Source of the DNA: Lunularia cruciata
Taxonomy: Eukaryota; Streptophyta; Marchantiopsida; Lunulariales; Lunulariaceae
Direction of reading: 5' to 3'
Assembly (NCBI GenBank): GCA_948567375.1
Contig: OX419758.1
Coordinates: 47,011,473-47,075,472, forward strand
Length of the DNA: 64,000 bases
Every line of letters begins with the position of its first letter. Position 1 is the first letter of the stretch. Under the pieces are notes generated by a model. That model was not told where the DNA came from. It ran no database searches and worked only from the letters and a program-made list of their open reading frames with translations. A program made the position numbers and the translations under genes. Shown piece after piece: positions 1 through 64,000 of this stretch.

Positions 1-600
1 GCATTGTTGTTTATGATCAATCTGCCAATTCCACTCTCACCCCTAGAATGATCCCAATGCCACTCTCACCTTTGGCCTCCAAATTTAGCGCCTATTGAGT
101 CCGGCCCTCAAATTCTTCCCGCTCCCAAATTTGGGTTAGTTTTAGCGATCATACTACTGCCCCCTACTTTTGTCGATCTTGCTATGAGAGATCCTCAAGC
201 TGCCGCCTCTCTTTGGATCCTTATGCTGCAAGAGACCCCCTATTACTTCCTCCTTGGATCCCCATGCTATGGGCGCTCCCTCATTGGCCCCTCCTCATTT
301 GATCAAGTTTACCAACATGTTGTTTGAGTTCTAGTTCTAGCAATTTATGAAGAAGTTTATGAATTGAGTTTTGAGTTTGACTTCCATAATTGTTATGAAT
401 ATATGATTTTTGTGAATTTATTGATTTTTTTCAAAGTTCTTTGCAATTTATTTTTATTTGAGTTTTTCATGTTCCTTGCAAATTTATGTGATTTAGGAAT
501 TGACTGATTGATTGATTGATTTTTGGCTCTAAACTTGCTTTTGTAGTATGGATTCCTATATCCATGGAGTTTGTAAGATTGTAGGGCTCCTTTACACACA
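1..600. other. Non-coding stretch, nothing recognised
   Basis: No convincing gene. The first 330 bases are pyrimidine-rich and relatively GC-rich, with repeated short runs of CCC and CTC; the rest is AT-rich. The reading frames here are short and show no motif. It may be the upstream part of the Host-H repeat that follows. Confidence 0.4.
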
Positions 601-879
601 CAAGATCGGTGCATCGGAGGCCTTTCACTTTTGCTCTAGGGCCAATCAGAGATGCTCTTGCATTGCAAATAGGTAGTGGAGGAAAAAGAAGATTAGGGTA
701 CAAGATTGATTTTATGTGGTTGATGGAGTTTGCTAGAAGGTACCTAGCTAGGTAGTATAAATACATAGATTGGATGCCATTTTTCCAAATGGTCAGTTGT
801 GTTCTCATACTAGCAAGGCATCAAAGGCAAAACATGGACAATTGGCCTTGAATGTGAAGAGTAAGGCGGAGAAGAAGAG

Positions 880-2313
880 AGAGGATTATGATTAAAGAGA
901 GCTCATTTTTATTATAGTAGAGGTAGACTTTTCATTCTTGCAAAATCATATTTGGCACCTAGATGGGAGATTGTTCAAGCAATCATTTGTTGGACATCTA
1001 ATCACCCATCTATTTTTAGAAGGGGATTTATAAGAGAGAATGATGTTTACTATGGTACTCTTCCAAGGCCATCAAAGGAGCATTTTGTCCTTGGAGCACA
1101 TGAAGATGAGGCCAAGGAGGAAGGTAAGTGAGAATAAATGTAGAGTATTAGTGTGAAATTGTTTTAGAGTTTTGTTGTATTTCATAGTGTGTTGCTATCC
1201 ATTACCACTTAGACTTTCTTTTGTGCACATGGAATTCTTCACAATTTATGATACCATGTTGAACTATATTGGTTAGATAGTGGTTAGTAGAGTTATGTTG
1301 AGTGAGGATTTGGGTTGATATTGGACTTTCATTTGTGCATAGGTAACCTTTGTGATCTTGATGGTATAGATGCCTCTTATCTCTCTAAATTTTTGTGTAG
1401 ATGACACTTTTGACAATCTAGAAACTCTCCTTGTAGATGCTACTCCTACTCTATTGGAGAGGCATGATCCTACCCTTCATGTTTCTAGCAATGACACTCC
1501 TTGCATTGACACTCTAGGGGCTCTCAGTATAGAGGAGGAGATTGTTAGGTTGCACATTGTTAGGTTAGGATGTGAGAATATGAGTCCATCTTTTGCTCGT
1601 GTTAGTCTTGCACACATAGCTCTTGGGGAGGATGAGGCACTTGCAAGGGAAAGTGACTTAGTGTAGAGAGAGCGTGTGGTTCTTGAGAGGAGTAGAGACT
1701 TAGCATCATGCAAGCTTCTTTCTACTAAAAGAGATAGTAGTATATATGAGAGAGAAGTGCAGTTTAGGATATCCTAGAGTGACTTTAAGAGTTAGATAGG
1801 CTTATATGCCAAAGACATGCCATGGTAGAGGAATATCAACATGATGAGGAGTTTTATAGGAGAGAGTGTATGTTACCCATGGATTTTTAGAGAAGGCCTA
1901 GGGAGCTTTTGAGCAGTTAGCAAGTAAGGAGATTCATGCAGTAGTGCAAACTCAAACAAAAAAAGAACTAACTCTAACTATAAAGAGATATGTTCTTGTT
2001 TGACTCAAACAAACTATGTAAGGAGTATCTCTTGTGGTACTTGAATTGACTATGTAGAGAGTGTAGCTTGTGGGGGTCCTCCTTTGGCCAAGAGAAGGAA
2101 GAAGAGGTACAAGAGAATGAGGTGGAACCTTTGGTGAGAGAGTTTATGCCTCTTGGTGTAGGGCCTAGTACCCATGCCTGAGTGACCTAGACCAAGCTCT
2201 ATCTCCATGGAGGACCTATAGGAGAGCCTTAGGTACTCACTCCCAACTCAGAGTTTGTTCCTTGGAGACCATGACTCACATATGCTCTTGCACCTACACC
2301 TTTTGGACATATG
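880..2313 (+). pseudogene. Host-H, 5' part: unknown decayed coding region
   Basis: I do not recognise this protein. Around 893-1123 a clean plus-strand frame reads as a compact basic segment (SYLAPRWEIVQAIICW is typical) and ends at a GTAAGT that looks like a splice donor. A second open segment lies at 1370-1666 (98 residues, acidic, Leu-rich), after a stretch that could be an intron. From about 2190 the frame runs to PTPFGHMV at 2294-2317, exactly where ChrA is inserted. The frame resumes in register after ChrA at 6494. Several stops interrupt it, mostly TAG. The frame kept across an insertion argues that this was once real coding sequence, perhaps of another mobile element. Confidence 0.45.
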
Positions 2314-2318
2314 GTAAA
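2314..2318. repeat. ChrA target-site duplication, left
   Basis: GTAAA directly before the LTR, matched 4 of 5 by TTAAA at 6494-6498. Joining the flanks here restores the Host-H frame (HMV then KKWYKER). Confidence 0.8.
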
Positions 2319-2388
2319 TGTAACAATATGGAGTTTAGTGACGTAGTTAGTAAGGCTAATGAAGTAAAGAATAAGCCAAATTAGCCTG

Positions 2389-2596
2389 GAATATTCTAGA
2401 AGCATCTAAGAAGCTTCTTGGGAAGCTTCCCAACTATATAACTTGTGCCCCAAACAGGTAGCTTCTAGAAGCTTCTAATTAGCTTCGCTTGCATGCCAAG
2501 TAAGTGGCTTCTAGAAGGAAGCTTCTTGAGAAGCCTCTTGGTTAACTTGGCATGCACTCTAAGAAAGTGGCTCAAGGAAGCTTCTTGGGAAGCTTC
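2389..2596 (+). promoter_or_regulatory. Heat-shock-element-like array in ChrA LTR
   Basis: GAA and TTC triplets alternate with 2-bp spacing, the heat shock factor binding pattern. Perfect three-unit sites are GAATATTCTAGAA (2389-2401) and TTCTAGAAGCTTC (2463-2475). Two-unit GAAGCTTC sites lie at 2410-2417, 2422-2429, 2518-2525, 2577-2584 and 2589-2596, with TTCTAGAA at 2509-2516. All lie 20-230 bp upstream of the TATA box. Most recur in the 3' LTR. Heat-induced use is an inference from the motif; the pattern itself is directly visible. Confidence 0.7.
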
Positions 2597-2617
2597 TCAA
2601 GGGTCTTGTATGCTACC

Positions 2618-2625
2618 TATAAATA
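2618..2625 (+). promoter_or_regulatory. TATA box of ChrA 5' LTR
   Basis: TATAAATA, about 110 bp before the LTR end, with the same sequence at 6382-6389 in the 3' LTR. Confidence 0.65.
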
Positions 2626-2730
2626 CCAAAGCCAAAGCTCATGCTAGGCATTTGGAGTTTTCCCTCATTCTAGTGTCCCAATGTGAGTTTCCATTCTCAT
2701 ATTTCTCTCCTCAGTCTTGGTCTTTTACAT

Positions 2731-2742
2731 TGGTATCAGAGC
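2731..2742 (+). other. ChrA primer binding site (initiator Met tRNA)
   Basis: TGGTATCAGAGC, one base after the LTR end; complementary to the 3' end of plant initiator tRNA-Met, the usual primer of plant chromoviruses. Confidence 0.93.
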
Positions 2743-2935
2743 AGGAATGGGATGGATGGAATTTATGGACCATTGGGATTTTCATGTCCAGATATTACCC
2801 AAGCATCATTTCACACAATTCATCACCTCGCGCTTTGGGCAGGATTTTCTACATATGGTCACCGTGTCTGAGGAACCCTTGATACTTCCGGTTGTAACTT
2901 ATAAAGAACGGTGGACGTGCTGCATCTATGTGTAA
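2740..2935 (+). CDS. ChrA leader module, short conserved reading frame
   Basis: An open frame between the primer site and gag, ending in a segment of about 45 residues with the core PLILPVVTYKERW. ChrB has a related frame at the same place (41829-42050; core PVILPVVIYDREW) and a second, more distant copy at 42055-42258. Conservation between two distinct chromoviruses suggests a translated peptide or a gag N-terminal extension. I know of no named domain that matches. Confidence 0.5.
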
Positions 2936-2977
2936 ATCAATTAGATAAAGTAGGAGTAGTGGGATAGAGTAGTAACT

Positions 2978-3815
2978 ATGGCAGCAATATCGGATGTTAT
3001 CCTTGCAATGCAATAACAAATCGAGCACCTTACTTGATTGTTGGATGAACAAGATCAGCAACAATGAGAATATATAGAGAGAGCACCAATTCAAGATGGA
3101 GAAGATTGCATTCAATTTCTAAAACCCAAGGTGTTTGAAGGCAAGAATCTTCCGTGCATAGTGGAGAATTTTGTGTTTGATTGCAAACGTTACTTTGAAG
3201 TCACCAATCTTCAAGATGAACAAAAATAGATTCTCTTGGCCTCTAGCCAATTAGATGGTGTGGCAAAACTTTGGTGGCAATTTTGAGTGGAGCAAGCTGA
3301 ACAATAGATTGTTGCACCAATTTTGACATGGGTACAATTCAAGGATGCAATATTGGGTCGGTTTCAAACTATAAATGCCACCCAAGCCGTATGAGATAAA
3401 TTGGCAGAGTTGAAACAAGTTGGCTCAGTAAGGAGCTACATCATACAATTTTAGAACATCATCATGCAAATTCCAAATATACAAGAAAGTGAAGTTCTGG
3501 ATCAATTTGTGTGGGGATTGAAATCATGAACCAAATTGGAGGTGACCATGCGAGAACCATAAAACATAGAAGAAGCCATGCAATTGGTTAAGCACTTTGA
3601 TTCCTTGGTTGCGACAACTTGGTCTCAACCTTGACCTACACAAGGCCTACCAATACACTATGCACGTGGAAGAACCGGCACCAATAGAGATTGAAGCTAT
3701 CCAACCGAGACCACTTGGTATAGCGGATAGAGAAAGATTGTGATAAAATGGAGGTTGTTTTTATTGTTGCCAGGTTGGACATCGCATTGTTGAATGCCCA
3801 TTTAGGAATGTGCGA
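2978..3815 (+). pseudogene. gag: ChrA gag
   Basis: Capsid and nucleocapsid polyprotein of the element. It starts at ATG 2978 and reads a gag-like region with FEGKNLP and LDGVAKLWWQ, typical of plant gypsy capsids. It ends with one CCHC zinc knuckle at 3756-3797 (C-x2-C-x4-H-x4-C). At least ten in-frame stops, most at former Gln or Trp codons, plus possible frameshifts, make it a pseudogene. Confidence 0.8.
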
Positions 3816-3959
3816 CCTTGACAAATTGCTTAGATGGAGATTGTGGAACAGAATGATCAAGGAAACAAGGAATCCTAGTAGGAGATTTTGAGCCACCTAT
3901 TGGGAGCTTGTTAGTTCCAATGGGATTGAAGGCTTGACTTATGCAAGTTTGCTTCACTT

Positions 3960-4541
3960 GCAAGGTATGATATCTAATCGGGTTGTAGGATTTTGGTTGA
4001 TTCTGGAAGTTCAAAAAATTGCATGTCTATGCAAGTAGCAAAGGAATTGGGGATTCCTATCAAGCCAATGTTTGGAAGTAGTTTGATGATGGAGGATGGT
4101 GGAAAGGGTTTTTCATTCCGCACCTTGCATCTTGTTACCTTCAAGATTGGGAAGGAGTATTTGGAGTTTATAAGGTTTATAGTGGCACCTCTACACTGTG
4201 ATATCATTCTGGGTCTACCTTGGCTTGAACGTCATAAGGTTCAATTTGGTTGGACCCGACGAAAAATTCAAGTACAACACCAAGGTAAGAATTTCCGATT
4301 AGGTTATTTGGCACCTTTGAGTAAGACACCTAAGAATAGTCAATCCCAGGATGGGAAGTTTGTTGAGAAGGTAGCCATAGAGAAAACTTGGAAGAGAGAT
4401 GAGTCCCAAGATAGGAAGTTTGCTAGGAAGGCAACCATGGAGCAAGCTTGGAGGAGAAATGAGTTCCTAGAAGGGAAGTTTGTTAGTAAAGCAGCCATAA
4501 AGCAAGCTTTGGAGGAAGATAAGTCTATATTTGCGGTGTAG
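3960..4541 (+). pseudogene. ChrA aspartic protease and linker
   Basis: Retropepsin-type protease that would mature the polyprotein. The active-site motif is LVDSG at 3993-4007, and the second hallmark ILGLPWL lies about 65 residues later. The segment stays open to 4541. After the protease fold comes a charged linker made of three 20-residue repeats (4344-4523). The frame ends in a TAG just before the RT region. Confidence 0.85.
4344..4523 (+). repeat. Three in-frame 60-bp tandem repeats in ChrA pol
   Basis: Three consecutive 20-residue units share the core G/R-KF-x2-KA-x3-QAW-x2-E. They begin at residues 118, 138 and 158 of the open segment. They lie between protease and RT and are highly charged; function unknown. 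Confidence 0.85.
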
Positions 4542-4617
4542 ATCAAGCCAATTGCACAAGAACAATCTAAGGAGGGCCAAGAGCCTCATCAAGCAATGGT
4601 TGATTGGATAGTTTAAG

Positions 4618-5560
4618 AGTTTGCGGACAGGTTTTTTTGCACAGATCTACTAAAGGGATTACCCTCCGATTGAGGTATGCCCTTCAAGATCAAGTTATTG
4701 CTAGGGAGTACTCTAGTAAGTAGACCAATCTATTAGCTCTCACCAAAGGAGTTGGAGGAGTTGCAAACAACACTTACATAGTTGTTGGAGAAGGACTTCA
4801 TATGACATAGTACCTCTCCTTGGGGAGCACCGGTACTATTTGTTCCAAAGAAGGATGGAGGACTTTGTTTTTGTATTGATTACCGTGAGCTCAATAAGAA
4901 AATTGTGAAGAATGCGTATCCCTTGCCTCAAATCAATGACTACCTTTCACACAAGGTATGGGAATTTTGAGTGGAGAGTTCTACCTTCCGGACTCACTAA
5001 TGCTCCAATAGTCTTCATGGATCAGATGCATCAAGTGTTGGATGGACTATTGGATTGGTCCATGGTGGTGTTCTTGGATGATATCTTAATCTATAGTAAG
5101 ATAGAGGTAGAACATGTGAATTGTGTGCAAGAAGTCCTAAGACAATTACGACAATGGAAATTTGATTGTAAGAAGTTGAAGTGTGCCTTTTAGCAGAAGG
5201 AGGTTACCTTCTTGGGTCATAAGATCTCATCAAAGGGAATCAATATGGAAGAAGAGAAAATCAAGCCCATTAATGATTGGCCTACCCCAAAGGATACTAC
5301 AGAAGTATGGGCATTCAATGGATTGGCCAGTTTTTACCAACAGTTCATCCACTATTATGCTCATGTGGCTGCACCATTAACTAACCTCTTGGGAAAGAAA
5401 TTGAGCTTCTAGTGGACCACCAAGCATGAAGAAGCATTCTAGAAGTTAAAGCATATGGTGTCTTCAAGACCCATTCTTCAACCATATGATCCTCAACTAC
5501 CTTGTGTAGTTGATTTTGATGCTTCTAACTTTGCAATTAGAGCTATGTTGCAAAGAATTG
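4618..5560 (+). pseudogene. ChrA reverse transcriptase and partial RNase H
   Basis: RT copies element RNA into DNA. Visible blocks are [36 protein letters not shown] and the catalytic FLDD at 5071-5082 followed by ILIYS. The connection region GHKISSKGI and the RNase H start VVDFDASNFAI follow. The RT finger region contains a small internal loss after YPLPQI, and stops occur throughout. The RNase H reading ends abruptly near 5560, where a large deletion joins it to the integrase C-terminus. Confidence 0.85.
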
Positions 5561-5574
5561 TCAAAAACAATATG

Positions 5575-6050
5575 CGGACCACCATCATCGTGATCTCACC
5601 TTTGAAGTTGGTGATAAAGTTATGCTATTCTCTAGTAATCTACCCCTCCCACTTGATACCCAAGTTTTTTAACTTGCCCCTAATTGGATAGGACCTTTTG
5701 ATGTCACCCAAATTGTCTCTCTTGTTGCTTATCGACTTGCCTTGCCTTGTCATATGTGTATCCATCCTATCTTTCATGTTTCCAAGTTGAACCCTTTGTT
5801 CTTAATCCCTCTTCTTTTTCCTCTTGAGTCCAACCTTCTCCTCCTCCTATCCCTATCAATGATCTTGAGGAGTACAAAGTTGATCATATCCTTGCGCGTC
5901 ACCACATCCAACAAGGATGCCAACAACATACGGAGTACAAGGTCCTTTAGAAAGGGTATCCCCTTCATGATGCCACATGGAAACCTCTTTCTCACCTCCA
6001 AAATGCATAGATGGCCATCCAAGATTTTGAAGCTTCAATGGCGACAAGGA
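5575..6050 (+). pseudogene. ChrA integrase C-terminus with chromodomain
   Basis: Only the tail of integrase remains: a GPY-type module (DLTFEVGDKV, then PNWIGPFDV and HPIFHVSKL) at about 5585-5800, then a chromodomain at 5864-6020 beginning EEYKVDHIL and containing the KGYPLHDATW core. One chromodomain aromatic position has become TAG. Chromodomains direct integration to marked chromatin and define the chromovirus clade. The catalytic core is absent. Confidence 0.82.
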
Positions 6051-6061
6051 CATCACTAACT

Positions 6062-6073
6062 AGCGGTGGGGGT
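6062..6073 (+). other. ChrA polypurine tract
   Basis: AGCGGTGGGGG, purine-rich, just upstream of the 3' LTR; the plus-strand primer for reverse transcription. Confidence 0.6.
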
Positions 6074-6082
6074 TTATATGGA

Positions 6083-6493
6083 GTTAACAATATGGAGTTT
6101 AGCGATGTAGTTAGTAAGGCTAATGAAGTAGAGAATGAGCCAAATTAGCCTAGAATATTCTAGAAGAGTCTAGGAAGCTTCTTGGGAAGCTTCCCAACTA
6201 GTTAACTTGTGCCACAAGCAAGTAGCTTCTAGAATCTTCTAACTAGCTTTGCTTGCACGCCAAGTAGACGGCTTCTAGAACAAAGCTTCTTGAGAGGCTT
6301 CCTGGTTAACTTGGCTTGCACTCTAAGAAAGCGGCTCAAGGAAGCTTCTTGGGAAGCTTCTCAAGAGCCTTGTATGCTACCTATAAATACCAAAGCTGAA
6401 GCTCATGCTAGGCATTTGGAGTTTTCCCCCATTCCAATGTCCCAATGTGAGTCTCCATTCTCCTATTTCTCTCCTCAGTCTTGGTCTTTTACA
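6083..6493 (+). repeat. ChrA 3' LTR
   Basis: Matches the 5' LTR along its length, ends TCTTTTACA, and is followed by the duplication TTAAA. TATA box at 6382-6389; the same GAAnnTTC clusters are present. The first two bases (TG in the 5' copy) are altered. Confidence 0.9.
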
Positions 6494-7516
6494 TTAAAGA
6501 AGTGGTATAAGGAGAGGACAATGAAACTCTTTTGTGAGCTTTTTAGACTCAAGATGTTGAGGGAGAGGATTACTTTACCTAGAATATTCATTTCATGTGT
6601 CATTTATGCTCATGAGAAGCAAATGAAGATATAAGTTTTGGATGTTGGCTACTTGGTGGATGTTATGTGGAATAGTAGTAGGCTACACTTTTAGTGGTAG
6701 GATGTAGTGCAGCAGCATGGATGGTCACCTCTTAGAGCCAGTGCTAGGTTCAGATACACAGCTGCAGTTAGAGAGTTTGTGGAGTTTTGTGTTACACACT
6801 ATGAGGTTATGATCTACATAGATAGCACCCAAGTAGATGTAGAGCATCTACTTCAATCCATGTAGGAGGAGGGTTTATTGCCTACTAGAGTACACATTGG
6901 AGCCCGGCTCATGGCCATACTTGACCATGAGGATGGGTATGCAAATCATTGGAGAGGTTTCACTCATTGACCATATAGTGCACTTACTACTTTAGGTCTT
7001 GTACTTCAAGATATCTTGATAGTTGATAGCACATTCTTTCCATATTATAAGAACCATCCACATGGTGCTATACATATACCAATGTTTACCCACTTTCTTT
7101 CTCCTCTATCAAACACCTCATCATTGGACATACTCATCACCATCTTGGATAGATTTAGTGGATTCACTTATAGATCTACCATTGAGTTTGTCATAGAGCA
7201 ATGGACTTTGGGTCTCTTTAGAGATTATAGCACCAATCCTTATGAGGATTTAGCTATTTCCTCTCATGAATTTCTATTTCATGATAAAGAATGGAAGCTC
7301 ATGTGGAGATATAGTCCCATGTTGATTATTAGACCCATGATACTACAATTTGACTCAACCCTTGAGCGCATTAGAGTTGAGCACCTCACACCTAGCAATG
7401 AGCTAGAGGACTCCATGGAGGACACTCCTTACCCTTCCTCTACTCATGTGAGGACACGTAAGTGGACCGTATCTTACATGTATCTATCGAGCCTACTTTT
7501 GGCCTTGTATATATAA
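6494..7516 (+). pseudogene. Host-H, 3' part: unknown decayed coding region
   Basis: Continuation of the 5' part in the same frame immediately after ChrA (KKWYKERTMKLF). Open segments run to 6632 and, after a few TAG stops, through a long clean stretch at 7016-7516. That stretch has 166 residues with a Leu- and Phe-rich middle (ILDRFSGFTYRSTIEFVIEQ) and a charged tail. No motif identifies a family. The unusually long open end suggests coding origin. It could be the ORF of an unknown transposon. Confidence 0.45.
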
Positions 7517-7558
7517 AATATATACACAACAATTTTCTTCATTTTTCACCTTTTGCCT

Positions 7559-7560
<2 letters not shown>

Positions 7561-7636
<76 letters not shown>
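7561..7636. repeat. (TA)38 microsatellite
   Basis: 76 bp of uninterrupted TA dinucleotides, with a shorter TA-rich tract just upstream at 7508-7522. The two opposite-strand TyrIle-repeat reading frames across it are not genes. Confidence 0.98.
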
Positions 7637-7639
<3 letters not shown>

Positions 7640-8280
7640 TGCACATTTTTTCATTTTCTACAAGTTTGTGATCTAATGGATATGATTGCACCTTGACTAT
7701 ATTATACATCATCAAGTCCAAGCTTTTATTTCTACATGTCATGGTTCTCTTGTGAGCAAGTTTCTTGCTACAAGCATCTCTTCTCTTTTAGCAAATAATA
7801 CAATGCATTCAGTTCCTTAATATGAATGAAGGGTCACAACTTTAACTCTATTTGGAGGTACTACTCAAAATTTCAATCTTTATATTTTCTCATGATTAAT
7901 GGTCTATTCATATGAAGTTCACTATTCTATACATTTATATCTTAAACATCATCTCATAAATCTTATAAATTGTAGGACTATCTTGGGAAGTCATGGAGTT
8001 TTCTAATATTTCTAGAATATCTTGGCATGAAAACATTAAAGTAAACCTTTTTAGAATCTAACTTTGGAACTTGATTCTATGGAAATTTTTATATATATAA
8101 TTCCTTGGCAAATATTGTGACATTGGATAGCAATCCATAAAATTCCATCATAATTGTTCACCATACTTGTAAGTGCTAGAACATACTCTTAAGTGCTTAT
8201 AAGTGTTTGACATGATATTCATCCATGCACAATACACATCGGAAGAAAATGATTGGCACAATGTTCATCCATAATCAGAG
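7637..8280. other. AT-rich non-coding DNA
   Basis: No gene, terminal repeat or motif seen. Confidence 0.4.
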
Positions 8281-8650
8281 GCCAAGCAAGAAATCCCCAT
8301 CCCAACCTCTCCTCTCCTAAAAGATCCCTACCTCATTCCAATGAACCCCACCTTAAACATCCCGACCTTAACAATCCCCATCTTGATCCTTTCCCTCCTT
8401 AGCAATCCTCATCTTGTTATGGCAATCCCATCACTAGCAATCCCTGCCCTATTGAAAATGATCTCCACCCTACCAACAATTCCTCTCTTGAATCTATTTG
8501 GGTTGACATTACCCTCCATTGCTTCTAGCAATCCCCCACCCAACTTCCAAATTTTCTTTGCAATCCCACACATTTATTATCAGGTTCATGCAAGATTACT
8601 ACTAAAGCATAACGTCTTGTTTGAACAACTTACTCCTCTTCTATAATGCA
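8281..8650 (+). repeat. C-rich stretch with recurring CAATCCC
   Basis: A pyrimidine-rich segment in which CAATCCC or AATCCCC recurs many times, often preceded by AG. The open frame 8341-8646 is a Pro/Leu/Ile-rich product of this low-complexity composition and is unlikely to be a gene. Confidence 0.4.
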
Positions 8651-9797
8651 TTGAGTTTTAACAAATTACTCCTCTTTTGTAATGCACTAATTTTTATTAC
8701 TCATGTTCTCTTTTACTCCTCAAGTGTAGTGCACCAAGTTTTCTTACTCCTCTTTTCTCTTGTGTAATGCACCAACTTCTCTTTTGTAATTTTAGTGCAC
8801 CAAGTTTCTTATGTATAAATCTTCTTCTATAATGAAACTAGTTTTCTTATGTATAACTTGGTTTGAACTGCAAGCCATCATTTTGTTTTGTATATACATG
8901 CTCATGAATCATAACAAATAAACCAATGACTCATGAATCAATAATCAAAAGGATCTAAATTTATATATATTATTGGGATTACATATCCAAATTTTCTACA
9001 CTATCCAAAATATACTCTATACTTGATAAAATACCCCTACACTTTGAAAAATAGCAAAAATCAAGAAAAAGAACCATCTATCTCCATTGCTGTTTCAAAA
9101 ACACCAATATGTCTTGCAACTATATACTTTATAAAATTACAAAAATCTAACTATAATCTCTAAAATGACAACTACCTTTTATATGCAATCTATTTTGAAG
9201 GAAAATGGAACCATCTTTGTGTTGTTTTGAGAGAATACAACACAATCTCTTTGCTTGGTGGTTGTTTTGAAAATAATGAATCATCTACAAAAAATTTATA
9301 GTCTTTCTACTCTATAGAATACAAAAATTGAGTTATTTGTGTAATTTGGGATTTTTTGGGTAATAGTAACCTGCAAAAACATCATCTCAGGTGGTACTTG
9401 GAGATGATGTGCCATCTATCTCACTAAAAATCTTAATTATAATTTTGATTTCATCTACATATTTTCCAGCCCTAGCTAATTCCATAGTAATTAAATGGAA
9501 ATGCCTTGACTCAGCAAAATTTTTGCATAAGAAATTATGCAAAAAATCTCTACTTAGATCTCATCTTCTCAAAACTAGATTTTTTTTCCACCTTTGTTTT
9601 GACTGAAAGCTTTTCTATTTTCATCATTTGATGTGCTTCAATTTCTACAAACTTGCATCTTTCTTTGGCCTTCAAAGATTTGGTTCTCAATTTTGATTGA
9701 TTGGAGAGATCTTGCAACAATGAGGCAAGTGTGTGGAAGGTGCCACCTTTCTAGGCATTCACCATTTTTGTTTCTTGGTTTCATATTCTAGTTTGTG
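8651..9797. other. AT-rich non-coding DNA
   Basis: Short near-repeats (TGCACCAA, ACTCCTCTTTT) between 8640 and 8830; otherwise nothing recognised. Confidence 0.35.
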
Positions 9798-10834
9798 CTA
9801 TTTGTCTTTATCCTCTTTTGGGTTTGCACTTTCTTCCTCCATTGGTGAAGTTGTAGCATGATCTATCCTCTCTTCCACAATTTTGTGAGCTTTTTCCATC
9901 ACCAATTTCATTTCTTCAATAATTGCTAGGGTGGGAGGTAGATGCCAAGAAACACGCTCAAGATTGTTAAACATGCTCAAGATGGTCCAATCATGACCAT
10001 GACATTAAATTCACATTTTATATAACATTATTGGAATTTAATCTACATGGTATAACAAGTTGGTTTACTTCCTTGTACATATCTGTAGTTGGAGTGTAGT
10101 CTAGAATAAATTTGGGTGCTTTTGGTGAAATCAAATCAGATGGTTCTTGGGTATTGGGAATTGAACCACAAATGAAAGCCTCAACAAGAAGGGAGTAACA
10201 TTCATATGATCTTTTTCCTCATCAATTACATCCATCTCATCTTCTTTGCACACCTCAAAACTGTCTTTACCTACCTTTGCAATGCCTAAACTCACAAGCA
10301 CATGGAAGGAGATATTTTCTTGTCTTCCAAACATTTCATCCATCCTTAAAAAATATGTACATTTGTGATTTAACTTGTCCTTGATTTTTTTTCTATCCTC
10401 CCTTCAGGTCACTCTTTGTCAATCCTGCTCTAGTTGACTTCTTTTCCTAGTCACAAGTTGCCTTGTAAATGTCATGTATCTTGCCATTTTTTGTAAAACT
10501 TGTCACCATTCATGGACTCAAGGAACCCTTTCTTGAACTTCACCAAATAGGTGGCCATATTCTTAAAAGCAATATTTTTTTGCACTAGTTTCTTAGTTGT
10601 GGCCCGTGAAACTACTTTGAAAAATTCATGATTATCTAGATAATCCAATAGTTGTGCATAATGAGCTAAAACTATCCTGAATCTTTTTTCTTCTCCCTTT
10701 TCCTTCATCCCCATCAACTTTTTGAACCTGATCGGATTGCTAGAGTCTCTTCCACTCCTCTCCATTGAAGATCCTATTGATATTAAAATGAGAAGGTTTT
10801 CTCTCCCATTCCTTGTTAAAGATCTTGTTGACAT
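9798..10834 (-). pseudogene. Minus-strand coding remnant, unknown
   Basis: Three minus-strand open segments (10834-10472, 10343-10131, 9980-9798) follow one another and share a charged, Lys/Glu-rich, non-repetitive composition. The first is 120 residues and contains AHYAQLLDYLDNHEFFKVV; the last contains EEMKLVMEKAHKIVEE, which could be helical or coiled. I do not recognise them. They may be parts of one decayed gene or a transposon gag; the frames differ between segments. Confidence 0.3.
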
Positions 10835-11040
10835 TAATATGAGAAGGTTTTGGAATCCAAGAGGATTGGGTGAGAGATTTTGAGAGGATCTTGGGAAGGA
10901 TAGAGATGAAGAAATTACAACTTCAATTTCCTCCTCTTGCTATATTGTCTTGTACGGTGATGGGTCTTCATCCTTGCTCAATTTTATACTAAGAGCCATA
11001 ACCTCAAAGTTGGCAAAAAATTATTGAATTTTGGTCACCA

Positions 11041-11372
11041 TTGGTGCATCATATAGTGCATCACATGCATTTATTTATCTAACAAGACACATTAAATCCA
11101 TATTCATGCACATCTTCAATTTAATGAGTGCTTCTTCTCGTGCCTATGAGTACCTATTCTCTTAGAGTAGGTGTATCAATTTAGTGAGCTCCTATTTTGT
11201 TCACCATTTGGTGTATTGCCTCTTGAGAATCTACTTATCTAACTAGACATATTAAGCCGCACTTTGTGCACATCTTCAATTTAGTAAGCAATTTCCTCTC
11301 ACAACCATCTACAATTTAGTGAGCAATTCTTCTCGTGCACATCTTTGATTTAGCAAGCACCTATTCTATTGG
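11041..11372. repeat. Degenerate short tandem and dispersed repeats
   Basis: The motif CATCTTCAATTTAGTGAGC, with variants, occurs about five times within 330 bp, along with two copies of a longer unit (TATCTAAC, then AGACATATTAA, then GTGCACATCTTCAATTTAGT). Unit spacing is irregular, so this is an old, eroded array. Confidence 0.6.
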
Positions 11373-13139
11373 AGGAAATAAATTCAATTTAGTTTTTTGA
11401 TACACATAGATCCATGCATCTCTTTTGTCTCTCTTATACGTATCAATTACACTCCATTTGGCTAGCAGCAAATTTTGATCACTTTTCCAACACATGCGTA
11501 CTACACCTGCTCTTGGTTTGATGTGACCAAGCATAAATATTTCAAATATTAGATACTCTTCCACGTATCCTGTTCTTGTTTGATGTGACACATGGCACAT
11601 TATCATTTGTTCAAATATTTGTTCATTAATATTTATTTATTGGTGTTGCTAATCACACCCGTAATCCCTCGATCGCCCGTGCCATGCAAAAGAGTAAAGG
11701 GATTGTTGAAACTGCTCATAATGGGTCCATGGGTATTGTATAATATTTTGTGGATGTTTCACTTTAACATCCACTCTTTTTTTCGGAACCCAGAAATATC
11801 TTTACCGTTTTTCTAGGGTTTTGTATAGGTGCTATAATTTTCCTAATCGGAACCCACAGTTGCTTCTAAGAAACCTAGGGGAAGGTTTTACTCTACAAGT
11901 ATTGTAACTCTTGCCAAGGCCGTATGGCACTGTATCTTTCTTCATTTGTCTTTGCTGCAAATTGTCGGTAGTTGTCACGGCGTAAGCAAGCTAAGTAACC
12001 TTTTCATTTCCACATTCTCGCATGTTAACACAACTCCTGGCTATATAGATATGAGAAAAACTGTGAAAACATATGCAGAATGTACGTTTATTTGAAGTGG
12101 CATGTCAAACTCACCACTGGAGGAGCATCCCTTCGCTACAATGATTGACAAAACAAGTATATTGATGAAATTGTTTTAGTATCTAAACATGGAGAAACAA
12201 ATAGTTGGTATGCTACGCTAAAATGCATGTCAGCGAGTCAAATCTGCGTTATATACTACCGTAGTTGCAGTAGTCACCAACGGTAGTTGATGGGTGTTGA
12301 TGGTATTTGACTATTGCATGTGAATTTAATACTCCGGTAATTACCATAGTCTTACACAAGGCTACTTAATTGTCAAAAAAATATCTATTGGATTTTGCAG
12401 GGTTTATATAATATTGATTTAGTTTTTCTTTGATTGGTATATTCTCATTTATTCTTGAATGGTATGTCATAAATTCGATTTTACATTATTTAATTAAAAT
12501 TATTCATAATTATTCAAATTTTGTTGACCATACATATAGAGACTAATATGAATATTATATGGATTTTATTTTATTTCCAAATTTTGATGTAAATTTTAAT
12601 AAATGTAAAATTTGAGAAGAATTACCTAAAACCTTGATGTTTATTCAACATTAATAATTTTCAGAAAATCTTATTTTATATGAGAAATTTGAGTTTGGAA
12701 GAGAACTCAAATGAAAATAAAATTTTAGAATATTGTAATGGATTGCTATAGATCAAAATGACACTCTTCACTAATTTTATTTGTAACAATCTATTTTCCT
12801 TGAAACATTTTCCTTGCTTCAAATTTCTAGAGTAAAACAATAAAAGTCTACAAAAAGTTTGGTTTAAAGCCCCAAGAGCAAATCTGGATGACTGAGCATC
12901 AAAATAAATAAATGTATATAAGGTAATCTAAGATCATATAGTTATAAGATGTTTTAAATTGATATCAATTTTTGGAGATACTGAAAGAACTATCTATATA
13001 TTAAAATTGGAATTTGACATCTTTGCTTAGGAGACTAGTGACTAGTACTATAATATATGCATTGTAATAAATCATTTCACTACTAATTGGACATCATAAT
13101 ATCTTTAGAGTTGGCAAATCCAATTATAGCCTTGATCAT
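11373..13139. other. Intergenic DNA, nothing firm
   Basis: 11,600-12,350 is slightly richer in CpG than its surroundings and has a small stem (ACTACCGT...ACGGTAGT, near 12,255-12,287). No family or RNA gene is recognised. 12,400-13,100 is AT-rich with short A/T runs. Confidence 0.35.
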
Positions 13140-13400
13140 TTCCTTCTCTGCTTTGATACCTTCAATTAAAGCTTTATGAAACAAAGAAACATGAACACAA
13201 GCACAAAAGACCCAAAGGGTCACATTTCTTAAAATAAAAAACAAATCATATGTAATATGAGCCCAAGAAAAATTCTAGTTCACTTGACCAATCTATAATC
13301 TATTAATTGGACATAAAGTAATCTCTATCATATACTTTCCTAAAGCTAAAGATTCAATTTGCAAGGGAGTGTAGAAGTATCTAGTACTAAATTGATATGA
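13140..13400 (-). repeat. Rep-F copy 1, fragment
   Basis: Plus-strand text matches 14,570-14,770 (shared CAAGGGAGTG-AGAAGTATCTA and neighbouring blocks), so this is the 3' part of a minus-oriented Rep-F copy. Strongly diverged. Confidence 0.6.
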
Positions 13401-13429
13401 ACTTGTGAAATGAAGTAGTCATCATTTGA

Positions 13430-14450
13430 TTCTTATACCCACTTCTTGCTTGAATAAAGCTCTCAATTATAGCTTTCTTGATAGTAAGTGTTTGAAGAAG
13501 GTGGTTCTTGTTTGCAAGTTTTCCTAGAGGGATGTTTTTACTAACTATCATACCATTCTAATAGTCGCATCTTTGCTAACGTATATGGATGTATTTTGGA
13601 ATTCAAGTTGAGTACTTGGGCAAAGAACTCCAACATGTATGCCAAGTGCCAAGCACTAAGTTTGTTTTAGATCAAGCTATAATGATTTGGACTATTTATA
13701 AGTACTCCATGTGTTATAGTCCAAGTGTGTTAATAGAGCTCTTTATACTCCTTTTATTGATTTCAAGAAAGCCTTTGTTAAGGTACTCAAGAAAGCTCTA
13801 AGTGAAAGCCTAAGTGAAGTTAGAGTTTCACAATATCTGACTGCTTGGGCTACAAGGTGGAATGTTTTTTAATATTAAAAGTTGGAACCTATTGTGCACA
13901 AGGTGATCAAAGAGCAGTTCTTATGTTGGCTATGGCATGGCCTTTGTTTCAAGATGGTGTTCTATAAGCATTTTTTGAATTCTATATTGGTGTATTGTGA
14001 ACAAGATTATCTAATGGCTAAGATATCTACCTCTCTTAGACATATCATCACTCAATATAGGACTAACTCTCATAGACTTGCTACAGAAGAAATGCATAGG
14101 AAGTATATAGATTATTCCATGTGGTTTTGTATGCTATATTCCATGAGCAAGGTTAAAGATGAGCACAATAGATTTATTCAGTACCCTTGTTATGAGGAAA
14201 TCAGGTTAGACATCAGATTAGCACTACAAACTTCTCCACTCTCTTGTAGATTGAGGTTTTACCTTTAGGAAAGCATATGGTAGAGATCAGTTTACATTAG
14301 ATCAATATATTATATACTAATCAAGTGCCCTAGGATTTTTCCTATGCTCACATTGCATGTGATTTGTATTGTGTTTTTAGCCTTTGACTCTTTAGGTCTT
14401 TTGAACTTTATTTCATTGTTTTATTGATTGGTGCTATATTTAGATTCTAT
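13430..14450 (+). mobile_element. Rep-F copy 2, LINE-like remnant
   Basis: The open frame 13882-14268 (128 residues) shares long blocks with the minus-strand frame at 15036-14830: MVFY-F-N, LVYC-QDYL, KYIDYSMW and KVKD are common to both. The C-terminal part resembles the zinc-binding tail of plant LINE reverse transcriptases, although two ligands are lost here. The 3' end (to about 14,440) matches the 3' end of copy 3 in opposite orientation. Placement as a LINE rests on the zinc pattern alone. Confidence 0.5.
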
Positions 14451-14539
14451 GAGAAGATGATTGTGAGACTATCTCTTTTGAGCTCTCAAGATATCCTTAG
14501 TATAATAAGGTGATCCAAGGAAGCTATGTATCTTTAGAT

Positions 14540-15236
14540 TTGTTTAAGATCTTCATCAATGAACAATGAGTAATGAAATATAAAGCCTAGGAGATCCAAA
14601 GAGTCAACAGGCTAAAAATACAATACAAATCACATGAAATGTGAGCCTAGGAACAATCCAAGGGCTCCTAAGTAGTCTATAAAATATTGATGCAATGTAA
14701 ACTAATCTTTATCATCTCCTTTCCTAAATCTAAAGCCTCAATTTTCAAGGGAGTGGAGAAGTATCTAATACTAATCTGATGTCTAACTTTGATTTTCTCA
14801 TAATGAGTGCACTCCAAAAATACATGGTTTTAATCTTTTACTTTTCTTAAGGAACATAATGAGCAAAGCCACATGGAATAATCTATATGCTTCCCACAAC
14901 CTTCTTGTACAACAAGTCTATGAGATTTAGTCCTATGAGAAATAATATGTTTAAATGAAGGAGACATCTTAGATAGAAGATAGTCTTGCTTACAATACAC
15001 TAACATATAATTCACAAATTGTTGATAGAACACCATCTTGGTACTAGGTTCATGTCATAGGCAACACAAGAATTACTCCTTGATCACCTTAGATAGTACA
15101 AGAGGTTCCACCTTCCAATGTTGTTCAGAAATATTCCACCTTGTAGCCCAAGCAACCAGATTTGAATAATCAACTTTGCTCTTAGCTCTCACATATGTGT
15201 CCAAGGTGAGGTCCATGGAGCACGAGAGACTCCTTT
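14540..15236 (-). mobile_element. Rep-F copy 3, LINE-like remnant
   Basis: Minus-strand reading carries MWLCSLCSLRKVKD, then NHVFLEC about one codon after a TAA: a C-x2-C ... H-x4-C arrangement like the zf-RVT tail of plant LINEs. Upstream it reads AWATRWNISEQHWKVEPLV, matched by copy 2. It is tail-to-tail with copy 2, giving a long inverted repeat with a spacer of roughly 100 bp. Broken by stops; no RT core is visible. Confidence 0.5.
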
Positions 15237-15338
15237 AACAATCTAGCAGTTGGTACTCATAGATTATGTAGCACAACAAGCCTAGTAAGGGAGTCTCTCT
15301 TGCTCCATGGACCTTACCTTGGACACATACATGAGAGC
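15185..15338. repeat. 51-bp inverted repeat with short loop
   Basis: 15185-15235 and 15288-15338 are inverted copies with about six mismatches in 51 bp, around a 52-bp loop. Each arm holds CTCCATGGACC. They are the facing ends of Rep-F copies 3 and 4. Confidence 0.85.
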
Positions 15339-15967
15339 TAAGAACAAAGCTTTAACCTCAAGAGGAAAAAAAATCTGTCTCAGCAAGCAGCAAAACTTAA
15401 GGAGTTTGAGTCCTCACACCAAGTTCATCACACAAAAAGACTTTTTGAACCTTCTCAATCTTCTACCACCATGTCTTCTTAGTATTGGGATCCCAAATTT
15501 GAGCACCATAGAAAAGTATAGGCTATACAAGAGATATGAATAACACCTCCTTCACCATCTTCGATAATTTGGAGAGATTACTTTTAGAAGCAAGAACTAC
15601 AAGTATGCAAATTGGTTCTTTGTGAGCTATGCTTGGAGGTGTAGCTCACATGATAGAGCAACTTCTTTGCATGCAATATGGATTGATACCCCACACCTCT
15701 ATATGCATATAGGTATGAACCATAAGAGAGCCTAAGATGTGGGCAAAATCTTTTTACAAGTTTGGTAAGAAGGATGTTACTACCAATTACTATACCATCT
15801 TAGTGGGTAGCATCTTTACTAAGCCATCCAAATGTATAGTGGAATCTAGATTAAGTACTTATGTTGAGAATTCCAACATTTGTGTCAAGTGCCATGCAAC
15901 TTAGATTAGACTCTAGGACTTTTGACCATTTTTTAGTGCTCCATATGATATGTAGGAAGTCCAAAGA
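15286..15967 (+). mobile_element. Rep-F copy 4, interrupted by MetR-1
   Basis: The open frame 15307-15543 begins with DLTLDTYMRAKNKA, matching the minus-strand text of copy 3. 15750-15965 matches 13,440-13,730 in the same orientation (AGAATTCCAACAT...CAAGTGCC). The match ends exactly where MetR-1 begins. Confidence 0.55.
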
Positions 15968-16413
15968 TGTCACGCCATTTGTAGTGTTGGATCTAGATTC
16001 CTTGGACCCTGGAGTTCCGATGATAGTAGTTAGAGCCATTTTGGCAATTACTCATAGACTACTTTTTGACGGTCAGATTTTGTGTTCCAAATACTAACTA
16101 CATGGTGGGGCCCACCGTCACTTACACCGTCTATACCATTGGGTGTGCCGTCAGTGGGACCATTGGGATGAGACCTAGGTGGAAATCAGTAGTATCCCTT
16201 GGGAGTGCAGCTCTAGAGAGCTCACTTCTCTATTATTGAGCTTTTGAGTTCCTAGCTAGAGTGGACAGAAAGTTGGTGAGCGTCACCTGGAGTCTCTTAG
16301 CTAAAGTGGGTGTGACTTGACTATAATCAATGCACTATTGTTGGCAAGTTGTTGAGGACTAGTTAAGTACTTAACTGATTGAGTTGATTCAAGTTATAAA
16401 CAATATGATTACA
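15968..16413 (+). repeat. MetR repeat A (5' copy of MetR-1)
   Basis: 446 bp from TGTCACGCCATTTG to GATTACA. Same length and ends as 29921-30366 (minus) and similar to 20751-21199 (minus) and 49525-49964. It contains GGTGGGGCCCACC at 16104-16116. Confidence 0.85.
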
Positions 16414-17429
16414 ATAGAGAAGTGAGTTAGGGGGAAATTGGGTGTAGGAACGGCAAGTGTTGGTGATATTTCCAAGCTTGGTAGATTGTGGTGTCTTGAT
16501 TGAGTTGTTCAGATTTCCTTAAGAGAGATTGTGTGTGGAAGCGCTAGCAAAATTTAGAGCTAGAGAGAAACAATTTTCAAGCGGTAGTTGTGATTTTGAG
16601 CTCAAGAGATGAAAGCAAGACCAATTTGTTGTGAGTTGAGCTCAAAAAGTGAAATTGAAGGTGGAGTTGGGAGCAGATCCTCATGAATTAGAGATTAGAC
16701 AAAACTTATTTTTCCAATTTGGCTCAAGTGAAGAGTTAGTTGAGGATTTAGAGGTCAGCCAAATTTAGGGATTTACATCAAATTTTATGTCAAATTTATG
16801 TCAGATTTAAGTCAGATTTTGTGAAGGGTTTACATCAAATCTTGGCAAGAAGATCCCTTTCTTAGTGATCCTTATAGCCCAAGAAGTAGATAAGTGTTCC
16901 AATTATGTCAAATGCCAAATGATTGCAGAGTCAATCTTGTGTTTTTTTATGAGATGGAAGGTTTTTGTTTAGATTTCTTGTGATTGGACCCCCTCCATTC
17001 TATGCTTCTTGTTTGTGCACCGTGTTTATATGAGGTGCCCTGAATTTAGAGCATTTGTGCTTTGGTGTGCTCTTGATAGTGAGGCTGGAGTGATGACCAG
17101 TCAGACTATCTATGTTTCTCTTTGGTGAGGCAAGAAGTGATGACTTGTAGACCATGAGAGTGCGTGTTGTGATGGCAGGTTACATGTTGCCTTTTCCCTA
17201 GTATAGTTGTCTTAGTTAGAGTTACATTAGTGGGTATTGTTCCATTAGTGTTGGCACTTTGTGGTGCTTGGTTGGTGGCGTAGCACTTGGTGGTGTACTT
17301 GCGGTTTACTGTTGCAATTTGTGGTTTCGGTTTGCAATTGATGGTTTGTAGTTACTTTATCACGTGTTCATTGGGGATTCTAGAGGAGATAGTCCTGTAG
17401 TATGCAATAGGTTTACTCAAAGTGGCACT

Positions 17430-17438
17430 TGATATCAG
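17430..17438 (+). other. Possible primer site upstream of MetR-1 gag
   Basis: TGATATCAG, with TGGTATCAG at the same place in MetR-2 (28547-28555, minus): nine bases matching the initiator-Met primer site. It lies about 1 kb after repeat A, which is unusual. If real, the 5' LTR would be about 1.46 kb rather than 446 bp. Confidence 0.4.
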
Positions 17439-17456
17439 CTTGTATCTCAGGTCCTA

Positions 17457-18720
17457 ATGAGGGAGGAGATTGACTCTCAGTTGGAGTTTGACATTGGAGC
17501 TGATCTAGTTGAGAGTGCACTTGGCATATCCACACCATTGTTGTGGGACATGGATGAGATTTATGGGGCCTCCAAAGGCCCTAGGCATTACTCTAGTGCA
17601 ATGGGTACCATTGAGTTGGATGACTTCATCCAAGAGTTTGATAGTTAGTGTGATATGCAGCAGATGCAAAACCGGACTTTGTTTATACCTTTCATGGCAT
17701 GGAAGGGGTTGTTTTAGCATTTGGAGGGTCCACCAATGGATAATTACCATGAGTTCAAGAGAGCTCACTTGGAAGAGATTTAGTCATGGAGAAAATATTG
17801 GTCTCCAAACTATATCTCTATCACTTCAGGCTTGGTTGCCAAGAGTAGATTGGGAGTACCCACAATTTCTAGCTCCAATAGTGTTGGTGGAGCTAGTGGA
17901 GGTGCACAAGCTAGAGATAATGCTACTACAAGTGGAGGTAGCACTACAGGAGGTGGTGCATTTTGTGGTTTAACCCCATGGTGGAGTTCTTCCAGTGTTT
18001 GAGGTAGAATTACTAGGGAGTGCAGACTGACAAGCTGAGAAGCTTGCAAGAGTTCCAATGGAAGGTTGGAGAGAGCCTATGCAAGGCATACACTCGCATG
18101 AGGCAGCTGATCAATTTCATTCAGGGAGTTATTGAGGCCCAAGCAGTCTAGTTTTGGTATGGGATATTGGACAAGGAATTGAGATGTAGAGTTCATGATG
18201 CTGCATTGTTACAAGCGACTTTGCCCACTTTGGTAGTGGTCTTTGGTTTGGTTGAGCATATTAAGCTCAACATGGTGAAGGAGAGAGTGGTGACATCTGC
18301 ATTTGGTAGGGAGACCTCATCCAAAATTGTGACTTCTTCTAGAGTGTAACAGAGTGCACCATGTCCAGTTGGTTTTTCAGGACAAGGTGGACAGCCTAGA
18401 TTCTATGGCATGAGTGGAGGGCCTATTGTAGTTAGACCGTTACTTTCATTTTTGGATCAGCAACTAGTGAGTAGTGGTGTTGCTTGTTGGACTTGTGGTG
18501 GACCTCATCACAAGAGAGAGTGCACTCAAAGACCTAATACCTTAAGTACATCACAGCTAGCATAAAGGCAATGTGAGCATTGCCATAGATTTGGTCACAT
18601 TAGTGACCGGTGCTTTGACCTACACTCGGAGTTTTAGAATGGTAGGGCTACTATGGTAGGTGGTAGAGGAGATCTAATTCATGGAAGAAGAGGTGGTGGT
18701 AGAGGATCTACACCTAGTAG
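17457..18720 (+). pseudogene. gag: MetR-1 gag
   Basis: Starts at ATG 17457 (MREEIDSQLEF), followed by the conserved block LLWDMDEIYGASKGPRHYS. The middle is frameshifted and broken by TAG stops. Two zinc knuckles survive near 18,482-18,525 (ACWTCGGPHHKREC) and 18,570-18,615 (QCEHCHRFGHISDRC). The second is a canonical C-x2-C-x4-H-x4-C, so the protein would have bound element RNA. Confidence 0.78.
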
Positions 18721-19139
18721 AGGTGAAGTACCTGCCCTTAATTCTAATATAGCCATGGCTACTCGTATTGAGCAGTTGGAGTAGAGATTGGCTAGCATGG
18801 CCATCGCTCAAATGAGATCAGATTTGGGTGCTGAGGCTTCCAACCTCATATGTTAGTGATAGAGATGCTTTGGACTTCATGTGCAGAGCAACACAAGTTG
18901 ATGCATCTACAGCAGTGACTAGGAGTGCAGTACATGCTCCAAAGCCTAGAGGAGCATCGATGAAGTTGGACCCACAAAGAGGAGAGGTTGGGAGATAGGT
19001 CAAACTTCCCCAATCTTTCATGCTCTGTAAGGCCTTACAAATGTTATCCATGGCTCCTAAATATCCCGGTGCAGGTGTGGTAGGTGGTGATGGGGTGCAT
19101 GATGGACTACCTACTAGTTAACCACCTGCTACTCTATGC

Positions 19140-19905
19140 AAACTAAGTCTAGCATAATGTTGGAGGCGGCTCAACTGATTATGCGCTATTTGTTATTTTT
19201 AGCTAGTGACATGTGTACATTGGAGTTGACCTAGCCCTAGTGTTTTCATTGCCTGCCATGCCTTGTGAGAGTACAGATGTGGTTCCTACTACTAGAGCAA
19301 AGATGGTTGATAGTGGAGTTGACTTGGTTGAGGAGCATGGGATCCGCTCAGCGACCAATGGTTTATAGCAGACAACCGTGGCTAGATTGGAGGAGTTACT
19401 AGCTAGACCGGCCTTTGAGAGAGTGCGGTTCACACCTAGTATTGTCTTATTGGATAACCAGAGGGGAATTTTCCATTTGGTGGGACCTTCGATACACTAC
19501 AGAGAGTCTTATTAGACTCTAGTGCGCAACTCCTCATGTTGGGGAAGGCTGCAATTGTCGGTCTAGGGTTACGTAAGACCAATGTAGAAAGATGTACATT
19601 TCAGATCCAGACATCTCTAGGTGGTGGTGGTTTAACACAATACATCACATGCGGGGAGTTGTTGTCCAGGTTCAACCTAGTCACTCGATTGATAGCTTGG
19701 TGGTGAGAGCTCATGCTATTACGACAATAGTTGAGTCATATGATGTGCTACCTGGTGGAGTAGTGCTATATCCCATGGGTTTTAGCATCAACTATTGGGA
19801 GGAGACAACCTCCTCTAGACCAGGTTGGTAGTCAGGTGAGGGACAAGTATGTTGCCTACAAGTATGCTTTAGTAGTGGCAGTCTTGGCTCATTATAGTCC
19901 TGTGA
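19140..19905 (+). pseudogene. MetR-1 protease region
   Basis: Collinear with 26853-26097 of MetR-2. The active site reads LLDSSAQLLMLG near 19,507-19,545: the Gly of the expected D-S-G is replaced by Ser, so it is inactive. It ends at the truncation. Confidence 0.72.
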
Positions 19906-19906
19906 G

Positions 19907-20159
19907 CAGACCTGTCTCTCACTCAAGATGAACCTTTGATGACTATTATGGTAGCGCACCATGGACTAAGAAGGCAAAGAATCCCAACTCTATCATACTC
20001 CTCCAAGGCTAACACTCTAATACTCAAGACATTCCTCACTAGAGAACTCAATGAAAGAGAGAGATAATTGCAAATGAAAGGATGATGAGTACTTCCTCTC
20101 CCCTTGTTTATATACTTGTGAAATAGTTATACACCAATGTTACTAATTATAAATTAATG
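19907..20159. other. Unassigned DNA between MetR-1 and Rep-E
   Basis: No coding signal. It starts at the MetR-1 truncation and leads into Rep-E. Confidence 0.4.
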
Positions 20160-20645
20160 TCGTTGTAATTTTCTTTTTTCTCTCTAAGAATAGACATGAT
20201 GCCTAATTATGAAGCTTACAAATAAGAGGTTGTGTGTAGACCTGATATTAATACTTTGAGCCTAGTTGTTTGCCCAATCACCAAATCTTCTAATCTTATT
20301 TCTAACATTCCTTCTATTGGGTAGAGGATGTGCAACCTAACCTATCACAACATGCACTCTTTGTCTACTATTCATCACTTCTAACCTTACCAAGGAGAAA
20401 TGCATAGCACACTTATAAGGAAAGAACCTAAGCATAGTGCCCGCATACCAATCCAAGCAAATTAGGCATATAATCAAGCATGGAGAGGATCCAAACACAA
20501 GAATTTCAGCAAAACTCTCCATACATTTATTGAAAATGAGCTTTAGAGCATCCTTGCTTTGTCCATAAATTTATTTCAATCTTATACTCCAAGATGCATA
20601 CTATCTATACTCCAAAATTGCATCCAATTTGTACTCCAAGTAGGT
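20160..20645 (-). repeat. Rep-E copy 1, part beyond MetR-2
   Basis: Minus-strand text matches 54,040-54,540. Shared blocks include GGATTGGT with GTTGTGAT or GTTATGAT and CCTTCTA-T-GGTAG. The conserved frame 20522-20337 shows LDWYAGTMLRFF, opposite LDWCASIALKFF in the other copy. The rest of this Rep-E copy resumes at 30,367, so MetR-2 inserted within it. Confidence 0.72.
20641..20645. repeat. MetR-2 target-site duplication, left
   Basis: TAGGT, matching TAGGG at 30367-30371 in four of five positions; supports one insertion spanning 20646-30366. Confidence 0.6.
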
Positions 20646-20648
20646 GTT

Positions 20649-20750
20649 GTGCGTATATACATCGCTACACAACATACATCGCTGTCAACATCATACACTA
20701 TAGAAGCACAACTCACACATAAGTCATACATAGACTCTAAAGTGCCACAA
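20649..20750 (-). repeat. MetR repeat B, terminal copy
   Basis: 102 bp, minus strand, running from TTGTGGCACTTTAGAGTC to GTATATACGCAC. Nearly identical to 21401-21502 and related to about 51505-51598 in MetR-3. It forms the 3' end of the element. Confidence 0.85.
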
Positions 20751-21199
20751 TAATCAGATTGCTTAACACTTTCAACTCAACTCAACTCAGATCAGTACTT
20801 GATCTGTCACTCTATAAACTGCCAACCAATTGGGCACTGATTATAGTCAAGCCACACCCACTTGAGCATAGAGAATCCAGGTGATGCTCGCCGGCCTCTA
20901 TCCACCATAGCCAGGAACTCGAAGGCTCAACATCAGAGAAGTGAGCTCTCTAGAGCTCACCTTCAAAACTATACCCCTGGACTCGAGCTAGCACTGGAAC
21001 CCTAACGGTCCCACTGACGGCACACTCGACGGTGCAAACGGTGCAAAGTGATGGTGGGCCCCACCGTGAAGTCAGTACCCCGACACAAAATCTAACCATC
21101 GGAAAGTAGTCTCTGAGAAATTGATGAAATAACTCTAATTACTGTCAATGGAACTCCAGTGTCTGAGCATCTAGATGTGGAACTACAAATGGCTTGATA
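20751..21199 (-). repeat. MetR repeat A, 3' copy
   Basis: 449 bp, matching 29921-30366 from its altered start (TATCAAGCC for TGTCACGCC) to CTGATTA. Directly followed by repeat B at 20750. Confidence 0.85.
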
Positions 21200-21200
21200 G

Positions 21201-21394
21201 CTGTCATGCGTATATACATCGCTACACAACATACATCGTTGTCAACATCATATCAGATTGTCAGATTGTATCAAATCAAATCAAATCAGATTATCGGAAA
21301 GTAGTCTCTGAGAAACTGCTAGAATAACTCTAACTACTATCACTGGAACTCCAGTGTCCAAGCAGCTAGATGCGGAACTACAAATGGCGTGACA
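21201..21394 (-). repeat. MetR partial repeats A' and B'
   Basis: 21283-21394 is the first 112 bp of repeat A. It is followed, in element orientation, by a run of GATTT/GATAC-type short repeats and then by the last ~52 bp of repeat B (21201-21252). It looks like a truncated extra A-B unit lying between B and A. Confidence 0.75.
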
Positions 21395-21400
21395 ACTATC

Positions 21401-21502
21401 GTGCGTATATACATCGCTACACAACATACATTGCTGTCAACATCATACACTATAGAAGCACAACTCACACATAAGTCATACATAGACTCTAAAGTGCCAC
21501 AA
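21401..21502 (-). repeat. MetR repeat B, internal copy
   Basis: 102 bp, the first repeat after the coding region and next to the polypurine tract; almost the same as the terminal copy at 20649-20750. Confidence 0.85.
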
Positions 21503-21513
21503 TCGCCCCCCTA
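21503..21513 (-). other. MetR-2 polypurine tract
   Basis: TAGGGGGGCGA on the minus strand, immediately before repeat B. By the usual rule the 3' LTR starts next to this tract, which would make the LTR B plus A rather than A alone. Confidence 0.65.
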
Positions 21514-21676
21514 GTTGGCGGTTAGGTCCCTCTAACTCCAGATAGCCATCTACTCTAAGTATATGGTATACCCTCTAATGGGCAAAGATCAGGAGGCCGG
21601 GTGCTATGGAGCCCCATCGTTAGTCGCCTGTCTGCAATCTATACCATATAAAGAATGAACTAGCTATAGGTCAAGT

Positions 21677-21811
21677 ACATCTAGGACATAACCACTATCC
21701 CTGAGGAACCACCGTGAGGGGAGGAGTCATACATGCCATATGCCATCCTCTAGAACAACTATCACACACTAACATAGTAGCAGCTCCACCAGAAGAGCCA
21801 CATAACATACA
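21677..21811 (-). pseudogene. MetR-2 PHD finger at the polyprotein C-terminus
   Basis: Minus-strand reading from residue 127 of the frame starting at 22189. The ligand pattern is C-x2-C-x11-C-x2-C-x4-H-x2-C-x14-C-x2-C, an exact C4HC3 PHD pattern, with the typical CDSCSRGWH centre and WLCPRC end. One TAG lies just before the final WLCPRC block. PHD fingers read histone H3 tails. Here it stands where chromoviruses carry a chromodomain, so a role in choosing integration sites is a reasonable inference. Alternative zinc folds (RING, LIM) fit the spacing and the conserved Trp less well. Confidence 0.85.
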
Positions 21812-21859
21812 CCTCAAGCCTGCACGTACAAGTGCCAAGCTTGGGTCCATAGTACCATC

Positions 21860-22400
21860 AATGTTTGGGAGGTGGCATGGCGCACAATTGCATACATGAT
21901 CCTTCCAAACAACACCATCACGTCCTTCTAACACAAGGACTCCAGATGGCAAAACCTCACGCACTCTCAAGATAGTGCGGCCTGTAGAAACATCAAGTGT
22001 CGTCGGTGCTGTTTGTTGTAGATATACATAGTTGCCTGGATGAAATCGACGGATTGAGGGTCTATAACCTCCTCCTTGAATGGTAGTATAGCGTAAAGTA
22101 TCTTTATGCTGAGCAATTGCCAAGTTCTCAAAGGCCATCGGCATCACTCTCCAAAAGATCTCTACCTGCTGAGAACATGCATCATCCATACATTGGGGTC
22201 ATCCAAGTCCAAAACTACAATAGCATCTTGACAAATGGCTGCAAGTAGATCTAGATCTCGTCCATAGAGTAGAAAGTATGGAGAGAAGGATGCTAAGGAA
22301 ACTTGCCGGCTGAACCGATAGCCCATGGCCAACCAAGGTAACTAGAGATCCCAATCTCCCAAGTGGCCTCTTTGCAAACCATACTTCCGCAATCCTCTCT
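21860..22400 (-). pseudogene. MetR-2 integrase C-terminal region
   Basis: Includes SPYFLLYGRD near 22,290 (the usual TPYELLYGR block after the catalytic core). After a frameshift near 22,190 comes a barrel-like segment (FHPGNYVYLQ, ILRVREVLPSGVLVLEGRDG) and the conserved-looking linker NCAPCHLPNIDGTMDP leading into the PHD finger. Binds DNA during integration in the family. Confidence 0.75.
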
Positions 22401-22407
22401 TCACCGT

Positions 22408-22959
22408 CTAAACCACTCTCTCTGCTAAGCCATCTGCCTCAAGGTGATCTTGGGATGTAGTACGATGATCAATCAAAACCTTGTCACACAAGACCTGAAA
22501 CTCCCCCAAGAACTTTGTACCCTGATCAGTCAAAACCTCAGCTGGTGCACCAAAATGACTAAGAACTCGATCCAGGAACGAGCAAGCTATCCCTTCACTA
22601 GACTTGTCAGGAAGTGCCACCAACTCAATCCACTTGGAGAAGTGCTCCACCATCACTAAAATATACTGATGATGTCTCACAGTCAACGGTAAAGGTCCGG
22701 CAAAGTCCAAACTCCAATGGTAACCCAATCCCATGATAGGTAATGGGTGTAACTGTGGCATAGGAGCATTGAATGATGCTCTAACTTGGTCACAAACCAC
22801 ACATCTGGCAACAAACTGCTGTACCTCGGCCGCATACCACGCCACCAATAATGACTCTGGAGTAAGCTCAATAACTCCTCCTGTATGCATTGACAAAGAT
22901 ACCACCAAAGCCTCTACAAATATACACAAAAAGGCCGATGCATGCCAACCTGGCACCAT
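22408..22959 (-). pseudogene. MetR-2 integrase, zinc and catalytic core
   Basis: Integrase inserts element DNA into the genome. The zinc-binding half is recognisable at FVARCVVCDQVRASF. Core motifs are WSLDFAGPLP (first Asp), VLTDQGTKF (second Asp) and ADGLAERVV (Glu). The whole 183-residue segment is open and in the same frame as RT, and ends in TAG. An intact DDE core shows this is not a tyrosine-recombinase element, despite its terminal-repeat layout. Confidence 0.88.
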
Positions 22960-22989
22960 CTCCTCATCTGTCTCACCATGCCAACGTGC

Positions 22990-23372
22990 TCCGGTCTGAT
23001 CCTACTGGCTAGGACATGGGTTTCTACTCAACCCATCTGCATCACGGTTCACCACTCCAGGTCTGTGAACAACCGTGAAATCATACTCCTGTAAAATCAA
23101 AGCCTATCGTGCAAGCTTGTCGGACTCCATCAACCACTTCAGCGGCTGATGATTGGTGATGAGAGTGAAGGGGTTACCAAACAGGTAACATCAATAATGT
23201 GCTACTGCCCAAACTGCTGCCAAGCACTCTCCCTCATATGAACTATACTTTGCCTCCACTGAATTGTTGGAGCGACTAGCATAGGCCACCACAAACTCCT
23301 TCTCCTCATCATCATGTTGGGTGAGCACTGCTCCAAGCCCCAACATACTCCAATCAGTGTGAACCTGAAATG
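22990..23372 (-). pseudogene. MetR-2 RNase H
   Basis: RNase H removes the RNA strand after reverse transcription. It reads [31 protein letters not shown], then TNHQPLKWL (usually TDHQPLKWL, so a catalytic Asp is now Asn) and HRPGVVNRDADGLSR. Interrupted by TGA (one at a Trp site, one before the domain) and two TAG. Confidence 0.87.
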
Positions 23373-23373
23373 G

Positions 23374-24375
23374 TCATCCCTTGATTGGTCTTCTCAAAAT
23401 AGGAGCAGATATCAACCTCTCCTTGAGCTCTACAAAAGCTCTCTCTTGCTCATCTCCCCAACACCACTCCTGTGTAAGCTTGGTCAGCTTTGTCAAGGCC
23501 TTGGCAATGGCACTAAATCCTCTAACATAGCGGCGATAGAAGTTTGCCAACCCAAGGAATGCTCGCACTTTGCTCACATCCGTAGGCCGAGGAATACGTG
23601 CAATAGCCTCCACCTTGGTCTGCTGAACACCAAGTCCTCCGGTGTAGATAGTGTGACCCAAATACTCAACCTGATCGTGGAAGAACCTACACTTCCCAGG
23701 ATGTAGTTTGAGTCCATGAGATCTCAACCTCTCAAACACCTCCAACAACTGTCTCTCATGCTCCTCCATAGTAGTGCTGTAGACCAAAATGTCATCAATA
23801 TAACACCGAGCAAAATCCAATCTAGCTAGGATTCTATCCATGACCCTCTGGAACTCAGCAGGAGCGTTCTTCAACCCAAATGGTAAGAACCTCCACTGAT
23901 ACAACACATCCTTGCCGTGAGGATCAATAGCCCAGAATGTTGTCTTGGACTTCTCCTCCTCCCTGATCGGCAACTGATGATATCCCGCTCGAAGATCCAA
24001 AGTACTGAAGATCTTTGCATGCCCAATTGCATCAAAAATCTCCTCTGGTGTAGGCATGGCATACCGATCAGCCCTGGTCTGTCGGTTGATAAGACGGTAA
24101 TCTCCACACATCCGCCTATTTGTATAGTTGCCATGCATATCCTTCTTGGCTGGCATCACTGTCGCTGATGCATACTCTCCATGTGAAATCTCCACCAAAC
24201 CAGCCTCAAAAAGGTCACTACTCCGGCTCTGAATCAATGTCCTCTCCATATCACTACATCGATAAGGACGTCGGAAAACTGATGTGTCACTAGTCAGCTC
24301 AATCCGTATACCAGGTCCCTTCAGAGCACCCAAATCCTTCATATTGAAGGCAAAACAACTCGTGTGACTCCTCAA
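23374..24375 (-). pseudogene. MetR-2 reverse transcriptase
   Basis: 333 open residues covering the entire RT: YRCSDMERTLIQ near the start, CGDYRLIN, FSTLDLRAGYHQLPI, FLPFGLKNAPAEFQRVMD, the catalytic CYIDDILVYS, then GHTIYTGGLGV and FLGLANFYRRYVRGFS. This is the best preserved part of the element, with all RT hallmark residues present. It follows the methyltransferase in the same frame after a linker that reads TWEPDLGPKLTGEERRRV. Confidence 0.93.
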
Positions 24376-24780
24376 GAACCTCCAAACCCTCCGTCTTTCC
24401 TCTCCAGTAAGCTTGGGTCCAAGATCTGGCTCCCAAGTATCCTCTATAACTGTAGTAGGAGTGGAAGACGTATTGACTAGCTGCTACACTGGGCCCTTGG
24501 GAGCAATAGTGTCATGCTCCCGACCACTAGAGGTCCCAACCTCTGTGTGAAAAACTCCCTCCACTCTGGCTACAAGCTCCACACGTCCTCTGGCTGCATC
24601 CCATGTGGACCAAGGGTGTAATCCAAGTAGCCCACGCTCACCTAAATGGACTCCAAGTAGACCACTCTCCCTAGTAGCTACTGGATGTGTCCCAAGAATA
24701 CCATGTCCACTCGGTCCATCGCCCCCAACATGTGCCTGAATTGTCTCGATAGGCACAAGGCTCATAAGTGTCCGAGTGGT
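24376..24780 (-). pseudogene. MetR-2 linker between methyltransferase and RT
   Basis: Same frame as both neighbours. Gly/His/Leu-rich with near-repeats (LLGVHLGERGLLGLHPW). One TAG at about 24,481. No domain recognised. Confidence 0.6.
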
Positions 24781-24809
24781 GATGCCGATCAAGCACATCC
24801 TATGCTGCT

Positions 24810-25764
24810 CTGCCAAGCCAAGGCTCACAATCCATGTCAAACAGTTCAGGTCCATAGCCTGACCTAACACCTGACGCCTGGATGCCTCTGACACTGCTAG
24901 AATAGCGGTAATACCGGCACAAAAACCCATCACCTGCTCTCTCTCATCAGCGTTGGGCTCCACCAATTGCTATAACTATGAGTCCCAAACAAGTCCAGGT
25001 CCTCCCTCTTGAAAAGCATGAGAGCCTGGGAAACTCATGAGTGTGGGAAATGCAGCTCTAGGCTGTCCAACTAGGTTCACCACTGCCATAGGTGACCTAT
25101 CAGCCACTACCACTGTCTGAGACTGATGCCCAGCATCCAAGATATCATTAACAAGAATGTGGTCTAGTTGTTGAATCCCATCATAACTACGTTGTAGAAC
25201 CTCTCTAGGTAAGAGGTTCATCCACCAAAGACAAAGATGATGAGCCCATGATCCCACTTTGGCTGCTAACAATACAACAAGTTCCATCTAAGAATGGACC
25301 TGATGTGTACTCGCCACCACTCTAGTGCAAGAATCACCCAACAAAGGAACATTCTCCAAAAGGTAAGTTGGAGAAACAGATTGATGAACCTAGAGATGTT
25401 GTAGTATTTGTAACATCTCCCAAAACACACCAAAACGAGGATCCTAAAGACCCAAACCTCTACCAGCACGTGTATGTCCCTAACATGGCCATCCAGAAAT
25501 CACCAAGTGAATAGGCCCATGTCTCTTTAGGTCATGCACCCCCAGTAAGGAAATGTCTCCTGGCAGGGCCTTCTGGTAACCTTTGACTGCTGACATCGGT
25601 AATAACTCTGGATACCGATAGGCCAAGTGTGCAACATGATGTAGAGAGACTCGCCTAGCAGTCTCATCCCTCTCTACATGCAAGTACCTCTGTACTTGGA
25701 TACCCGCCTGTAACACCACAGCTAGTCTAGTGCTGATCCCACCAAACAACTCCAATAGGCATAT
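24810..25764 (-). pseudogene. MetR-2 DNA (cytosine-5) methyltransferase domain, DNMT3-like
   Basis: Transfers methyl groups to cytosine C5. Motif I: LLELFGGIST at 25,761-25,732, SAM-binding, followed by AGIQVQRYLHVE as in DNMT3. Motif IV: HLVISGWPC, with the catalytic Cys codon at 25,483-25,485. Motif VI: ENVP at 25,345-25,356. Motif VIII-like: KVGSWAHHLCLWW. C-terminal part: EPNADEREQVMGF, then motif X-like LGQAMDLNCL near 24,860. The order I-IV-VI-VIII-X is canonical, not rearranged as in plant DRM. About six TAG stops interrupt it, one replacing the Gln that normally follows Pro-Cys. Same frame as protease upstream and RT downstream. Retrotransposon DNMTs are known from charophyte algae and dinoflagellates. 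I am confident of the fold, less of its exact class. Confidence 0.9.
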
Positions 25765-26088
25765 CCCCTCTACTGGATACTGCCAAGCAATGAGTGTGGT
25801 ATCCAGAGGTGTCAAAGCAATCGCCTCTGGAGGCTCATCCTCACACTCATCTCCTAATGGCACAAAGGCTCCACTCCAAGCCTGTTGCACCAACTGATCT
25901 GCATGCTGCTGCAATGCCTCCTCTGAACTCCACAATGGAACATCCAAGGTGGATGGAACAATTCCACTTGTACTCCAAAGCCGAGTGATTTCCTCTGGTA
26001 CTAGAGTATCCTCTGCATGGGCGTTCCCCTCCAACAAGTCACCAGGCCAAGTAATTGCACCGCTGAAAGCCAAAACTGATGTTGCCAT
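25480..26088 (-). pseudogene. MetR-2 segment from protease to DNMT motif IV
   Basis: 202-residue open segment from an internal Met to the TAG right after the catalytic Pro-Cys. The first ~105 residues are an acidic, Trp-containing linker with no recognised domain. DNMT motif I begins at residue 109. A TAG at about 26,098 separates it from the protease in the same frame. Confidence 0.8.
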
Positions 26089-26097
26089 GGTCCCGGA

Positions 26098-27195
26098 CTA
26101 TAGTGAGCCAAGACTGCCACTATTGAAGCGTACTGGTAGGCGACATACCCGTCCCTCACCAGACTGCCAACCAAGTCTATAAGAGGATGTCTCCTCCCAA
26201 TAGTCAATGCTGAAACCCATGGGGTATAACATTGCTCCTCCAACTAGCACATCATATGACTCAGTTATTGTCGCAATAGCCTGAGCTCTCACCACCGAGC
26301 TATCAGTCAGATGACCAGGCTGAACCTGGACAACAAGCTCTCCACGTGTGATGTACTGTGTTGAACCACCACCAAGAGATGTCTGGATCTAAAATGGACA
26401 CCTCTCCACATCGGTCTTCCGTAACTCCAGACCGACAATTGCAGCCTTCCCCAACATAAGGAGCTGTGCACCAGAGTCTAACAAGACTCTCTGTGGTGTA
26501 TAGACCTTCCCTGAAGGTCCCACCAAACAAAAAATCCCCCTCTGGTTATCCAATAGGACAACACCAGGTGTAAACCGCACTCTCTCAAATGCCGGTCTAG
26601 CTGGAAACTCCTCCAGTCTAGCCGTTACTGCCTGCCATAAACCACAGGTCGCTGAACGGATCCCATGCTCCTCAACCAAGTCAGCTCCACTACCAACCAC
26701 CTCTGCTTTAGTAGTAGGAACTGCACCATCCCTACTCTCACACAACGTGGCAGCCAACTGGAACACTAGAGCTGGGTCAACTCCCAATGTAAACATGTCA
26801 CTGGCTGGAAACAAAGGATGCCGCATAATCAGCTGAGCCGCCCCCAACATCATGCTAGACTCAGTCTATGTAGTGGCAGGTGGCTGACTAGCAGGTACTC
26901 CATCAGGTACTCCATCACCACCTACCACACCTGCACTGGGACGTCTAGGAACCCTGGATGTTATCTGTAATGCCTCAGATAGCGTGAAAGACTGGGGAAG
27001 TCTGACATGTCTCCCAACCTCTCCTCTCTCTGTGTCCAACTCCACTGATGCTCCTTTAGGCTCTGGAGCACGTACTGCACTCCTAGTCATTGCTGCAGAT
27101 GCATCCACCTGTGCCGCTCCGCACATGAAGTCCAAAGCATCTCTATCACCAGCACCCGAATCTGATCTCCTTTGAGCAATAGCCATACTAGCCAA
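26098..27195 (-). pseudogene. MetR-2 gag C-terminus and aspartic protease
   Basis: Reads through several open segments in one frame. The protease active site is VLLDSGAQLLMLGKAAIVGL, with D-S-G at 26,470-26,478. The downstream part (VVRAQAIATITESYDVLVGG) probably completes the protease fold. Upstream (27195-26866) is the gag C-terminal tail. Stops are TAG only in this stretch. MetR-1 covers the same region at 19,140-19,905. Confidence 0.8.
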
Positions 27196-27299
27196 TCTCT
27201 ACTCCAACTGCTCAATCCGAGTAGCCATAGCTGTGTCAGAAGTAAGGGCAGGTACTGCACCCCTACTAGATGTAGATCCTCTACCACCTCATCCTCCAT

Positions 27300-28528
27300 G
27301 AACTGGAGCTCCTCTACTACCAGCCATAGTGGCCCTACCACTCCGTAACTTCGGGTGTAGGTCAAAACACCGGTCACTAGTGTGACCAAATCTGTGGCAA
27401 TGCTCACACTGCCTCTGTGCTGGCTGTGATGCACCAGAGGTATCAGGTCCGCTGCCCTAAGTACACTCTCTCCTATGGTGAGGTCCACCACAAGTCCAAC
27501 AAGCAACACCACCACTCATTGCCTGCTGCTGATTCAAAATAAGGGTAAGGGTCTAACTCCACTAGGCCCTCCACTCGCTCCATAGGATCTGGGCTGTCCA
27601 CCCTATCCTCGAAAACCAACTGGGCGTGGTGCACTCTGCTGCACTCTAGAAGAAGTCACAGCCGTGGATGAGGTCTCCCTACCAAATCCAAATGTCACCA
27701 CTCTCTCCTCCACCATGTTGAGCTCAATACGCTCAGCCAAACCAAAGACTACTGCCAAAGTGGGCAAAGTAGCCTACAGCAACGTAGCATCACGAACTCT
27801 ACGTCGCAACTCCCTATCCAGTATCCCATACCAAAACTGGACTGCCAGGGCCTCAATAACTCCCTGAGTGAAATTGATCAGCCGCCTCATGCGAGTGTAT
27901 GCCTCGCGTAGGCTCTCTCCAGCCTTCCGCTGGAACTCCTACAAGCTCCTCAGCTTGTTAGTCCGCACTCCCTGGTAGTTCTGCCTCAAACATAGGAAGA
28001 ACTCCACCATGGGGTTAAACCCCGGTACTACACCACCTCCTGCAGCGGTACCTCCACTCGTAGTAGCACTATCTCTAGCTAGTGCACCTCCACTAGCTCC
28101 ACCAACACTACTCGAGCTAGAACTCGTGGGTACAACCAATCTACTCTTGGCCACCGAGCCTGAAGTGATGGAGACATAGTGAGGAGACCAATACTATTTC
28201 TATAACTCAATCTCCTCCAAATGAGCTCTCCTGAACTCATGGTAGTCATCCATCGGCGCTCCAAGTGTTGAAATAACCCCTTCCATGCCATGAAGGGTGT
28301 GAACAAAGTCGGGTTCCGCATCAACTGTAGATCACACCAACTATCGAACTCCTGGATGAAGTCATCCAACTCAATGGTACCCACTGTACCAGAGTAACGC
28401 CTAGGGCCTTTGGAGGCCCCATAAATCTTGTCCATGTCCCACAACAACGGTGCGGACACACCAAGTGCACTCTCAACTGAATCAGCTCTTGTATTGAACT
28501 CCAACTCAGAGTCAATCTCCTCCCTCAC
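27300..28528 (-). pseudogene. gag: MetR-2 gag
   Basis: Begins at the codon equivalent to the ATG of MetR-1 and MetR-3, here GTG (28,526-28,528), with REEIDSELEF and LLWDMDKIYGASKGP. It continues through a Ser/Gly-rich linker near 28,100. Zinc knuckles lie at about 27,463-27,503 (CWTCGGPHHRREC) and 27,367-27,408 (CEHCHRFGHTSDRC, canonical CCHC). At least two frameshifts and several stops. The altered start codon could be a private mutation or a cloning-time change of this copy. Confidence 0.8.
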
Positions 28529-28546
28529 TGGGACTCGAGATACAGG

Positions 28547-28555
28547 CTGATACCA
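28547..28555 (-). other. Possible MetR-2 primer binding site
   Basis: TGGTATCAG, nine bases of the initiator-Met tRNA primer site, about 20 bp upstream of gag but 1.36 kb after repeat A. The remaining three bases of the classical 12-mer do not match. Confidence 0.4.
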
Positions 28556-29920
28556 AGCACCACTCCGAGTAAACCCACTACGTACTGCAGGGCTAACTCC
28601 TCTGGAATCTCCAAAGAACTCCGTCGTGAACACGTAATTGCAACAGCAAACCCGAACCACCAACCGCAACCGCAAGTCGCAACCGCAAGTGCCAACACCA
28701 CCACGTGCCAACACCACCAAGCACCATCTACTAATGTAACTCTAACCGAGATAACTACACTAGGGGAAGGGTAACCTGTAACCTGCCATCATAACACGCA
28801 CTCTCATGGTCTGCAGGTCATCACTTCTTGCCTCATCGGAGAGAAACAAAGGTAGTCTGATTGGTCATCACTCCAGTCTCACCACCGAGAGCACCAACGC
28901 TCAAAATTCAGGGCACCTCACACAAACGTGGTGCACAAACAGGAAGCAGAGAATGGAGGGGATCCAATCACAAGAAATCTAAATGAAAACCCTCCATCTC
29001 ATAACACAACATGGGACTGACTCTGCCACCATTTGGCATTTGACATAAGAGCAGTTCGTCTCTAAGTCCTAAGCTACCAAGATCACCAAATTTGGGATCA
29101 AACTGCCTCTCCTAGCCAAAGCTACATGTGTATAGATAACAATGGCGCAGTCACTAGGACAACAAGTGAGGGTAGACCAATTGGCTAGGGCACCAGTCTA
29201 GGAACAAGAGATCTAGGGGTCAAACCCTATTGCGCACAATCTAGCAAGAAAGGCAGATTTTGCCAACCAATGACCAAGATCTACACTAAACTAGCTAGCC
29301 TCACGCCAACAAGCTGGCTTGCTGGCCCTTCTAGGCCTTTGTAGCCTCTCATAGCCCACAGCCCTATGCCTCAAAGCCTCGAAACGCCAAAATTCAGCCA
29401 AATGAGGCCTTTCTTGTTGCCACTTCGAACCTCCTCCAAAATTGGCAAAACTTCTCCAAATCAGCAAAACTCCTCCAAATCTGGCCAAATAGCAAAAACT
29501 CCTCCAAATCTGACATAAACCCTAAAGATGGCTGTCCGCCAAATCCCCCGCTAACTTTCCACTCAAGCCAAATTCACAAAACGGGTTTTTCCAAATCACA
29601 ATTTCATGAGAAGAGCTTCCCAACTCCACCTTCAATTTCACTTTTTGAGCCCAAATCGTAGCAAATTGGTCCTGCCTTCACCTCCTAAGCTCAAAATCAT
29701 AACATTGCTTGAAAATTGCTCCTTCTTTACTCGAAATTTGGCCAGCGCTTCCGCACACCGTCCGCCTAACTACCAAATTTGCATCAACTGAACGAGCTTC
29801 TGCACACTAGGGTACCACAAAACTTGAATCGAGCTACCACGATCCACCAAGCTTGGAGATACCACCAACACTAAACGTTCCTACACCCGATTTCCCCCTG
29901 ATTTCACTTTTCTGATGTAA
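28556..29920 (-). other. MetR-2 leader
   Basis: About 1.36 kb between repeat A and gag, similar to 16414-17429 of MetR-1 and 49965-51340 of MetR-3, with no sustained frame. If the TGGTATCAG at its end is the primer site, this is part of a long LTR; otherwise it is an untranslated leader. Confidence 0.5.
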
Positions 29921-30366
29921 TCAGATTGCTTAACACTTTCAACTCAACTCAACTCAGATCAGTACTTGATCTGTCACTCTATAAACTGCCAACAACTGGG
30001 CACTGATTACAGTCAAGCCACACCCACTCAAGCATAGAGAATCCAGGTGACGCTTGCAGGCCTCTATCCACCATAGCCAGGAACTCGAAGGCTCAACATC
30101 AGAGAAGTGAGCTCTCTGAAGCTCACCTTCGGAACTATACCCCTGGACTCGAGCTAGCACTAGAACCCTAACGGTCCCGTTGACGGCACACTCGACGGTG
30201 CGAACGGTGCAAAGTGACGGTGGGCCCCACCATGAAGTCAGTACCCTGAACACCAAATCAGACTGTCAGAAAGTAGTCTCTAAGAAACTGCTAGAATGAC
30301 TCTAACTACTATCACTGGAACTCCAGTGTCCGAGCAGCTAGATGCGGAACTACAAATGGCGTGACA
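29921..30366 (-). repeat. MetR repeat A, 5' copy of MetR-2
   Basis: 446 bp, TGTCACGCC to GATTACA. Contains GGTGGGGCCCACC and several ACCGT/ACGGT motifs. Its outer end abuts Rep-E. Confidence 0.88.
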
Positions 30367-32085
30367 TAGGGAATTTTGCCTTTTTCATGTGGAAATCTTT
30401 GTGAGACTTAGATGGAAATATTTTTTTGTTATAGTTTTGATTTAAATTTTCTAGAACTCAATAGAAAGCATGAGAGATACACTTTCCAATGATATAAAGT
30501 AGACCTCAATCTAACTAGTATGGCTTACTTAACAAATCTCAAACTTTGGCAGATTTTTGTGCTTTTCACCTAAATTTTGAAATCCATAATTGAGTATTTA
30601 GTCCTGATTTTTGGTAGGCTTTCAAAAAAAAGTTGTCTTAAAAATATCCATAATCCTTACTAACAATCAAGCAACATAAACTTTTCAATCATAATCATAA
30701 ATGGAAGAATTCACATTCAATTATGATTGAAGGTAGAAATGCTCCATTCAACTTATGATAATAATTTAGTACAGTTTTTTGCATCAACTCTCATTATTAA
30801 TAAACCTTGACACAAATTTTTTTTTATATTAGTTGGTTATACCTCATTCTAGACCTCTATGAACTTTGAAAGCTTGTTCGAGCCCAATCCTTAGATAAAG
30901 ATCAATTCCCAAGTTGTGCTAACTATTGAGCTCTACAAACCAAACTAAACGTGATCAAAGACCTTGTGTTATCTATTTAAAGAATTTACTTGAAATGCTT
31001 GCATAGAGGCACAAGACCTAACCACCAACAATACTCTAAGTTTTGATGGCTTAATTCAAATAGAGCTTGAGAAGCAACCAAAACTCCAAACCTAATCATA
31101 ATCTTCTCCTCAACAATTTCATTTCCAATGCTCAAACTTAAATCAATCACATCAAATTTGATATTGACTCAAACATTAAAAAAAATAAACTCAACACGAT
31201 AAGCAATTTTTTCTCTAACCCTACTAAAACATCATGAAAAGATATGACAAAACTCTTAAAATCTTCAAAGTTGTTCATTTGGATATGAGTTCAATCCTCT
31301 TGATTCAATTGGTCTTAACCTATTGAAAAACTAATCAAATCACTCATTTTTTTACTCCAAACCATAACATATTAGCTCTTCTCTTCAATTGTAGTCTACT
31401 TTTGCCAAATGCTATCCGCAAAGTCCAACAAAGCTTGAAAATTGTAGACTTCTCTTGTTGTGATCTATTCACTTGCAATTTTGTCACTTAGCTTTTTCTT
31501 TTTTGACCAATGGACCACACAACTCAACCTTGAAGCCCTTGAATGAAATTAAGTATTTCTCCTTCTACAAAAGCACTTAAATTAACAAGTCCCAGACCTA
31601 TCCATAAGTAAGCACATGAAGGACAATAAGACACCATGGTCTCTATCGCCAACACCATAAATGCAGGCCCAAAATGTGCTACCATCCAAGCTCAAATGTG
31701 ATCACGGTGCAAAATCTGAAGGTTGATGAGAAAAGGATTCAAGAATAGCATATCAAGAGCATGGAATATCTTTTGTTCCAACTCTTCATCCAGTGCTCTA
31801 GCTCCCGTGCTCTAGTACAACTCTCATTCCCAACATCCTTCTTCTGCTCAAGACTCCTAAACTAAAACACACCTTGTCTATCAAATCTCAACCACATATA
31901 CACATCAAAGCCCTCAAAGAGAACACAATAGTAATCCACATGGCCAATCACTTGAATGTACATAGATTTCTCACTTGACAATAACTTAATTATGAGATCT
32001 ATCATACAATCAACTCCAATAATATAGAAATAAACTGCACTAACTACTCTTTCATTGGCTATACAAACCACAGTATAACAATGCA
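30367..32085 (-). repeat. Rep-E copy 1, main part
   Basis: The reverse complement matches 52,345-54,030 block by block: GGAGTTTTGGT near 31,050, GATCTCATAATTAAGTTATTG near 32,000, and CATCTAAGT then AAAAAGGCA at the MetR-2 junction. The minus-strand frame 32086-31862 (SMYIQVIGHVDYYCVLFEGF) is matched by SMYMYMIGHMYYGVVLFEGF in copy 2. An old dispersed repeat with one recognisable ORF of unknown function. Confidence 0.72.
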
Positions 32086-33309
32086 AGTTTTAGTAATTTT
32101 GCCATCTTGGAAATTATGGGAGGTTCAATTATTAGTGCATCATTTGGGTTACAAATTTCACTATTTTTGTTATTATCCATGTAGATATATGCAAAATCTA
32201 TTTCTAAAACTCCATATTTTTCTATAAAGAAAATTGAAGCATTAGCTTCATCTAGTGTGTGCATTAACAATATAGAGTACATTGTCAAAGGGTATATCTC
32301 TGTTGTTAGGTCTGCTAAAAGGACCAAAGTAGACACCACCAAAATGGCTATGAATTTATAAATACATATGTGTTATCTAGGGGTATATCTTTGATATGAG
32401 GTCTACCAAAGGAGCAAAGTGGACACTATGAAAACACCTTTGAATTAATATAAACATATGTGCCAATGGGAAGAAAGGTTTAGTGTTAAAATGAACCTTA
32501 ATCAAAATTAGCAAAGTTTGGGAATTTCTTGTCAATTTTATATTCTCAAGCAAATGTGATAAATATTGTGGATGAGGTCTAAAACTCATGAGAGATAGCA
32601 TTTATGGAAGCATAAATTATATTATGAATAGGTAAGACTTATTAATCCAAAAAATATAATAAATTAATGCTTTATATTGCAAATACATTAGAATATAATG
32701 AGCATCTTGGGACCTAATTTAAAATTTTGCTTTAAACTTGATAAATCTATGGTACAGGTATCCCATCTATGGCCATGCCATCCAACAAATATAGCATTTA
32801 TGATGATTAAAATAAAAAACTTCTATCATTATTTAATTCATTGATAATTTTATAATCTATTGATGTTTGAAAATTAATATAATTTAAATTCAACTAAAAC
32901 TGATGTTTTCTAATGAGAAGTGATAGCACTACTTGGGATAGAAGAGGTTTGTTGCATTACACCAAAAAAACTTTGCTTCATTTTATAATATTTATTATTA
33001 TATTATTATTATTATTTATACTCCAATACTTAATTCTTGTAGATTAATTTTATCATAGAAAATCAGATTCTAAATTATTTTTATCATATAATATAAAATG
33101 ATATTCTCACTTTCTTATTTTAAAAACATAACCCAAGTGCATATTTTTTATTTATTTTTCCTATTCTAAGTTGCTAAAATAACAACCCTATAGTATGCAT
33201 TAACCAAAATTATACTCCAAATTTGAAACTAATATTTTATACAGTAATTATTATTAGTTAACTATTAATATCATGAAAAAATATAAGTCCACAACATATC
33301 TAGTTAACA
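32086..33309. other. AT-rich non-coding DNA
   Basis: 32,086-32,600 holds two near-copies of a short block (GTATATCT, GATATGAGGTCT / TGTTAGGTCTGC, GGA-CAAAGTGGACAC). The rest is strongly AT-rich with ATT runs near 33,000. No gene. Confidence 0.4.
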
Positions 33310-35905
33310 TAGTATGCATCCTATAGTGATCCACCTTGGCTTCCATGTAGCAAAATTTCATTTTTAAAGTAGTTCCAATACATAGTAATACCAAAGATTG
33401 TGAACAAAGGCAAATAAAAATCATTAGTTGTTAAATGAGCACCTCATAAAGTTAGTAAATCATCATACAACAACTAAAACCTACTTCAATGGCATGAGGA
33501 TCAAGTGTTCATATCTTGACATGGCTTTCTCAACCATTGTTATTTGAACAAAGATAAAAAATAAAAACAATCATAAGAATACAAAGGTAACAAAGATGTA
33601 ATTTTGTTACAAAGTTCAATGGATACAAACTTCTATCCAAAAAAACTTCCACCATCAAATGAAGTATTACCAAATGCCATGCCATAGAAATTCAGGCACC
33701 ACACATGGATACACCATCAAAGGATGTACTCTTGACCATTTGGCACCAATTGACATGCATTTGGAGATGTGACCATGACCATTTACTAACCATCACAGTG
33801 GTTGAAGGATGGACCAATTTTGTAAGGACTATAGAATGATATTGCCACCCAACAAGGAGGAACTTTTCACTTGTCATGTTGTCAAAGTTTTGTAATGTTG
33901 TATAGGAATTTGTCTTTGCTTCCAACAAGAATCACTTTTTTGTCAACAAAGTCCAAAAACTTGAGAGTTTATGTAGGAAGGTGTTGGTGATAGAGTAGAT
34001 TTGTGAATCAAAATATTTTGAGCAATGGCAAGATGAACCTTGGAGTGAAGAGAAAAGTAGAATCTATAGAATTGTAAGCAAACCTCTCAAAATTTCTAAG
34101 TGGGCTTTCTATTATACATCCAATTACATATAAAGTTTAGAGTCTTGGAATCTAGAGTTCTTGATAGGGGATTGGAGTTTGTCAACCGTATTCCTACTAA
34201 AGAAGATTTGAGCAAACCCTAGCATGACTAGCAACAAATTGGGAGGAAGTCCAACATTATGGAAAAAAAGACCATTGGCAATGAGTGTTGGGATAAGAGT
34301 GCTCCCATTTGGCCAAATTTAAATAGACAACCAACATGGTTGTCAAAGTAAGAGTCTAAAGGATAGAATTAAAGACTCATTTGTTTGTAGGAGGTCTTAA
34401 AATAGATACAAGATAGACGATCTTAAGATTCCTACCCAATGAGTCATAAGCAAAAAAATAATGAAGTTATTCAAGTTGAAAAAGGCCTATGTAAACCTAA
34501 AGTATGCAATCTTCTTCTAGCTTGTACACAAAAAACAATTGGTAAGTTAGGCCATGATGTTCAATAAGCAAGTTGGTCAACTATTGGAAGATACAATGGA
34601 AGGGATACCCATGGTTTTAGCCCCTTCATTTTAATTTCATTTCAAACCTCTTGATGGAAGAAGAGAAGGAGAAAATGTCCTAGCTATTTCTACCCTCCAA
34701 AAAATTTTAGTAGACATCTAAGATATCTAAAGAGATTAAAAATATCATAAGGCAAACAAAGAGTTTGCTCATACAAAGAATTTTTTACCAATTGAAGAAA
34801 TGTACAACAAAATAAAATTTCAAGAAAGCATCCATAATGATACCCAAGATTCAGGTTTCAAAGAACAAGAATGAATTGTTTAGACAATTGACATATTACC
34901 TATCAAGAGTGGAAGCAAAGAAGCCTCAAGAAATAATAAGGAACCAAAACAATGGGTAAGGTTGATCAATCTACATCAATAATGGGTAAGAGAGAAACCT
35001 CACTAGATAACACAAGAGTAAGAAGTGATTACTCCGTCAACAAAATCTTGTTACATGCACCAAACAACAATATATACATAGGAGACTATAACAATGAACC
35101 ACGATCCTTACTGGTGCTAAACAAGGATATGAACATAAGGTTATCTTCTTCATCCAAAGGAAGGAGCCCAAGGAAAAAGACAAGTAAATCCCTATTTCCA
35201 AGAAGAAGATACCAATAGAGGCATTACTCTTGATTGACCTTGTCTTAGGATTGCATAACAATAAGGCAAAGTCATCAAGAACAAAGGATGATGATGAAAC
35301 ATGGCCTATGGAGCAAGAAATGGCTAAAACAGATTGTCATCCAAGTATAAAGCCACTTACAAAAGCCAACATAATCAAACTAAGGCAAGAAGAGTCCACA
35401 AGAGGACAATGGCACAATAGCCAAACCATGTTATTGGCCTCCATGGAGAATGGAAGGATAGTGATCAATATCAATCTACAAACATGCAGCCAAAAAATGG
35501 GTAAAAAACAAAGAATATGAGTATGACCAAGGATTCCTTATGTTGCATGAAATGAAAAAACAACTTGCTCTTGTGGTTGATGGAAATACACATCATTATG
35601 CCCATGATGGAGGCCTTGGAGGAATTCTTGCCATTCTACAAGGAACCCAACACTAATGTTAATGATCCAACAAAACTAGTATGACATTTGCATAAGTAGC
35701 ATAAACTACGGCCAAGGAGAAGTCTCTCATTCATAACAAATTAAACAAAGCAACAAAGTGGATTGAGGAGGAAGTAATTGCTTTGAAGGAGAAAAGTAGA
35801 ATACTAGAGAAAATCTAGAAACATGAACTCCTTGACAATAGCAACACATGGTTATATTTCAATTGAAATAATAGGTCAACAACCTTGGTAACAAGGTTGT
35901 AACCA
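33310..35905 (+). repeat. TatC flanking unit, left copy (LTR with or without adjoining ORF)
   Basis: About 2.59 kb matched along its length by 59,220-62,410 (minus the 0.6-kb solo LTR there). Shared landmarks are GGCTTCCATGTA near the start, ACCATTTGGCACCAA, CAACAAGGAGG, and an ORF-bearing second half. Either it is a 2.6-kb LTR containing an ORF, or a ~0.85-kb LTR plus the first internal ORF of two elements sharing an LTR. Confidence 0.65.
34220..35900 (+). pseudogene. Unknown ORF of the TatC unit, left copy
   Basis: Begins with an ATG at about 34,228 (MTSNKLGGSPTLW), matched by MSGNKGSLVLW at 60,731. The best-conserved parts are IDLVLGLHNNKAKSS with DDDETWPMEQE at 35,230-35,320, and KKQLALVVDG with PMMEALEEFLPFY (in another frame) at 35,550-35,640. 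KATKWIEEEVIALKEK near 35,755 closes it. The composition is charged and helical. Conservation of frame between two copies argues it was translated. No known domain is recognised. Confidence 0.5.
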
Positions 35906-36498
35906 TGGGATCTCTTTGGCAATTAAGTAGGAGATGTATAAATTGCTTAGGCTTGATGATCACCATGCTCATTTATTATATCCTTCTTTTGCAATAAACA
36001 AAATTTATACCATCAAGACTATTGAGTTGATGTGTGTGTATTAGTCTGCACTTTATATGAGTGACTACATGCTTCATTGAGTAAGAGTGAAGAATCTTGA
36101 TGTATGAGCAAAGATACTTAGTGTGAAGGATCATTCATGTGGAACATGAGTATGCAACTCTAGAGGCTCTATAGATGTCAAGAACAATACAAGGATAGGC
36201 TACCAAACACCTAAAGTATAATAAAGTAACAATACCTTGTAAGATTAAGCAACATATTCATTCAAGACTCTTCTTATGCCTTCTAGATGGGGTAGAACAC
36301 TTCTTGTAGTTGTAGTTGTTATGATGATAGGACTCTCAAATTCCTACTTCTACTTTGTATGTGCATTCTAAGATCAATGTGTAGTACCTCATAGTCAAGT
36401 TGATTGTATGGAATTATGAAGCTCATAATACAAAAGAAACACTCAAATTTTCCAAGTGATTCAATAGCCTTAATTTGGAACTGGTTTTATTAAGTGGT
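35906..36498. other. TatC internal or inserted DNA, unassigned
   Basis: No frame or motif. This is where the left and right TatC units stop matching. Confidence 0.35.
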
Positions 36499-37233
36499 TG
36501 TAATACTTTGAGGACAAGAGAAGAGAGAAAACACAGATTACACACTCAAACATTTGATGCCCCAAAGGAGCACTTTGTCTTTATTATATAGACAAAGAGG
36601 ATCTCCTCCAAGGAAGCTCCACCATAGAATTAGGCACATAGATAGGTGACATGTCAACAAGCTCCACCATTGGATTACTTACTTGGATGGGTGACATGTC
36701 TGGTCTATGTCCTATTTGGTTGGTCAAACAAGCTTTGACCAGAGGGAATCTTTTAGGGAATCTTCTTGTAGGAATCTCAAAATCATGTAAGGTACCATTG
36801 GAAAGCTCTCAATGAGACAAAGCAGGAGGAGGGAAGGCCAACCGTTCCTCTACTTGGAGGAAGGATTCTGCACATTTTTAGGCCTAATTCATCCATTTAG
36901 GCCTCCAAAATTACCTTCAAAGATTTCAGGCATCTTTCAGTTCCTATTCTATTAGTAGAAATCCCCTTTTGGTGATACCTCTTTCTGATCTGTTTAGTCC
37001 ATCATGTGTAACATTCTTCCCGATGTTATCAAACCAATTCTCACCTTTAAATCATATGTTTAGCTATTGGTTCTAAGGTTCTCAAGTCTATTTTGGTTTT
37101 TGCCCTATTAGTAAAAGTACTCTTTTGGTGATAGTTCTATTTGATCTATTTTGACCATCATGTATAACATCATTCTAGATGTTACCAAACCAAATTTCAC
37201 ATCTGGATCATATGGCTAGCTCTTGGTATTACA
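36499..37233 (-). mobile_element. ChrB-family solo LTR
   Basis: 735 bp, the reverse complement of the ChrB LTR from end to end (plus-strand start TGTAATACTTTGAGGAC, end CTTGGTATTACA). Flanked by GTGGT (36494-36498) and GGGGT (37234-37238), a 4/5 target duplication. No internal sequence remains, as expected after LTR-LTR recombination. Confidence 0.9.
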
Positions 37234-37238
37234 GGGGT

Positions 37239-38217
37239 TAACAAAGAAATCCAATGCAACATGACCTTCATTACAAAAGGATCATCACATTTGTGAATCC
37301 TTTGGATTACATCTATATTGAATTTTATAACCTGTGATTTTTATATTTTCATAGCTTGCTAGAGGTGGTGACCTTACACTCTTCTAGGAATGACTTTGCC
37401 TAAGAGGTTAAATACAAAAAAATAGACTTTCAGCTTTTTGATACTTTATCTCATATTTAGCCACCTTCAACATGTATCTTTGTGGGACTGGCCAATTCTT
37501 ACCACATTATTGCAAATTGAGACAACAATAAGTCATTATATTTTAGGCACTATTATCAAGGATACACTCCTTGGAGTGGCTAAAATTGAGATAGCATGAG
37601 TCCATGAATGTCATCAAGGAATCAGGTACTAGATGTCATTCAAACCTCATATGAACATAGAGCTTTCTTGAGAAACTAGAAGAAAGATGTTGAAGTACTC
37701 TCTACACTACATAAAAATCTCAAGATGGATTTGACCATCTTGAGAGAAATTTTTTGAAGGGTATGGAACTACCTACTTGATGCCTATATTTGAACAAAGA
37801 GGAAGTTGGGTTTAAGAATGTCAAACATTAGGCACTTCTTACCTCCTCTTTGTTGACTAACACCGCACTAACTAGAACTATCAACCAATGGTTTGTGGTT
37901 GAAAAGGAGGACACTTAACAAAATTTCAATGATAAAGATGTTTTATAGAGGTCCATGTGAAGCATTCTATTGAACTAGGAAACTAAAGAGCAATCTTCCT
38001 CCTTGGTCACCATTGAGCTCTTTGTTGAGCTTACCATTAGAAGGATGCACACACAAACTGCCTGCATGAGAAGAGAGTATGACTCCCAACTTGATAAAAT
38101 CTAAGGACAACTCAAAGCTACCATCCAAAGGCAAGTGAGAATCATAATTCTTTCCATGCATGGTGCTTGCTTATGATCTTTTTAGCAATTTTCATATGAA
38201 GCGGATCTTGTAGCTTG
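37239..38217 (+). pseudogene. TatC region upstream of gag, weak coding trace
   Basis: From about 37,790 a frame with many stops reads KEEVGFKNVKH, then LVTIELFVELTIRRMHTQTACMRREYDSQL near 38,000. Probably the N-terminal gag region; no domain recognised. Confidence 0.35.
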
Positions 38218-38279
38218 TTATCTTTGACCATGGCAAATCATGCTCTCTTCACACAACAAAACTACAAAAGTTCAAGAGG

Positions 38280-38755
38280 CAAGATAAGGAGGATGACCTT
38301 GATACTTTCTTAAGGGAATTTGATGCCATTTGGTCACTAATGGAAAGATGTAGATGCCAACCAGCTATAGATATTTCCAAGCCTATTAAGGAAAAAATCT
38401 TGGAACTAGTACATGCATGTGAGCAAGGATCCAATGAATATGGTAGACTAGCAAAAAAATTTGGTCAATTCTTGAATCATTTTTGTGAGTCAAACTACAA
38501 GGCAAATGTGTTTGCCATGCTCAACAATCTCAAGCAAAAACAAAATGAGAAACTAAGGGACTATACAAAGAAGTTCCAAAGTGTTCTAAGTAGAGTACCA
38601 AATAGAGGTGCCGCCTTAGGTTACTTAGATGCTCAAGTAGTGGCCTGGTTCCTACAAGGCTTACCCATAGAACTTCATGTTTTTTCCAAGGAACAAGAGC
38701 ATGATACATTGGCAAAGGTGATAATGTTGGCCAAGTTGTACAAATTGGTCTGACT
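38280..38755 (+). pseudogene. gag: TatC gag
   Basis: The 137-residue open part from 38,340 contains QKQNEKLRDYTKKFQSVLSR and VVAWFLQGLP, the typical C-terminal half of a plant gypsy capsid domain (the LRDY-x-KRF and FLxGL blocks). TGA ends it at about 38,752. Further decayed frames follow to 40.2 kb, including a possible knuckle region (39,040-39,110: AYCVGKIGHANIE) with lost Cys residues. Confidence 0.7.
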
Positions 38756-39029
38756 AAATCTCTCGATAAAGATAGCTTGTAGTTGTGGTTCAAGGAAAAG
38801 TAAGAATGGGATCAAAGCAAAGGGAAAATCATTCAACAAGGCCTCCTTGTCAAAATTCTTATCCTTTGAAGACAAGGAATAGCAATGTAAGGAGTGAAAG
38901 TGACATTGTCATCATGCGGTAGTGACCATCCCTAAGGCATCTATGTAGTTGGGTACAAAGTTGAAATACTTATTAAGGAGTTTTTTAACTTCAAGGTCCA
39001 ACAAGTTGGAGGAGGAGAATGATGTAAAC

Positions 39030-40400
39030 TACCTTTATATACCCAACCCAAAATTTGGTGCATAGCTTGTGGGAAGATCAGACATGCTAACATTGAGTTG
39101 ATGAGAAATTGTCCTTCTTCTTCAATGCACCAAGTGGAATAGACTCCTATATAGGAAGAGCAACCATATTGCATGGCAAAGGAAGACCATGTGTTTGCTA
39201 TATAGAATGTTGCTCCAAAGGCACCAAAGAATGTGCATATATAACATTTGTGGTCCTTTGTTTTGTATCAAGAGAATATGGTATTGATATATCAAAATGA
39301 ATGGATCTTCCATGGTGACAAAACACTACTCCTAGCTCATATAATAACTGAAAAAGTAAAGGACATTGGATCTCGACTTTCTTGAGCCTCATTGACCAAT
39401 ACCCTATGTCCTATTGTGCGGAAATGCAAAGGATAAGGATATATGCAAGCTAACTATCCTCAACCACCAATGGAAAAACCTTTGGTAAGGCATGTGAACA
39501 TACCTCCTAAGTCTAGTGAAGATGCATAGGTTCACCATGTCACTTTCAAAGAACCCATAGAGGTAGATCTTCTTTTATTTGAGGAAGATGATTTTGCTAG
39601 ATTTGGAGGTAAACCATGTAGATACCTGGTCATGAAAGGAAGAAGTGAGTAACAAGTCTACCTCAAAATCAAAAAATTCTCCCAAACCAAAGAGGAATAA
39701 AATTTGCCTAAGAAAATCCTATCCAAGAAAGAGATGAAACTTTTGGCCAAAATTAAATGAAAGAAGAATCAAAAGTACTAAGGAGAAGCATTGATAAAAA
39801 TATAGGAAGGACAAACCATCATACAAGGGAAAGCCAAAGTGGATCAAACATCCAAAATGCCTGCCACACACTATTCTCTTAATTTCAAGAGAGAAGTTAA
39901 GAATCTTTGTATAGAGGAAATCTGGGAGAGACAAAAAGGTCATAGCAAATTGGAATCAAAATCCAAGAATGACCATCTTCCAACATGATTAGAGTACTTT
40001 AGTAAAAAAAAGGAATGCTGGAGAAGTGAACCACATGTCATTGATTGCCAACCTTCCTCCCCATCACTGTCAATTACTCCAACCTTCCTTGCCACAATGC
40101 TAATCCCAAATGAGAAGAAGACACCATCCACCATAGCCATAGCCTATGAATTGTTGGTATGAAGCACTACCATTACAAAGCTACCCCCAATGAAGAATAA
40201 TCTTAAGAAGAAACGATGAAGAGCTAGCTCGCTATTAGGGATAACACAATACAATATCATTGTAGACTTAGGATCTGAAAAGGTAGATGCAACTTTCAAA
40301 CAATTGTGGGAGGTTAATAAGTTGTATAAGAAGAAGCTAGTATTAGTCATTTGATGGGTACATAGCAAGTGGCAATCCAACCTTCCTATTATCTACTAGA
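39030..40400 (+). pseudogene. TatC gag-protease linker region
   Basis: Short, frequently interrupted plus-strand frames, Lys- and Ser-rich, e.g. VTFKEPIEVDLLLFEEDDFARFGG near 39,540-39,610. I cannot assign domains; position and strand fit the gag-to-protease region of TatC. Confidence 0.4.
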
Positions 40401-40459
40401 TAGAACTAAAGGATTTGGGTTCTACAAAAGTAAAAGTAGAAATTAATAGTTTCATGATT

Positions 40460-40700
40460 TGGTGAATACCTATTGATTTGGGATCAAGAGGGAATGTCAT
40501 GATAGAGGAGATGGCTCACAACCTAGGCTATAATACCTTCAAACCCATCCCAAAAATTTTCAAATTGTGTAGAAAAATAAGACAAAGGCCTCTAAGTATG
40601 TTGACTAAAGTTCCCACTATTATAACCTTCCATCTTCACTCCATCATTCTTTGTCTAAGAACAAAGAGAAGTTACCTAGTACTAATTGGAAGACCATGAT
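40460..40700 (+). pseudogene. TatC aspartic protease remnant
   Basis: IDLGSRGNVMIEEMAHNLGY at 40,474-40,530 resembles the LLDSGS-x-NVM-x3-A-x2-LG active site of gypsy proteases, with the middle D-S/T-G residue now Leu. The frame ends in TGA at about 40,697. Confidence 0.6.
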
Positions 40701-40951
40701 TGTATGCACCTACATGCAATTCAACTAGCGCTAACACAAAATCCGCTTCTAGGATATTGAGTCAATGCAATCCCAACCTATAATAATAAGCTAGAGTAAC
40801 CTTCCATCTTCACTCCATCGTTCTTTGTCTAATAACAAAGACAAGTTACCTAGTGCTAATTAGAAGAGCATGATTGTGTGCACCTAAGTGCAAGTCAACT
40901 AGCACTAACACAAACTCCACTTCTAGGATATTGAGGCGATGCAATCCCAAT
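40623..40951. repeat. 174-bp tandem duplication, second copy broken by ChrB
   Basis: Copy 1 is 40623-40796. Copy 2 is 40797-40951 and continues after ChrB at 47516 (CCAACCTATAATAATA). Both start TAACCTTCCATCTTCACTCC. Divergence is about 8-10% by eye. Confidence 0.9.
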
Positions 40952-41688
40952 TGTAATACCAAGAGCTAGCCATATGATCTAGATGTGAAATTTGGTTTGG
41001 TAACATCTAGAATGATGTTATACATGATGGTCAAAATAGATAAGATAGAAGTATCACCAAAAAAGTACTTCTAATAATAGAGCAAAACCAAAATAGACTT
41101 GAGACCCTTAGAACCAATAGCTAGACATATGATTTAAAGGTGAGAATTGGTTTGGTAACATCTTGAAGGATGTTACACATGATGTACTAAACAGATCAAA
41201 AAGAGGTGTCACCAAAAGGGGATTTCTACTAATAGAGTAGGAACCAAAATATGCCTGAAATCTTTGAAGGCAATTTCGGAGGCCTAAACGGATGAATTAG
41301 GCCTTGAAAATATCTACATTTCCCCCCAATGGAGGAACGGCTGGCCTTTCCTCCATCCTGCTTTGTCTCATTGAGAGTTTTCCAACGGTACCTTACTCAC
41401 GTGATTCTAAGATTCCTATAAGAAGATTCCCTAAAAGATTCCCTCCGGTCAAAGCTTGTTTGACCAACCAGATAGGACCTAGACCAGACATGTCACCCAT
41501 ACAAGTAAGTAATCCAAGGGTGGAGCTTGCTGACATGTCACCTATCTGTGTCCCTAATCTTATGGTGGAGCTTCCTTGGAGGAGATCCTCTTTGTCTATA
41601 TAATAAAGAGAAGGTGCTCCTTTGGGGCATCAAATGTTTGAGTGTGCAATATGTGTTTTCTCTCTTCTCTTGTCCTCGGAGTATTATA
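40952..41688 (+). repeat. ChrB 5' LTR
   Basis: 737 bp, TGTAATACC to ATTATA. It has a direct duplication of about 155 bp in its first half (40964-41118 and 41119-41270). TATA-like sequence TATATAATA near 41,597; primer site follows one base after the end. Confidence 0.92.
40964..41270 (+). repeat. 155-bp direct duplication within ChrB LTR
   Basis: Both units begin AGCTAGCCATATGAT or AGCTAGACATATGAT, share TTTGGTTTGGTAACATCT, and end near CCAAAATAGACTTGAGA / CCAAAATATGCCTGAAA. Present in both LTRs and the solo LTR, so it predates the insertions. Position fits an upstream (U3) enhancer duplication. Confidence 0.8.
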
Positions 41689-41689
41689 A

Positions 41690-41701
41690 TGGTATCAGAG
41701 C
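41690..41701 (+). other. ChrB primer binding site (initiator Met tRNA)
   Basis: TGGTATCAGAGC, one base after the LTR. Confidence 0.94.
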
Positions 41702-41828
41702 AAGTGTTTTAGTCCAAGAGAGTGAATCACTCCTCTTGGAATAGCACGAACTAGTGAAATTGAGTAATTTGAGGTGGAGAACATTGAGTAATTGCTAGAC
41801 TTAGGAAGGACTTTAGAGAGCGGATGGG

Positions 41829-42258
41829 ATGGATGGGCCGGGAGGAAAATTTCCCGCACCTAGCTTTCTATTCTCAAACCCATTCCACATCAAGGTTATG
41901 TACATCCAATGTAAGCAGATGAGGGTATTGCTAGTTTATCACTTTGGTGCAAAATTCATGGACAGAGTGATGAACTCACCAAACCCGGTGATTCTACCTG
42001 TGGTGATATACGACAGAGAGTGGCATTTGAAAATCTACATTCTATTATGATAATATGGATATGAATGTCCCAAATCCTCTCCCTTTCAACACTCAAGTAG
42101 AAATTTGTTATGTAGTGAGACCGAAAGTGATGTTTAAAGATTTTGTGGTTAGGAATTTTGGTGAGGAGTATTATCAACGTGTGATAGTTTCTGAGGTCCC
42201 AATGGTAGTTTCGATAGTTTTTGCACCTTCCAAAGTGATTACATTGACTTTGTATTGA
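41829..42258 (+). CDS. ChrB leader module, two related short frames
   Basis: Frame 41829-42050 ends with FGAKFMDRVMNSPNPVILPV, then VIYDREW. Frame 42055-42258 has FVVRNFGEEYYQRVIVSEVP. Both resemble the ChrA module (FGQDFLHMVTVSEEPLILPV), so ChrB appears to carry a diverged tandem pair. A region translated ahead of gag or as its N-terminus; family unknown. Confidence 0.5.
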
Positions 42259-42291
42259 AGTAGACATTAGCAATTGAGTGTTGTAGGAACT

Positions 42292-43354
42292 ATGGATCCG
42301 CAATTGCAAGAGTTGGTGCAAGGAATGCAAGGGATGTTGAATGAATTTTGAGAGATTAAGATGACCATAGAAACATTACAAAGTCAAGTGCAAATCCTCA
42401 GGAACGATCAAGCCATGCAAGAAGAAGAGCCGTCTCAAAACCTAGTACTTGCGATGGAAGTACTTGGAGAGGCACCCGTGCCTACAAACCCTATCAACGA
42501 TAAAGCCACATTGCTACTCCGGATGAAGAAGACCTGCAACATCGAGCCTTACAAGGGGCAGCGTACGATGGGAGTAGTGGAAAATTGGATCTCAAGAATG
42601 AATTGATATTTCTGATTGTTCTCAACAGAGATCATAGAGCATGCTGCAGGCTTGTTTGCATGTGGGTACTTGACCAATAAAGCCCTCACATGGTATGATG
42701 CTTGGGAATGATCTATGTTGGCACAAAGAAGGGAGGTCACATGGACAGCAATGCAAGAAGGATTGCTAAAGAATTTCCAATTGATGGATTTTGTGCAGAT
42801 GGCTCGAACTCGACTATGGAGATTGAGACAAAAGAATAGCGAACAAGAGTATGTGGAGGCATTTCTGGATCTACAGGTCGCAATTACCGACATGAGTCCA
42901 GCAGAGGCTCTTGACAATTTCAAACAAGGGTTGAAAGAGCGGATTCGCCAAGAAGTCATGGTGCAAAATTCTTGCACGGTATTTGAAGCCATTGCTTGTG
43001 CGTAGAGAATAGCAAGAGCATTAGGTGGAGGTGAAGGAGTGGTTCCACCTCAACATTATTGGGTAGAAATGTCACACATGGGTGGATCAGTACCGATGGA
43101 ATTGGGCAACCTTTGATTCCAAGGGAGCGGGGATGGGTAGAAGAACAAAGAGATGGAGTCCCACGAGGAGAAGGGACTCAAGTAGAACAACGCCGTTGTT
43201 ACAATCGTGGCCATATTAGGCATATATCTACCAATTGTCACACTCACTTCCCTAGAGGCTCTCGGCCTTTGTACAAGCAATCTTTGAACAACATGGAGAG
43301 GCACATTGAAGAGAAGGAGGTGGAAATCACTTTGGAAAACAAAGATCACCAGTA
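42292..43354 (+). pseudogene. gag: ChrB gag
   Basis: Starts at ATG 42292 (MDPQLQELVQGMQG). Capsid blocks include KTCNIEPYKGQR, ALTWYDAWE and RTRLWRLRQKNSEQEYVEAF, the latter typical of chromovirus gag. The nucleocapsid knuckle near 43,190-43,240 reads CYNRGHIRHISTNC, with the second Cys changed to Arg. Interrupted by TGA and TAG stops and a frame change before the knuckle. Confidence 0.83.
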
Positions 43355-43420
43355 AATGTACCTCGTGGCCTTATTGGCTCAATAAGGAAGCAAAGAAGCA
43401 AGGGAAGGAAGAAGAATAAT

Positions 43421-43858
43421 GTGCAAAGATCCCAAAAGGCAACCTCACAATTGATTAATGTGAATGGAATCCTAAAAGGTAATCAAGTGAGAGTATTAAT
43501 AGATCCGGGAGCAACAGAGAATTTCTTGTCTCGCTCTGTTGCAATAAGATTAGGAATGGATCTAGAGAGAGATGGGAGTGAAGAAGTAGAGTTACCTAAT
43601 GGGAAAATAGAGAGGATTGAATCATTACCTAGACGGGTAACCCTCTCTATAGGAGAATATCAGGAAGTAATTGAGTGGCGAGTGATACAGTTTGCTCATT
43701 ATGATGCAATTTTAGGCATGCCATGGATAGAGCAATACAACCCTATGGTGGATTGGAGGAAGAAAGTAGTGAGAACTCACCAATGGTCAATCACCAATGG
43801 TCAATCATTGGGGTTAAAGAAAAATCACACAGGCAGAAATTGCCTCTATACATTATAG
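43421..43858 (+). pseudogene. ChrB aspartic protease
   Basis: 145-residue open frame. The active site reads VLIDPGATENFLS near 43,493-43,531, with Pro in place of the Ser/Thr of D-S/T-G, so catalysis is probably lost. Second hallmark AILGMPWIEQYNP follows. Matches the usual retropepsin length and position between gag and RT. Confidence 0.85.
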
Positions 43859-43989
43859 GGATGGCAAATGTCTATAAGACCGATAGATGTTTTATGGGTC
43901 TAATAAGAGAAGTCTAGAGTGCACAACTTGATGGACAAATTCCTGAGATATTGAAGGATGTGGTGGATGAGTTTCAAGGTGTCTTTCTC

Positions 43990-44820
43990 GATGATCTACC
44001 CTCATGATTACCACCAAAAAGGCAAGTAGATAAAAATTGAGACACTCCCGGGGAAGACACCTCCTTGTAAGGCCCCATATCGCCTATCACCTCATGAGTT
44101 GGAGGAGTGTAAGACTCAAATTGAGGAGATGCTACAAAAAGGGTTCATCCAACCTAGCGTATCACCATATGGGGCCCTTGTCTTGTTTGTGAAGAAGAAG
44201 GATGGTACAATGCGCATATGCATTGACTATCGGGATCTCAATTAGCAAACCGTGAAGAAAAAATACCCCTTACCTCGCATAGATGATCTATTTGATCAAC
44301 TCTATGGAGCAAGATACTTCACCAAATTGGACTTGCAGAGCGGTTACAATTAAATCCAAATTGTAGAGGAGGATGTGTACAAAACTGCCTTTTGAACCAA
44401 GTATGGCCACTTTGAGTATCTTGTGATGCCTTTTAGCCTCACCAATGCACCTGCCACTTTCATGAGTCTAATGAATGACATATTTCATCCATACTTGGAT
44501 AAGTCTGTTATCATCTTCTTGGATGATATCTTAGTATATAGTAGCATGATGACAAAACACAAACAACATCTACGAGAGGTCCTCCATATTCTAAGATAGA
44601 ATCAATTGTACGCCAAAATCTCAAAGTATGAGTTTGGCAAGTCTGAAGTAGACTACTTGGGGCATAGAGTAAGTGCGAAGGGCATTCAAGTATTGATAGA
44701 TAAAATAGAGGTCATTCAAAAATGGAGTGTCCCAAAAGATCAAACTCAACTTAAAAGCTTCTTGGGGTTGACGGGATTCTATCATAGATTTGTCAAGGAC
44801 TTCTCCAAGGTTGCATAGCC
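43990..44820 (+). pseudogene. ChrB reverse transcriptase
   Basis: Blocks in order: [67 protein letters not shown], the catalytic FLDD at 44516-44527 with ILVYSS, GHRVSAKGI, FLGLTGFYHRFV. Several TAG stops sit at expected Gln codons (for example after DYRDLN) and TGA at a Trp codon (TAFWTKYG position). Confidence 0.92.
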
Positions 44821-44869
44821 TTTAACGACACTGCTTGGCAAGGGGAAGATGTGGACATGGGGAACTGCA

Positions 44870-45360
44870 CAAGAGTTGGCCTTTCAAGAATTGAAGGCCG
44901 CCTTGCTACATGCACTAATCTTGAAGTGGTATGACCAAAACGTCCAATCAAGTTGGCTATAGATGCATCAGGCATAGCAATCGGAGCAGTCCTACAACAA
45001 GAGTGGCATGACGGATGGCATCCAATTGCATATTTCTCTCAAAAGTTGTTACCGGCAAAGCACAACTACCACACCATAGAACGAGAAGAGCTAACCATTG
45101 TTCTAACAACCAAGCATTGGAAGCACTATCTGGGCAAGAAGGCACTTGTAGTGGAGACAGACCACACACCTCTAGTCTACCTCAAGACGCAAAAGGATCT
45201 ATCTCATCGCCAAATTCAGTGGGCAGAGTGGCAACAATGCTTCAACATAACAATCACCTACGTGGAAGGTAAGAAGCAACTTGTAGATGCATTCACCCGC
45301 ATGCCAATGGCAAATAACTTGGTGGCAGAGGTTAAGATTAACCCTGAATTGTGGCCATAG
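44870..45360 (+). pseudogene. ChrB RNase H
   Basis: AIDASGIAIGAVLQQ, IAYFSQKLLPAKHNY, ELTIVLTTKHWKHYL, ETDHTPLVYL and TYVEGKKQLVDAFTR cover a full RNase H domain, with the catalytic Asp (AIDAS), Glu (EREEL) and Asp (ETDH) present. The main open stretch runs 44953-45360. Confidence 0.92.
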
Positions 45361-45363
45361 ATT

Positions 45364-46308
45364 TTGGCTGCTACAAAAATTGATCCACAGATTGTAGAAG
45401 CGCAATCATCCAAAGGTGTCACTAGCACCCAAGGACTCACCTTTTGGGATGGCAGATTATGGATCCCAAATGTCCCAGAATTATGCACCACCATTCTAAC
45501 GGAATGTCATGATTCGGCCATTGCAGCTCATGTCGGAGTGGACAAGACCTTGGATGCAGTCAAGCGCCATTACTATTGGCCCAAGATGAGCAATGACGTG
45601 ATGGACTATGTGCGTAGCTGCCTACTTTGTCAACAGAACAAAGCTTCTAATCAAGCTCATGCACGGCTCCTTTAACCTCTCCCCACTCCTACCCAACATT
45701 GGGAACAAGTGAGTATGGATCTTGTCTATGAATTACCCAAGACCACCTCAAGGTTTGACTCCATTGTGGTCTTTGTGGACCGGCTCAGCAAAATGATTCA
45801 TGTACGCCCTACCACCAAGGAGCTGACCGCTCCACAACTAGGTCAATTATACTTAGATGCAGTCTTTGCTCACCATAGCTTGTCTAGAGTACTCATCACC
45901 AATACAAGCATCCAATTCACCAGTTTGTTTTGGCAAACACTCTTTGGTTTTTTCAAAACCAAGTTGGCCATGTCCATAGCTTACCACCTACAAACAGATG
46001 GCCAAATAGAGCGGGCTAATTGCACAATTGAAGACATGTTACGCGGCTTCACCTTAGAAGAGCAAGAGAGGTGAGACACCCTACTTCCATTGGTGGAATT
46101 CGCTTACAACAATTCAGTGAATGCATCCACCCAAGTCACTCCATTCTTCCTCATGTATGGTGAGCATTCCTTCACACCTTCTAGCTTGATGAAGATCCGT
46201 CCAATGGCTACCAAGGTCGATGCAGCCAACACATTTGTTTCTAGAATCCAACAAGGTGTGGAGACCGCCAAGCACAGATTACACATTGCGCAAAATCAAC
46301 GGAAGTAG
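45364..46308 (+). pseudogene. ChrB integrase, zinc finger and catalytic core
   Basis: Zinc domain HVGVDKTLDAVKRHYYWPKM ... SCLLCQQ (45,530-45,640). Core: SMDLVYELP (first Asp), LITNTSIQFTS (the second catalytic Asp is now Asn, at about 45,901), and QTDGQIERANCT (Glu). The 46090-46308 segment carries VEFAYNNSVNASTQVTPFFLMYG. TAG and TGA stops separate the segments. Confidence 0.9.
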
Positions 46309-46332
46309 TATGCTAATGCACACCGTAAGCAC

Positions 46333-46791
46333 ATGGAGTTCAATGTTGGAGATCAAGTGTGGCTATCAACAACCAACCTCACATTAGTTGGACCTCGTAA
46401 GCTCAAACCTCGTTTTATTGGGCCTTTCTTGATTTTTTGTCGCATTGGCGCTGCGGCCTATCACCTTGAGCTACCACCATACAAGAAGATCCATCCAGTG
46501 TTCCATGTCTCCCTACTATGCAAATATGCTCCCCAATCAGGCCAGGGTCATTCCACATAAGACATTTGACCTTGTCCAATATTCATTGATGGCATAGAGG
46601 AATATGAAGTGAAGCGGATTCTCCAAAAATGCATACATGGTACTTGCCATCTATGGGTGGAATATCTAGTACAATGGAAAGGTTACTCTCTCTATGAAGC
46701 AACCTGGGAGACCACTGCCAATTCGGCACATGCACCGGTGTTGGTGCAAGCATTTGAGCAACAATTGCACAACGAGGACGTTGCGTCTTAA
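46333..46791 (+). pseudogene. ChrB integrase C-terminus with chromodomain
   Basis: GPY module (FNVGDQVWLST, KPRFIGPFLI, HPVFHVSLL) at 46,339-46,525, then a chromodomain at 46,597-46,755: IEEYEVKRILQ, VEYLVQWKGY, ATWE. Aromatic positions are better kept than in ChrA. The domain is expected to bind methylated histone tails and steer integration. Confidence 0.9.
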
Positions 46792-46803
46792 AAGGAGGGA
46801 GGT
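46788..46803 (+). other. ChrB polypurine tract
   Basis: AAAAGGAGGGAGG directly before the 3' LTR. Confidence 0.8.
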
Positions 46804-46804
46804 C

Positions 46805-47515
46805 TATAATACCAAGAGCTAGCCATATGATCTAGATGTGAAATTTGGTTTGGTAACATCTAGAATGATGTTATACATGATGGTCAAAATAGATAAGATA
46901 GAAGTATCACCAAAAGAGTACTTCTAATAATAGAGCAAAAACCAAAATAGACTTGAGAACCTTAGAACCAATAGCTAGACATATGATTTAAAGGTGAGAA
47001 TTGGTTTGGTAACATCTTGAAGCATGTTACACATGATGTACTAAACAGATCAGAAAGAGGTATCACCAAAAGGGGACTTCTACTAATAGAGTAGGAACCA
47101 AAATATACCTGAAATCTTTGAAGGCAATTTCGGAGGCCTAAACGGATAAATTAGGCCTTGAAAATGTGTACATTCCCCCCCCCCCCAATGGAGGCACGGC
47201 TGGCCTTTCCTCCACCCTACTTTGTCTTGTTGAGAGCTTTCCAATGGTACCTTACTCATGTGATTCTAAGATTCCTATAAGAAGATTCCCGAAAAGATTC
47301 CCTCTGGTCAAAGCTTGTTTGACCAACTAGATAGGACCTAGACCAGACATGTCACCCATCCAAGTAAGTAATCCAAGGGTGGAGCTTTCTGACATGTCAC
47401 CTATCTGTGTCTCTAATCTTATGGTGGAGGGTCCTTGGAGGAGATCCTTTGGGGCATCAAATGTTTGAATGTGCAATTTGTATTTTCTCTCTTCTCTTGT
47501 CCTTGGATTATTACA
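46805..47515 (+). repeat. ChrB 3' LTR
   Basis: 711 bp, TATAATACC to ATTACA, followed by CCAAC. It lacks a ~30-bp piece near the TATA region that the 5' LTR has, and contains a run of 12 C (six in the 5' copy). Confidence 0.92.
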
Positions 47516-47520
47516 CCAAC

Positions 47521-48029
47521 CTATAATAATATGCTAGAAGAAAATTATGTACTTGGATGAGATGTTTGTAACAACCTAGAAAACACTAAATTGGAGTATT
47601 ATTGTGAGTAAGAGATTGTTCTTACAAGGATAAGGGTTGGAAATGGGTGAATACTCATGCAAATGTCACAATTAAGTCCTTTATATTTACTATTTTACCT
47701 CTTGGGTAGAGATGACTCCCAAACAAAGACAATAAAAGACAACTACCACGACGGTGCACTATTAAAATAACAAAGAAGATAATAACTTGCACTATAATAT
47801 ATAATTCTAATGAATTTTGAAAAGTGATGGGTTAGTACAAGAGGTGCTCCTCTTCTCTAAAGGGATCCGAAAGATTCTACAAAGATAAGTGTTCTACTCT
47901 TTCCAAAGGTTAGAGGTGTGGTCTTTTGATGACCATCCCTTCTTTGGAAGATGCTTATCTTCTAGATATCCTAACTCCTTTTGAATATCTTGGTCCATAA
48001 TATTTGAAATACAATTTTTGTCTCTTCCA
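47521..48029. other. TatC interior after ChrB, unassigned
   Basis: Continues the second copy of the 174-bp duplication for about 25 bp, then AT-rich sequence without a clear frame. Confidence 0.35.
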
Positions 48030-48345
48030 AAGGAGCTACTTCTCATGATTTCAATGTCCTACCCTTCCAAACGCATTGTCTTCACCAGAAATAATCTTCT
48101 ACCCTCCCAAAGGCATCATCTTTAGCAAACTACAATGTTCTACCCTTCAAAGAGCACCATCTTCTTCCAAGATCAATGTTCTACCCTTCCATAAGGCACT
48201 ATTTCCACTCGAAACCCAATGTCATATCTTTTGGAGGCACTATCTTCCTAAAGGGTGTCCTACCTTTAGGTAGACAATGTCTTCACCAAAACAAAATGTT
48301 ATCTCTTTGGAAGACACTCTCTTCAAGATATTGCATAATCTTTTT
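48030..48345. repeat. Degenerate ~41-bp tandem repeats
   Basis: Six to seven units of about 40-43 bp built on AATGTTCTACCCTTCC, then AAAGGCACCATCTTCA and CCAA. The open frames 48076-48436 are translations of the repeat. Confidence 0.75.
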
Positions 48346-48689
48346 GACAATCTATTCATTCAATATTCACACTTGGGTTCCCCATAATAATACATCCCAT
48401 TGGCTGTCAAGGCATTGTATCAAGAAATTGCACTAGAGTGAGTGATCACACACACTCAACTTCTTGCAATGTTTGTTGACCTTCACCCAAAAATGAAAAC
48501 AAGAATCAAGAATCGTCAAGAGAGAGTTTGAGCAACAAGACAAAGAGTAGTGAAGCTTTTTCACTTTATTCACCAATTTTGATTGGATTATGTTGCATTT
48601 GAATGTTATGCTTAAATAGCAACAAGCACTCCAAAATAAGAACTACAACAAAAACTAATGTATGGCCACCATTAATGGTCAATCATGGC

Positions 48690-49519
48690 TACTACAAGGT
48701 GCAACTCTAGGAGGGTACAAAGGGTGTATAGCTAAGACAATATGTTACTCTAATACCAGCTCTAAGGATTTTGATGCCTCCTTGAACTTTTCCTCTAGCT
48801 CTAATGACTCCACTACCTCATTAAAAATTGCAATGTCATCTACAAGCTCTCTCTCAACTCTTTAAACTTCATCTCAATCTTAGTCCTAAGTCTTAAGGTG
48901 ATCCATTCTAAGTTTGATCTTTAAATAGGTCCATGAGTTTTTGACGTGCTAGCCAAAGCTCATATACCTCATCCATGATGGTAGTGTTCTCCACAAACTC
49001 CACCATCATCTTCTCCATAATGTTACATCACTTCTTCACAATAGTTTGGTGCTTGTCCTCCCTTATTCCCTTCACTAGCAATTTGAGTCTCAATTCACCA
49101 TCTTGAAGCATCTTGGTCAAAAAAAGGAGCTACTACCAATAGTTAAAGCTTCTCTTGCTCCTCCTCAATTTAGACAAACCATAGCAATGATGAGCTCTCA
49201 ATGCATCACTTGCACTTTGGTGTGCAAAGTCTCCATTGATTCTTAGTATTTGGTGATGCAAATGATTGTGTCTTTCTAATAAATAGTGGTTACTTCCACA
49301 TAATTTTCCTTTTAGATGGCCATAATTTGTAATCAATCATCAATTACCTCACTTGCAACTCCAATTGTTGGATCAATTCTATTGATTTGGCCCTCTTCTC
49401 AGTTGCCAAGTTCCAAAGATCAATTTTGGTCTTTCAAAGAGTCTCAAATTACTCTTCACCAGATGGTGCTCTTCATCCAATTCTTGCAAAGACCTTTGTA
49501 GCATGGTCAATTCCTTCTC
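48690..49519 (-). pseudogene. Coiled-coil ORF remnant, part downstream of MetR-3
   Basis: Minus-strand reading from 49,519 starts EKELTMLQRSLQELDEEHHL and continues in several frames with Leu/Glu/Lys-rich helical text, ending ELEEKFKEASKSLELVLE near 48,720. It joins in frame with 51,604-52,300 when MetR-3 is removed. Unknown protein, probably a long coiled coil. Confidence 0.45.
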
Positions 49520-49524
49520 CAATT

Positions 49525-49964
49525 TGTCATGTCATTTGTAGCATTGCACCTAGATTGCTTAGACTTTGGAGTAGTAGTGTTTGTAGTGAGGAGTATTTTG
49601 GTAGTTACTCATAGATTAATTGTTGATGGTTAGATTTGTGTTTGGGGTATTGATTACATGGTAGGGCCTACCACCACTTAGCACCATTTGCATTGTCAAA
49701 TGTGCTATTGGCAAGACCATTAGGGTTAGAGACCAAGGGGTTTACTTTTGAAGTGCAGGTCTAGAGAGCTCACTTCTTTAATGTTGAGCCTTCAAGTTCT
49801 TTGCTATGGTGTAGAAAGGTCAGTAAGCATCACCTAGATTCTATTAGCTAGAGTGGGTGTGGCTTGATTATAATCAATGCACAATTGTTGGAAAATTATT
49901 GAGTGATAGATCAAGTCTTGATTTGATTGAATGTAATTTGAATTGTGTTAACAAATAGATTACC
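49525..49964 (+). repeat. MetR repeat A of MetR-3
   Basis: About 440 bp, aligned with the other A copies but strongly C-to-T changed (for example GGTAGGGCCTACC for GGTGGGGCCCACC). Confidence 0.82.
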
Positions 49965-51504
49965 TCAAAGAAGTAAGGTCAAGGAGAAATTGGGTGCAAG
50001 GACTGAAGGTGTTGGTGGTATCTCCAAGCCTTGCTGATTGTTGGTAACTTGATCATGGTCCAGAGTTTCCTTAAGAGTGATTGTGTGCAAAAGATCTTTG
50101 AATTGATGTAGATTGGTAGTGAGGCAGATGGTGTGCAAAAAAGCTAGCCAAATTTTGAACAAAGAGAAGCAATTTTCAAGTGATAGTTGTGATTTTGAGC
50201 TCAAGAGGTGAAATTAGGATCAATTTGGTGCAAGTTGAGTTCAAAAAGTGAAATTGAAGGTGAAGTTGGGAACCCAACCATGTGAATTACAAATTTGGAG
50301 AATCATGTCCGTCAAGTTTGGCTCAAATGAAAATTTAGTAGAGGATATGGAGATAAGCAGACTTTAGGGATTTATGTCAGATTTTACATCAGATTTTTGT
50401 TGGAGTTTAATATCAAATTTTGGTCAGATTTGGAGGAGTTTTGCTAGATTTGGAGAGGGCTCAACATGGCAGATTTTGGCTTGAGTTAGAGGAGTTTTGC
50501 CAAATTTAGAGTGGGTTCAAAGTGGCAAGGAGAAAAGCCTCATTTGGTTGTCTTGAGGTTTTGAGGCATAGTGTTGTGGGCTATGAGAGGCTATGAAGGC
50601 CAGCAGAGTCATCTTGTTGGCATGAGGCTAGCTAGTTTAGAGTAGATTTAAGTCATTGTTTGGCAAAATCTGCCCACCTTGCTAGATTATGTGCAATAGG
50701 GTTTGACCCCTAGATCTTTGGTTCCTAGATTGGTGCCCTAGCCAATTGGTCCACCCTCACACATTGTCTTAGTGACTGTTCCATTGTTATCTATACACCT
50801 ATAGCTTTGGCTAGGAGAGACAATTTTATCTTATTCTTGGTGATCTTGGTAGCTTAGGAAGTAGATAACTCATATTATATCAAATGGTGGCAAAGTCAGT
50901 CTAGTGTTGAGATGGAGGGTTTTCATTTAGATTTCTTATGATTAGATACATCCATTCTTTTCTTCTTATTTTTGCACCATGTGTGTATGAGGTATCTTGA
51001 CTTTAGAGCATTGGTGCTTTAGTGTGTTGTTGATAGTGAGGCTGGAGTGATGACCAATCACACTTACTATGTGTCTCTTTGGTGAGGCAAGAAGTGATGA
51101 CTTGCAGATCATGAGAGTGCATGTTGTGATGGTAGGTTACATGTTAGAGCTAAATTAGTGGGTGATGTTTTGTTGGTACATTGGCACTTGGTGGGGTACT
51201 TACGGTGGTTACGATTGCAGGTTGTAGTTTGTGGTTACTTTGTCATGATGGAGTTCTTTGGGGATTCCAAAGGAGATAACGCTATAGAGACATTGTGGGT
51301 TTACCTACAATGGCGCTCGTTGCAAGCTTGTATCTCAAGTCCCAATGAGGGAGGAGATTGACTCTGAGTTGGAGTTTGACACATGAGCTAATTCAATTGA
51401 GAGTGCACTTGGTGTGTCCACACTGTTGTTGTGGGACATGGATGAGATTTATGGGGCCTCTACAGGCCCCAAGCGTTACTCAAGTATAGTGGGTACCATT
51501 GAGT

Positions 51505-51598
51505 TAGAGTCTATGTATGACTTATGTGTGATTTTTGCTTCTATAGTGTGTGATATTGACACCAATTTATGTTGTGTAGCAATGTATATACATATGAC
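51505..51598 (+). repeat. MetR repeat B of MetR-3
   Basis: Matches AGAGTCTATGTATGACTTAT through GTATATAC of the MetR-2 B repeats; forms the 3' boundary of the insertion. Confidence 0.82.
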
Positions 51599-51603
51599 AA
51601 ATT

Positions 51604-52310
51604 CCATAATGTCTCCAATTCTAAGAATCCTCCAACTTGCTTAGTCTTCAAGCACTCAATCTTCTCTTGCTCTCCATGGGTCATCTTCAAAGCATCAAAC
51701 TCTTCATGCAAGGCAATCAATTCCACACCTTGCTTCTTTTGTTCTTCATGAAGGTGAATAACTTCACTCTGCAAGGAAGCTACCTCCAACTTATGCTACT
51801 CAAGTTGAGCATGCATCTTAGTCATCATAGTTGAATAATTTGAGACATCGGAGAATTCCTTCTTGTATCTTGGATAATGAGTATCCAAGACCATCATCAA
51901 AGGTAGCAAAATATCTTGAGCTATACCTCATTCCAAGCATCTTCCAAGTAACATAGTGCTCATCCTTCCTAGTCAACTGCCTTCTAGTATCAATGGGTTG
52001 GGAGGTACTTCATAGCTCAAGTTCTTGCAATGGTTTCTCAACACTCTTCAAAATATCATCATCTTCATCTTCATTGAAATTATCTATTTCCCTATTTCTT
52101 GAATAAGCAACTTCTAAATTAATTTTGGTGAAGAGAGCTCAAGGGTGAGCATATTACTAATTCTCCATCCATAAACATCTCCAACATGCTTTCCTTCTTA
52201 GCTTTCTTCTTCTTTTGGTGGTTCCTCTTGATGCCTCTTCTCTCAATCAAAATTGGTCTTGTGCACCTCTTTGGGTTGGATATCTTCCTCTTTATCTAAC
52301 CCCTTGATAG
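51604..52310 (-). pseudogene. Coiled-coil ORF remnant, part upstream of MetR-3
   Basis: Minus-strand frames: KDEHYVTWKMLGMRYSSRYF near 51,950, then EVASLQSEVIHLHEEQKKQG and LIALHEEFDALKMTHGEQEK (51,789-51,660), strongly heptad-like. Stops and one frame change interrupt it. Not a family I can name; possibly a transposon-encoded structural protein. Confidence 0.45.
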
Positions 52311-52344
52311 CTTAAAGTTGCTTGGCCCACTTGGTGGTGATGTT

Positions 52345-54540
52345 GTGTTGTGGTTTGCTTAACTAGTGAAAAAGGAGTTAGTATGATTTATCTCCAAATT
52401 ATTGGAGTAGATTGTTAGATGGATCTCATAATTGAGTTATTGCCATGTAAGCAATCTATGTACATGTATATGATTGGCCATATGTATTATGGTGTTGTTC
52501 TCTTTGAGGGTTTTATTTATATAGGTGGTATAGAGTTGCTAGAAGGGAGTGTGTTTTAGTTTTAGAAGTTTCAAGCAAGAAGAGAATATTGGGAGTGAGA
52601 GTTGTAGTAGAGCATTGGAGGAATCATTTGAGTAGAAGATGTTCCATGCTTCTGATCTACCACTCCTAAATCCTTTTCTCACTAGGCTTCAGCTTCTACA
52701 CCATGATAAACTTTGGGGTTAGATGGTAGTGCAATTTAGGGCTACATTCATTGAGTTAGTGATGGGAAGCATGGATCTAATTGTTCTTCCAATGTTTATT
52801 TATGAGCAAGTCTAGGAATTGACCATCTATATGCTCTTATAGATGAATAATGACTTAATCTCATTCAATAGCTTCAAGTTGGAGTGGTGTGGTCTATTTG
52901 GCAAAAAAAAAACCAACTAAATGACAAAAATGCAAGTGATTGGTCCCAAGAGGAGAAGTCTTGAGTTTTTTGACCATCAAAGGAGTGAGGAGAATGCATT
53001 CAAGGAGAATAGACCATGGTTGGAGAGAGGAGTTGATAGGCTACAATGTGGAGATAAAAAACAAATGATTTGAGTTGATTCTCAAGGGAATATGATCAAT
53101 TGAATCAAGGGGGTAGAGTTCATACTCAAGTATACAAATTGGACAAATTGGAGATGTTTGTGACACATTTTCATGATATGTTAGTGGGGTTGGAGAGTAG
53201 GAGTGCTAATAGTGCGGAGTGCAATAAGTTCTAGTTTTAGATCAATCTCAAATCAAATTTGGTTGATTGAAGATGGAGCTTTAGAAAGTAAAGTGTTGGA
53301 GATAAGATGATGATCAAGTTTGGAGTTTTGGTCATTTCTCAAGTTAGGGTTCAAATCAGCTTATGAAAATTCCTAGCATTATTGGTGATTATATCTTGCA
53401 CCTTTGTGCTAAAATTTCATATGAATTCCTCAAATAAATAATTTAGTGTCTTGGATTAAGCCTACTTGAGTCTATAGAGCTCACAAGTTAGCCCAACTCA
53501 AGAATTGATCAATATTTAGGGATTGGATTTGGATTAGGTTGTCAAACTTTTCAAGGATCTAGACAATAGCACAAAAAGCTAATTTGAAAATTTTGGTTAG
53601 CTCAAGGTCCATGGAGAGTGAAAGTTGATGCAATAAGTTCTATTGAAACTACTATTGTAAGCTTGGTAAAGTATTTTTATCTTTAAAAAAAAATAGTCAA
53701 AAAAATAGGATAATTGACATTCAATCATGATTGAATGTCAATTCTCCCATTTTTTTACTATGATTGAAAAATTTAGGTTGCTAAAGTGTTTGTGAGGATT
53801 ATGTGTACTTTTGATCCCAAAATATAGGGAAATTTGCCAAGATCCATTAGCAAACCCTCACTTAGGGATTTCAAAATTAAGGTGAAAACTATAGAAAAAA
53901 GTAGATAAGTTTCAGAGCTTGTCAAAGAAGCTATAGTGGTCAGATTATAGCTTACTTCATACTATTAAAAAGCTTATCTAGCATGCTTTTCATTTAGCTT
54001 TTGATCATTTGAAGCAAAGTAACACAAGAAATTTTATTTGCATCTAAGTTGCATAAATTTGTCTTTATTCAAAAAGGCATAGAAATTGCCCATAGAAATT
54101 GGAATACAAATTTAAATTAGCTTGATGACAAGGCATGAAGCTCTAAAGCCAATCTCCACCAAAACCATAGAGAGTTGTTGAATTCTTGTAGTTGGATCCT
54201 CTTTGTGCTTCCATGCTTGTTTGTATGCCCAATTAGCTTGGATTGGTGTGCAAGCATTGCACTTAAATTCTTTCTTTCTATGAATGTTGTGTATTTCTCC
54301 TTGGAAATGTTGGAAGTGATGACCATCAGACCAAGAGTGCATGTTATGATGACAAATTAGGTTGTTTGTTACTACCCTACCTAGTAGAAGGAATACTAGA
54401 AACAAGAATGGAGGGTTTTGATGGTTGGGTAACATGCATACTCAAACTAGTAGTGACAAATGTACATACAACCTTTGATCTATAAGCTCCATAGCTAGAC
54501 ACCTTGTGTGTTCATAAAAAGAGAAAAGCAAAGTATGATA
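52345..54540 (+). repeat. Rep-E copy 2, uninterrupted
   Basis: About 2.2 kb, homologous in order to 32,085-30,367 plus 20,645-20,160 of copy 1 on the other strand. It carries the frame with SMYMYMIGHM and, near its end, 54175-54360 with LDWCASIALKFF. It shows the empty site for MetR-2 near 53,1xx+0.95 kb, at about 54,092 (GCCCATAGAAATTGG). Repeat type unknown; it may be an LTR of an uncharacterised element. Confidence 0.7.
53712..53743. repeat. 32-bp perfect palindrome
   Basis: Two 16-bp arms, AATTGACATTCAATCA and its exact reverse complement, with no loop. It lies inside Rep-E copy 2; the equivalent near 30,700 in copy 1 keeps only part of the symmetry. Confidence 0.97.
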
Positions 54541-55680
54541 GTGGGGATGGTATAAAATTCTCACTTCTTCTCCTTCTTCATCGAGCTCACAAATTCTCTT
54601 GTCTTGACATACTTCTCATCCACTTCCCACATGAGCTCCATTTTTTGCATCCCTTGGGGCCTTCCTTGAATAGGAATGTGATACCTTGTAATCAAAGAAT
54701 TTGAACCTCTCTTCCTTGGTGAGTAACCCATGATTCATGTATAAATGCACTACCAACGGCATCAAGTAGTGAGGTCCTTGCACATCAAACATATTGTACA
54801 TCTTCTATACATGAGTTTGGAAGATCTATCTACAATTGATTGGTCCTTCAAAAAACAAGTGCCCAAAAAAATTAGTCTATGAGTTTGTAAGATAGGTGGT
54901 TCATAAGGCCTTAAGGATCTTCATTGAATCCCAACAATCTCTCTTTGGGTTGGGTTCTTATAATCATCCACTAACCATCTATTAGTGAGATGCTTAATGT
55001 GAGCAAAGGCTTTATTAATTCTATTTTGCATTTTTTATTCAAGTTGAACCAAGACTTAAAGATATACCCTTGCTACTCTTGGCTCTCTTCCCAATATCTC
55101 TTTCTAATGGAAAGGTGTTTATGTCTTACATTTGCTCTCAATCCACTTGGTACTACACTCTTCATCCCACAAAGCTCTAGAGCCATATAGTATACTCCCA
55201 ATTTCACAAAATAAATATCACTTTCAACCTTTGCAATGTCACTCTTTGGGCAGCCATTTCCCATGGATTGACAATTGAGGCTTCCAAACTAAGATTGTTC
55301 TTGGTAACCCAAGTGAAAGTGGTATTTATGTTTGTGTTAGCAATCAATCTTCCTCACAAAGTGACTCTTGATTTCTCTTCTCACTTGATTTGCAAGAAGC
55401 AAAAATATTATGAATAGTGGAATAGCTAAGGAATTTTGAAACCTCTTCACCATAAGAGTATCAAGTTTATAGTGGATTTCACTCTTCTTTCTTGCAATGG
55501 TCTTCAATCACCCATCACTCTCTACTTGTGTGAGTTGTCATTGCATGTCACTCAAATATATAGTTGTAGCTATTCTTCACCAAGGAGTAAGCCCTCTCTT
55601 TCAAAGAAAATCCATGCTGTCTTGCAAAGCAAAGGATCCAATATTTGGAAGATGAAGTTTTGTCTTTGTTAAAATTTTGA
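54541..55680 (-). pseudogene. Minus-strand coding remnant, unknown
   Basis: Open segments 55264-55073 (KVESDIYFVKLGVYYMALEL, GLRANVRHKHLSIRKRYWEE) and 54801-54616 (HYLMPLVVHLYMNHGLLTKE, KVSHSYSRKAPRDAKNGAHV), with further short frames. Protein-like, not low complexity. I do not recognise the family. It may be part of TatC's neighbours or another transposon. Confidence 0.35.
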
Positions 55681-56020
55681 GACCATTATTTGTGAGCAGA
55701 CTTATCTTGTGAAGACAATTGTCTTTTAAAGATAGCATCTTCATCCAAAATTGAGTTTTGTGGGTTTTTTCTCTCTAAAAATTAGAATTTTGTCTTCACT
55801 CTAGCCAAATTATAAAAAATATAAAAAAAATAAAAATATTTTGTTCTCAAAGGACAAATCTATTAATGAATTGTTTGACAATGATTACAACTCTTCTAAT
55901 GATAAGTTAGTTATGAAATAACTGAATGTTACAAAATCAAAGACAAGATTGATAGGAGTGATCAACCCAAAATTTAAGAAGAGAATTTTGTGCTTTTGAG
56001 AGTGGTTCAAGTGAGCCATG
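55681..56020. other. AT-rich DNA before TatC RT
   Basis: Poly-A/T-rich around 55,810; no frame. Confidence 0.35.
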
Positions 56021-56830
56021 TAGAAAGTATTATCAATCTAAATAACTGTCAAGACATTTTTATCATAGAAGGAATACCATTGAAAATCTCTAAGTTTGTG
56101 AGAAAGTACAAATATAAAGTTTATACTTCTTTGTTCATGGAGTACCAAGATGTTTTTTCTTAGAAGATAAGAGCAGATGCCAAGCATTCCTTGACAATTT
56201 AGTGAGTACTAATTTTATCTAGAGTAGTGAACAACACCTATCAAGGAACAACAATATCGTCTCAACTAAAAGTAGTTGTTATTAGTGAAGGACAAGATAG
56301 ATAAGTACCTTCATGCAAGAATAAATTTTCCTATACTCAATAGCAATTGAGTATTGCACGTTGCAATAGTATCTATTAAGAAGATTGGTAAAATTTATGT
56401 GTGCCAAGACTTCTTGAAGCTCAAAACTGCTCTAAAGAAAGATCATCACTCTTTACCCTTCACTTATACTATGTTAGACTAGGTTTTATGACATAAATGC
56501 TACAATTTCCTAGATGAATTTTCAAGATACAACCAAGTCAACATTCACAAAGAACATAGGGATAAGAGTACCTTCACTATAAATAAAGGTACATATGCAT
56601 ACAATCGTATGCCATTTGATCTTTGTAATTCCTTTGCAACATTCAAGTGGATGATGATGACAATCCTCAAGGACTACTTGTGAAAGTTCTTTGAATTCTT
56701 CATTGATGATTTTTGTGTTTTTAGCAACAAGGAAGATCATCTTTCCTTCTTAAGGAAAACCTTCAAGTGATGTCACTTGGTAGGCCTCCTTGCATCCAAA
56801 AAATTGTTTCTTCTTGATGATTGAGTGCAT
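56021..56830 (+). pseudogene. TatC reverse transcriptase
   Basis: FMEYQDVFS near 56,140 marks the usual start. RT blocks: GKIYVCQDFLKLKTALKKDH and SLPFTYTMLD (56,390-56,480), FLDEFSRYNQVNIHKEH, TFTINKGTYAYNRMPFDLCN and the catalytic FFIDDFCVFS near 56,700. Stops at TAG, TGA and TAA, and a frame change afterwards. The motif forms resemble Tat/Athila-type elements rather than chromoviruses. Confidence 0.8.
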
Positions 56831-57370
56831 CCTCTTAGGGCATCATGTCTTGAGATCAGGTGTGGAAGTGGATGCAAAGAAGGTAAAAATGATTCAAGCA
56901 CTCAAGTCTCCTACAAATTTAAGGAAACTACAAGTGTTCCTTGGCCATGTAGGATAACACAAAATATTCATCACCAACTACGCAATCTTGGTAGATCCAC
57001 TTATGAAGTTGTTGAAGAAGACCAAATAATATGATTGAACTTCAACTCAACAACAGGCCTTCATATTGTTGAAGGAAAAGTTGGTTGGAGCATTTGTGAT
57101 GAGAGTGCTCAACTAGAAAGATCCATTTCATGTGTATGTGGATACTTCTTTAGTTGCCATTGGTGTTTTCCTCAATTAGAAGGATTACTTGGCGTACTAT
57201 GATGTAGGAAATTGTCCTAAGCCAAGTAGAAATACATGAAAACAGAGAGAAAAGCCCTAGGGATGGTGTATGCTTGTAAGAATTTGTGTCATTACCTACT
57301 ATGCTATTAGTTTTTCCCCCACATAGCCCACTTTGCACTTCAATATTTGGTCAAGAAGGCCAAATTGCTT
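56831..57370 (+). pseudogene. TatC RT connection and RNase H
   Basis: GHHVLRSGVEVDAKKVKMIQ, LRKLQVFLGHVG, ITNYAILVDPLMKLLKKT, then RNase H text DPFHVYVDTSLVAIGVFL and, near 57,235-57,300, KTEREALGMVYACKNLCHYL. Frame changes and stops throughout. Confidence 0.75.
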
Positions 57371-58139
57371 GATTAGATAGCATGATAGATACTACTTTTA
57401 TAGAGTTCACTATCCAACATTAATTTCTGATTGCACCTCAAGATTGAAGACCGACCAAAAATCCTCAATGATTATTTCCTTGATTGCTTCATTCAAGGAG
57501 ATCTTCCAAATCTTGCATGAATGACCTACAAGGCACACAAAGGAGTACAAATACCTTTTTACATTACAATGCCCATATTGGATTGGACCTTGATAAATGA
57601 GTGGTGTTCTATCATAAAATAGATCCTTACAAGTTGAAATCAAACATTATGTTCAAGTTGGGAGGAGACAAAGTTCTATGGTGATGTTTAGAATCATACA
57701 AAGAAGGGAAGTTCATTCAAGCCCTCCACTTTCAAGTTGCAAGAGTAAATTTTTCCCTCAAGAATACCATGAAGAAGATTTTTATAGATTTTTTTCATTA
57801 TTATTGAAGTCAATAACAAAAATTTGAATTGGTAAAAGAAAAAGGTTAAACCATAAGGAATTTAGAAGTTATTGCAAAACTCACTATTTTGGCTTTAATA
57901 GTTGCATCAAGGAAATTAGTTATTGCTTTATTAACAGCTTATAAAGGTAATTTGTAGCTACGTCCTAATAAAATACAAGGAATAGGATTAACTATAAATA
58001 GGTATAATGTTACATGACCTTAAATTGATGGAACCAAACATAATAAAAAATGGAAAAGATTCTTCTAATGTTTTGGTCCAATAAGTGCATGATAAATACC
58101 ACCAAAAACTAATATTATAGAAGAGATTAAAAGAGAAAC
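57371..58139. other. Gap between TatC RNase H and integrase
   Basis: No clear frame; low-complexity A-rich sequence at 57,780-57,860. Confidence 0.35.
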
Positions 58140-58760
58140 TCAAGGTACATCTTGATGAATGGATACTTGTGGCCAACCATATACAAGGATGTACATGAAT
58201 TCATCAAGAGATGTGATGCATGTAAACAAAGAAAAACAACACCAATGTTATAATGGCCATTACAACCTATTATACCATTAGCACCATTTGAAAAATGGGG
58301 AATTTACTTCATTAGTCCAATCTGGCTTACTACAAAGACCACAAGACAAAGATAAATTCAGTCTATATAAATTACACCACAAAGATGGTAAGCCAAATCT
58401 ATACTACAAGATGGTGTTGATATTTTCATAGAATTCTTTTTGTACAACATCATCTTTAAGCTTGTAAGTGACCAAAAGGTATACTTCTTGAACAACTTAT
58501 TAGAGGCCCTCACAAAGTACTTCTAAATTAAGCACAAAAAGACCACACCATACAACCTAAAGGTGAATAGCCTCACAAAGAAAGCTAATGGCTTATTGTG
58601 CAAGATCCTCAACAAGGTCATAGTAAACTATGCTTACAATTGGGATACAAAGCTACAAGTAGCCTTGTGGGCATATTGTAATATAAGGAAAATCACCATA
58701 AAGCAACAACTCCTTACTTCCTTACATATGAGCTACATCCAATCTTGATCCAATCTATTA
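58140..58760 (+). pseudogene. TatC integrase core
   Basis: LVSDQKVYFLNNLLEALTKYF (second catalytic Asp region, near 58,465) and, in the open frame 58563-58748, NSLTKKANGLLCKILNKVI with NWDTKLQVALWAY, the usual text around the catalytic Glu (the Glu position reads Lys). A first-Asp block is not clear. No chromodomain follows. Confidence 0.75.
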
Positions 58761-59189
58761 AAATTACCAAACTATAAAATTATCTATGAGGACCACATGT
58801 TCAAGGAAGATAACCAAAAAACCTAGATATAGCAATTGATGTTCTTGGAAGAGAAGGGACATAATTTTTATACAACAATAAAGGAACATCAACAACAAAA
58901 GGAGAAGAGAATTACAACAAGAAAATATGACAAGTACAAGTGACCAAAGGTGATCTAGTGCTACTATATGATAATTGGCATTGGCTCTTTCTAGGTAAAC
59001 TATATTTTTAATGGATGGGATCATATAGGGTACATTAGATATATGACAATGGGTTTTTATAGCTGTCATATCTTTAAGGTAATGTTCTTGCTACCAAAGT
59101 GAATGGATGGTATTTTTATATATACCATCATTAAAAATCATTTAATTAATTAAAAAATTCTTATGATAACATTGTGCACTCATTTTATT

Positions 59190-59215
59190 TTTGTAGAGAT
59201 GCTCATATTTGAGGA
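59190..59215 (+). other. Purine-rich tract before right TatC unit
   Basis: TTGAGGAGAGATG immediately before the right flanking unit; a plausible polypurine tract marking the start of a 3' LTR. Confidence 0.45.
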
Positions 59216-59219
59216 GAGA

Positions 59220-62200
59220 TGTATGTGTTGACCCAATAAATACCTCACGCCTCGGCTTCCATGTAACAAAATTTTGTTTTTTTAGTAGTTTCAATATGAG
59301 TAATGCAAAAGATTGTGAATGAAGCCAACAAATGGCATTAGTTGTTAATTGAGCACCTCACAAAGTGAGTTAATCCCTCATACAATAACTACAACCTAGT
59401 TCAATGGCACAAGAATCAAGTGTTTTTATATTGACATGGCTTTCTTGGTAGCTATAAAATTCTAAGAACACAAGAACTGAAACACAAGAGAAACACAAGA
59501 TTTCATTCTTCAATACTCACCTTGTCTTTATTATATAGCAAAGAGGATCTCCTCAAAGGGAGTTACACCCTTGGATTAGATAAATAGATTGGTGATATGT
59601 CAACAAGCTAAACCATTACATTAGCTACATAGATTGGTGATATGTCCATCCTTTTCCTATTTGGTTGGTCAAATAAGTTTGACCAAAGAGAATCTTTGGA
59701 GAATCTTCCTATAGGAAGCTCATAACAACATAGGTGAGGTACCACTAGAAAGATCGCAACAAGACAAATAAGAGAGGAGAATGCAATGCCTTTTCCTTTC
59801 ATTTCTCTCCCCCTCTTCTTACATATAAGGAAGGGAAGATTTCATTTTTGAGGCCTAATTATTTTGTTTAGGCTTACAAAATTATAGAGTTTTTAAGGTG
59901 TTTTTTGCCTTTGCTCTATTAATGGAATAACTCTTTTGGTGACACTTCTATCCAATATACTTAGACTATTGTATAATATCTCTAAAGATATAACCAAGCC
60001 AATTTATACCTATAGATAATTTGTCTAGCTTATGGTATTGCATTAGGCTATCATTAGTACAAAGATTAGCAATACAAAAGATCCTAAGAATATAAAGGGT
60101 AGAAAATGTCATTTTTCTACAAAGTTCTTTCATTACAAAGTTTAATGGATATGAAGTTTCTCCAATAAAAAAATCTGCCATAAAAAAAAGCATTACCAAA
60201 TGCCATGTCATAAAAATTCATGCTCATTGCATGGATATGCTGCCAATGGATTACCATTTGACCATTTGGCACCAAGTGACATGCATTCGGAGACACAACC
60301 ATGACCTTTCAGTTATTACTACAACGGTTGAAAGATGGACCAGTTTTATCAAGATTATAAATGATTCTCCTGCCCAACAAGGAGGAAAATTTTACTTTTC
60401 ACTTTTCATGTGATCAAAATATTATCATATTGTGCTACAAGTAGGAATTTCTTTTTTGCTAGTGAAGTACAAAAACTTTAGAGTTTGTGTAAAAGGGTGT
60501 TGGTGATAGAGAGTAGATTCACAAATCAGAATATTTAGCAATGGGAGGATAAACTTTAGAGTGAGAGATGAGTGGAGAAAGAGGAATATATAGAAACTGT
60601 AAGCAACCTCTCAAAAAATTTGTGTGGGGTTTATATTGCAGATCTGGTTGCATAAAAAGTCAAATTCTTGCTATGGGATTGGAGTTTATTAAATATATCT
60701 GTACTAGAGGAGATTTGTGATAACCCCAATATGAGTGGAAACAAAGGAAGTTTGGTGTTGTGGATGAAGACCACTAACAATGAGTGTTGGGACAAGAGTG
60801 TTTTTTTTTTGGCCAAATGTACATGGACACCTCACATGGTAGTCCAAGTAGAGTATGAAGGATAATATCAAAGACTCGTTTGCTCATGGGAAGTTGACAA
60901 ATGGATACAAGATAGAGGATCTCAAGAATCATACTCAACGAGTCATCTCTAAATGATAATGAAGTTATTCAAGTAAAGGAAAACATGTTCTGTAAACTTG
61001 AATCACACAATCTTCTTTTAGGGTTTGGGCCAATATGTTTAGACGACAAGTTGGTGACCCATTAGAAGATATGATGGAAAGTATACCCATGATTGTAGCC
61101 TCCTTCATTTTACATTTTTACATAAGGATGAACCTCTTGATGAAATAAGAGAAGGAAAATTACCCCAACCACTTTCTACCATTATGTGTATTTTAGAGGC
61201 ATCTAAAGCTCCTAAAAGAGAGAAAAAAATATCATGAGGCAAACAAGGATTTTGCTTGTACAGAAAAAAATTTACCAATTAAAAAATGTTCAACATAATA
61301 AGCATTTATAAGAAGGCATCCATGACAAGATCCAAGATTTAGGCTTCCGTAAAACAAAAATAATTTTTTAGACAATTGACATATTGTCTAGCAAGAGTAG
61401 AAGCAGAGAAGCAGTAGGAAATAATAAGGAAACCAAAAAGATGTGTGAGGTTGTCAATCTAGATCATGAATGAATAAGAGAGCACCCATATTAGACAATG
61501 CAAGAGCAAGAAGTGATGCACTTTCAACCAAATCCTGTCACTCACAATAAAGAACAAGATGGACATAATAGGCCATAATAATGAAACACAATTGTTATTA
61601 GTTCCAAACAAGGATACAAACGTAGGGTTATCCTTGTCTAAGGAGAAATAGCCAAAGGAAGAAGACAAGTAGCTCCATATTTTCAGACTAAAGAAGACAT
61701 TGATGCTAGCAATACCTTTCATTGACCTTGTCTTTGAAATGCATAATAACAAGGTGGAGTTGTTGGGAACAAAGGATGACAATGAAATGTGGCCAATGGA
61801 GCAAGAAACAACAAAAATAGACTATTTTCAAAGTACATAGTCACTTATAAGGGCCAAGATAGTCAAACTAAGGTATGATGGAGTCCATAAGAGGATGAAG
61901 GTGAAATAAACCAAAGAGTGGTGCCAATTACACAAACATAGCAAAAAAAGAATGGAGGGAGGACAATCAAGATCAATCTGCAAATGTATGGCCAAAAACA
62001 AGGAACAAATGAAGAACACAAGTATGATGAAGGACTTCTTCCATTGCATGAAATGCAAAAACAACTTGCTCTTATGGTTGATGGTAGTACACAATGTAAA
62101 CATCATTATGCCCATGATGGAGGTCTTGGAGGAATTCTTGCCATTCTACAATGAACTCAACACTACTATTGATGACCCAACAACACTAGTACTACATAAG

Positions 62201-62410
62201 TGGGCATAGATGACTGTCAAGGAGAAGATCCACATTCATAATTAATTGACCAAAGCAAATAAGTGGATTGAGGAGGAAGTAACTACTTTGAAGGAGAAAG
62301 GCAAAATACTAGCAAAATTTTGAAAAGACAAACTCATATGATAATAATAGAACAAGTTATTTATACTTAGAATAATCATAGGTTGACTACCTCAATAATA
62401 AGGTCTTCTA
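59220..62410 (+). repeat. TatC flanking unit, right copy
   Basis: Matches 33,310-35,905, interrupted by a solo LTR at 59,453-60,045. Landmarks: CGGCTTCCATGTAACAAAATT near 59,258, ACCATTTGGCACCAA near 60,260, and the ORF from 60,731. Confidence 0.65.
59453..60045 (-). mobile_element. ChrB-family solo LTR, diverged
   Basis: Reverse complement of the ChrB LTR but older and shorter. Shared blocks include CTTTATTATATAG, AAAGAGGATCTCCTC and TTTGGTTGGTCAAA, ending TTATGGTATTGCA. It splits the right TatC unit at the point equivalent to about 33,545. Confidence 0.78.
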
Positions 62411-63057
62411 CCAACAAAACCAAAACAAAGACAAACTATGATCATGAGATGACAAATTAATGACATTATGAGTGGAATTAGAGGAGGCTCACACCATGAC
62501 AAAAATGGTAAAAAAATAGTACAAGAACCTAAAGAATTTAACCAACATTTATATCTTGGACCCCATTATCAGCCTCAAATGCCAAAGAGAAAAGGAGGAA
62601 AATCCCAAAAAATATTAAATTATTAAAATTATTAAAAATATAAAATATAAAAAAAAATTATATATAAGATGAGATATCGAACAAACTCCATAATGAACAA
62701 ACAAATCTAGAGAACAAATGGACAAAGCTACTTGCAACAATTGGGCATGTAGTAACTCAGCTTCTAAACCACTTGGAATGCATCACCAATGAGGACACTC
62801 AACATAAAAAGATGAAGGATTTACAAACATGGATTGTCATTCTTGAGAGGAAGGTCTACATGAACAAACAACTCAAGGTGTTGTTTATAAAGCTACAAGG
62901 CCATACAAACTGCAAGTTCAAGGAGATGCATACTATCTTCATACAAGTAGTTTATGGTTATAATAAGGTACTTGTAGATCTCATTCAATATACAAAGGAG
63001 CAACTAGTTTTGGGAAAAATTCAAAACTTGGAATTTGAGAGAGTAACAAGAATCTAA
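60731..63057 (+). pseudogene. Unknown ORF of the TatC unit, right copy, extended
   Basis: Begins MSGNKGSLVLWMKTTNNECW. The clearest blocks are LVFEMHNNKVELLGTKDDNE near 61,725-61,790, NIIMPMMEVLEEFLPFYNEL near 62,100, and NKWIEEEVTTLKEK near 62,265. Past the end of the left copy's match it continues with an open 94-residue helical segment at 62773-63057 (DLQTWIVILERKVYMNKQLK). Several stops and frame changes. Probably the N-terminal or accessory ORF of a second TatC-family element; function unknown. Confidence 0.45.
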
Positions 63058-64000
63058 ATCTTATCATGTAATAGAGAAAAAATCATTCATCAATCTAGTT
63101 ATGAAAAACAAGCATAAAAATTACACCAAATTATGTGGTTTAGCTAATGTTTGCCTATGCCCACAATGAGATTTCACTCTTGAATTATTGATAAAGATTA
63201 TTGAAGTCACAATTGATTTCTAACTCTACAAATTGGGACCAATTGGCACCACACATTCTAGAACCAGATAAGAGCAAGTGTACCTATATATATATAGCAT
63301 ATATTATCTAGTACCAATTGATACATTGTACCTCACAAAGTTCCACAACTAGAATCCATTCCCATATCTTCTCATAGGTTCCATAGTCTTGGAAATTTTC
63401 CATGATTGAATCCCATAGCTTTTGCAAGATACATTTGTCCAAAACCTTAGGTGGAAGTAACATCTTTATGGAGCTCTATTTTCCATGATCTTGATGTTTA
63501 TAAAAAAGATGCTTTTAATAAGACAAGGTATGCCTCATTTGCATATGTATTCACAAAGAAATCACTCTTGACATGGATTAACTTTTTGTATGCTCTTATA
63601 AATGGAATCACATAGTTTGAAGATTTGTCATGTATTGACTCTTTTACATCCCATAGGATATTTGCCCCATAAAGCATTCTTATAATTAATCAAACTCCAC
63701 ACCCGACAAGTAGTTTGTCACAAGTGCTATTGGATCATCTTGTAGATGTGTAACAATCATACAACTTCATATGAAATGAGCAGTGGCCAACTTTGTCAAG
63801 AACAACTAAGAGCCATCTCTTAGGTAAGGTTGTGTAGTTTTCATAGTCATAATGTAGGACACTTTGTACTTATATTTACTTTGTGCATATTTAGTTATGT
63901 AATGATACAAAGATCTTGTGTTGTGCTTGTCATCTAACATGATAGCGGTTGATGATAAGTGAAGAGGCTGAGGTGGCCATACCACAAGGTCCATATGTTC
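63058..64000. other. Unassigned DNA to window end
   Basis: A short TA-rich tract near 63,285. The minus strand has protein-like text near 63,430-63,330 (LQKLWDSIMENFQDYGTYEK) and the frame 63994-63806, but too little to call a gene. Confidence 0.35.

Follow-up and report, generated by a model that had tools for sequence, protein, structure and literature searches.

The window, 64,000 nucleotides of the Lunularia cruciata genome, carries on its minus strand, from 30366 to 20645, a Ty3/Gypsy-type retroelement (copy 1) in which a DNMT3-type cytosine-5 methyltransferase (MTase) lies between the protease and the reverse transcriptase (RT) (Table 1). Its identity as a real Ty3/Gypsy element with a DNMT3-type MTase is almost certain. 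The domains follow the Ty3/Gypsy order protease-RT-RNase H-integrase, and the Ty3/gypsy label given by an earlier sequence-only reading is supported for the coding domains by Pfam matches to RT, RNase H and integrase. The protease was recognized by its relatives and by the D-S-G motif of LLDSGAQ, which we take to be the mark of an aspartic protease; its open pieces gave no Pfam match at E<=1, and the gag stretch 27942-28193 gave none either. A D,D-35-E integrase, TG..CA ends and a short target duplication are all present, with the 3' end of copy 1 diverged, and the tyrosine recombinase that is the hallmark of DIRS/PAT elements is absent from the element, which has the integrase core instead. 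The integrase C-terminus bears a PHD finger, also found in two relatives described below (L001 and P0088). In Gypsy chromoviruses a chromodomain occupies this place.

Table 1. Copy 1, its parts and related copies, in positions of the window.
Feature	Position	Strand	Remarks
Whole element (copy 1)	20645..30366	-	9,722 bp, TG..CA ends, degenerate; from termini and repeats
Target-site duplication CCTA, 5' side	30367..30370		
5' repeat A1	29918..30366	-	Starts TGTCACG, ends GATTACA; 91.7% (409/446) identical to A2
gag region	27942..28741	-	Broken across several frames; residue match by eye to N-terminal part of P0070
CCHC zinc knuckle	27292..27456	-	58-82% to knuckles of 12 relatives, 16-30 residues
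Aspartic protease region	26392..26865	-	LLDSGAQ at 26484-26464; 45-52% to 12 best relatives
Linker, protease to MTase	25801..26388	-	Kept in relatives; 32-55% in 35 alignments of >=100 residues
DNMT3-type cytosine-5 MTase domain	24811..25800	-	Motifs I, IV, VI, VIII, X; 6 stops
UAG-CAR-YYA leaky-stop motif, MTase/RT boundary	24478..24486	-	TAG CAG CTA; L001 equivalent TAG CAA TCA
Reverse transcriptase	23377..24483	-	YIDDILV at 23802-23782; RVT_1 E 9e-33 (Pfam)
RNase H	23194..23373	-	RT_RNaseH_2 E 5.8e-18 (Pfam)
Integrase core	22411..23001	-	D..D-35-E by residue places; rve E 1.5e-12 (Pfam)
Integrase C-terminus and PHD finger	21698..22198	-	Other frame, shortened by a stop; PHD E 1.4e-7 (Pfam); 63% to L001, 164 residues
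Polypurine-tract-like AGGGGGG before B1	21502..21514	-	From the sequence
Repeat B1	21395..21503	-	99% to B2, 103 nt
Repeat A2	20752..21394	-	Tandem duplication (165-nt units, 195-bp spacing, 87%) over A2 start and B1 end
Repeat B2, 3' terminus	20645..20751	-	
Target-site duplication CCTA, 3' side	20641..20644		
Copy 2, related element, 5' part	15968..19900	+	Stops just short of MTase zone; 82% over 3,027 columns (internal), 73% over 869 columns (repeat end)
Copy 3, internally deleted, A1 ... B	49525..51599	+	Target duplication AATT at 49521-49524 and 51600-51603

The remainder of the window holds debris of other elements. A further Gypsy-type element left protease, RNase H and a weak integrase match at 43310-46074 (+), protease-like and integrase-tail (SH3_Tf2-1) pieces of another one lie at 3978-4541 and 5673-6059 (+), and a retrotransposon gag fragment is found at 38214-38753 (+). 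Two similar reading frames of 137 and 133 amino acids occupy 2469-2882 and 6233-6634. No tRNA, Rfam match or host gene was recognized in the window.

A single minus-strand register of 1,682 codons (27456-22411) passes in order through the zinc knuckle, the protease region, MTase, RT, RNase H and integrase. The four MTase motifs that the sequence-only reading had placed in one register are indeed found there: motif I (LLELFGGIST, 25758-25729), IV (SGWPC, 25497-25483), VI (LLENVP, 25362-25345) and the X-like LGQAMDLN (24867-24844). Its shared frame of about 1,600 codons holds as a register but not as an open frame, which is broken by 16 stops (13 TAG, 3 TGA); six of these, all TAG, fall within the MTase zone between 25482 and 24972. 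Copy 1 is dead and unable to encode an intact enzyme. Between its repeats A1 and A2, 37 of 446 sites have diverged; 30 of these are transitions, 22 of them in CpG or CHG context, a pattern consistent with methylated cytosines having been deaminated in a plant-like genome. The observed/expected CpG ratio is 0.41 in the element, 0.22 in the MTase zone and 0.20 and 0.16 in the two flanks; since all five stretches measured are depleted (0.16-0.41) and the lowest value lies outside the element, the depletion is uninformative about the element's own enzyme.

An intact relative was obtained from a GTDB genome scan as a 9,285-base contig (CADCWO010000201.1, here L001) filed under a cyanobacterial MAG; judged by its domains, it is a eukaryotic retroelement. 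Its two ends (1-9285) have 127 identical bases in common, as in a circular or collapsed-repeat assembly. One open frame (3-3491) comprises the gag end, zinc knuckles, protease and MTase, and after a single stop a second one in the same phase (3492-6635) continues with RT, RNase H, integrase and PHD. Identity to the window rises from 32% in the protease and 46% in the MTase to 62% in RT, 75% in RNase H and 71% in the integrase, with 63% in the integrase C-terminus plus PHD. As RT is more conserved than the MTase in this pair, the MTase evolves faster and is not the most constrained part of the element. The relative P0088 is more distant from L001 in every domain (MTase 36%, RT 40%, integrase 45%), and the MTase therefore appears to have travelled with the element while evolving faster than RT.

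The stops at the MTase/RT boundary of the two DNA sequences, TAG CAG CTA at 24486 of the window and TAG CAA TCA at 3489 of L001, are at aligned positions. Both have in-frame coding continuing behind them and conform exactly to UAG-CAR-YYA, the tobacco mosaic virus (TMV) leaky-stop consensus (PMC2754532; also PMC4132726). Decay was not accepted as the cause of every in-register stop, because the one at 24486 looks like a leaky stop shared with L001; it alone among the 16 window stops matches the motif. Elsewhere in the window the 9-nucleotide sequence turns up five times, counting both strands; one of these (25268) lies in the element but out of register. Since YYA encodes Leu in the window and Ser in L001, conservation seems to act on the nucleotides and not on the residue (n=2). 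The distance from motif X to the stop is 119 codons in the window and 108 in L001; of 86 protein relatives with a recognizable motif X, 41 stop 86-141 residues beyond it without RT, 34 end sooner, some of them fragments, and 10 run further. Readthrough at this stop, predicted from its sequence, is likely. The MTase would probably be made at Gag level, with Gag-protease-MTase as the main product and RT-integrase-PHD as a readthrough extension. The sequence-only reading was right about the order, with the MTase between protease and RT, but the single frame that it proposed is divided by a leaky-type stop, and MTase and RT would probably be joined in one polypeptide only by readthrough.

Relatives of the MTase are numerous. 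A protein search with the 330-residue MTase zone covered 5.77 billion sequences, scored the 7,998 candidates sharing most words with the query and gave 68 matches at E<=0.01 (best 2.5e-143); within the set of 173 proteins collected, P0001 is 66.7% identical over 330 residues (E 2e-161). Organism names accompany 17 of the 68 matches (Marchantia polymorpha 10, Sphagnum 4, Calypogeia fissa 2, Riccia sorocarpa 1) and 16 of the 20 obtained with a longer query scored on its MTase part (Marchantia 14, Calypogeia 1, Sphagnum fallax 1), and bryophytes are the sole organisms among the named rows of the 109 listed by an MTase profile search. No angiosperm, fern or alga was found among the organism-named matches, which are a minority of rows in the MTase-zone and profile searches, and the three protein searches returned no Klebsormidium-named or host DNMT3 proteins. 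The viral contigs scanned contained no relative. From Marchantia polymorpha 24 protein clusters, not all of them separate loci, are listed across the two MTase searches. Four Streptomyces MTase loci from the GTDB scan (L002-L005), 27-36% identical to the family over short stretches, were set aside. As a warning to annotators, the label DNA (cytosine-5-)-methyltransferase is carried by at least three entries that look like transposon genes, namely P0006 and P0010 from Sphagnum and P0070 from Marchantia.

In 39 of the 173 collected proteins the MTase is joined to protease, RT, RNase H, integrase or zinc knuckle; these include eukaryotic gene models, possibly spliced by the annotator, and P0071, P0073, P0117, P0109 and P0145 come from assemblies or metagenomes. 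The same domain order is read continuously in these relatives and in the intact frame of L001. To judge from the moss and liverwort relatives and this one intact relative, the fusion is old and maintained. That the fusion is real had been argued earlier from the shared frame; the conclusion stands on the relatives, since a broken frame makes a weak argument. Over its 12 best alignments the window MTase shows 61-67% identity to relatives, against 45-52% for the protease over its own 12, and RT reaches 38-75% in seven alignments of at least 100 residues, from P0088 at the low end to bryophyte relatives at the high end. Six multi-domain relatives give 15 pairs; in 14 of them the MTase, by rounded percentages, is no less conserved than linker and protease, and in P0073/P0117 it falls slightly behind (protease 47%, MTase 46%). 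The pairs with P0014 are without protease. A second arrangement is seen in P0088 (RT-RNase H-MTase-integrase-PHD) and P0113 (MTase-integrase). In motif IV of P0088 the catalytic Cys is preceded by Ser instead of Pro (Trp-Ser-Cys), and the divergent metagenome MTases P0139 and P0146 have the same motif set, with FPCQGFSRA as motif IV.

The claim of a cytosine-5 MTase is borne out by motifs I, IV, VI and X, by the close relatives and by DNMT3A/B as top matches. The Pfam search, named in advance as a check, was divided: the open pieces of the MTase zone gave no match at E<=1, and the zone with X at the stops matched DNA_methylase at E 4.5e-4 and 20.2 bits, below the curated cut-off of 22 bits. 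Four of six relatives scanned pass this cut-off (P0070, P0077, P0113 and P0117; 33.9-43.8 bits), and the family was not seen at E<=0.01 in the other two, P0086 and P0088. Against the PDB, DNMT3A came first both in the single-sequence search (6e-12) and in the profile search (1e-21), in the latter followed by DNMT3C/3B (E 1e-19 to 2e-15), by chains 4onj and 4onq, called just DNA methyltransferase (5e-13 and 8e-12), and at lower ranks by DRM2 (2e-9), HhaI and DNMT2 (about 1e-7) and DNMT1 (0.8). The fold predicted for the relative P0001 (43-row alignment, mean pLDDT 89.6) had DNMT3A/B/C entries, some of them complexes with DNMT3L, as all 50 Foldseek matches listed, the best TM by target being 0.84. 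DNMT3 is thus closest among the solved MTases, with an unrearranged motif order, and on the partial human DNMT3A row together with the PDB and fold ranking we place the element MTase in the DNMT3 class. Identity to DNMT3A/DNMT3B, the top match in both sequence and fold and alike in conserved motif order, is 19-23% over the fold alignments listed; the element enzyme has PCQG in motif IV and ENVP in motif VI, whereas DNMT3A/DNMT3B have PCND and ENVV, and unlike them it has no regulatory domains visible beside it.

Of 188 aligned stretches from the 173-protein set, which are not independent genes, those covering a given motif mostly retain the Cys (96 of 99) and Pro (97 of 100) of motif IV, the Glu (115 of 124) and Asn (123 of 124) of motif VI, and an Arg of motif VIII (112 of 124). 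In a 43-row tree, in which 17 of 40 inner branches are well supported and long branches are joined, the window groups with Calypogeia, Marchantia and their kin (98/88), and P0088, P0113 and P0061 form a group nested inside the retroelement MTases, P0088 and P0113 being flagged as meeting long branches. The outgroups of this tree were the partial human DNMT3A and three bacterial-type rows, with no plant DNMT3, DRM, CMT or MET1 among them.

The two usual long terminal repeats are not found in the element. Its repeats are split, in the order A1, internal part, polypurine-like tract, B1, A2, B2, for which reason "Gypsy" is used here for the coding domains and not for the repeat layout. This A1-internal-B1A2B2 arrangement is the split-direct-repeat layout of PAT elements. 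Copies 1, 2 and 3 share one A1 base as their starting point (15968 in copy 2, 49525 in copy 3), and none of them has B behind A1. The two copies with both ends present, copies 1 and 3, have TG..CA ends and 4-bp duplications (CCTA and AATT) at boundaries partly chosen by hand; copy 2 lacks the 3' end. The B1|A2 junction is a near-palindrome in the window (CGATAGTTGTCA), in its duplicate there (TGACAGCTATCA) and in L001 (CGACAGCTGTCA). We consider the split-repeat layout very probably genuine, and the repeat data suggest a model in which opening a two-repeat circle between B and A would give the inserted form. Neither of the other two window copies has an MTase region, copy 3 being deleted through it; copy 2 was rejected as an MTase-free version, since it simply ends at 19900 before the MTase zone.

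On balance we favour the view that copy 1 is a dead copy of an old streptophyte Ty3/Gypsy lineage with a captured DNMT3-type de novo MTase, Gag-level production of this enzyme, self-methylation and a split-repeat circle. The lineage would have acquired its cytosine-5 MTase, of the DNMT3 de novo type, by capture. Working relatives would first make Gag-protease-MTase, which ends at the UAG-CAR-YYA stop and to which occasional readthrough would add RT-RNase H-integrase-PHD. Present at Gag level, the MTase would probably reside within the particle and could there methylate the DNA copies of its own element, either ahead of integration or in its course. On the integrase, the PHD finger would probably help to choose a chromatin site, and the integrated form would derive from circular DNA opened at the B|A junction. 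A bolder version is doubtful as a whole: an ancient, bryophyte-wide streptophyte Gypsy lineage with split repeats and an integrase, in which a Gag-precursor MTase made via a conserved TMV-type stop acts on the circle that the PHD-tipped integrase opens at B|A, with the arrangement RT-RNase H-MTase-integrase-PHD occurring in another lineage. If true, such a retroelement would, as part of its own life cycle, write chromatin marks and perhaps read them too.

Other explanations bear on the structure of the locus and on the role of the enzyme. It is next to impossible that a host MTase gene or pseudogene merely lies in or beside the element: copy 1 alone, with stops that hide the fusion, would allow it, but it is refuted by relatives, among them ones from several bryophytes, and by the L001 frame, all of which read through continuously in that order. 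A conventional LTR element with secondarily rearranged repeats has in its favour the polypurine tract before B1 and the CA end of A1 beside the leader, as if the LTR were B+A. Against it stand the common A1 start of the three copies, the absence of B after A1 in all of them, the termination of copies 1 and 3 in B with TG..CA ends and 4-bp duplications, and the DIRS-like layout reported for the algal element KnitGypsy-Dnmt3 (PMC5890265); we regard it as unlikely.

As to the role, methylation of the element's own DNA is the likeliest single function judged from the sequences, and we would call it plausible, somewhat short of even chances. The MTase might instead be a brake by which fresh copies are methylated and silenced by the host, so that damage is limited and the element is tolerated in the long term, an option raised in the discussion of de Mendoza et al. 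(2018; PMC5890265). The conservation of catalytic residues across distant relatives agrees with this, as do the prevalence of CpG/CHG sites among the A1/A2 transitions and of TAG among the in-register stops, as expected of a methylated, decaying copy. However, ordinary host methylation alone would give the same decay pattern, CpG depletion is stronger in the flanks than in the element, and selection for a group-level benefit is harder, which leaves the brake improbable. Less probable still is a domain that acts on RNA, or serves as a nucleic-acid-binding or assembly domain of Gag, and is not a DNA MTase. The Gag-level position, the Ser of P0088 before the catalytic Cys and the inactivity of the Klebsormidium domain on DNA in yeast, called inconclusive by its authors (PMC5890265), could be read in this way, but the catalytic Cys, the ENV Glu and the motif VIII Arg are kept in most rows, and the top matches are DNA-type DNMT3 enzymes, ranking above DNMT2.

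DNMT capture by a Gypsy element is already known from KnitGypsy-Dnmt3 of Klebsormidium nitens, to which a figure legend ascribes a DIRS repeat structure with Gypsy domains (de Mendoza et al., 2018; PMC5890265). The sequence-only reading had cited this work correctly for the alga; the dinoflagellate elements that it also invoked, SymbioDIRS-Dnmt3 and SymbioLINE-Dnmt, are DIRS and LINE, not Gypsy (PMC5890265). In the yeast assay of that study DIRS MTases were active and the Klebsormidium Gypsy MTase showed no activity, nor did human DNMT3B (PMC5890265). A survey from 2025, citing the 2018 paper, describes some DNMT3 members as embedded in LTR Copia and DIRS retrotransposons of streptophytes and dinoflagellates (PMC12344493), thus having Copia where the earlier paper has Gypsy (PMC5890265). 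In a literature search, mostly of titles and the beginnings of abstracts, we met no report of a DNMT-bearing retrotransposon from land plants and none of a leaky stop or PHD finger for the DNMT-bearing Gypsy kind.

Compared by description, KnitGypsy-Dnmt3 and the window element have in common Gypsy-type domains, a DNMT3-type MTase in the coding region, the lack of introns and DIRS-like repeats (PMC5890265). They differ in host, an alga as against the land-plant relatives found here, and the window element has a leaky-type stop after the MTase and a PHD finger; for KnitGypsy-Dnmt3 the text speaks of a "Pol polyprotein ORF", and the word PHD does not occur in the main text (PMC5890265). SymbioDIRS-Dnmt3, with two repeat sets and two domain orders, and SymbioLINE-Dnmt likewise represent retrotransposon-captured DNMTs, but use tyrosine-recombinase or LINE machinery in place of the D,D-35-E integrase (PMC5890265). 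With DIRS/PAT elements the window element shares the repeat layout, and differs from them in that an integrase replaces the tyrosine recombinase and 4-bp target duplications are present. The element is accordingly of a known kind, the DNMT-carrying Gypsy elements, here more widely spread, and we found no report of its spread in land plants or of its expression layout. Placing the MTase at Gag level before a leaky stop, together with the PHD finger and the split repeats, yields concrete, falsifiable predictions. The reported range of DNMT-carrying Gypsy elements, one alga, now takes in land plants. Among these is the tractable model Marchantia polymorpha, in which what a retroelement gains from a DNA MTase is directly testable.
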